In this document: positions 1 to 36,968 of the stretch, piece after piece
How positions within the stretch are numbered: position 1 is the stretch's first letter
Layout of the letters: every line of letters starts with the position of its first letter
Position numbers and translations under genes: made by a program
Origin: Deltaproteobacteria bacterium HGW-Deltaproteobacteria-22
Lineage (GTDB): Bacteria; Myxococcota_A; Polyangia; HGW-17
Assembly: GCA_002841825.1 (NCBI GenBank)
Contig: PHAZ01000004.1
Span: 1 to 36,968 of the forward strand
DNA: 36,968 bases
Direction: 5' to 3'
The notes under the pieces: generated by a model
Seen by the model: only the letters and a program-made list of their open reading frames with translations
Databases searched by the model: none
What the model was told of the DNA's origin: nothing

Positions 1-1
1 G

Positions 2-1591
2 ACCGCCGTGGCGCTGGACGCGACCGCGCTGGTGGACTTCACCGCCGCGGTGTCCCTCGAACTCATCGGGGATGCGGTCTATGCGCCCGGGAGCGGGAAC
101 TTTCAACTGCGCGTGACGCTCTCGGACCCCTCCGGGCCGGTCGACGGCGGGAGCCTGACCTACCTGCCGGCGTTCAACGGCGTGACCGTGGATCCCGAGA
201 CGCTGACCACCGACGCCGACGGCCAGGCCGGATTCTCGGCCACGGCGATCATCCCCGGAGCGATGGATTTTTCCTTCGAGCTCGAAGGAATCGAGGAGCC
301 CCTGAACACCTCGGCCGAACTGCTCGGTCCGGCCATCGCGGGTTCGATCCAGGAGGCGATGTCCTTCGCGGAGCTGGTCCATCCGCGCATCGGCGTCTTC
401 GCCGTGCAGGTCTTCAGCGGCACGCCCGAGATCCTCGGTGAGGTCGAGGGCTCCGTTCCCCTGGACACGACCGCCGAGAACTTCGCCTACATTCTTCATC
501 TGCCGTTTGCGCCGCCGAGCGAGTACCTCTTCCCGATCGAGGGCGGTGTCCTGCTGGGCTATTTCCCGCCCGCGCTCTACAACGACACCAATGACAACGG
601 TGTGTGGGACGAAGACGAGTTCATCTGCGCCGTGCACGGCGCTCCCGGCGCGCTGGTCTACATCGCGCCCGACACCACCACCGAGCCTCCGGCCGTGGGC
701 TGGAACTTCCTGAGCGCGCTTGAGGAGAACCCCCAGTTGCTGGACTGGGACGACGTCGCGCTGCTGCAGGACATGGCCATCGTGTCGGCCCCGGTGCGTG
801 TGCCGGAGGTGGGCGGTCCGGTGACCTCGACGGTCACCGAGGCCCTGCGCGTCTCCTTTGCGGTCGTGGACGCGCCGACCTTCATGGACATGGCCAACAA
901 CGGCGAGAACCCCTGGGTCCTGCTGTTTGATCCCTTGTACTCGGCTTCCCTGCTCGACGCGGCCGTCGTCGACGGCGAGTTCGCCGGAATGACCGCCGAC
1001 CCGCTGGTGATCCTGGACGCCGCCACTGCCGAGGCCTGGAGCCTGACCCAGGAGCTCGGCGCGGGATTCCCCCTCACCCAGCTGCTGATCCTGCCGTTCT
1101 CCTACCTGGACCTGGACGGCAACGGCATGCTGTCCGAGGGCGACGCGCTCGTGGGCTCGCTGGCTCCGCCGTACGGCGCGACGTGGAACTTCTCCTATAT
1201 GATTGATCTGCCGCGCATCCTGGCCTTCTTCTCGACGGACCGGCTGTTCATGCATGCAGGCTGGAACTGGTGGGCCAGCCCTGTCGAATACGCCATCGAG
1301 CAGGTGATCCCGAACCTGCCGGGCTTCCCGACCCTGCAGGTCGACGACGACGTCCCCGTGGACCTGGTTGACATCGACTTCGAGGTGTATGCGCCCGACG
1401 CCGCCGACGAGGATCCCCCGAAGGCCTTCGGCAAGTTCGCCTCCGGCGGCGCCCCGAACCTCGTGAACATCACCGAGTGCACCGACTGCAACCTGATCAC
1501 CGTGGGCGACGTCCTGCGCGTGGTCGAGGTCCTGCCCGACACGACGTTCGTCGACTGGTCCGAACCGATCCGCATCGGCAACTTCAACTGA
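2..1591 (+). CDS. Secreted protein with Ig-like and EF-hand-like segments (5' partial)
   Basis: The frame is open to the left edge, so the GTG at 8 is probably not the real start and the N-terminus lies outside the window. No enzyme motif is visible. Residues about 25-95 (counted from the GTG) read like a bacterial Ig-like beta-sandwich, with a typical TTDADGQAGFSAT stretch. Two loops match the EF-hand/dockerin-type calcium pattern: DTNDNGVWDEDE near residues 193-204 and DLDGNGMLSEGD further on. A CTDC pair lies near the C-terminus. High Gly/Pro/Asp/Val content and many acidic residues fit an extracellular or surface protein. It ends 34 bp before the SMI1-like gene. The molecular role is unknown; calcium binding is inferred from the loops only. 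Confidence 0.7.
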   Translation, partial: TAVALDATALVDFTAAVSLELIGDAVYAPGSGNFQLRVTLSDPSGPVDGGSLTYLPAFNGVTVDPETLTTDADGQAGFSATAIIPGAMDFSFELEGIEEPLNTSAELLGPAIAGSIQEAMSFAELVHPRIGVFAVQVFSGTPEILGEVEGSVPLDTTAENFAYILHLPFAPPSEYLFPIEGGVLLGYFPPALYNDTNDNGVWDEDEFICAVHGAPGALVYIAPDTTTEPPAVGWNFLSALEENPQLLDWDDVALLQDMAIVSAPVRVPEVGGPVTSTVTEALRVSFAVVDAPTFMDMANNGENPWVLLFDPLYSASLLDAAVVDGEFAGMTADPLVILDAATAEAWSLTQELGAGFPLTQLLILPFSYLDLDGNGMLSEGDALVGSLAPPYGATWNFSYMIDLPRILAFFSTDRLFMHAGWNWWASPVEYAIEQVIPNLPGFPTLQVDDDVPVDLVDIDFEVYAPDAADEDPPKAFGKFASGGAPNLVNITECTDCNLITVGDVLRVVEVLPDTTFVDWSEPIRIGNFN

Positions 1592-1625
1592 GCATCCCGC
1601 CCTGCAGGAAACGAAGGATGTTTCC

Positions 1626-2186
1626 ATGACATTCGAAACCTATCTGAAAAAACTCGGCGTGCTGTTCGTGGAGCAGGGGTACGGTCTGGACCTTCGTCCA
1701 CCCGCCTCGGAAGCGCAAATCGCCGCGCTCGAGGCTTCGCTGGGCTTCGTGCTGGATCCGGCGCTCCGGACCGCGTGGCAGGTCGCCGACGGCTCCCAGA
1801 CCGGAATCTCCCTGTTCACCCGTCACGGCTTTCTCGAGAACTTCGACTTCCTGTCGGTCGACGAGGTGCTGGAAGAACGCCGGAGCTGGGCTGCGATGGC
1901 CCGACGGTATGCCGGCTATGCAGAGCCCGTTCCCCGGGATGAGCGCATCGCCGCAGGCTGGTTCCTTCCGGAATGGGTGCCGTTTGCCCGTTTCGGTGGT
2001 GGCGAACTGATCCTGATGCAGGATCACGCGCCTTCGAATCCGGGTCAGGCGGTGCAGATCATCGCCTTCGTGCACGATCCGGACACCATGGAATATGTTG
2101 CGAAGAATTTTGACGGATTTCTCCAGGGTTCCCTCGAGACCATCCTGGAGGATCCCGAAGAATTCTTCTTCTCGTTCGATGCGTGA
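1626..2186 (+). CDS. SMI1/KNR4 (SUKH) family protein
   Basis: The 186-aa product has the layout of SMI1/KNR4 domains: an N-terminal helix, a segment 'PPASEAQIAALEASLGF' resembling the family's 'AsEaeIaalEaaLG' signature, then LDPALRTAWQVADGSQ, and a C-terminal 'GGELILMQD' strand with an acidic helix. Family members are often immunity proteins of polymorphic toxins or cytoplasmic binding proteins. No toxin gene is visible next to it, so immunity is only a possibility. The ATG at 1626 is preceded by AAGGATG, a fair ribosome binding site. The next gene starts 30 bp downstream, so the two may be cotranscribed. The protein is short, acidic and has no signal peptide, so it is probably cytoplasmic. 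Confidence 0.75.
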   Translation: MTFETYLKKLGVLFVEQGYGLDLRPPASEAQIAALEASLGFVLDPALRTAWQVADGSQTGISLFTRHGFLENFDFLSVDEVLEERRSWAAMARRYAGYAEPVPRDERIAAGWFLPEWVPFARFGGGELILMQDHAPSNPGQAVQIIAFVHDPDTMEYVAKNFDGFLQGSLETILEDPEEFFFSFDA

Positions 2187-2216
2187 AGTGAAAACCGGAG
2201 AACCGTCGGAACGCCC

Positions 2217-2912
2217 ATGATCAACACCTGGAACGAGAGCCTTCTGCACGAGGAACTGAAGCGGCACTACTGTGGAGACGCCGGGCAGACCGAGGTGCCA
2301 CTTGAGGGGTCGATCTGCGATGTCCTGTGCGGGGACGGGACGGTGGTCGAGATCCAGATCGCCCAACTGGGAAAACTCAGGAAAAAGCTGGACAGGTTGC
2401 TCCTGCACCATCGGGTGAAGCTGGTTCATCCGGTGGCGCGCAACAAGTTCCTCGAGACCCGCACCCGGGGAGGGCGCCTCAAGTCGCGCCGGAAGAGCCC
2501 GAAGCACGACACGGTCTACCGGGTCTTCGCCGAGCTCACGGGCCTGTGGTCGCTGCTGGGACACCCCGGCCTCGAACTCGAGGTTGTCTTCGCCGATATC
2601 CTGGAGACGCGCGTGGCCGACGGGACCGGATCATGGCGGCGCAAGGGCGTCCGGATCGAGGATCGCAGCCTGATGCAGATCCACGGGACCGAGACCTTCC
2701 GGACCCTCGAGGACTGGGCCGGTCTTTTGCCCGCTTCCCTGCCCGATGAGTTCACGGTGAAGGAGCTGGCCGCCGCCGGGGCCGGAATCCACGCCGGGAA
2801 GATGGCCTGGACCCTGCGAAAGGCCTGCGTGCTGGAGTTGTGCGGCAAGCGTGGAAACCAGTTCGTGTATCGTCAGGCTTCTAGGACTTCGACGCTGAGT
2901 GCACGCCCTTGA
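2217..2912 (+). CDS. Conserved protein: PD-(D/E)xK-like N-domain plus winged helix
   Basis: The 231-aa protein resembles a widespread uncharacterised family whose N-terminus looks like a restriction-endonuclease fold. Residues about 25-45 read 'PLEGSICDVLCGDGTVVEIQ', where an Asp followed by E-x-Q mimics the D...ExK/Q active-site pattern, then a helix rich in Lys/Leu ('LGKLRKKLDRLL'), then 'HRVKLVHPVAR'. A basic 'RRKSPK' motif follows. The C-terminal 50 residues ('FTVKELAAA...KMAWTLRK...KRGNQFVYR') look like a winged helix. DNA or RNA binding or cleavage is inferred from these patterns and is not proven. The gene follows the SMI1-like gene by 30 bp, and its last 32 bp overlap the 3' end of the convergent rel gene. 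Confidence 0.65.
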   Translation: MINTWNESLLHEELKRHYCGDAGQTEVPLEGSICDVLCGDGTVVEIQIAQLGKLRKKLDRLLLHHRVKLVHPVARNKFLETRTRGGRLKSRRKSPKHDTVYRVFAELTGLWSLLGHPGLELEVVFADILETRVADGTGSWRRKGVRIEDRSLMQIHGTETFRTLEDWAGLLPASLPDEFTVKELAAAGAGIHAGKMAWTLRKACVLELCGKRGNQFVYRQASRTSTLSARP

Positions 2913-4989
2913 TCTTCTTCAGGTTGCGGATCAGGATCTCCAGGCCGGTGCGGGGAGAGGTGAAGTGGAACAGCACCGCCGAGCGGTTGTTGCGCAGCGG
3001 CTCGGTCTGCACCTTGCGGATGTTGATGCCCAGCTTGGCGAAGACCTCGCTCAGTTGCGCGAGCAGGCCCGGGCGGTCGTCGGTGACCACGCGCAGCCGG
3101 ATCGGTTCCCCCAGCGCGGTGTCGAGGATCCATGTGGCCTGCGTGAGCCGCTGGGGCGGGAGCCCCACGACCCGGGGGCAATCCTGCCGGTGCACCGAGA
3201 CGCCCTGGGCGCGGGTCACGAAGCCGACGATGTCCTCGCCGGGCACCGGACGGCAGCACTGGGCAAGCTTGACGAGCACGTGCCGCATCCCCTCGATGGC
3301 GATGGGCGGGCCGGAGACCATGCGGGACTTCCGGTTTTTCGGCTTCTCTCTGGGAGGCTCGGGCTCCTCGGGCTTCTCCGCCACAGGATGAATGATCGCC
3401 AGGATCTTGTCGACGGTGAGGCGGTTGTCTCCCAGGGCCAGCAGCAGGTCGTCGAGGTTCTGACACTTCAGTTCGAGCAGGTGTTCGTCGACCAGATCCT
3501 CACGCAGGAAGCGGCTCAGGCTGATCTTCCTGCGCTTGAAATCGCGCTCCAGCAGCTCGCGTCCCCGCTGCCGCAGCTGCTCACGCTCGACCTGGTTGAG
3601 GTAGTAGCGGATCTTGTTGCGCGCCTTGCCGGTGACGACGAACTTCAGCCAGTCGGACTTGGGCCACTGGTTCTGCGTGGTGATGATCTCCACCACGTCC
3701 ATCGTCTTGAGCGGGGTCTTCAAAGGCACCATCAGACCGTTGACCCGGGCGCCGGTGCAGTGGACACCGACCAGCGAGTGGACCATGAAGGCGAAGTCCA
3801 CAGGGCAGGAGCCGACCGGCAGCACCACGAGCTGGCCCCGCGGCGTGAAGACGAAGATCTCGGTCTGGTACTGCGCCAGGGACCAGAACTTCGCGTCCCC
3901 GGCGTGGAGGTCGACCTGCGACAGTCCCTTCCCGTCGGTGAAGCGCGCCTTCTGGCTGCGCTCCTTGTAGAACCAGTGCGCGGCGACGCCCTTCTCGGCG
4001 ATCTCGTGCATCTGGCGGGTGCGGATCTGGATCTCGATGCGCCGGCTCCTCGGTCCCAGCACGGTCGTGTGCAGCGACTGGTAGCCGTTGGGCTTGGGCA
4101 CCGCGATGTAATCCTTGAAGCGCCCCTCCACGGGCTTGAACAGACTGTGGATCAGCCCCAGCGCGGCATAGCATTGCGCCGACGAGTCCACCAGGATGCG
4201 GAACCCGATGATGTCGTGGATGTCCTCGAGCTGGCGTCCACCCTCCAGCATCTTCAGGTGGATGCTGTACAGATGCTTGGGACGACCGTAGACCACCGCC
4301 TCCAGCTCCATCGCCGTCATCCGCGCGGAGATGATCCGGACGACCTCGTCGACGTAGCTGGCCCGGGCGCGTTCGAACTCCTTCACACCCTGATCGAGCT
4401 GGAGGAAGGCCTCAGGCTCGAGGTAGAGGAACGCGAGGTTCTCCAGTTCGGACTTGATGGCCTGCAGACCGAGGCGGTTGGCCAGCGGCACGGCGATGTG
4501 CCGCACCTCGGTGGCCACGCGGACCTGCTCCTCGCGGGGCAGGTGCCGCAGCGTGCGCATGTTGTCGAGCCGGTCGGAGATGCGGATCAGCACCGCGCGC
4601 AGATCGCCCCCCACGGCGAGCATCATCCGGCGGTAGCCTTCGTATTCCTCCTCGGTCGGTGTGGCCGGCCGGATCCGGCGCAGCCTCTCCAGGTTCTCCA
4701 CGAGCATCTGCACGGTGGGGGTCCAGAGGTCTCCCAGGCGCGTCTTCACACGGGGATCTCCCGCGGCGTCATGCAGGAGGGCCGCGATCAGGGCGTCGCG
4801 GTCGAGGCCCATCTCGGCGACGGTGCGGCTCACCGCCAGCGCATGCATCAGGTAGGGGTCCCCGGAGACGCGGTTCAGGGATGCGTAGATCTCCTCTGCG
4901 ATTGGAGCAACCCGATCCAGAAAAGAGGTGTCCGTGCCGGGGAAGTGTTTGAGGTAGGTTTCCCGGATGCGCTCGAACTCAGCCTTCAT
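2881..4989 (-). CDS. rel: RelA/SpoT-type (p)ppGpp synthetase, hydrolase site altered
   Basis: The 702-aa product has the full long-RSH layout. An HD domain spans about 25-180, the synthetase about 225-345 (GRPKHLYSIHLKM, RFKDYIAVPKPNGYQSLHT, EIQIRTRQMHEIAE), TGS about 377-437, a Cys-containing segment about 565-605 (LAQCCRPVPGEDIVGF) and ACT about 628-702. The RFKD signature (R-x-K-D) is the version usual in bifunctional Rel/SpoT, not the ExDD of RelA-only enzymes. In the HD domain His49, His73-Asp74 and Asp139 are present, but the HDxxED motif reads HDAAGD, so the Glu needed for hydrolysis in known enzymes is Gly77. The synthetase site looks intact. The start is the ATG at 4989, which gives the family's N-terminus; the open frame further upstream runs into gmk. 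It overlaps the end of gmk by 11 bp. Confidence 0.93.
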   Translation of the reverse strand: MKAEFERIRETYLKHFPGTDTSFLDRVAPIAEEIYASLNRVSGDPYLMHALAVSRTVAEMGLDRDALIAALLHDAAGDPRVKTRLGDLWTPTVQMLVENLERLRRIRPATPTEEEYEGYRRMMLAVGGDLRAVLIRISDRLDNMRTLRHLPREEQVRVATEVRHIAVPLANRLGLQAIKSELENLAFLYLEPEAFLQLDQGVKEFERARASYVDEVVRIISARMTAMELEAVVYGRPKHLYSIHLKMLEGGRQLEDIHDIIGFRILVDSSAQCYAALGLIHSLFKPVEGRFKDYIAVPKPNGYQSLHTTVLGPRSRRIEIQIRTRQMHEIAEKGVAAHWFYKERSQKARFTDGKGLSQVDLHAGDAKFWSLAQYQTEIFVFTPRGQLVVLPVGSCPVDFAFMVHSLVGVHCTGARVNGLMVPLKTPLKTMDVVEIITTQNQWPKSDWLKFVVTGKARNKIRYYLNQVEREQLRQRGRELLERDFKRRKISLSRFLREDLVDEHLLELKCQNLDDLLLALGDNRLTVDKILAIIHPVAEKPEEPEPPREKPKNRKSRMVSGPPIAIEGMRHVLVKLAQCCRPVPGEDIVGFVTRAQGVSVHRQDCPRVVGLPPQRLTQATWILDTALGEPIRLRVVTDDRPGLLAQLSEVFAKLGINIRKVQTEPLRNNRSAVLFHFTSPRTGLEILIRNLKKIKGVHSASKS

Positions 4990-5605
4990 GGGAATCCTGT
5001 CCCGGTGCGGGGAGAAGTCCGGTTCGGTACTGCGGCCGCAGGTGGCAGGCCAGATAGGCAGCGCGCAGCTCCGTGTAGGCGGTATCCAGATCATCGTTGA
5101 CGACGATGAAGTCGAACTCGCCGGCGGCTTCCATTTCTGTGCGGGCGTTCTTCAGGCGCAGGGCGAGGCTCTCGGGGTTCTCGGTGCCGCGTCCGGCCAG
5201 CCGGCGGCCCAGCGTCTCCAGCGAGGGCGGCGCGATGAACACGTAGTTGGCGCGGGGACCCAGCTGGGCGCGCAGGGCACGGAAGCCCTGCACGTCGATG
5301 TCGAACAGCACCTCGGCGCCGCCGTCGAGCGCTGAGTCGACATACTCGCGGGATGTGCCGTAGTCGTTGCCATGGATGTGGGCCCATTCGATGAACGCGT
5401 CGCGCGTCACCATGTCCGAGAACCTCCCGTGGTCGACGAAGAAGTAGTCCCTCCCGTGCACCTCACCGGCCCTGGGCGGGCGCGTGGTGGTGGAGACGGA
5501 GAACCGGATCTGGGGGAACTCCTGCCTCAGACGTGAGATCAGGGTGGTTTTTCCGGCGCCCGACGGCGCGGTGATGACAAACAGAAACCCCGGAATCCGG
5601 GTCAT
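4979..5605 (-). CDS. gmk: Guanylate kinase
   Basis: This 208-aa protein phosphorylates GMP to GDP with ATP in the cytoplasm. The P-loop APSGAGKTTL is at residues 13-22. The GMP-binding region follows with STTTRPPRAGEVHGRDYFF, then HIHGNDYGTS, and the core strand reads LFDIDVQG. The lid region 'RLAGRGTENPESLALRLKNA' is complete. The length is normal for Gmk. It lies between yicC (3 bp upstream) and rel (11-bp overlap), so the three are very likely one operon read on the minus strand. Gmk supplies GDP, a direct substrate for the downstream (p)ppGpp synthetase. Confidence 0.95.
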   Translation of the reverse strand: MTRIPGFLFVITAPSGAGKTTLISRLRQEFPQIRFSVSTTTRPPRAGEVHGRDYFFVDHGRFSDMVTRDAFIEWAHIHGNDYGTSREYVDSALDGGAEVLFDIDVQGFRALRAQLGPRANYVFIAPPSLETLGRRLAGRGTENPESLALRLKNARTEMEAAGEFDFIVVNDDLDTAYTELRAAYLACHLRPQYRTGLLPAPGQDSHEG

Positions 5606-5608
5606 GGT

Positions 5609-6481
5609 TCACTCCAGGTTGGCGGCCAGCTCCCGGACCTGCTCGCATCCGGTCTTCATCGAGATCACGGCCGCGGTGATCCCGGAATCCACACTCTTGG
5701 AGCCGATGGTGTTGGTCTCACGCAGCAGCTCCTGGCAAATGAAGTCGAGCTCGCGCCCGACAGGACGGTCCGACACCAGTGCCTCGTCGATGCGCGCGAA
5801 GTGCGTCTTCAGGCGCGCGAGCTCCTCGTGGATGTCGGCCCGGTCGGCCATCTGGGCGATCTCGCGTGCGAAGGCGGGGCCGACGGCGGAACCGGGGTCG
5901 GGATCCTGCGGCAGCACCAGCTCGGCGATCCGACGCTCGAGCCGCTCCCGCGTGGCCTGCGCCTGGACCGGGCCCCGGGCCTCGATCGTGGCCAGATGTT
6001 CCCGCAGCCGCAGGAGCACTCCGGTGATGGCCTCGCCCATGCGGGCGCCCTCCTGCAGACGGTGGCCCCGGGCCTTTTCGCAGGCTCCGGAGACGGCCGC
6101 AAGCACAGTCACAGGATCGAGATCCGGGGTGCGCCGGGCTCCCGTGGAGCCTTCGATGGCCATGATCAGGCGGGCCAGCAGCGCCTCCTGCATCAGGATG
6201 TCGCGGCCGGAGATCCGGGTCCGCAGTTCCTCGATGAAGTCGGGCACCGAGTCCGGCCTGGCGCGGTCGTGGGGCTCGAACCGGAGGGTGATGTCGACCT
6301 TGCCCCGCGCGAACCGGCCCGCAGCCAGCTCGCGGCAGGCGGCCTCGTCCACCAGGAGACCCGAGCCGTGGACGCCGACTTCCCGCCCGCGCGCGTTGAG
6401 CGTGCGGACCTCCACCGACAACCGGCCCTCCGGAAAGTCCTCGAGCTGGTGTCCGAAACCGGTCATGCTGAAAACGGCCAT
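5609..6481 (-). CDS. yicC: YicC family endoribonuclease-like protein
   Basis: The 290-aa product begins MAVFSMTGFG, the signature start of YicC proteins, and ends with the conserved block 'GRELDFICQELLRETNTIGSKSVD'. Family members in E. coli and relatives are RNases implicated in small-RNA turnover; the reaction here is taken from the family. The ATG at 6481 gives the canonical N-terminus. A much longer open frame runs upstream to 7846 but crosses yjbQ and the rhomboid-like gene and carries no YicC sequence, so it is rejected. The gene heads the yicC-gmk-rel cluster. In many proteobacteria rpoZ lies between gmk and spoT; here it does not. Confidence 0.93.
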   Translation of the reverse strand: MAVFSMTGFGHQLEDFPEGRLSVEVRTLNARGREVGVHGSGLLVDEAACRELAAGRFARGKVDITLRFEPHDRARPDSVPDFIEELRTRISGRDILMQEALLARLIMAIEGSTGARRTPDLDPVTVLAAVSGACEKARGHRLQEGARMGEAITGVLLRLREHLATIEARGPVQAQATRERLERRIAELVLPQDPDPGSAVGPAFAREIAQMADRADIHEELARLKTHFARIDEALVSDRPVGRELDFICQELLRETNTIGSKSVDSGITAAVISMKTGCEQVRELAANLE

Positions 6482-6622
6482 GGGCGTTCCTCCGACCGCT
6501 GAAGGTACCCCACTTCCGCACACGGGCGCAATCCCGAAGATGGAGGCTCCCTGAAACCGGGCAGGCCCTTGACAAGAACCTCCCCAGAACCCATGGTGAT
6601 TCCGACCCAATGGAGGAAGTCC

Positions 6623-7312
6623 ATGTACCTGTCTTCTGATCACTACCCCCTGCACACGCGCAAACCCGCCCGGCTCTCGGCGCTGGTGCTGATGGCCTGG
6701 GCGGGAATGTTCGTGTTCTACATCGTGGCGCCGTCGCTGGCCGACCGGGGGCTGTGGCATCTCTCCGTGACGGCGTTTTCCTGGACCGGCGCGCTGCTGC
6801 TGCCGGTCGCATGGGGTCCTTCGTCGAACATATCCATACTGGGCCTGGTGCTGGGTTCGGCGGTGTTCTGGTTCTTCGGGGACGACCTGGAGTTCAGGCT
6901 GGGCCGCCGCAGGTTCATCCTCTTCCTGCTCACCTCCTCGGCGGCGGGTTTGCTCGTGTCGTGGGCCTGGTCCCGGGCGTTCTCCGGACACGTGGCGAGC
7001 CTGGCACCGAACATGGCATGGGCCCTGGCGCTGGCGGCCTGCAGGCTGCACAGGAACAAGCTGCTCGTGTGGAAGAACTACGGCCTGGGGAAGATCGCGG
7101 TGCTTTTTTATTTCCTGCTCGGCGGACTGGCCATGCAGGTCCTGCTGACCTGGGTCTCCGAGGAACCCATGGATCAGTCCCTGGGCTTCGTCGCCACGGT
7201 GCTGGTGGCGGCTTTCTTCCTCGAACCCCGCTGGCCGGCGAGGCTGCGGGCCTGGTGGATCCTGCGCCGGAACCGGTACGGAAAGCGCAAAGGTCGCTGG
7301 GGCTACAACTAG
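6623..7312 (+). CDS. Rhomboid-like integral membrane protein, probably inactive
   Basis: This is a 229-aa hydrophobic protein with about six membrane segments. The stretch WFFGDDLEFRLGRRRFILFL resembles the rhomboid region after TM2 (usually W-x-F-G-x-x-x-E-x-x-x-G-x-x-R-F). The GxSG serine motif expected in TM4 is missing (the region reads SLAPNMAWALALAA), and no catalytic His is seen in the last membrane helix. It is therefore either a pseudoprotease or a distant relative. The start is the ATG at 6623 because GGAGGAA lies just upstream; the earlier TTG at 6569 has no such site. The C-terminus is strongly basic (RRNRYGKRKGRWGYN). It is divergent from yicC and followed 9 bp later by yjbQ. Confidence 0.6.
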   Translation: MYLSSDHYPLHTRKPARLSALVLMAWAGMFVFYIVAPSLADRGLWHLSVTAFSWTGALLLPVAWGPSSNISILGLVLGSAVFWFFGDDLEFRLGRRRFILFLLTSSAAGLLVSWAWSRAFSGHVASLAPNMAWALALAACRLHRNKLLVWKNYGLGKIAVLFYFLLGGLAMQVLLTWVSEEPMDQSLGFVATVLVAAFFLEPRWPARLRAWWILRRNRYGKRKGRWGYN

Positions 7313-7321
7313 GAGTGTGAA

Positions 7322-7738
7322 ATGAAATCGCACACGAAGGAACTCACGATGGAGGTGCCCGAGCGCATGGGCTTCGTCAACATCACGCAGCAGGTCGAGC
7401 AGGCCGTGCGCGACAGCGGGGTGCAGGAGGGCCTGTGCCTGGTCAACGCCATGCACATCACGGCTTCGGTCTTCATCAACGACAACGAGTCGGGGCTGCT
7501 CCAGGACTACCGGCGCTGGCTCGAGGAGCTCGCCCCCCACGAGCCTTCCCGGTATCTGCACAACCGCACCGGCGAGGACAACGGCGACGCGCACCACAAG
7601 CGACAGATCATGGGGCGCGAGGTGGTCGTCGCGATCACCGGGGGCCAGCTGCACTTCGGACCCTGGGAGTCGATCTTCTACGGCGAGTTCGACGGACGCC
7701 GCAAGAAACGGATCCTCATCAAGATCATCGGCGAGTGA
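7322..7738 (+). CDS. yjbQ: YjbQ family protein (UPF0047)
   Basis: The 138-aa product matches the YjbQ/UPF0047 family over its full length. The hallmark central segment '[20 protein letters not shown]' is present, as are the upstream '[17 protein letters not shown]' and the C-terminal '[19 protein letters not shown]' motifs. Some members have weak thiamine-phosphate synthase activity; the physiological role is unsettled. The conserved His, Asp and Glu residues of the trimer active site appear intact. It follows the rhomboid-like gene by 9 bp with a start-proximal AGGAGTG, so it is probably cotranscribed with it. It is cytoplasmic, with no signal peptide. Confidence 0.93.
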
Positions 7739-7903
7739 AGGGTCCTGGCAGATCTGGTGGCCCATGGCAATCGCAAGATTATTTATCATGAAAACTGAAC
7801 AGACCCATTGGCTCGATTTCGAGTTCGATATTCGTGCGATCGCCATGGAATGGCTGCTCCGCTGCCCTTGCTTTTTTGGTGGTTTGTGTCAACGTGAAGG
7901 ACC

Positions 7904-9097
7904 ATGCGGTACCTTCCCATTCTGTTGTTCTCCCTGATCCTGGGCTGCTCCGGGAAGTCGCAAAAGTCATCTCCCTCGAACTGCGCGCCGGGGTGCGTCG
8001 CTCCTGAGCTCTGCGACGAGGGAAAGGCCGAATGCGTGCCCGGTTGCGGCAACCGGATCTGCGCCGACGATCAGGTGTGCGATCCGGAGATGTTGACCTG
8101 TGTGGATATTCCGGCCTCCTGTGAACCCGCGACCTGCGTGCATCCGTACACCTGCAACGGGGACCCGGGCGAGTGTGTCCATCTGTGCAGCCTCCTGACC
8201 TGCGAGACCGGGCGCTGTGACGAGACCACAGCCGAGTGTGTCGGCCTCTGTGTCGACGTCACCTGCGACGCCGGGTTCGTCTGCGACGAGCTGCGCGGCA
8301 TGTGCGTGGGCCTGTGCGACGGCCGGATCTGCAACGACGGCGAGGCGTGCAACCCGCAGACGGGCTTGTGCGAGCCGGAGATCTCCCAGGCCTGCACGGC
8401 CGATCAGGTGCCGCAGCCCAACACCGGCATCGTGGCGCCGGCCGGTCTCGACGGCTGCCCGGCGGGCATGGCGCGTTCTGCGGTCGCTGGCGTGTGCATG
8501 GACCGCTGGGAGGCGCACCTGGTGGAGGTGGCCCAGGACGGCTCGACGCAGCCCTGGTCGCCCTACTTCAATCCGGGCACCGTGCGGGTGCGCGCCGTGT
8601 CCGCTCCCGGCGCCGTGCCGCAGGGCTACATCACCCAGGTGCAGGCCACGGCCGCCTGCGCCGAGGCGGGCAGGCGCCTGTGCTCGCGCGCGCAGTGGGA
8701 GGCGGTCTGCGCCGGTGCCTCAGGCTGGACGTATCCCTACGGGACCACGCGCCAGCCCGGCGTGTGCAACGACGCCCGCACCCCGCACCCCGTGGTGGAG
8801 TACTTCGGCACCTCCGAGGAGTGGATCTGGAGCGAGCTCGGTCATCCCTGCATCAACCAGCTCCATGACAGCCTGGATCGCACCGGCGACAATGCCGGCT
8901 GCGTCACGCCCGAAGGGTTCTTTGACCTGATGGGCAACCTCCACGAGTGGATCGACGACCCGGCCGGCACCTTCAAGGGCGGCTATTACGTGGACACGGT
9001 GATCAACGGCAACGGCTGCCTGTACACCACGACCGCCCACAACGTCTCCCACTGGGACTACAGCACGGGCTTCCGATGCTGTGCGGATTCACCCTGA
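7904..9097 (+). CDS. Cys-rich lipoprotein with SUMF1 (FGE-sulfatase)-like domain
   Basis: The 397-aa product starts with a lipoprotein signal (MRYLPILLFSLILGC, lipid Cys at 15). Residues about 25-160 hold repeated short Cys modules (C-x5-8-C-x3-C) of the kind common in myxobacterial surface proteins. The C-terminal half (about 165-395) follows the formylglycine-generating-enzyme-like/DUF323 order: CMDRWEA, then 'ACAEAGRRLCSRAQWEAVCA', YPYG, CN, 'FFDLMGNLHEWIDD', 'FKGGYY' and TGFRCC. In this fold many members are non-catalytic or act as C-type-lectin-like modules, and I cannot assign catalysis. The ATG at 7904 has AAGGA only 2 nt upstream, unusually close. The stop codon sits inside the loop of a strong hairpin. 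Confidence 0.8.
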   Translation: MRYLPILLFSLILGCSGKSQKSSPSNCAPGCVAPELCDEGKAECVPGCGNRICADDQVCDPEMLTCVDIPASCEPATCVHPYTCNGDPGECVHLCSLLTCETGRCDETTAECVGLCVDVTCDAGFVCDELRGMCVGLCDGRICNDGEACNPQTGLCEPEISQACTADQVPQPNTGIVAPAGLDGCPAGMARSAVAGVCMDRWEAHLVEVAQDGSTQPWSPYFNPGTVRVRAVSAPGAVPQGYITQVQATAACAEAGRRLCSRAQWEAVCAGASGWTYPYGTTRQPGVCNDARTPHPVVEYFGTSEEWIWSELGHPCINQLHDSLDRTGDNAGCVTPEGFFDLMGNLHEWIDDPAGTFKGGYYVDTVINGNGCLYTTTAHNVSHWDYSTGFRCCADSP

Positions 9098-9108
9098 CGG
9101 GTGAATCC
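9085..9108 (+). terminator. Hairpin straddling a stop codon
   Basis: A perfect 10-bp stem, GGATTCACCC at 9085-9094 and GGGTGAATCC at 9099-9108, encloses the TGA stop codon of the SUMF1-like lipoprotein gene (9095-9097). No U-tract follows directly, so it acts either as part of the composite terminator downstream or as an mRNA 3'-end stabiliser. Confidence 0.6.
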
Positions 9109-9179
9109 GCTTGTCGATTCAGCCGAATCGACGCCTCCGAGTGGGGTGAATCCGCTTGTCGATTCAGCCGAATCGACGC
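9099..9179 (+). repeat. Two identical 36-bp direct repeats with internal hairpin
   Basis: A 36-bp unit beginning GGGTGAATCCGC occurs at 9099-9134 and again, identical, at 9144-9179, with 9 bp between them. Each copy contains GTCGATTC-AGCC-GAATCGAC, an 8-bp stem with a 4-nt loop. The first GGGTGAATCC also pairs with the coding sequence end upstream. Exact identity implies a recent tandem duplication of terminator DNA. Confidence 0.85.
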
Positions 9180-9188
9180 GGATTTTTT
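9158..9188 (+). terminator. Rho-independent terminator of the SUMF1-like gene
   Basis: The hairpin GTCGATTC-AGCC-GAATCGAC is followed by GCGGA and a run of six T, a standard intrinsic terminator. It closes the transcript of the lipoprotein gene before the MCE genes start. Confidence 0.75.
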
Positions 9189-9271
9189 AACGCGCCGCGT
9201 CATTTCTCCAGCATCTGCAACCTCTTTCGCGAAACCGCCATCCATGATAATAACGTGTGCGTGAGGTGATG

Positions 9272-10300
9272 ATGGGTCAGCGCGCGTTGCAGATCAAAGT
9301 CGGGCTCCTGGTGGTGGTGGCCGCGGTCGTCCTGGGTGGGTTCATCTTCATCCTGGGGAATTATTCGTTCGGAGAAGGCTTTACCGTTCAGGTGGACTTC
9401 GACTTCGTCGGAAACCTGCCGCCGGGCGCCCCGGTGAAGGTGGCCGGCATCAAGGTCGGGCGCGTCGAGCGCATCTCGTTCCTCGGCGGCCGTGTCGACG
9501 AGCGCACCAAGCGTCGCGTCTACGTGCGTCTCCACCTGTGGCTGGAGAGCCGGGCCCGGGCCACGGTGCGGACCAACAGCCGGATCTACATCAACACCCA
9601 GGGCATCCTCGGGGAGCAGTACATCGAGATCGAGCCTGGCAACCCCGACGTGGAGGGCTCCCGCGAGTGGACCCCGGACCTGCCGCCGCTGGCCGGCGAG
9701 AATCCGCCGCGCACCGATCTGGTCATCGCTCGGCTGTACACGTTCCTCGACGAGATCACCACCCTGCTGACCACCGAGAAACCCACCCTGTCCAAGGGCC
9801 TCCATGAGGCCGTCTCCATGCTCGAATCGATGAACAAGCTCCTCACGGAGAATCACGACACCATCGGCAAGGTCCTCACCGAGAGCGACGGCCTCCTCGT
9901 CGAGCTCACCACGACCGCCAAAAGCGCCAACGCCGCGCTGGGCGACGGCAAGGTGCTGGTCCAGACCCTCCAGAGCGCCCAGTACCTGGTCAACGTCCTG
10001 TCCGGGCGCCTGCCGAAACTGATCGACTCCGTCGAGAAGACCCTCGTCGAAGCCCAGAACCTCACCCGACTGATGGGACCCAAGGAACGGGACCGGATCT
10101 TCTCCTCGCTGGACAAGCTCGACCGCCTCAGCGGCCAGCTGGAGCTGGTGGCGACCGATTCGCGCGGCATGCTCAAGAAGATCAACGCCGGGGAAGGCAC
10201 CGCCGGCGCCCTCCTGATGAAGCGCGAGGTCTACGAGGATCTCAAGGAGCTCGTCCGCGACCTGCGCGAGAACCCCTGGAAACTCTTCTGGAAGGACTAG
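9272..10300 (+). CDS. MCE (MlaD-like) family protein 1
   Basis: The product of about 342 aa has one N-terminal membrane helix (KVGLLVVVAAVVLGGFIFIL) followed by an MCE domain (about residues 35-125). The motif 'LPPGAPVKVAGIKVGRVERI' and the end 'YINTQGILGEQYIEIEPG' are typical. The rest is a long helical tail with coiled-coil character, 'AGALLMKREVYEDLKELVRDL'. MCE proteins are periplasmic substrate-binding or tunnel parts of lipid-transport ABC systems (Mla, Mce, Yrb types). No MlaE or MlaF gene is in the window. ATG 9272 is chosen because GAGG lies 5 nt upstream; an in-frame ATG at 9269 and GTG at 9257 are alternatives. MCE gene 2 follows after 4 bp. Confidence 0.88.
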   Translation: MGQRALQIKVGLLVVVAAVVLGGFIFILGNYSFGEGFTVQVDFDFVGNLPPGAPVKVAGIKVGRVERISFLGGRVDERTKRRVYVRLHLWLESRARATVRTNSRIYINTQGILGEQYIEIEPGNPDVEGSREWTPDLPPLAGENPPRTDLVIARLYTFLDEITTLLTTEKPTLSKGLHEAVSMLESMNKLLTENHDTIGKVLTESDGLLVELTTTAKSANAALGDGKVLVQTLQSAQYLVNVLSGRLPKLIDSVEKTLVEAQNLTRLMGPKERDRIFSSLDKLDRLSGQLELVATDSRGMLKKINAGEGTAGALLMKREVYEDLKELVRDLRENPWKLFWKD

Positions 10301-10304
10301 GCTC

Positions 10305-11300
10305 TTGTTCGAGCATCGGTACCAGACCCTCCTCGGCGCCGCCGGAGTCCTGGCGTTTCTGGCCGGGCTGGCCTGGATCTTCTTCTTCGACGCGCTGCAC
10401 CTGCGTCCGGGAATCAGGCTGCACGTGGAGTTCTCGCGGCTGAGCATCCTGGACACCGGTGCCGCGGTGAAGATCGGCGCCCAGAAGGTCGGGGTGGTGG
10501 AGAAGATCCAGTTCCGGTCGGACGTGGGGCGCGTGCGCGTCACGCTCTGGATCGATCAGCGCATGGCGCCGCACATCTTTTCGAACAGCCGGGTGTATCT
10601 GGAGAGCCTCTCGCTGATCGGCGAGCGGCACGTGAACATCGTGCTGCCTTCGGCCGAGGAGCCCCTGGGGAATCCGGTCACCGACGGGGACGTGCTGCGC
10701 GGACAGGATCCGGCGCACATGGACAACCTCCTGATCAAGCTCTACGACAGCCTCATCACCAACCTCCGGATGTGGCGGGAGCTGGGTCCCCAGATCCGCG
10801 AAGTCGAAGCCCAGCTCCGGGAGTTCGAGCGCCACCGGCCGTTTCTGGAGGACACGCTGCTGCCCCGCGCCCGATCGATCCTGAAAAAGGCGCGGGCGTT
10901 TCCGGAGCCGGGCGGCTGGATCCGCGTGGGGGATCGCCTGCCGGACCTCAGCCTGCTGGCCCAGATCACGAAGCTGCTTGACGATCTCGAGGTCGCCTCC
11001 GGGCGGCTCAAGGGGTTCTCGCGTGAGCTCGAGCAGGGCGTTCACGTCTGGACCCGGGCGCCGTTCGCCCCCCGGATCCGGCGCCTGAAGGCGCGCCTGG
11101 AACGCATCGAAAAGGAGCTCGAGGCCCTGCAGCAGGAAGGTCGCCGGTTGGTGGCCGCGCTGGACTCGCCCGAAGGCACCCTGCAGAGCTTCATCCGCGA
11201 TCCGAGCATCTACAACGACCTGCGCATGATGGCCCGCCGTCTCAAGAACGCCCCGCTGGACCTGCTCTTCAAGCGCAAGGAGAAGCGCACCGTGAAGTAA
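10305..11300 (+). CDS. MCE (MlaD-like) family protein 2
   Basis: The 331-aa product starts with one membrane helix (LLGAAGVLAFLAGLAWIFFF) and an MCE domain around residues 35-125 ('LDTGAAVKIGAQKVGVVEKI', 'VYLESLSLIGERHVNIVLP'). A helical coiled-coil tail follows, with 'LERIEKELEALQQEGRRL' and the same closing pattern as protein 1 ('EGTLQSFIRDPSIYNDLRMMARRLKNAP'). It begins at a TTG 4 bp after the first MCE gene, with AAGGA about 8 nt upstream, so the pair is surely cotranscribed and probably forms a hetero-oligomer in the periplasm, by analogy to hetero-hexameric Mce proteins. It ends 13 bp before the convergent beta-propeller gene. Confidence 0.86.
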   Translation: MFEHRYQTLLGAAGVLAFLAGLAWIFFFDALHLRPGIRLHVEFSRLSILDTGAAVKIGAQKVGVVEKIQFRSDVGRVRVTLWIDQRMAPHIFSNSRVYLESLSLIGERHVNIVLPSAEEPLGNPVTDGDVLRGQDPAHMDNLLIKLYDSLITNLRMWRELGPQIREVEAQLREFERHRPFLEDTLLPRARSILKKARAFPEPGGWIRVGDRLPDLSLLAQITKLLDDLEVASGRLKGFSRELEQGVHVWTRAPFAPRIRRLKARLERIEKELEALQQEGRRLVAALDSPEGTLQSFIRDPSIYNDLRMMARRLKNAPLDLLFKRKEKRTVK

Positions 11301-11313
11301 GACCGACAGAGGG

Positions 11314-14304
11314 CTACGGAACGATCGTCTGGACGCCCCACATGCTGTTGGCCGACACGACGCGTCCGTCGACGAACTCCAGATCATAGGAATATCCCGT
11401 CAGCAGCGTCTCGCCGCGGGTCTGGACATTGGCCGGGAGGGCGGCGTTGTAGATGATGAGCGTCGGAGGCGTGTCGGAGACGACCATCGCATGATTTCCG
11501 AAGGCCTCGACGAGGTAGGCATACGGGCTGGGCATGCGCACCGAGTCGGCGATGTCGTAGTTCGCCGAGTTCAGCGGGATCACGTGCAGCAGGGGGCGGA
11601 TGTCGGGGTTCTCCTGGCCGCTGCCGTCGTCGTAGTACCACCAGTAGTAGCTCATCTGCTCGTCGATGAACACGCGCGAGCCGGTGGTCCGCACGTTGCG
11701 GATCCAGCCGTCGAAGGTGTGCGTGCGCTGCAGCACGGCGGTGTCGCCGGTGTAGTGACTGATGTTGACCGAGCGCTCCATGTAGTGGCACTCGTCGGCC
11801 GCGTCGTCATACCAGTTGTACCAGGCGGAGATCGCGTAGCAGTCATCCCAGGTGTCGGCATGGGCGGTGCGCGCCTGGTAGTCCACCGACACGATGCGGT
11901 TGGTCGACGGGTTGAACTCCACCAGGGAGCCCGGGATGTTCAGCGGCGCCTCCCAGACGGGGTTGGAGGGATCCGACACGTCGAGCCGGTGCATGAAGAA
12001 CGCCACCGAACCGTCGGTGGCGCCGGGCTCGGGCTGGTAGTACGAGGTCACCACGTCGTGGCCACGGGTCAGCAGCGCGCCGTAGTGCACGCCCTCGACG
12101 CGGTCGAGGGTGTGACTGACCACGGGGGCCTCGGGCACGCTGACGTCGATGACGTACAGTTCGGGGGTGACCTGGGCGTCCTGGCCGCCGTCATACCACC
12201 ACCAGTAGTCCCAGGTGTCGCGCTTGACCACGATGGCCGATCCGACCTGGACCACGTTGTCGCCGGCCTCGACGGTGTACCACCAGCTCCAGTGCCCGCG
12301 CTGCCACGGCATGTCGTAGGGAAGGCCCGTCAGGCTGACCAGCTCGGGAGCCTCGGGATCGGACACGTCGAACACCGCCAGGCGGGTGGGGAAGCGCTCC
12401 TCCTCGGGGACCACGTCGCCGTCCTCGGTCGCGTAGTAGTCCCAGTACCAGTAGTTCTCCCCCCAGATCAGATACAGGTAGTCCCCGTTGGCGAAGATGC
12501 GCGTGCGCCCGAAGTTGAAGATGTTCCACCAGTAGTAGTACGGATGCTCGTACGGATAGATCAGGGAGGCCAGGTCCAGCGATCCGACCGGCGTCATGGC
12601 GTCGGGGTCGTCCACCGTGAGGATGTCCAGGCGGGCGGTGTGGGCCCACCAGTCCTGCACGATCTCGGCCACGTAACCGTCGCCGAAGGTCGCCAGGTTG
12701 AAGACCGCGCGGGCCAGTTTGAGGGTGTCGAGCTTGACCGGCGCGTCTACCGAGGCGATGTCGAAGGTCTCGATGCGCTCGTCGCTCATGGCGAACAGGC
12801 GGTCGCGATGGACGAACGCGCGGCGGGCGAAGCCATAGTGCGGGGCCGAGGCGCGCCGCGTCAGGGTGTCGCGGGTGAAGGAGAAGATCTGGATGCCGCT
12901 CTCGTATTCATAGTCGCCCCAGCCGGCGTAGGGCATCAGGATCAGGCCACGGTCATCGAGGATGCGCAGGGCCTTGTGGATGCGGTCCTCGTCCTCGACC
13001 ATCCAGGACCATCCGCCGCCGAAGTTCACGCGGGCGAGCATCACGGGGTGGTCCAGATCGGCCACGTCGAACAGGCTCAGGGTGAGGGTCTCCTCGGCGG
13101 AAAAGTCGTACCCCAGCGCGATCATGCGGTCGCCGCGGGGCTCCATGTACTCGAGCCAGCCCGGGATCTCGAGCTCGCCGCGCTGGACGGGGTGGGCCGG
13201 ATCGGAGAGGTCGATGGTGAACAGCGGATCGGTCTGCTGGAAGGTGACCGCGTAGGCGCGTTCGCCGTCGAAGCGCACGGACTGCAGGCTCTCGGGTATG
13301 GGCAGCGTCATCTGCAGGTGTCCCAGGGGGGTGAAGTGTCCGGCGTCGACGACCCGGAAGGTCTCGACGGTCGGGGCCACGGAGGACCAGCCCGGCTGGG
13401 AGATCACCCGGAAAACGCCCTCGTATTCATCCATCTGCCAGCGCGAGTCGATGGCGCCCGCGATGGTGATGCGCGCGCCCTCGTCCATGACGCCCGAGGG
13501 ATCGGAGATGTCCACGACCTGGACCTCGGAGCCGGTCTGCTCCCAGTTCGGTCCGCCGATGTACAGGCGCTCGGTGTTGACGTGGATCGAACGCGGACCC
13601 CAGGAATACCCGTTGCCGTCCTCGAAGGAGATCTGGTCGATCTGGGCGATGTCCTCGGCGGCGCCTGCGTACAGCGAGGTGACCGTGGTGCGCGCGCCGT
13701 CGCCGCAGCCCCAGCAGTAGCCGTCCTCGTAGGCCACCAGGTAGATGATGTCGCCGACCTTGCGGGAGTCGCTGATGGCGCCGAACAGGTCGAACTGTCC
13801 CAGGGTGCGCACGTCGGCCGGGTTGGACACGTCGAGGGTCACCAGTTTGGAGTTGGCGCTCCAGGAACCGGTGTTGGTGTCCTCGTCCCAGGCGAACGTC
13901 CAGAAGGAGGAGAAGATCACGTAGGCCACGCCGTCCTGCACGTACATCTCGAAGGGGACGCCGTAGACCGGGGCGCGTCCGAGCACGCGCAGGGCCGAGG
14001 GGTTGGATATGTCCACGACCATCAGCCCGCGGTAGGCCGACAGAGCATAGAGGGTGTCCCCCGAGACCTTGATGATGTCGGCCTCGGAGATCTCCCGGGC
14101 CGTGTCGCCGCCGGGCGTCGCCTGGTTGTTGCCGTTGTTGGCGCCGGCGTTGGCGTCCTCGCTGTAGTCCCCGCCCCGCGAGTTGCCCGCCGGATCGGCC
14201 GAGACGTACTTGGAGCGGGGTATCTCGGTGAAGTTGGCGGGGTCGCAGGAGAACAGGAACCAGAAGGCGGAAGCTAACATTAAAATATTAAGATGCTTTT
14301 TCAT
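11314..14304 (-). CDS. Lipoprotein with beta-propeller domain (Beta_propel type)
   Basis: The 996-aa product begins MKKHLNILMLASAFWFLFSC, a lipoprotein signal. A short Gly/Asn-rich linker follows, then about 900 residues of repeated WD40-like blades. The first blade ('ADIIKVSGDTLYALSAYRGL' then 'MVVDISNPSALRVLG') matches the pattern of secreted proteins with a C-terminal beta-propeller domain, and the phrase 'V-D-I/V-S-x-P' recurs in each blade. It is unusually rich in Trp and Tyr (clusters such as YYWWNIF, WDYWWWYDGG). It is presumably anchored in a membrane facing the periplasm or outside; function unknown. The start at 14304 is supported by GGAGG 6 nt upstream; the longer frame to 14364 adds no signal peptide. 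It is convergent with the MCE pair. Confidence 0.85.
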   Translation of the reverse strand: MKKHLNILMLASAFWFLFSCDPANFTEIPRSKYVSADPAGNSRGGDYSEDANAGANNGNNQATPGGDTAREISEADIIKVSGDTLYALSAYRGLMVVDISNPSALRVLGRAPVYGVPFEMYVQDGVAYVIFSSFWTFAWDEDTNTGSWSANSKLVTLDVSNPADVRTLGQFDLFGAISDSRKVGDIIYLVAYEDGYCWGCGDGARTTVTSLYAGAAEDIAQIDQISFEDGNGYSWGPRSIHVNTERLYIGGPNWEQTGSEVQVVDISDPSGVMDEGARITIAGAIDSRWQMDEYEGVFRVISQPGWSSVAPTVETFRVVDAGHFTPLGHLQMTLPIPESLQSVRFDGERAYAVTFQQTDPLFTIDLSDPAHPVQRGELEIPGWLEYMEPRGDRMIALGYDFSAEETLTLSLFDVADLDHPVMLARVNFGGGWSWMVEDEDRIHKALRILDDRGLILMPYAGWGDYEYESGIQIFSFTRDTLTRRASAPHYGFARRAFVHRDRLFAMSDERIETFDIASVDAPVKLDTLKLARAVFNLATFGDGYVAEIVQDWWAHTARLDILTVDDPDAMTPVGSLDLASLIYPYEHPYYYWWNIFNFGRTRIFANGDYLYLIWGENYWYWDYYATEDGDVVPEEERFPTRLAVFDVSDPEAPELVSLTGLPYDMPWQRGHWSWWYTVEAGDNVVQVGSAIVVKRDTWDYWWWYDGGQDAQVTPELYVIDVSVPEAPVVSHTLDRVEGVHYGALLTRGHDVVTSYYQPEPGATDGSVAFFMHRLDVSDPSNPVWEAPLNIPGSLVEFNPSTNRIVSVDYQARTAHADTWDDCYAISAWYNWYDDAADECHYMERSVNISHYTGDTAVLQRTHTFDGWIRNVRTTGSRVFIDEQMSYYWWYYDDGSGQENPDIRPLLHVIPLNSANYDIADSVRMPSPYAYLVEAFGNHAMVVSDTPPTLIIYNAALPANVQTRGETLLTGYSYDLEFVDGRVVSANSMWGVQTIVP

Positions 14305-14447
14305 GGCTTTCCTCCGTACAACTAGAAAGTAGCACCAATCTGGTGGATTACCACCCTGCATCACCCTCCCGGGGTGGAAAAAAAACGGGGGTTTCCGTGC
14401 GCCGGATCACGCTTGAATTCAAATTTTTTACTTTTAACATCGCTTGT

Positions 14448-16181
14448 TCAACGAAGGGACTTTTTCACGTTGAGCACCTCGCGGACCTTGGCGACCAGGT
14501 CGGCGGTGCGGAACGGCTTTCCGATGAACCCGGTGTCCGGGGCGAGGATGCCTCGCACCTCGGTGGAGTCTCCGGAGTAGCCGGACATGAAGAGGACCCG
14601 GGTGGCCGGCCGGATTTCCCGCAGCGCGGTCACGAAGTCCCTGCCGCTCATCTGCGGCATGACCATGTCGGTGAGCACCAGATCGATGGCCCCGGCGTGG
14701 CTCCGGAACAGGCGCAGCCCCTCGACCCCGCTGGCCGCGGTGAGCACGTGGTAGCCGACTCCCCCGAGGATGCGCAGCGTGACCTTGCGCACCAGCTCCT
14801 CGTCCTCCACCACCAGGATGGTCTCCTGACCGCCCGACGGCGCTTCCTGCTCCGGTGACGGTGTGACCAGGTCCCCACACGACACCTGTTGCGGAAACAG
14901 GATCTGGAACGTCGTGCCTTTCCCCGGAACGCTGCGCACGCAGATCTCGCCGTTGCTCTGCTTGACGATGCCGAAGACGGTGGCCAGCCCCAGGCCGGTT
15001 CCCTTGCCCACCTCCTTGGTGGTGAAGAACGGCTCGAAGATGTGCGCCGCAGTCGGCTTGTCCATGCCGCACCCGTCGTCGGTGACGGTCAGGGAAACGT
15101 AGGATCCCGGCGCTGCCACGCCCATCGCCATGGCCGTCTCGGTGTCGAGGGTCACGTTGGCCGTGGCGATGAGCAGCCGTCCGCCCCCGGGCATGGCGTC
15201 CCGGGCGTTGACCGCCAGGTTCACGATCACCTGTTCGAGTTGTCCGGGATCGGCCAGGATCGGCCCCAGGTCCGTTGCCAGCTCATGGTGGATCCCGATG
15301 TGTTCGCCGATGAGCCGGCCGAGCATCCGGTCCAGACCGCAGGCCAGCTCGTTGAGGTTGACCAGTATGGGTTGCAGCACCTGCCTGCGGCTGAAGGCCA
15401 GGAGCTGGTGCGTCATGGCCGCGGACCGATCCGCAGCCTGCCCGATCTCGAGGACGTTGCCGCGCAGGGGATGATCCGGCTCGAGTCCGTCGAGCAGCAG
15501 TCCAATGTTGCCGATGATCACCGCCAGCATGTTGTTGAAGTCATGGGCCACACCCCCGGCCAGGTGGCCGATGGCTTCCATCTTCTGTGCCACCTGCAGC
15601 TGCTGCTCGAGCACGGCCCGGGCAGCCTCGGCCTCCTTGCGCAGGGAGATGTCGCTGATCGCCATGCGGCACACGAACGTTCCGTTTTCGGCGGCAGCGG
15701 TCGCTTCCAGTTGCGCCCAGAAGACCCCGCCGTCGTTCTTCACCATCCGCAGCTCGCACTGCTGAGGGGTCCCGGTATTCAAGATCTGCTTGAGGTGCAG
15801 GTAGTAGTTGTCCTGGTCATCCCGGAAGACAAACCGGGAAAACGGTCGCGTGATCAAATCTTTTCGCGCCAGACCCAGCAGGTTGGTCGAGGTCAGGTTG
15901 GCTTCCAGGATCACGCCGGATCCATTGACGGTGCAGTACCCCACCGGCGCCAGATCATAAAGAGCGAAATATCTCGCGCGGGCGGCGTCCAGCTCGACCT
16001 GGATCCGCCGCAGCTCCTCGTTCTGCAGTTCCAGCTCGATTTGATGCACCTGCAGGTCGTGGAGCGTCCGGCTCATCTCGTCGACCGACGGCGCGATCCC
16101 GGGGACCCGGGGCGTCACCCGCACCTCGGCCAGCCGCCGCAGTTCTGCGGCCTTTGCGGATTCACTGTCGTGATTGGTCAT
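14448..16181 (-). CDS. Hybrid histidine kinase: PAS, HisKA, HATPase, receiver
   Basis: The 577-aa protein has no membrane segment. An N-terminal coiled coil (about 35-70) leads into a PAS domain (about 70-180). HisKA carries the phospho-acceptor His213 in GVAHDFNN. The ATPase domain has N325 (NLAVNARDAM), DDGCGM at 368-373 and GKGTGLGLATVFGIV at 392-406. A C-terminal receiver (about 455-570) has acidic VVEDEE, phospho-acceptor Asp505 in LTDMVMPQ and Lys555 in GKPF. It is therefore a soluble hybrid kinase. Its ATG overlaps the stop of the CheB-CheR fusion gene (ATGA), so the two are translationally coupled and probably act in one signalling pathway. The input signal is unknown. Confidence 0.95.
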   Translation of the reverse strand: MTNHDSESAKAAELRRLAEVRVTPRVPGIAPSVDEMSRTLHDLQVHQIELELQNEELRRIQVELDAARARYFALYDLAPVGYCTVNGSGVILEANLTSTNLLGLARKDLITRPFSRFVFRDDQDNYYLHLKQILNTGTPQQCELRMVKNDGGVFWAQLEATAAAENGTFVCRMAISDISLRKEAEAARAVLEQQLQVAQKMEAIGHLAGGVAHDFNNMLAVIIGNIGLLLDGLEPDHPLRGNVLEIGQAADRSAAMTHQLLAFSRRQVLQPILVNLNELACGLDRMLGRLIGEHIGIHHELATDLGPILADPGQLEQVIVNLAVNARDAMPGGGRLLIATANVTLDTETAMAMGVAAPGSYVSLTVTDDGCGMDKPTAAHIFEPFFTTKEVGKGTGLGLATVFGIVKQSNGEICVRSVPGKGTTFQILFPQQVSCGDLVTPSPEQEAPSGGQETILVVEDEELVRKVTLRILGGVGYHVLTAASGVEGLRLFRSHAGAIDLVLTDMVMPQMSGRDFVTALREIRPATRVLFMSGYSGDSTEVRGILAPDTGFIGKPFRTADLVAKVREVLNVKKSLR

Positions 16182-19100
16182 GGCGTGCCCCCCCTGAGCC
16201 GCTCCGTGGTGGTGATGGCGTAGGTCTGCCCGGCTTCGTTCACCAGCGCCGTGGAGATCATCGAGACCTCCAAGATTGTGCCGTCTTTGGCCACACGGCG
16301 CGTGAGGTACGGTTCCAGGACCTGGGCCCGGCTGAGTTGGTGCACCCGGGACAGGGCTTCCTCGCGCAGTGGTTCGGGGATGCAGTCGCGGATGTTCATC
16401 CCCAGCGCCTGGGCCTCGGAGAATCCATACATCCTCACGGCGCCCGGGTTCCAGGCCAGGACGCGGCCGCTCAGATCCTGCACCGTGATCGCGTCGCGGG
16501 AATCACGCACCACGACGGCCAGCCGGAGCAGGTCATTGGCCTTGGTCAGGGCTGTCCGCATCAGTTGCATCTCGGTGATGTCGATGAAGGTGATCACCGC
16601 GCCTTCGATGACGTTCTCCAGGGTGCGGTAGGGATGGATGCGCAGCAGGTACCCCTTGCCGTCGAGGGTCTGCACCTCCGCCTCGTAGGGAATCAATGTG
16701 TCGAGCACCTTCTGCACGTCGGGCACCAGATCGGTGTAATCGGCGAGGTTGGAGACGAGGTGGCCCACGGGCCGGCCCACGTCACCCGGGATCAGGTTCA
16801 GGATGCCGCTGGCGCTGGGCGTGAAGCGCAGGATGCGCTTGTGAAGGTCCACGAAGACGGTGGCGATACCGGTGCCGGCCATGAGGTTGGACATGCCGTT
16901 GTTGGCCCGCGACAGGTCGGTGACCTTGTTCTGCAGCTCGGCGTTGATCGTGGACATCTCCTCGTTGACCGACTGCATCTCCTCCTTGGACGTCTCCAGC
17001 TCCTCGTTGGTGGACTGCATCTCCTCGTTGACCGACTGCAATTCCTCGTTGGAGGACTTGAGCTCCTCGTTGGAGGTCTCCAGCTCCTCGATGGCGGACT
17101 GGAGATACTCTTCCTTGAGCCTGAGTTCCTTCGTGAGCATGGCCAGTTGCGACTCGATTTTCTTCGACATTTCCGGCGCCGGCGTCGCTGTCCCGAGATC
17201 CACGGGATCCGTCTCAGGCGCCTCCTCCAGGACCACCAGAAACAGTTGGTGCTCGCTCCCCTCCCCTTCGACCGCATCGGGATGGCCCGGCCCCCCGGGA
17301 CGGCCCGGCACCGGCAGGATGGTCAGGTTCACCCGGGTGAAGTGCGCGTTGGTCCTGACGTCCAGACCGTCGCGGCGGACGATCTCCAGGGTCTTGCCCG
17401 CTTCGTGAAGGGCCGCGGACAGTTCAAGCCGCAGGCCTTCCCGGGCCATCCTGACGATGTTGCTGATGCCCGCCACACCCGGGGGTGGTTCGAGGTACAG
17501 ACCCAGTCGGCCGTGCAGGTAGAGGATGTCCCCCGAGTTGTCGACGAGGGCACCGGCCGGCGCGAACTGCAGCAGCAGCGCCTGCTCGGTCAGTTCGCGC
17601 AGCGGCAGCGTCCCGACGGCGGCCTTCCTCCCGGCCTGGCGCGGCGGCGACGACGACAAAGCCGTCACCGGCGGCTGCAGTCGGCTGTGCAGCGCACGTT
17701 TCTCCCCGTGCAACTGATCCCCGCACTGGTAGAGCTTGGCCTTGCGGTCAAGCACGGTGAACAGATCGTCGAACTCACCGATGGTCTCCGAGGTGCCCAG
17801 AAAAAGGAAACCGCCCGGACGAAGCGCGAAGCGGAACATCGGTATCAGGCGCTTCTGCAGGTCGCCGCCGAGGTAGATCAGCAGGTTGCGGCAGGAGATG
17901 AGATCGAGCCGGGAAAAGGGAGGATCCTTGATCACGTCCTGCTCGGAAAAGATCAGCATGTCGCGGATGCCCTTGCGGATGCGGAACATGCCGCCGTCGC
18001 CCTCGGCCGTGAAAAAGCGGGACAGCCGGTCGGGTGTCAGGTCTGCTGCAATGCTGGCCGGGTAGAGGCCGGCCCTGGCCGTGGCGATGGCCGCGCTGTC
18101 GATGTCGGTGGCGAAGACCTGGACCTTGAAGGTTCGTTTCATTACCTCCTGCCGCTCGGCGAGCAGGATGGCCAGGGAATACGCCTCCTCGCCGGTGGAG
18201 CAGCCCGGAGACCAGACGCGGATCACCGCTTCATCGCTCTTGCCGTCAAAGAGCCGGGGGATGACCAGTTCTTCCAGGGTCCCGAACACCTCGGGATCGC
18301 GGAAAAAGCTGGTCACGCCGATGAGGAGATCGCGGAAGAGCGCTTCAACCTCGGCAGTTGTCTGTTGCAGGAACCTCATATAATCGGTCATCGCTTCTAT
18401 CTGCAGCACCGCCATGCGCCGCCCGATGCGGCGATGGATGGTGCTGGGCTTGTACTGGGAAAAGTCATGACCAGTCTGGTTGCGCAACAGCACGAAGATC
18501 TTCTTGAGCGCGTTCTCGTTGGCGATCACCGGAACGGGCTCCCGCAGGGACCTGCCCAGGGCGTGGGCAATATAGGATATGAGATGGGCCGGCATCTCTG
18601 ACGGCGGAAGTTCGTAATCCACAAGGCCCGTGGCCAGCGCGCTTCGCGGCATGCTGTCATACTCGGTGGAGGAGGGGCTCTGGACCATGACCATGCCGCC
18701 TTCGCCCTTGATCGCACGTACCCCCAGGGTGCCGTCGCTGCCGGACCCGGAGAGCACGATGGCGATGGCCCGGTCGCGCAGATCCTGTGCCAGTGACCGG
18801 AAAAAGAAATCGATGGGCAGGCGTTGGCCGCGCGGAGCCGAAGGCTGGAGCAAATGCAGCTCACCGTTCAGGAACGCCATGTCGTGGCCCGGCGGAATGA
18901 TATAGACGCAGTCGGGCCGGACCACCATCTGGTCTTCGACTTCGAAGACCGGCATGCGGGTGCATCGCTGGATCAGTTCCGTGAGGATGCTCTTGTGGTC
19001 CGGGGCCAGGTGTTGCACGAGGACAAAGGCCATGCCAGGACCGGTGTCCAGAGGATGGCTGTCGTCGCCGGCGTCGGAAATGACCGGAGGCATGCCCGAG

Positions 19101-19240
19101 AAGAACGCCTCGAACGCAGCCAGGCCGCCGGCAGAGGCGCCGATGCCGACCACGGGAAAGGCCGGCTCGCTGGAAGCGGGCGCTTTGACGACCGGTGTGT
19201 CGTCCACTGGTTGGGTTGGGGTTTTCTTCTTTCTTGTCAT
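16178..19240 (-). CDS. CheB-CheR-PAS fusion protein
   Basis: The 1020-aa soluble protein combines a CheB methylesterase domain (about 28-215; triad Ser36 in GIGASAGGL, His77 in VQHLAP, Asp169 in SGSGSDGT) without the CheB receiver domain. It continues with a CheR methyltransferase (about 240-510; VTSFFRDP, SAM-binding WSPGCSTGEEAYSLA, ISCRNLLIYL). A coiled coil rich in Asn-Glu-Glu repeats spans about 692-775. Two PAS domains follow (about 780-890 and 900-1010). Such fusions are known from myxobacteria and rhizobia and often pair with hybrid kinases, as here. No MCP gene is in the window, so its methylation target is unknown. The ATG at 19240 has GGAG 7 nt upstream; the TTG at 19255 is less likely. 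It is coupled to the downstream kinase. Confidence 0.95.
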   Translation of the reverse strand: MTRKKKTPTQPVDDTPVVKAPASSEPAFPVVGIGASAGGLAAFEAFFSGMPPVISDAGDDSHPLDTGPGMAFVLVQHLAPDHKSILTELIQRCTRMPVFEVEDQMVVRPDCVYIIPPGHDMAFLNGELHLLQPSAPRGQRLPIDFFFRSLAQDLRDRAIAIVLSGSGSDGTLGVRAIKGEGGMVMVQSPSSTEYDSMPRSALATGLVDYELPPSEMPAHLISYIAHALGRSLREPVPVIANENALKKIFVLLRNQTGHDFSQYKPSTIHRRIGRRMAVLQIEAMTDYMRFLQQTTAEVEALFRDLLIGVTSFFRDPEVFGTLEELVIPRLFDGKSDEAVIRVWSPGCSTGEEAYSLAILLAERQEVMKRTFKVQVFATDIDSAAIATARAGLYPASIAADLTPDRLSRFFTAEGDGGMFRIRKGIRDMLIFSEQDVIKDPPFSRLDLISCRNLLIYLGGDLQKRLIPMFRFALRPGGFLFLGTSETIGEFDDLFTVLDRKAKLYQCGDQLHGEKRALHSRLQPPVTALSSSPPRQAGRKAAVGTLPLRELTEQALLLQFAPAGALVDNSGDILYLHGRLGLYLEPPPGVAGISNIVRMAREGLRLELSAALHEAGKTLEIVRRDGLDVRTNAHFTRVNLTILPVPGRPGGPGHPDAVEGEGSEHQLFLVVLEEAPETDPVDLGTATPAPEMSKKIESQLAMLTKELRLKEEYLQSAIEELETSNEELKSSNEELQSVNEEMQSTNEELETSKEEMQSVNEEMSTINAELQNKVTDLSRANNGMSNLMAGTGIATVFVDLHKRILRFTPSASGILNLIPGDVGRPVGHLVSNLADYTDLVPDVQKVLDTLIPYEAEVQTLDGKGYLLRIHPYRTLENVIEGAVITFIDITEMQLMRTALTKANDLLRLAVVVRDSRDAITVQDLSGRVLAWNPGAVRMYGFSEAQALGMNIRDCIPEPLREEALSRVHQLSRAQVLEPYLTRRVAKDGTILEVSMISTALVNEAGQTYAITTTERLRGGTP

Positions 19241-19655
19241 GAAAATACTCCGCAAATCTCCAAAAAACCACCCACGAACTCAACCTACAATATATTTACA
19301 CCAGGAACATTGCCGGATGCGATGAAAGTGATGGGGAACTTTCATGCAAGAAGTGGAAAATACATCCCAGTGTCCCCCTGGCAATTGCCGATGTCAACGG
19401 TTGTTTTTTAGCTCGATATCTTCACAATGATCAAACGAGAAATCATTTATGAACATGTCTCCCGGTGTGTACTGGGTCGCAGGGAAAATCCCCTCTTTTC
19501 TTTGAAATTCAGTGGATTATTCGGGCTTGTGATTTCAGGGACGAAAAACCCGCGCCAATCAAGCACTTTCCACCCTGTGAAAGTACCATTTTCCCGACCT
19601 TCACGTCAATCGGCTTTTCTCAGTGCGATTTCTTCGCTCTAAGATAAAGTGCGTC
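19241..19655. other. 415-bp non-coding border region
   Basis: No credible gene is seen here. It must hold the promoter of the CheB-CheR/kinase operon (AT-rich stretch near 19285-19300) and the 3' end of the ankyrin transcript. Base composition drops sharply in GC relative to the left side. The att-like repeat copy 1 lies at 19566-19638. This is the left edge of the accessory region. Confidence 0.6.
19566..19638. repeat. Att-like site, copy 1 (hairpin plus 41-bp block)
   Basis: A hairpin CTTTC-N8-GAAAG at 19566-19583 is followed after 14 nt by a 41-bp block (19598-19638) starting CCTTCACGTCAATCGG. The block is identical at 35 of 41 positions, without gaps, to the block at 25920-25960 that covers the 3' end of the integrase gene. 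That second block is also preceded by a hairpin at exactly 14 nt. It lies 17 bp beyond the ankyrin gene's stop codon. It may be an attachment site or a remnant of a related integrase tail. Confidence 0.6.
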
Positions 19656-21581
19656 CTATTTCCGATGCAGGTGTGTGGCGAGCGCGGCGCGGATCTGCGG
19701 GTACTCGAACACGCGGTACCCGGCGATGGCGTCGAGGGACTTTTGCACGATGACGTCGTACTTTTCGTCCTTCATATGCGACAGCAGCAACATCACCATC
19801 GCCAGATGCCCTTCCCGGGCAGCGGTGAACAGCGGGTGATGCACCTGCTCGTATTTCCATCGCGTTCGTATACGGTTCTTCGAATCCGCGAAGAGTACTG
19901 GATTTTCGTCACAGTCTGATTCACCGACGAAGGCCTTGAGCACGTCCGCCTCGTCCTCGATCACCCACTCGTGCGCAAGCTGGGCACCGGCGGCCAGCAG
20001 CATCCGCGCGATGTCGAGGTAGTCGTACTTGGCTGCGTAGCTGAGGGCGCTCAAACCGCCGTTTCCGGCGTTCACCTCGGCCCCGTGCTTCAGCAGAAAC
20101 GCCACCGCCTCCTTGCGCCCGTACTCTGCAGCGAACATCAGCGGCGTCTTGTACGGGTAGAAGACATGCACCTGCTCATAGTTCTTCTCGATGGTGGAGA
20201 AGTCGACCGGCGCCGGGGCTTTGCGCGCTTCGACCAATCCGAAAAAATCTGGCATTTTTCCAAGGTACTGATTCCGAATGGAAGCCCCATCACAATACAA
20301 ATACGGGCTATGCTCGTTGCCGAGGGTGTCCTTGATTTTCAACAATTCCTGAAAGCCGCAACAGTCCTCCTTGGGAACTCCCAGAGGGGTATCCTCCCAG
20401 TCGACATCGATGCAAACGGTCGCATTCGTCATGGATATGGAGTGGTAATATTCCCCTTCGGAGAAGACATTGGCAGATAATCCTATCTTCAAGAGTAAAT
20501 CAAGGACGACCACATTTCCCGTACGAGAAGCCATCGAAACCATCGTCGGAACCGGTGTGACCTGGTTGTCCAGAAGTATTTGTACGACATCCGCATTTCC
20601 AAAAAGGACAGCTTTGGTAATGGGCCACTCGAAATACTCACTTGTAGTAGGCTTGCTAAAAGCCCAATCATCGCCACTCTTCACGTTGTAGCTCGTCACC
20701 TGTTTTCGTAGCCAATGCGTGGAATTCAGGATGGCGGCGATGTCATTGAGTCTTTGACCTGTGATGTTTTCGATAAACTCATAACCCCGCGTACGGTCGA
20801 TTGAATACGAGCTTGGGTCATTTCGAATAATTCCCTCCAAAATTAAATTGTATTCCGGATAATGCTTTGCGAACAGTTTTGCCTTGGGTTTTATCCCGGT
20901 TCCACGAAAACAATCCGCAGGTTTCCCAAAGTTGAGCACGGCATGAAAAGGATTCAGCGGATCGATCATGGCGATTCGACATTTTTGGTATTCGATCAAC
21001 TTGCCATGGAAATGTTCCGAAGAGTTGATTAATTTCTGCCACAACCCATGGTCCGGAACCGTCTGAACACAGGATTCGGCCCGAACGCGGCTGGGAATGC
21101 GCAGATGGGAATGGGCCCATTTCGCCTGGACGACGGACAAGCGCTGATACAGGAGGTTCGAGCCCCAATCCCAGGCTCCCTGTTTTTTCGGGAACAACAT
21201 CCATTTCGGCCAGAGTGCAAGTTCGTTGTATTCCATCCTTTCCACTTTTCGGGCCAGTTCCATTTCGAGCCGGACAGGAAAAGCATCCACATGCGAGGGC
21301 AAGTCATATGCGGTCGGGTCCATGAACCACTTGATAAACCCAGGAAGGATGAACCCGCCCCATGCCTGCTTGAAGATGTATTCTTGCAGGTTCATGACCA
21401 CCTGGTTCTTCTGCAGGAACTCAGCGAGCTTCTGCCAGTCGTGGGAACCGTCGCTTCGATTCCAGTGGGAAAACGGAACCGCCGTTTTTCCAGTTCGGGC
21501 GCCGGTGGAGGCGAAGCAACCGAAGAGCTGGGAAGAAAACCCAACCGCTAGAACGAGGGAAAGGAGACTCAGTTTTTTCAT
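19656..21581 (-). CDS. Ankyrin-repeat lipoprotein
   Basis: The 641-aa product has a lipoprotein-type signal (LLSLVLAVGFSSQLFGC). Residues about 30-320 show no known motif and hold many aromatic residues. Ankyrin-like repeats follow: about 330-390 (WPITKAVLFGNADVVQILLD and GNVVVLDLLLKIG), about 490-560 (PLMFAAEYGRKEAVAFLLKH, SALSYAAKYDYLDIARMLLA) and about 600-630 (PLFTAAREGHLAMVMLLL). Ankyrin repeats bind other proteins. It follows the subtilase gene by 9 bp in the same direction, so a partner or inhibitor of that protease is a reasonable inference, not shown. GC is lower than in the left half of the window. Confidence 0.85.
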   Translation of the reverse strand: MKKLSLLSLVLAVGFSSQLFGCFASTGARTGKTAVPFSHWNRSDGSHDWQKLAEFLQKNQVVMNLQEYIFKQAWGGFILPGFIKWFMDPTAYDLPSHVDAFPVRLEMELARKVERMEYNELALWPKWMLFPKKQGAWDWGSNLLYQRLSVVQAKWAHSHLRIPSRVRAESCVQTVPDHGLWQKLINSSEHFHGKLIEYQKCRIAMIDPLNPFHAVLNFGKPADCFRGTGIKPKAKLFAKHYPEYNLILEGIIRNDPSSYSIDRTRGYEFIENITGQRLNDIAAILNSTHWLRKQVTSYNVKSGDDWAFSKPTTSEYFEWPITKAVLFGNADVVQILLDNQVTPVPTMVSMASRTGNVVVLDLLLKIGLSANVFSEGEYYHSISMTNATVCIDVDWEDTPLGVPKEDCCGFQELLKIKDTLGNEHSPYLYCDGASIRNQYLGKMPDFFGLVEARKAPAPVDFSTIEKNYEQVHVFYPYKTPLMFAAEYGRKEAVAFLLKHGAEVNAGNGGLSALSYAAKYDYLDIARMLLAAGAQLAHEWVIEDEADVLKAFVGESDCDENPVLFADSKNRIRTRWKYEQVHHPLFTAAREGHLAMVMLLLSHMKDEKYDVIVQKSLDAIAGYRVFEYPQIRAALATHLHRK

Positions 21582-21590
21582 TGCATTTTC

Positions 21591-23816
21591 CTACTGCAAT
21601 CCATGAAAACAATAGGTTTCCAACGTGTTGTACAATTGCTGCATGGGTATCCCGTTCTCCGATTCCCCCAGCATGAACGAGGTCAAGATGTAACCGTCGA
21701 ACTCATGGTTAGTCGGCTCTGGTGTCGGATCGCCGGGATTCTCGGGTGGTCTCACCATCTCCAGCATACCCGACACGAGGACCTCCATCTCCACGCTGAG
21801 CGGATTTCCGGATGGGTCCCGCTGGGTAATCAAACAGGAGGGGAAGGTCATCGCAGAGGTCTCTAGCGCGACTCCCGTGTAATGAATTCCATCCTTGGTC
21901 GCGTCAAATAGCATGGACGGGCCGGTGCCATCCTCAGAGTTGAACACGGGGAAAGGGGTTCCGATCTGCATCGAACAATTCAGAGAACCTGCCACTTCCG
22001 GAATGCAACTTCCACCGAACGAAATACTCATATCCTGGGCGATCAACTGAAAGTTCCAGTCATCCGGGCGGACGAATCCATACGTCCAATGTATGATGCC
22101 CTCGCCCTCCGTATCAAGGCTCGATGAGAATGCATACATATCGAACCCATTGACGTCCAGAAGGCTCCAGCCGCAGATGCGATGAAGGATGAGTCTTGGG
22201 TCATCGGTCACTTCATCTCGGTTTCTGTCCACGATCGCAGAGATATCTGACAATGATGGTTCACGAAGCAGGAGCGCCTTGGCAACTGCATCAAAAAGAA
22301 TAATACCTCGACCCAGGTCTCCCTCTGGGAGTGAAACCGGCAGTCCTGCGGTGGGAACGATGATGTCCTCGATGATTTCTTTCGGCGTGAGATCCGGCGC
22401 GACTGCACGGATCATTGCTACCTGAGCGGTCACAATCGGCGCGGCAAAGGACGTACCTGCTTCAGATGTCGTCACGGGCAATCCATCGGGCGATTGGGCA
22501 TTGAGAACCGGTGGCGCTGCGGGGGCATAGACCATCACAATTCCTGATGTAGTTCCGGTGATATAGTTTGAGCCAGACCAGATTTTGAAAAGTCCATTTT
22601 CATCTTGGGGAACAGCATATGCCCCGACATGAATGACGTTGTTCTGAGAGGAAGGAATTCCGTATGGAAACAGCAAGTCGTTATATTTTTGATAGTTAAT
22701 AATTACATCAAGTGGCTGACCGTCATTTCCTGCTGCCAAGACGAAAAGCACATCTGAATGGCGCTCAAAAATACCTTTAATTTTTGTTTTAATAAGAATA
22801 GAGTCTTTCTTGGCTTTTCTTGCGCATTCTTTATAACTTTCTGAATCGGGTAAGGGGTAAATGTCTACAGGACATTCAGTAACATCTAAATAATGCTGAG
22901 CGCTCTTCAGACTAATAGCCATACTAATATTTACAACACTTGCTTGCTTGAGGAATTTATCATTTAGGGAGTAGAAAAACTGCAACAAATCGCTTCTGAA
23001 TGGGCCAGTGTTTCCCTGACTTTTCGTTAACGCGGGAGCCACGTCAACAATAAAATCGGTGGACAACGTCCTCTTCAGAAGGCCGCTGACGCCGCCGTCA
23101 TCATCGTCGGCTGCCAGAATTCCCAGGACTTTGGCGCCGTGGCCATATCCGGGTTGTCCGCAGAACTGCGCGTCCTGCTGCTTCGCTGCTTCGCCATTGA
23201 CCCCGACGACCTGCAACCCGTTGGCGATGTCGTCGAATTGACTCTGCAAGTAACCCAGGCAGAACTGGCCATCCATCACGAGGATGTTCACTGGAGACAG
23301 GGAGATAAATTGCTTGATCTTGTCGAACAAAATTACCGTGGAATAGTAATTGATTGAATCCAGCGCGAGACGAAAGGCGTCTTTCAATTTATCGAGATCC
23401 CCTTCGGCGCGACACAAACCTCCGTCGCTGGATTTCTGAACGCTCCCCTGAAGATCGAGGAGGAAATTGTGCGCTGCGAATTCCACCTCGATGCGTTGTT
23501 CAGCCGACTCCATGAACGCCTCCAGTTCGGCCGGTGTCTGGCAATCGCATTGCAGTTGCCAGATGCCCATGTCCGGGATCTGTCCGACGAGTTCTACACC
23601 CCACTCGGCGGCCAGTTGTCGCATGCGGTCCGCTCGGGGATGCGGCTCGTTCGTGAACACCAGAAACTGGTTGACCGGAAATCCGAGCGCTTCCCCGTTT
23701 TCATCCACGCATTTGTCCATATCGACCGGAGCGAGGATGGTCTCTTCGGTGGTTTTCCCGGCAGGCTTGCTACAAGCCATGAATACCCAGACTATAAGCA
23801 CAATATATTTTTTCAT
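21591..23816 (-). CDS. Subtilisin-like (S8) serine protease, lipoprotein
   Basis: The 741-aa product starts with a lipoprotein signal (MKKYIVLIVWVFMAC, lipid Cys at 15). Residues about 48-118 look like a propeptide with the usual ferredoxin-like pattern. The S8 catalytic domain holds Asp182 (NILVMDGQF), His226 (GYGHGAKVLGILA), oxyanion Asn364 (LAAGNDG) and Ser456 (EAGTSFAAPIV), so it should be active. A C-terminal domain of about 190 residues is unrecognised. The ATG at 23816 has AAGGAG 6 nt upstream; the longer frame to 23858 adds residues in front of the signal peptide and is rejected. It is followed 9 bp later by the ankyrin lipoprotein gene. A TTGACA box lies about 60 bp upstream. Confidence 0.92.
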   Translation of the reverse strand: MKKYIVLIVWVFMACSKPAGKTTEETILAPVDMDKCVDENGEALGFPVNQFLVFTNEPHPRADRMRQLAAEWGVELVGQIPDMGIWQLQCDCQTPAELEAFMESAEQRIEVEFAAHNFLLDLQGSVQKSSDGGLCRAEGDLDKLKDAFRLALDSINYYSTVILFDKIKQFISLSPVNILVMDGQFCLGYLQSQFDDIANGLQVVGVNGEAAKQQDAQFCGQPGYGHGAKVLGILAADDDDGGVSGLLKRTLSTDFIVDVAPALTKSQGNTGPFRSDLLQFFYSLNDKFLKQASVVNISMAISLKSAQHYLDVTECPVDIYPLPDSESYKECARKAKKDSILIKTKIKGIFERHSDVLFVLAAGNDGQPLDVIINYQKYNDLLFPYGIPSSQNNVIHVGAYAVPQDENGLFKIWSGSNYITGTTSGIVMVYAPAAPPVLNAQSPDGLPVTTSEAGTSFAAPIVTAQVAMIRAVAPDLTPKEIIEDIIVPTAGLPVSLPEGDLGRGIILFDAVAKALLLREPSLSDISAIVDRNRDEVTDDPRLILHRICGWSLLDVNGFDMYAFSSSLDTEGEGIIHWTYGFVRPDDWNFQLIAQDMSISFGGSCIPEVAGSLNCSMQIGTPFPVFNSEDGTGPSMLFDATKDGIHYTGVALETSAMTFPSCLITQRDPSGNPLSVEMEVLVSGMLEMVRPPENPGDPTPEPTNHEFDGYILTSFMLGESENGIPMQQLYNTLETYCFHGLQ

Positions 23817-23854
23817 CAAAGACTCCTTCGCGTCCGGCGGGATGGAATTGATTT

Positions 23855-23882
23855 TCACTAACTGACCTTCACTGTCAAGGTA
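23855..23882 (-). promoter_or_regulatory. Possible sigma70 promoter of the subtilase/ankyrin operon
   Basis: On the minus strand a perfect -35 box TTGACA (about 23877-23872) is followed after 16 bp by GAAAAT, which matches four of six -10 positions. Transcription would start roughly 30-35 bp before the ATG at 23816. The -10 box is weak, so the call is tentative. Confidence 0.4.
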
Positions 23883-24021
23883 TTCTTAGCGATTGCGACT
23901 TTGGTATGCTGCGCGTGAACACCCGGCTTGAGCCGGAAGGCACGCGCACTCGAAGTTCCAAGGCTCCGCACGCACCGACACGAACCGACAGGACCATCAC
24001 CTTTTTACCCTGAATGGGAAC

Positions 24022-24050
24022 TTGCCATTGATTGCCGTAACGGATACTAT
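24022..24050 (+). promoter_or_regulatory. Predicted sigma70 promoter of abiE
   Basis: TTGCCA at 24022-24027 and TACTAT at 24045-24050 are separated by exactly 17 bp, a good housekeeping-type promoter. The start of transcription would fall near 24057, about 27 bp before the abiEi ATG. Confidence 0.6.
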
Positions 24051-24061
24051 GCTTATCCGTT
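24039..24061. promoter_or_regulatory. Palindromic operator over the abiE -10 box
   Basis: A perfect 8-bp inverted repeat, AACGGATA (24039-24046) and TATCCGTT (24054-24061), separated by 7 bp, covers the predicted -10 box and start site. AbiEi antitoxins of studied systems repress their own operon by binding inverted repeats in the promoter, so this is the likely binding site. An outer pair CTTGCC (24021-24026) and GGCAAG (24074-24079) flanks it. Confidence 0.6.
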
Positions 24062-24083
24062 GGAGGCGGAAACGGCAAGAACG

Positions 24084-24890
24084 ATGAAACCGATCGACTA
24101 CTTCGCATCCCATCCAGTCTTTCGCCTGGAGGACTTCGCCGCCGCGCATCAGGCAGGCGACCGGCTCCAGCCGAGCTCCAGTCTGGCGATCGTGAAAAAG
24201 CACGTCCAGGCGGGGAACCTGCTGCGCGTCCGTCGAGGCGTTTACGCGGTCGTCCCGCGCGGGCAGACGCCCGACAGCCTGGTCGTCGATCCCTACGTCC
24301 TGGCCACCCACTCCACGCCTGATGCCGTGGTCGCCTACCACGGCGCTCTGCAATTCCACGGCAAGGCGCACTCCCTTACCCGGCGAGTGCCGTTTCTCAC
24401 TGCGACCACGGCGAGGGCCTTTGCCTTTCGGGGGACGGAGCTCGTCCCCGTCCCCATTCCGCCGCCCCTGCGCGCGCTCTCCGATCTGGGCGGTGGCGTG
24501 GTCTTGAAGACGCGGGATGGTTCCTCCGTCAGGGTGACGACCCTGGAGCGCACCCTCGTCGATGTGCTCGACGTGCCCCGGCACGGTGGCGGCTGGGAGG
24601 AGATCTGGCGTTCACTCGAGTCGGTCGAGTTCTTCGACTTGGACGCGGTCATCGAGTACGCGTTCAAGCTGTCCTCGGCCGTGACCGTGGCCAAGGTCGG
24701 GTTTTACCTCGAACAACATCGGGAGGAGTTGATGGTCGAGGACCACCATCTGGAGCGTCTGCGCGCGCGCGCTCCCAGACGCCCGATGTACCTGGAGCGC
24801 GGCAAGCGCGAACCGGGCAAGCTCCTTTCGGGCTGGAACCTCGTGGTTCCTCAGCGCGTCCTTGACCGCAGTTGGGCAGAGGTCACATGA
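24084..24890 (+). CDS. abiEi: AbiEi-type antitoxin / transcriptional regulator
   Basis: The 268-aa product has the AbiEi layout: an N-terminal winged-helix-like part (residues about 1-60, ending 'GNLLRVRRGVYAVVP') and a larger C-terminal domain with 'TLERTLVDVLDVPRHGGGWEEIWRSL', the conserved block of type IV AbiEi proteins. AbiEi proteins counter the AbiEii toxin and autorepress the operon. The ATG at 24084 fits the family N-terminus; the frame open from 23928 crosses the promoter and is rejected. Its stop overlaps the abiEii start (ATGA), so the genes are translationally coupled. GC is high, unlike the neighbouring protease module. Confidence 0.9.
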   Translation: MKPIDYFASHPVFRLEDFAAAHQAGDRLQPSSSLAIVKKHVQAGNLLRVRRGVYAVVPRGQTPDSLVVDPYVLATHSTPDAVVAYHGALQFHGKAHSLTRRVPFLTATTARAFAFRGTELVPVPIPPPLRALSDLGGGVVLKTRDGSSVRVTTLERTLVDVLDVPRHGGGWEEIWRSLESVEFFDLDAVIEYAFKLSSAVTVAKVGFYLEQHREELMVEDHHLERLRARAPRRPMYLERGKREPGKLLSGWNLVVPQRVLDRSWAEVT

Positions 24891-25885
24891 ATCTGACTCC
24901 GCAGGTGATGGCCAAGGAGGTCTCGGCCACGGGCTTCGGCGCGGAGCCGCTGGAGAAGGTCTTCCGGTTGATGGCGCTGCTCGACGCCCTTGGCAGCCAC
25001 CCGTTCCTGAAGCCTCGGATCGCGCTCAAGGGCGGAACGGCCCTGAACCTGTTTACCTTCGAGGTGCCGCGCCTTTCCGTGGACATCGATCTGAACTACA
25101 TCGGCGCAGCCGACCGCGAGACGATGCTCGCCGAGAAGCCCAAGGTCGAGCAAGCGGTGCAGGCAGTATGCTTGCGCGAGGGACTCACCATCAAGCGGAT
25201 CCCGAGCGACCACGCCGGTGGCAAATGGAGGCTGACCTACGCTGGATTGAAGGGCACTCCTGGAAACCTCGAGCTGGACATCAACTTCATGCTGCGCACT
25301 CCGTTATGGCCCTGCACTACGAAGGACTGCCACCCGGTCGGCTCTCTTCGCGCTGCCCCGGTTCGCGTGCTGGACCTGCACGAACTGGTGGCCGGCAAAC
25401 TCGCCGCGCTCATGGCTCGCAGCGCGAGCCGAGATGTCTTCGACGCGCATGCGCTTCTTGTCACCCCCGGCCTCGACATTGCCAAGCTCCGTCTCGGTTT
25501 CGTTGTCTACGGTGGCATCAACCGCAAGGACTGGCGCACGGTCTCGAGCACCGACGTCACTGCCGAGAAGAACGAGGTGCAGATGGAACTGGTCCCCATG
25601 CTGCGGGCCGACATCGCTCCCGCCAGGCGCGAGGTCGCTGCCTGGTCCGCCAGGCTGGTCACAGAGTGCCGCGAGCGGCTCTCCTTGGTGCTCCCGCTGC
25701 GCGAGCAGGAGCAGGAGTTCCTGCGACGCCTCAACGACCAGGGTGAGATCGCCCCGGAGTTGCTCACGACCGACCCGGCCATGCAGACAGTGGTCCGCGA
25801 GCATCCGGGCCTCAGGTGGAAGTCCTTGAACGTCCGTAAGCACCACGGTCTTGACAGTGCGGGCGGTGCGGACGAACCCGTCTGA
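24887..25885 (+). CDS. abiEii: AbiEii-type nucleotidyltransferase toxin
   Basis: The 332-aa protein is a DUF1814-type nucleotidyltransferase. The motif 'LKGGTALNLF' followed by 'PRLSVDIDLNYIG' supplies the G-G and D-x-D metal-binding residues. The later 'LDLHELVAGKLAALMARSASRDVFDAHAL' is the family's conserved helix block. AbiEii toxins use nucleotides to block growth, causing phage abortive infection or plasmid-addiction effects; which target is modified here is unknown. The ATG at 24887 overlaps the abiEi stop by 4 bp (ATGA), the usual coupling. It converges on the integrase gene, leaving only 37 bp between stop codons, and that gap begins the att-like block. Confidence 0.92.
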   Translation: MNLTPQVMAKEVSATGFGAEPLEKVFRLMALLDALGSHPFLKPRIALKGGTALNLFTFEVPRLSVDIDLNYIGAADRETMLAEKPKVEQAVQAVCLREGLTIKRIPSDHAGGKWRLTYAGLKGTPGNLELDINFMLRTPLWPCTTKDCHPVGSLRAAPVRVLDLHELVAGKLAALMARSASRDVFDAHALLVTPGLDIAKLRLGFVVYGGINRKDWRTVSSTDVTAEKNEVQMELVPMLRADIAPARREVAAWSARLVTECRERLSLVLPLREQEQEFLRRLNDQGEIAPELLTTDPAMQTVVREHPGLRWKSLNVRKHHGLDSAGGADEPV

Positions 25886-25889
25886 CGGC

Positions 25890-25960
25890 CTTCCAAGCCT
25901 GGAAGAACCCTTCACTGCGCCTTCACTTCAATCGGTTTTTGTCAGGGGGATTTTTTCGCT
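25890..25960. repeat. Att-like site, copy 2, over the integrase 3' end
   Basis: A hairpin CTTCCA-AGCC-TGGAAG at 25890-25905 is followed after 14 nt by the 41-bp block 25920-25960, starting CCTTCACTTCAATCGG. It matches copy 1 (19598-19638) at 35/41 positions. The block contains the stop codon and last 12 codons of the integrase gene. Integrases whose 3' end overlaps their attachment site are known, which supports but does not prove that reading. Confidence 0.6.
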
Positions 25961-27128
25961 TTGTGCGCGACAGCGTGTCCAGTTTGCGTGCGGAGGAGCG
26001 AAGGCCGTCTTCTGATAAGTGTGCGTACCGCTGGGTCATCGCCACGGAACTGTGGCCCATGAGCCGACACACAGTGTAGAGGTCGACCCCCGCCTGCACC
26101 AGGTTGGAGCCGAACGAGTGCCGCAGGGCGTGGCAGGTGACCCTTCGCAGGCGCGCGGCCTTGCACGCGCGGGTCAGCGCGTTTCCGATGATCGACTTGT
26201 TGCGGTAGATGCCCGTCGAGGATGGGAACACCAGACGACTGCCCAGGGGCGCGTCCGCAGGCGGGCGGACGGTCTCGCGGCCAGGATGCAGGATCGAGGA
26301 GATCTCGTTCAGGGCGCAGGCCGCAGACGCATTCAACGGTACGGTGCGGGGCTTGCCGCTCTTGGGCGAGGAGACCGAAAACGTGCCCTTGATCGGGTAG
26401 ACGGTGCGCCGGACCGTGACCGTCTCCCGTTGAGGACCCAGGTCCACGTCGCCCCACTCCAGGCCGATGAACTCCCCCACGCGCAGCCCCGTGTGGAACA
26501 GGAACCGGAAAACGGCGCTCATGAGCGGCTCGGCGTGGGCGCACACCATCTCCAGTTCGTCGATGTTCAGGAAGTCCGTCCTGTCGTTGGACTGTCGTCT
26601 GGGGACGTCCAGCAGCACCTGGGGCGGCTCCATGCCGGCCCGCTTCGAGTCCCGCAGCGCAGCCTTGAGCACGGACAGGTGGCGGGGCGTCGGCATGTTG
26701 CGAACGCCCCGGATCAGGGCGTCGATCTGCTCTTGCGTGACCGACCTCCACGGCACGTCTCCGATGGCCGGGAAGAGGTGCTTCTGCAGGGCGCACTGGT
26801 CGACGAACAGGGTACTTTCCTTCTTGCGCCCGGAGTCCCGCCAGAAGTCCATGATCTTGGACAGGGCCTCCTTCGTGGTGATGGCCGCAGCCTTGGCCGC
26901 CGCTCGCGACGGCGGCTCCTTGGCGAGGGACTTGACCAGGACGATTTCCCGTTCCGCCCAGACCAGCGCCTCCCCGCGCGTCGAGAACCCCCGACGTTGC
27001 AGCCGGACGGGCTTGCCGGCGTCGGTGGAAAAGGAGACGTCCACCCGGTACATCGTCCGCCCACGAGCGGAGTAGGGCAGGGCTTCGACACCGGAACGCA
27101 CTTCTTGCATGGTTCTACGCAATGGCAT
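25923..27128 (-). CDS. int: Tyrosine recombinase / integrase
   Basis: The 401-aa protein has an N-terminal arm-type domain (about 20-70), a core-binding SAM-like domain (about 85-175) and the catalytic domain. The active-site set is complete: Arg216 (HTGLRVGE), Lys256 (SPKSGKP), His333 and Arg336 (CHALRHSFGSNL), His359 (LMGHSS) and Tyr368 (TQRYAHL). It should thus cut and join DNA at att sites. The ATG at 27128 is supported by GAGGTG 5-7 nt upstream; ATG 27110 is a weaker option. It is the last gene of the minus-strand operon ORF161-primase-xis-int. Its 3' end carries att-like copy 2. Confidence 0.95.
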   Translation of the reverse strand: MPLRRTMQEVRSGVEALPYSARGRTMYRVDVSFSTDAGKPVRLQRRGFSTRGEALVWAEREIVLVKSLAKEPPSRAAAKAAAITTKEALSKIMDFWRDSGRKKESTLFVDQCALQKHLFPAIGDVPWRSVTQEQIDALIRGVRNMPTPRHLSVLKAALRDSKRAGMEPPQVLLDVPRRQSNDRTDFLNIDELEMVCAHAEPLMSAVFRFLFHTGLRVGEFIGLEWGDVDLGPQRETVTVRRTVYPIKGTFSVSSPKSGKPRTVPLNASAACALNEISSILHPGRETVRPPADAPLGSRLVFPSSTGIYRNKSIIGNALTRACKAARLRRVTCHALRHSFGSNLVQAGVDLYTVCRLMGHSSVAMTQRYAHLSEDGLRSSARKLDTLSRTKRKNPPDKNRLK

Positions 27129-27141
27129 TTCTGCACCTCAT

Positions 27142-27172
27142 GGTGCTCTGAATTTGGCGATTCGAGAGCACC
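27142..27172. other. Hairpin upstream of int
   Basis: GGTGCTCT (27142-27149) pairs with AGAGCACC (27165-27172), and inside the loop GAAT pairs with ATTC. It overlaps the GAGGTGCAG ribosome-binding region upstream of the int start, so it could hide the start site or bind a regulator. Confidence 0.5.
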
Positions 27173-27189
27173 CTATCACAGGCCCCGGC

Positions 27190-27219
27190 GGCCGGTCAAG
27201 AACGCAGTCCAGACCGGCC
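27190..27219. other. Hairpin between xis and int
   Basis: GGCCGGTC (27190-27197) pairs perfectly with GACCGGCC (27212-27219) over a 14-nt loop. No T-run follows on either strand. It may reduce read-through from xis into int or be a recombination-protein binding site. Confidence 0.5.
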
Positions 27220-27237
27220 CCAGAGCGCGCGTGCAGT

Positions 27238-27591
27238 TCACTTCCCGGCGGCGACCAGCGGCTCCCCGGCCAGCCACTCGAGAAGCACCGACTTCCGGAA
27301 GCGGTAGCCCTTCCCGGCCCGGCGAGCAGGGATCTGCTTGTGCTCGACCATGTAGTAAATGCTGTTCGGGGTTACGCCAAGCAGAGCGGCGGCTCCGGCC
27401 ACGTCCAGGACTTCCGGCAATTCGGTGGGGTCAACGGTCTTCAGTTTGGGTTTCAGGTTCTCATTCATGGTGGTCATCTTTCTGGCCATCTCGGCCGTTA
27501 GAAAACTGTCCTTTTCGTATGGGTGGTCTGTGTGCAGTGGGGGCCATGCCCCGTTTGGGTTGCACCTAGGGGAGAGGGAACGCCGGTTCAT
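27238..27591 (-). CDS. Excisionase-like MerR/AlpA-type HTH protein
   Basis: The 117-aa product carries an excisionase-type helix-turn-helix (HTH_17) at about 58-108: LPEVLDVAGAAALLGVTPNS, IYYMVEHKQIPARRAGKGYR, then FRKSVLLEWLAG. Such proteins bend DNA for excision or control element genes. The ATG at 27591 is chosen because it overlaps the primase stop as ATGA and has GGGAG 6 nt upstream. The first 34 residues have no recognisable domain, and ATG at 27489, 27477 or 27468 would give the compact form usual in the family. It lies between the primase-helicase and integrase genes, as in many phage satellites and integrative elements. Confidence 0.85.
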   Translation of the reverse strand: MNRRSLSPRCNPNGAWPPLHTDHPYEKDSFLTAEMARKMTTMNENLKPKLKTVDPTELPEVLDVAGAAALLGVTPNSIYYMVEHKQIPARRAGKGYRFRKSVLLEWLAGEPLVAAGK

Positions 27592-30500
27592 GAGTTGCTC
27601 CCTTCCGCCTGCTCGAGCAGGTAAAGATACCCGTCTTCATCAATCACAATTTTCCCGGCGTACAGGAGATGGGTCACTGCCGCGTCAATCGCTTCGTGCG
27701 GAAGCGAGGAAGCGGCCCGGAGTCCTGCCCGCGTGCGGCTGGCCCGCCCGAGCAGTTCGAGCACGACCTGGCAGGCGGCAGACTGTTCGAGGGGGGCAGG
27801 GTGGTCCTCCAGTTCGGGAGAATCGAGAGCCGCCATTTCCCCTTGATTATCCATGGGGAACGGCTCTGGCTGGCCGTTTTCAGGGGAAGTCTCCTGTGCA
27901 CGGGAAGTAATCAAAAGAACGTCGTTCTCCGACTTTTCTTCTTTTTCTCTCTCCTCGTGCGTAGTAGTTGAGGAAAGCGGAATTCCAGATCCGTTTCCCA
28001 TATCGTCTATAGGATTTTTCCGGCTCTCGGCTTCTTCATTTGCAAGGCAAGTTGACAGAATGCTCTTTGTAGTCTTTTCATTCGCGGCCCATTTCAGACC
28101 GACCAGGACCTCTTTCCCTTCGGCCGGCCCCTTCCGCCGCTCTCTACGTGGCATTCCTGACATTGACTTGCCAATTTCGCGCGCGACCTCAAACAAGGTT
28201 CTCCGACCCCTGGGGTCGCGTTCCTGCGTTTTGTGGTTCGTCATTGACCAGGTACTTGTCAGGTACGTTTCGACGATTTCCTCTATGGCGACGCTTCCCC
28301 CGGAATCGGACCAGGAAAGACGGCTCTGCATGAAGATGCGCAAAGGGTCTACCATATCGACATAGAGTGACTCCGTTTCTTCATCGGTCAGGTCTGCAGG
28401 GTAAAAACCCTCTGGACCGCATTGGATCGCAATGTCAGCCGCTTCAGACCAGACCGAATCGAGTTCTTCATTTGTCAATTCACGGATGATTTTTTCGATG
28501 TCATCATTTCCGCCGGAAGTACCCTTCAGCCGAAGCAAGAACGGGAGAATAGAGAGCCGGCGCCAGAACTCTGAGCCGAGCCCGACAAGAAAAACCATGA
28601 GGTTCAGTGCGTGAAAAGGAGTCGCCATGTTGCGGGTCTGATAGGCCGGCAAATTTTTAGGGTTTACTTCGAGGGTCAATTCATCGGCCACCTGTTTCCA
28701 TTCCTCGAGGTTGCCGTCCTTGATCTCCGAGCGTTTCGCTTCGCTCACCGAATTCATGAAAGAGCCTTCGAGGCGGGTTCCTGCGTGAGAATCTTTGGCC
28801 AGTGTCGAGGCGGCTAGGTGACAGACACCACCGTCCAGGATCCGATCAAGCAGGGAGAGCAGTTTTGATTTCCCCGTTCCTGGCGGACCGACCAGGTAGA
28901 AATGCTTGCCCCCGGGCCACGGCGCAACCACGCGGGGAAGGAGGCTTCCCAGGATCCACTTCTGTACGGTCGGAGCGTAGGCAGCCAGGATCTGGTAAAC
29001 GCGGTTCTTCTCCCGCGCGAGGCGCTCATGGGGGGGCAGGTAGCGGCGCCCCACTGTGTTCTTCAGTTTGAATTCAGGTAGGGACGGCTGGAACTCGCCG
29101 GTATGGAAATCGAGGATCCCGTTGACCAGCGCGACCCGGAAGCCGAGCGTTTCCACGTCGGGTGGACCCTGCACCTGGGAAAGAAACCCTGCATGATGAA
29201 GGACTGCTGCCTTCAGTTCGCGTGAAGCCGTCAAGAGATCGGCCTTTTTGAAAAAGTCCTGAAGGGTCAGGTGCCGCCAGTGTTCATCTTCCCAAAGTAA
29301 TATTTCGGCAGCATCCCTGCCAATACCGAAAACGCCCGTGAACCAGAGAGTTGACTCTTCGAGCATTGCTTTCACAAGCTCGATGGCCTCCGTGTTCAGG
29401 TCGGCTTTCTTCTCGGGTTTCTGTCCACAGGGGGCGGTCTTCGATGCCTTCTTCAGTGCGGCACGGAGTGTTCCCAGGGGAATGCCCAGGCGCTCTTTTG
29501 CGGTCTTCAGAAACCGTTCATGGAAGATCTCGTCTCGAGCGGCGAGTGCCTCGACGAAAAGCGGCAAGCCAGTCTTCTCCGGTGCGGCGGGGTCGATATG
29601 CCCGAGCAGCCATTCCGGGAAAAGTAGCCTCTTTTCAATGACTTCGGCGAAAGCGGAAGCCCCGTGTTCACGGATGAAGGAATTGGCGTCAACCTTGGCC
29701 CCGGTCGGGTCCGGCGGCAGGTCTGCAAGGTAGCAGTCCACGCCCGAGCCCCACAGGAAAGCTGCGGTCGTCTTTGCCCCCTCGAGGCCAGCCCGGGTGC
29801 CACCCTCCTTGGGCGGATCGTGGTCGGGGATGATGACCACTTCGCTGGCCATGCTGGCCAGGCGCAACAGGTGAGGCTTGCCCTTCTCTGTTACGCTTGT
29901 GGTGCACAAGGCCACGGCAGGGAAGCCCGCTTGAACGCAGGAGATCACGTCCAGCGGCCCCTCGACAATGCAAAGAACCTCACCGGCTTTTGTCGTGTTC
30001 GTGCCGAACAGGTGCCCATCATCCGGCAGGTGTTCAGACTTCGGCTTCAAATACTTCGCTTCTTTCGCTGGGTCGGTTGCACGGCCGATGAAATTGACTG
30101 GACAGCCATGTACGAGGACCGGAAACAGGACGTAGCCAGCGAAGGCCAGGTGGCCCGGCTCCCGGAATAAGCCGGTGCTCATGATTTCATCGGATGAGAC
30201 CCCCTGTGCTTCGAGCTTCTGCCACAGGTCCGCTGGTGCCATGCCGATCCGGAAGAGAGAAAGGTTCTCTGGCGTGATTCCGCGGTCTTGGGCGAACCGT
30301 TCGAGAGCGGGCGGCCGGTGGCCTTCGATGACCTTCCAGGCGGCCTCCAGGGCATCGTAGGACCGACTGCAGCGGTTCTGTGCAGCGGTCTCCTCATGTG
30401 TGGGCGGATCGAGTTCGATCCTAGCCTTCTCAGGAGTGAGCGGCTCGAGTTCGATCTCGGCTCGGTCGGCCAGGAACTGACAGGCGCTCGGGAAGTCCAT

Positions 30501-30731
30501 CCCTTGGCGCTTTTCGAGCCAGGCGAACACATCCCCGCCTTCGCTGGCAGAGTGGTCATTCCAGAGCCCCTTCTCGGGGGTCACGGAAAGCGAGTCCGTC
30601 CGGTCAGATGAGACACCTTTCCCTCGAAGACCGGAAGCGGTTTCATGCAGCTCGATTCCCAAGTCACGGATGACAACATCAATCCGATTCACGGAAGCAG
30701 CCTTCAGTTCGGCAACGGGCCATTTAGACAT
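27588..30731 (-). CDS. Primase-helicase with TOPRIM and P-loop ATPase domains
   Basis: The 1047-aa protein begins with a DnaG-type CHC2 zinc-finger fold (about 35-95: SVTPEKGLWNDHSASEGGDVF), but the zinc-binding Cys/His residues are gone. A TOPRIM domain follows with Glu257 (CIVEGPLDV) and Asp303/Asp305 (IPDHDP). A helicase/ATPase has Walker A at about 615-622 (GPPGTGKS). The C-terminus ends in a likely winged helix after a low-complexity Glu/Ser-rich linker. It would prime and unwind DNA to replicate the element. ATG 30731 has AAGGGGGAG just upstream. It overlaps ORF161 (ATGTCTAA) and the xis gene (ATGA). Phage- or satellite-derived origin is inferred from the domain set. Confidence 0.88.
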   Translation of the reverse strand: MSKWPVAELKAASVNRIDVVIRDLGIELHETASGLRGKGVSSDRTDSLSVTPEKGLWNDHSASEGGDVFAWLEKRQGMDFPSACQFLADRAEIELEPLTPEKARIELDPPTHEETAAQNRCSRSYDALEAAWKVIEGHRPPALERFAQDRGITPENLSLFRIGMAPADLWQKLEAQGVSSDEIMSTGLFREPGHLAFAGYVLFPVLVHGCPVNFIGRATDPAKEAKYLKPKSEHLPDDGHLFGTNTTKAGEVLCIVEGPLDVISCVQAGFPAVALCTTSVTEKGKPHLLRLASMASEVVIIPDHDPPKEGGTRAGLEGAKTTAAFLWGSGVDCYLADLPPDPTGAKVDANSFIREHGASAFAEVIEKRLLFPEWLLGHIDPAAPEKTGLPLFVEALAARDEIFHERFLKTAKERLGIPLGTLRAALKKASKTAPCGQKPEKKADLNTEAIELVKAMLEESTLWFTGVFGIGRDAAEILLWEDEHWRHLTLQDFFKKADLLTASRELKAAVLHHAGFLSQVQGPPDVETLGFRVALVNGILDFHTGEFQPSLPEFKLKNTVGRRYLPPHERLAREKNRVYQILAAYAPTVQKWILGSLLPRVVAPWPGGKHFYLVGPPGTGKSKLLSLLDRILDGGVCHLAASTLAKDSHAGTRLEGSFMNSVSEAKRSEIKDGNLEEWKQVADELTLEVNPKNLPAYQTRNMATPFHALNLMVFLVGLGSEFWRRLSILPFLLRLKGTSGGNDDIEKIIRELTNEELDSVWSEAADIAIQCGPEGFYPADLTDEETESLYVDMVDPLRIFMQSRLSWSDSGGSVAIEEIVETYLTSTWSMTNHKTQERDPRGRRTLFEVAREIGKSMSGMPRRERRKGPAEGKEVLVGLKWAANEKTTKSILSTCLANEEAESRKNPIDDMGNGSGIPLSSTTTHEEREKEEKSENDVLLITSRAQETSPENGQPEPFPMDNQGEMAALDSPELEDHPAPLEQSAACQVVLELLGRASRTRAGLRAASSLPHEAIDAAVTHLLYAGKIVIDEDGYLYLLEQAEGSNS

Positions 30732-31209
30732 GGCTCCCCCTTTGTCGCGTTTTCGCGGTTTCTAATTTTTCTAGTCTATGAGAGTGCGGCCCGGCTTCAC
30801 CGGGCTCGGGGTCGCCGTCTTCGGAACTGCCAGGCGGCCCTGTGCGGACAGCTGCTGCCTTGTGGGTTCGGCCTGCCCGGTGAGCTCGGCCGCCCCTGTG
30901 GGCTCGAGCGCGGGGAAGACGCGACGCGGAGAATGCAAAGCGCGGCGTGCTCATCCTTCTGGTGGCTGACCACAACTGGCGTTGCTTATTTACTGCGTCG
31001 ACACTATCACTGTGCGACATTGGACGGATGAAAGCAGCTTGATCTCCTGTAGCGTAGCTTCCCTCAATAATTGCCAAGACTTCATCAAAGGAGCGATGGG
31101 CAAATATCCAGTCGCCGAGCATCTCGACAATCCGGACATGTGGATCTTGTGTCAACATGGTGGCTTGTAGAACATTCAGCAATTCTGGAAAACTTCGAAA
31201 CATACGCAT
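30724..31209 (-). CDS. Hypothetical 161-aa protein, first gene of the integrase operon
   Basis: This is not a recognised family. Residues 1-70 read as a plausible helical domain (RSFPELLNVLQATMLTQD, FDEVLAIIEGSYATGDQAAF). The rest is low-complexity, rich in Arg, His, Ala and Gly, with a degenerate repeat (RAHRGGRAHRAGRTH) and a strongly basic character. Support for it being real comes from the 8-bp overlap of its end with the primase start (ATGTCTAA), as in coupled operons. The DNA under the repeat part is much GC-richer than under the N-terminal part, so the ORF may be a fusion of unrelated DNA. The start site is not certain; no good ribosome binding site precedes ATG 31209. Confidence 0.4.
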   Translation of the reverse strand: MRMFRSFPELLNVLQATMLTQDPHVRIVEMLGDWIFAHRSFDEVLAIIEGSYATGDQAAFIRPMSHSDSVDAVNKQRQLWSATRRMSTPRFAFSASRLPRARAHRGGRAHRAGRTHKAAAVRTGPPGSSEDGDPEPGEAGPHSHRLEKLETAKTRQRGSHV

Positions 31210-31307
31210 GGATTCAGAATATCTCCAGCTTTTACAGGGATAGCACCTCTGTATGGGCCTGAATGCTAACGTAGGGGAATATCCAGAAAAGTCAATAGGC
31301 CGGATGA

Positions 31308-31760
31308 AACTTTTTTCAACATTTTCGGAGGCTACAGTCGAACGACCATGACAGTTTCATGCCGCAGTGCCGGTACGCCTGCGTGATACATACCACCGAT
31401 CTGCCGATCCGCCAAGACTCGGGCGTGGTCCATCCAGACGCGGGTGGTTCGGCCACTGCCCTCTATTCAAATTATCAGGTTGGGTGCCATGGAATGTCTG
31501 ACCCAGGAAACTTCGATCTGGACCGCGCCTTTGCCGTGATTCATGACCTGGAGACGGGGGTACGGCGTCCCATCGCGATATCAGAAGGTCCCGACTACGC
31601 TATCGACGGAATCACGATCACGCCCGAATACTGGTTCGTCTATGGGCGACACACTTGGGGGGAGCGCCAGATGTACGTGCTGGACCTCCTTGCAACCGGC
31701 TTGGTTGATGAGAACGGACACGTCATCCCGGACCCGACGTTCCCTTCAGCAGGTAACTAA
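31308..31760 (+). pseudogene. Remnant of a larger, propeller-like secreted protein gene
   Basis: The frame opens just after a TGA at 31305 and codes about 150 residues; the first ATG is at 31359. The C-terminal part (AVIHDLETGVRRPIAISEGP, DYAIDGITITPEYWFVYGRH) resembles the last blades of a TolB-like propeller. No signal peptide or good ribosome binding site precedes it, so it is probably the 3' end of a gene whose front was removed. It starts right beside the integrase element, whose insertion or decay may have cut it. An alternative is a small intact gene from 31359. Confidence 0.45.
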
Positions 31761-32237
31761 TTTTTTAGTCTCGTTGAGATTTTTTTTGTGCGCACGATGT
31801 ATTTCTAGGTACAAACGATGTATATCTAGGTACAAACGATGTATTTTCTAGGTACAAACGATGAATTTCTAGTTACACACGATGTCCATTTAAAGTCTAA
31901 AGCCTTATGTAAGTACATGAAAGTTACTATCAGCAGGACATCTGCACTTGATTCGACCAAGTTTTTATACAAACGGTGGACTTCAAAGAGACGCCGTGGC
32001 TGTGCGCTGGCGGGATGGCCATATTCTCCCCGTTGCTGCCGCCCAACGACAAGAGCATCGTGCACCTGCCGCCACCGGCGCCGCACGGCTCACGAAGCAC
32101 CTCTGTAAAAAGGTGGGCAAAGCCCGAGATCCCGACGACGGCCGCAACAACGATCCACAGACCGCGGTCATGCACCACGTCGTCCAACTGGCCCTCTGAC
32201 TACCATCATCATCGGAATACGCTGTCAGGAGATGAAA
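31761..32237. other. 477-bp region without a confident gene
   Basis: Left half: the tandem repeat array and AT-rich DNA. Right half (about 31980-32200): GC-rich, with a minus-strand frame (31930-32187) whose start codes a hydrophobic stretch (LWIVVAAVVGISGFAHLFTE). This may be the start of a small membrane protein or a gene fragment, but there is no clear ribosome binding site or homolog, so it is not called as a gene. Confidence 0.5.
31795..31885. repeat. Tandem 21-22-bp direct repeats, four full copies plus part of a fifth
   Basis: Units start at 31795, 31816, 31837, 31859 and (partial) 31880, with a common core ACGATGTATTTCTAGGTAC. The last full unit is more diverged (TGAATTTCTAGTTACAC). 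The 21-22-bp spacing equals two helical turns. They follow a T-rich stretch (31781-31788). This looks like an iteron-type or operator-type array for a DNA-binding protein. Confidence 0.85.
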
Positions 32238-34394
32238 TCAGGGAAGGACTTCAGTTGCTGTGGCTTTGTTGATCAATGTCCCGTCGCCAACCGCGCCTAG
32301 GTCGTTACGTCCCCAGCAATACAATGTTCCAGTATTCGTACGGGCGCAGGTGTGCTCACTACCAGCAAAGATGGCAGTGACACCAATCAGCCCGGTGACC
32401 ACAACTGGAGACAAACTGTCTACCCCACTTCCGTTTCCAAGTTGAAATCGAGTATTAAACCCCCAGCACTTCGCCGTTCCGTCCGACATCTTCACGCAGG
32501 TGTGCCCATAACCGCCAGCAACACCAGCGATGCCTGTCAGGCTAGGCACAGCGACAGGTGCATACCTATCCAAGGTCGTGCCATCACCAAGTTGTCCATA
32601 CTGATTACGTCCCCAGCACCTCAAGGTCCCGTCGGACAGGCGAGCGCATGAGTGCTCAGAACCCGCCGATAGTTCAGAAATGGCGGTGAGGCCAGTTACG
32701 GTCACTGGTAGGGTGGATGCCGTGGTGGTACCGTTTCCGAGCTTGCCGGTGGCGCCGTCGCCCCAACACTTGGCGGTACCATCACTGAGCAGTGCGCAGG
32801 TGAAGTAGATACCGGCAGTAATCGTTGAGGCCGTGGTGATGCCGGTGACAAGCACCGGACTCGTCTGAGAGGTCGTATATACGCCGTTTCCGAGTTGACC
32901 CCATCCCCCACTGCCCCAGCACTTCACGGAACCATTTGAAATTTTTGCACAGGTGTGGTTGTAGCCCGCTGCCAGCGACGCGACGCCTGTCAGCCCGGTT
33001 ACGACCACGGGGGTCGTCTTGTCGACCGTGGTTCCGTCACCGAGCTGGCCGTTCACGTTGTACCCCCAGCAATTCACGGTCAGGTCGCTCAGGAGGGCAC
33101 AAGTGTGATAGCCGCCGGCTACGATGGAGATCGCATTGCTGACGTTGACGACGGGAGTGATGACATTGGTATCTCCCAAGTTTCCTGTCCCAAGGGCTCC
33201 ATAATGATTCCATCCCCAGCATCGGGCGGTTCCGTCATCCAGCACCGCGCAAGTATGCGCGGTACCGGTGGAAACGGACACCAGGTTCTGGCATGTGAAC
33301 AAGAAGGAGCAGTCCGAGTCGCAGGTGAGCTGCCCGGTGAAATAGCCGAGGTTACGACAGTTAGAGAAGCCCAGGTTCAAACCGTCACAATCATCGCTGC
33401 CATCGACGATGCCATTGCCGCACGTGAGGCAGTTGGAGATGTTCCACTGACACTCCGAAGAGCAGGCGAGGGTGCCTCCCGCATAACCGAGCAACTCGCA
33501 TGTCTGCGAGCTCAGGTTGTCACCGTCGCAGACCTCGCCGAATCCTGGCTGCAGCAAGCTATCTCCACAACGGCCGACGCAGTTGGTTGTGTCAAACTGG
33601 CAATCCGAGCCGCATTCGATCGACCCTTGATAGAAGCCTTCAGATTGGCACGTCCCGCCGTTGAGCTCCGTGCCTTCGCAGTCTTCATAGGTCGACTGAA
33701 GGGTGCCATCGCCGCAGCGTCCAGCCTCGACACAGTTGGTCGTGTCCAACTCGCAGGAGTCCGAGCAGATGAGCTCACCGGCATGGTACCCGAGCGAGAC
33801 GCAGGTCTGTTCACTCAGGTTGTTTCCGTCGCAGGCCTCCTCCCCCACCAACAGGTTGTCCCCGCAAACGGTCGTACAAACAGACGGACTTCCATCGGTG
33901 CAGTCCCAGCCGACCTCGACTGAACAAGTGGAATCGCACCCGTCTTCATCGAGCTCGTTTGCATCGTCACAGGTTTCCCCTTCTTCAAGAATTCCGTTTC
34001 CACACTCCATCAGATCGTGGCATCCGGTGGAGTCGACCGTGCACGCATCAGTGCAGACCAGGTCGCCGGCCTCCTTGCCGAAGCTCGCGCAGGTCATCTC
34101 ACCGAATTGATCCGTGTCGCAGGTCTCGCCTTCATCGATGAACCCGTCGCCGCATTCGGCGGTGGCGCGGCATTGACTGAGGTCGAGGGTGCAGTCGCTT
34201 GTGCAGATCAGTTGGCCGGCCGGCTGTCCGAAGTTGGCGCAGGACATCCCCGCGAAGTCGGTGCCGTCGCAGGCTTCACCGGTCTCGGCGACGTCGTTGC
34301 CGCAGACAGACCCCGTGTTCTTCGAACCGCCATCGTCGCAGGCGCTGAGCGTGATGAAAATCGTCAAGGAAATCAATGTGATAATAACTCGCAT
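32238..34394 (-). CDS. Cys-rich lipoprotein with RCC1 repeats
   Basis: The 718-aa product has a lipoprotein signal (MRVIITLISLTIFITLSAC, lipid Cys at 19). Residues about 30-370 consist of about eight Cys-rich units of the 'CGNGIxxxGExCDG ... C...C..DC..D...C' type, related to the myxobacterial DUF4215 and similar modules. The C-terminal 350 residues carry six or seven RCC1-like units (HTCALLSDLTVNCWGYNVNG, QLGDGTTxxxxxPVxV), forming a seven-blade propeller. It is therefore a surface or periplasmic binding protein; the ligand is unknown. ATG 34394 has AAGGAG 6 nt upstream; the TTG at 34400 is rejected. The gene is isolated, and the nearest neighbours are divergent or remnants. Confidence 0.9.
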   Translation of the reverse strand: MRVIITLISLTIFITLSACDDGGSKNTGSVCGNDVAETGEACDGTDFAGMSCANFGQPAGQLICTSDCTLDLSQCRATAECGDGFIDEGETCDTDQFGEMTCASFGKEAGDLVCTDACTVDSTGCHDLMECGNGILEEGETCDDANELDEDGCDSTCSVEVGWDCTDGSPSVCTTVCGDNLLVGEEACDGNNLSEQTCVSLGYHAGELICSDSCELDTTNCVEAGRCGDGTLQSTYEDCEGTELNGGTCQSEGFYQGSIECGSDCQFDTTNCVGRCGDSLLQPGFGEVCDGDNLSSQTCELLGYAGGTLACSSECQWNISNCLTCGNGIVDGSDDCDGLNLGFSNCRNLGYFTGQLTCDSDCSFLFTCQNLVSVSTGTAHTCAVLDDGTARCWGWNHYGALGTGNLGDTNVITPVVNVSNAISIVAGGYHTCALLSDLTVNCWGYNVNGQLGDGTTVDKTTPVVVTGLTGVASLAAGYNHTCAKISNGSVKCWGSGGWGQLGNGVYTTSQTSPVLVTGITTASTITAGIYFTCALLSDGTAKCWGDGATGKLGNGTTTASTLPVTVTGLTAISELSAGSEHSCARLSDGTLRCWGRNQYGQLGDGTTLDRYAPVAVPSLTGIAGVAGGYGHTCVKMSDGTAKCWGFNTRFQLGNGSGVDSLSPVVVTGLIGVTAIFAGSEHTCARTNTGTLYCWGRNDLGAVGDGTLINKATATEVLP

Positions 34395-35013
34395 AGTCAA
34401 CTCCTTTGATAGAGCAAGACAACGATGAAAAGAGTGGGCAGTGAAAATGGTAGCGATATGGCCAGCACATTACAATCATAAAAATATTGAATCCGGGTTC
34501 CAGGCGGTGTTGGCAACTCAAAATTCCCAGCAATATCAGAGAATTTACTGAAGTTATTTTTTCTCTACGAACGGTTCGTCGCATTCTCGGGCAAGGAACG
34601 CCTGTGCCCGTCGTGCCGGTCCAGTCGGACCATTAACTTTTTTCCAATCCCTCTCCTGCCAAAAAATTCCAAACATTTCAACGCCTTCCCACACGCCATA
34701 AACCGTTCTCGAACATGTGGCTTTATTTTCCCCCATTGACACTTTCCGCTTTTTCCCCAATGCTTTTCTCGTTCCGTTTTCACCCCCGTGAGGAGCGGTG
34801 CCCGTCCATGCCGACGCTGGCGACTGTCAACGCAATAGCTCCATCCCCACGACTCCGCGTCGCCGTGCGCCTTGGGGCTTTATACGGTTTCGCAGTTCAC
34901 GGAGAAGCGAAAATCATGCGAAACAATCTATTGAAGGTTCGCTGGGAGTTCCGGCTCTTGCAAGATGGTCACGCAAATATTGCCTTGACAGGTCTTAAAA
35001 TGAGAGGTGGGAT
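34395..35013. other. 619-bp intergenic region, AT-rich in part
   Basis: This holds promoters for the divergent RCC1 lipoprotein and metallopeptidase genes. A 68-aa minus-strand frame (34554-34760) is present but has no recognisable family or convincing start context. The last 80 bp (34908-34988) form one copy of the degenerate repeat also found at 36158-36236. No RNA gene is seen. Confidence 0.5.
34908..34988. repeat. Degenerate ~80-bp repeat, copy A
   Basis: It starts CGAAAATCATGCGAAAC and is roughly 70% identical to copy B at 36158-36236 with one or two gaps. Read on the minus strand, both copies end in a similar peptide before a stop (CVTILQEPELPANLQ here, FYVDILQEQEFPVNL in copy B), so they may be the 3' ends of decayed related genes. 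It ends 25 bp before the metallopeptidase start codon. Confidence 0.55.
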
Positions 35014-36060
35014 ATGAAAAATCTTTGTGTGCTTTTATTGGCTGTTTTTTTGTTTTCATCATGTGAAGATGATGAATGTACATTTGATTCAGATTGTGGA
35101 GAGGGAATGAAATGTGATTCTTGGGATTGGAAATGTGTACCGAATACCTGCACATCAGATTATAATTGCAGCGTAGATAAAATTTGCTCCAATGAAGGCA
35201 TTTGCATTGAAGGCTGCACTTACGATTGGAACTGTTATAACGGAATGCACTGTGGTGATGACAATCAGTGCACATATTCCTGCGAAAACGATTTTGAATG
35301 TAATACCTACTGTTGCAAAGGAGGCGTCTGCGCAGACTCAAGCAACTGTGGAATAGAGCCAAGATGCACTTACCACACGGATTGCGCCTCTCAATGCTGC
35401 CAAAATTGGGAATGCGTTGATATAGGCCAATGTCAGGTGGGTCCATCTTGCGAAACGGGTTCATGGCAGGGGAATGAGTTATGCGTATCTCCGATGGGTC
35501 CAAAAATGTATATCGCTGCGAATGAGCTTTTAGGGTTATGGAAAGTCGGTCCGCCATCTATATGCAATTATGACTCGACTGTTTTTCTTCCGAACACTAC
35601 TTGTGGGCAAACAGTGCCAGATAATGCTTTATATTGCCCCTCAGACGCTTGTATGATATTGGATATTCAATTACTAAACAGGCTCGATGCCCAATTTGGT
35701 TCATTTGCATCAGTTGCTATCATCGCGCACGAGTGGGGCCACTACAATCAGCACTATCTGGGCATGCTCGAATATGGACCCTCAAAAATGATTGAATTGC
35801 ACGCCGATTGTCAAGCCGGCATTTTTGCTGCGACTCAAGCTTACAAAGGGCAGTTAACTGTTGGAGAAGCCTACGGTTCCTATATGGCTTTTTGTAACTT
35901 TGGAGATCCATATGTTTCTCCATGGTTCGCACCAACACATGGGACATGCGAAGAGCGAGCCACTGCTTTTCAGCATGGTTTCAATTATGGTAGTCAATAC
36001 CTTGAAGGACTGTGTGATAATAATCCTTTGGAAACGATGCAAATGATATGCGCATTTTAG
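35014..36060 (+). CDS. Cys-rich lipoprotein with zinc-metallopeptidase-like domain
   Basis: The 348-aa product has a lipoprotein signal (MKNLCVLLLAVFLFSSC, lipid Cys at 17). Residues 20-150 hold closely spaced Cys modules (CTFDSDCGEGMKCDS and so on, about 28 Cys). The C-terminal domain has AIIAHEWGHYNQHYLG (His239, Glu240, His243) and, 17 residues on, MIELHADCQAGIFA, whose Glu261 and Asp265 follow the ligand pattern of the neutral zinc metallopeptidase family (YpfJ type). It is therefore likely an active, membrane-anchored protease. ATG 35014 has AGAGGTGG just upstream. The DNA is far more AT-rich (codon use included) than the genes left of 19 kb, which suggests transfer. Degenerate repeats flank it on both sides. 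Confidence 0.85.
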   Translation: MKNLCVLLLAVFLFSSCEDDECTFDSDCGEGMKCDSWDWKCVPNTCTSDYNCSVDKICSNEGICIEGCTYDWNCYNGMHCGDDNQCTYSCENDFECNTYCCKGGVCADSSNCGIEPRCTYHTDCASQCCQNWECVDIGQCQVGPSCETGSWQGNELCVSPMGPKMYIAANELLGLWKVGPPSICNYDSTVFLPNTTCGQTVPDNALYCPSDACMILDIQLLNRLDAQFGSFASVAIIAHEWGHYNQHYLGMLEYGPSKMIELHADCQAGIFAATQAYKGQLTVGEAYGSYMAFCNFGDPYVSPWFAPTHGTCEERATAFQHGFNYGSQYLEGLCDNNPLETMQMICAF

Positions 36061-36157
36061 ATTCAGTTTTTAAAATTATTTGCTTGACTGTGGTGCCTCT
36101 TTCCAAGAATGGATTTGACATGAGAAGTGGTCTTGTCTGCCTCAGTACATGCAGGAT

Positions 36158-36236
36158 CGAAAAACATGCAAAACGATTTTTAAAGGTTTACAGGGAACTC
36201 CTGCTCCTGCAGGATATCCACGTAAAAAATGCCTGA
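36158..36236. repeat. Degenerate ~80-bp repeat, copy B
   Basis: It starts CGAAAAACATGCAAAAC and matches copy A (34908-34988) at roughly 70% of positions in the same orientation. Together they bracket the metallopeptidase gene as a 1.2-kb unit. It contains a small hairpin, CTCCTGC-TCCT-GCAGGAT. Confidence 0.55.
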
Positions 36237-36258
36237 AGGAGTCAACCGGCGAAATCCG

Positions 36259-36292
36259 ACCGAACTCGGATCCGTCTATAAAGAGGTTCGGT
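36259..36292. promoter_or_regulatory. Inverted repeat upstream of the nuclease-like gene
   Basis: ACCGAAC (36259-36265) and GTTCGGT (36286-36292) form a perfect 7-bp inverted repeat with 20 bp between, ending 6 bp before the AGAGGAG ribosome binding site of the gene at 36312. It could be a repressor operator or a 5'-leader hairpin. Confidence 0.45.
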
Positions 36293-36311
36293 AAATTCAG
36301 AGGAGATGTGA

Positions 36312-36941
36312 ATGTCAGGAGAAACCGCAAACATTATGGCCATGGCTGAAAAGGTAGCCCGAGATGTGCTTGGGCGATTTGGATGGTCGCTTACTGGTCC
36401 ATGCAACGAGAACTTCCCATGCGAGAAGGTCGACGACCATCGGAAAAAGACGCATCCTAACCATCCCGTTGATGCGGTATTCCAATACGACGATCCATAT
36501 ACAGAAGCCCGGCAATACCTACTGACTGACTTTAAAAGTTATGCAAAAAAAACCATCACGGCAGATGCCATTCGTACCGCACTTGTACATTTAAGTTCAG
36601 CAGTGGACTGCGCAAACATAAGTGCAACATGGCAAGACCGATATATTAACACTCAGATCGGTTCAGAGGTCCACGGTCTTCTATTTATTTACAACCATGA
36701 CGGTGACTTTGATCTGGATTTCATGAGGCACCTCGCCGGGACAAGGAACTCCGCCCTCAAGCTGCCTGCCCATTCACGTCTATACGTGTTTGGCCCCGAA
36801 CGCATACGCTACCTTCAAAATGTTCTCAATGATGTGGATGTTCAAAGAGGACGGGGACAACTCCCGGCCTCTAGCACAATCGCTCTTTCCGTACCTTGCC
36901 GGAGAAGTACGTGGCTTGACAAATCAAAGGGATTTGGCTGA
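36312..36941 (+). CDS. PD-(D/E)xK-like nuclease candidate, C-terminal frame uncertain
   Basis: The 209-aa frame starts at ATG 36312 after AGAGGAG (36298-36304). Residues about 50-80 carry the PD-(D/E)xK-type pattern HPVDAVFQYDD then YLLTDFKSYAKKTI (Asp ... Asp-x-Lys). The middle (VHGLLFIYNHDGDFDLDFM, LYVFGPERIRYL) resembles, from memory, the nuclease subunit of two-gene anti-phage systems such as GAPS4; this is unchecked. The last 20-30 codons look unlike protein, and the +1 frame from about 36855 reads FKEDGDNSRPLAQSLFPYLA then GEVRGLTNQRDLADP, so a frameshift is likely. A T7 run near 36950 could hide another. A second gene may lie beyond the window. Confidence 0.6.
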   Translation: MSGETANIMAMAEKVARDVLGRFGWSLTGPCNENFPCEKVDDHRKKTHPNHPVDAVFQYDDPYTEARQYLLTDFKSYAKKTITADAIRTALVHLSSAVDCANISATWQDRYINTQIGSEVHGLLFIYNHDGDFDLDFMRHLAGTRNSALKLPAHSRLYVFGPERIRYLQNVLNDVDVQRGRGQLPASSTIALSVPCRRSTWLDKSKGFG

Positions 36942-36968
36942 TCCAGTTTTTTTGTGATAACCGAAATT

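Follow-up and report, generated by a model that had tools for sequence, protein, structure and literature searches.

The window analysed here is a stretch of 36,968 nucleotides (contig PHAZ01000004.1) from the assembled genome of Deltaproteobacteria bacterium HGW-Deltaproteobacteria-22. It contains genes for an ankyrin-repeat protein, a subtilase-family protease, an AbiE pair and an integrase module with a primase, and two similar blocks of 41 bp (copy 1 and copy 2), one beside the ankyrin gene and one at the end of the integrase gene (int). The features are given below, where G001 denotes a second genome of the same genus and proC the gene for pyrroline-5-carboxylate reductase (in G001, TIGR00112 above cut-off).

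19517-19655, minus strand: far terminal segment of the island, with an integrase-tail remnant, predicted arm motifs, a hairpin and the core; 81% identical to the end of the island on G001 contig C134
19518-19531, minus strand: far-end attachment core, 14 bases (CACAAGCCCGAATA) identical to the 3' end of proC; the only exact match in the window, with the same core at both ends of the G001 island
About 19565-19584: inverted repeat (hairpin) seen in the sequence, in the arm segment of copy 1; minus-strand fold z -3.7
19598-19638, minus strand: copy 1, an in-frame remnant of an integrase tail (RRNRTEKSRLT, then stop), with predicted arm motif CCGATTGACGTGAAGG at 19598-19613
19656-21581, minus strand: ankyrin-repeat protein (PF12796), cargo of the proposed outer module; ortholog in G001
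21591-23858, minus strand: subtilase-family protease (PF00082), cargo of the proposed outer module; ortholog in G001
24078-24890, plus strand: AbiEi antitoxin (PADLOC AbiEi, 3e-90)
24887-25885, plus strand: AbiEii toxin, a nucleotidyltransferase (PF08843; PADLOC AbiEii, 6e-101)
25890-25905: inverted repeat (hairpin) seen in the sequence, in the arm segment of copy 2; folding no better than shuffles
25920-25960, minus strand: copy 2, covering the final 12 codons of the intact integrase gene, with predicted arm motif CCGATTGAAGTGAAGG
25923-27128, minus strand: tyrosine integrase, catalytic residues present (PF00589; motifs; PHROG integrase, 5e-60)
27238-27591, minus strand: excisionase-like helix-turn-helix protein (TIGR01764 above cut-off)
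27588-30731, minus strand: DNA primase of the integrase module (PHROG DNA primase, 7e-31; DNAG_N and Toprim)
30724-31209, minus strand: 161-aa protein with no family match; a second element (L117) has a 57% identical counterpart, likewise next to a primase

An intact tyrosine integrase, as carried by islands that tyrosine recombinases direct to gene ends, is recognized here from its motifs (TGLR, HALRH, GH and Y) and from PF00589. Its relatives in a phage collection are mostly about 30% identical. Two relatives at 41% identity (L115 in this genome and L118 in a third genome, G002) share sequence as far as some 120 bp beyond the int stop codon and diverge from there, which fits int being the last gene before the core. 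The ends of the integrase paralogs (L115, L116, L117, L118 and others) showed no comparable gene-end repeat. A P4-like phage satellite would have an integrase, an excisionase, a primase and genes for capsid hijacking or packaging; the first three are seen here, the 161-aa protein has no family match, and the island lacks its right part in this contig.

Copies 1 and 2 agree at 35 of 41 positions, ungapped and on the same strand, just as the first-pass annotation had stated. They are the top-scoring pair of 41-mers in 19000-27000 (runner-up, 27/41). The top match to copy 2 in 200 block-shuffled windows was 26/41, and a pattern scan of shuffled windows gives an expectation of 0. A pattern scan of the 4.4-Mb assembly at up to 3 mismatches finds the block only twice, and a genome-wide interspersed repeat was rejected on this count. 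The sole further copy among 318 genomes of the class lies in G001 and matches copy 1 at 36/41. No third copy stands above background to the right of the primase, and the viral contigs of the phage collection hold no exact match to the conserved part of the block. A BLAST search of 39 genomes for more distant copies gave two weak matches (C114 and G002 C26), which on inspection lacked the paired motifs and the core and were set aside. An alignment of 61 nt can be made between copies 1 and 2, and one of 100 bp between copy 2 and its G001 counterpart, each at 75%; judged by these alignments, the limits of 41 bp are drawn too tight.

Read on the minus strand, the block is in frame with the final 12 codons of the integrase and the stop is conserved. 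The earlier claim that copy 2 covers the last 12 codons of int holds, the in-frame tail being RKNPPDKNRLK. The three tails, RRNRTEKSRLT in copy 1, RKNPPDKNRLK in the intact integrase and RRKPSEISRLT in G001, end at a common stop. Copy 2 is by position and frame part of the intact integrase. Copy 1 reads as what is left of a second, related integrase: the tail remains, the body is missing, and the ankyrin gene would now occupy the place of the body. By the terms of the first-pass annotation, its reading would fall if copy 1 were only a decayed integrase tail with more of the gene beside it; copy 1 does read as such a tail, but the integrase-like sequence comes to only some 20-odd codons in total. 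The distance between copies 1 and 2 (35/41) is about that between copy 1 and the G001 copy (36/41), the flanking core gene being 95% identical between the genomes. Since the two copies in the window differ about as much as copies from different species, they look like the tails of two separate integrases rather than the products of a recent duplication.

The block also holds a pair of motifs, CCGATTGA and CGTGAAGG, and its best-conserved portion is CCGATTGA followed by [CA]GTGAAGG. The proC core has the pair to either side of it, in this genome as in G001; the motifs on the proC side differ in position and orientation in both. In 251 kb of loci, CCGATTGA and [CA]GTGAAGG are found together, no more than 150 bp apart, only in five att regions and at one unrelated place. 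GTGAAGG was seen 7 times against 0.16 expected and CGATTGA 5 times against 0.12, numbers to be read with the partial homology of the regions in mind, because of which the occurrences are not all independent. Lambda-type integrases have arm-type sites flanking the core on both sides, and by analogy the layout of the motifs is the one expected of such sites. The pair probably represents arm-type integrase sites, which the integrase of the window may bind. The 41-bp block is, on the evidence of reading frame and motifs, integrase-tail coding sequence plus a putative arm-type site, and not the site of crossover.

The core appears to be the 3' end of proC. On G001 contig C134, a 28-bp core lies at the end of that gene (3459-3486) and again, in direct orientation, beyond the third copy of the block (8153-8180), giving the order proC, core, protease, ankyrin, arm, core; the 28-bp pattern fits the two ends with 0 and 2 mismatches. 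In the present genome, proC is on another contig, C88, where its end (376-403) reads ACAAGCCCGAATAGCTGGAACGATTTCA. A search of 14 genomes with the proC-end sequence at up to 3 mismatches returned only the two G001 sites and C88 376-403. The direct repeat of the proC end, 28 bp at both ends in G001, is represented at the far end in the window by just 14 exact bases (23/36 over a longer stretch), some 70-110 bp from the 41-bp block. Homology between the window and G001 runs on past copy 1 and ends at 19517; copy 1 is not the left edge that it was first taken for. C88 ends 375 bp past its core, and the first 170 bp beyond the core match the proC-side end of the G001 island. Both genomes have the porin and proC genes on one side (96% and 94% identical in amino acids; on C88 in this genome) and the same beta-propeller gene on the other (window 11314-14364; 95% nucleotide identity to G001). 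C88 and the window contig are separate contigs, with no physical join; from synteny, C88 would be the missing right flank of the window contig. Taken from the repeats and this synteny, proC is the target of the island, and the island ends at 19517-19531.

No core adjoins copy 2, the best score there being 21/36 at 25820, which is background level. Within the AbiEii end, 25820-25855 could be read as a degenerate proC core, which was dismissed as coincidence in view of this score and of AbiEii homology that reaches residue 318-321. Close proC orthologs were found only in the genome analysed and in G001, none in the G002 assembly, and no genome with an empty proC site was found. A literature search by word beginnings, a poor test of the point, returned no report of proC as an island target.

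In G001 (C134, locus L139), the third copy of the block lies about 20 bp past the ankyrin ortholog, and the protease ortholog, which misses its first 60 or so residues, precedes it. The island there consists of protease and ankyrin genes only and has a single copy of the block; AbiE, integrase and primase are absent from the locus, and the length variation between relatives that had been anticipated is thus real. Copy 1 and its flanks are common to the two species, and copy 1 is therefore not the boundary of a strain-specific 6.3-kb insertion. Downstream of the G001 island come a VOC gene, a lipoprotein gene and the beta-propeller gene. A comparison beyond the far end (window 14448-19255 against L139 8268-10383) finds two histidine kinases here and the VOC and lipoprotein genes in G001, the next gene being the same. 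As the genes beyond the far core differ between the species, the flank has changed too. A search of the eight other genomes found no relative of the VOC gene.

We regard as likely that the locus is a composite island at the 3' end of proC, formed by accretion of two related elements, of which the outer has decayed and is now a cargo module that lacks an integrase. The tyrosine integrase element would consist of the 161-aa protein, primase, excisionase-like protein and int, with int last; within about 150 bp past int would lie arm-type sites and then a core copying the proC end. One and the same proC site would have received two elements of this type, related to each other. The outer one, on the histidine kinase side, would have lost the integrase body; behind its ankyrin gene there would remain the tail of the integrase, the arm sites and the core (copy 1). 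In the inner one the integrase would have stayed intact, complete with a tail and arm of its own (copy 2), and the core would have been lost, AbiE now abutting the arm. G001 would retain the outer part only. The layout of the window has AbiE, protease and ankyrin genes between int and the core, and a bodiless integrase tail beside the core. The model connects features present in the sequence (in G001 a core at either end, here a core that matches it, the common arm motifs, the in-frame tails and the lack of int in the G001 island) through an order of events that we infer. Since no core is left between the modules, tandem integration is likewise something we infer. Against the model also count the missing join between C88 and the window contig, the differing genes past the far core, the shortness of the exact core match here (14 bases) and the fact that no genome with an empty site was found. 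The first-pass annotation had proposed stepwise accretion: of that proposal there remain a mobile island with site-specific ends and signs that it had more than one integrase module; its boundaries and an att site within int do not hold.

Two related elements in tandem, the outer decayed, would be the simplest history, with a single element that received cargo as the main rival. Ankyrin, protease and AbiE genes would then have been inserted between int and core, with duplication of the tail and arm, and no second integrase would ever have existed. Such a history would suit the retention of the same short segment (tail plus arm) in both copies, the abutting of AbiE on copy 2 and of the ankyrin gene on copy 1, and the presence of just one integrase gene. 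A young duplication should however be near-identical, whereas the copies differ at 6 of 41 positions, about as much as the copies of two species do, and in the G001 island the copy-1 form occurs where no integrase is present. We consider a single element unlikely. Very unlikely, in our judgment, is that the integrase tail and arm segment act as a repeated landing platform, the integrase capturing cargo modules between int and the proC core; if true, this would be a gene-end version of cassette collection. An integron-like cassette array was rejected: integron integrase models score far below cut-off (59/265 bits), and there are two blocks, one of them coding.

It had first been suggested that the integrase uses the 41-bp block as its attachment site, and that the copies enclose a 6.3-kb segment which is one cassette. 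The direct repeat does adjoin the end of the integrase gene, and the gene content of the segment does differ from that of G001. A longer-range core matching the proC end nevertheless flanks the G001 island, which has one copy of the block only, and copy 1 has the same flanks on both sides in the two genomes; we find this explanation highly improbable. Hairpins had also been reported by both copies. Both exist, but only copy 1, on its minus strand, gives a fold clearly stronger than those of shuffles (z -3.7); z for the remaining folds ranges from -2.0 to +1.0. That the block serves in regulation or as a terminator and happens to follow two genes is scarcely credible, since, for all the hairpins and the position of both copies past gene ends, no canonical terminator was called at either place, copy 2 folds no better than shuffles, and the block is coding in int and absent elsewhere in the genome.

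The composite island has counterparts, and the locus is a clear example of a layered genomic island of known kind, not of a new kind of system. The PAISt family of Streptomyces comprises gene-end islands with C-terminal integrase remnants at decayed ends and an internal att site (PMC4057263). PAISt, PAISs1 and PAISa1 resemble the present island in occupying a gene 3' end (theirs bacA), in having att copies in duplicated gene ends and in their modules, with such remnants and an internal att site (PMC4057263). They differ in target, here proC, in showing an internal core, none being visible here, and in being far larger. Accretion after the integrase has been lost is a standard route (PMC5704250). 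As in the CIME and tandem accretion described for ICESt1-related elements (PMC5704250), an element devoid of integration genes has kept its ends (the G001 protease and ankyrin module; the bodiless tail of copy 1) and would stand in tandem with an integrase-bearing one. Unlike in CIMEs, no conjugation or mobilization genes were recognized in the part of the island seen here, and the integrase module has a primase and looks satellite-like. Because no att core was found between the modules (best 21/36 at 25820, background), the strict tandem label is offered as our reading and not as a claim of membership. CGI48 of Shewanella putrefaciens (PMC8978831) is likewise a composite genomic island with a toxin-antitoxin pair, there HipAB and here AbiE; it has an island of a yicC-targeting family inside a tRNA-Trp island, whereas both modules here seem to be at one site.

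The locus adds a bounded mobile-island site at the proC end, in a genus represented here by assembled genomes only. It also illustrates that a short repeat by an integrase can be the tail and arm sites of a dead integrase rather than the crossover site; calling the island by the repeat nearest the integrase gives the wrong boundary here. The cargo includes anti-phage defence genes, AbiE and possibly GapS4a: a GapS4a-like protein, shorter than the family profile, is encoded near the contig end (36312-36941), possibly as a second defence gene of the island.

Beyond the primase module, a 21-bp unit (ACGATGTATTTCTAGGTACAA) is repeated in tandem about four times at 31794-31885. In the second element of this genome (L117; C311, 1421-2383 and 2625-3752), a relative of the 161-aa protein is fused to a broken primase remnant and adjoins a different integrase, of about 30% identity. 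The protease-ankyrin pair (window 19680-20220 and 23076-23660 against L139) is a mosaic between the species: its outer ends are mostly 90-100% identical and its middle roughly 50-80%, lower in places, against 95% for the flanking core gene. This pattern points to recombination at the conserved ends, between which the centre changes fast. G001 contig C16 has another ankyrin relative, diverged to 29% identity (L165, 4141-5721); it runs to the contig end, where the conserved C-terminal part starts, and hints at further copies of the module.
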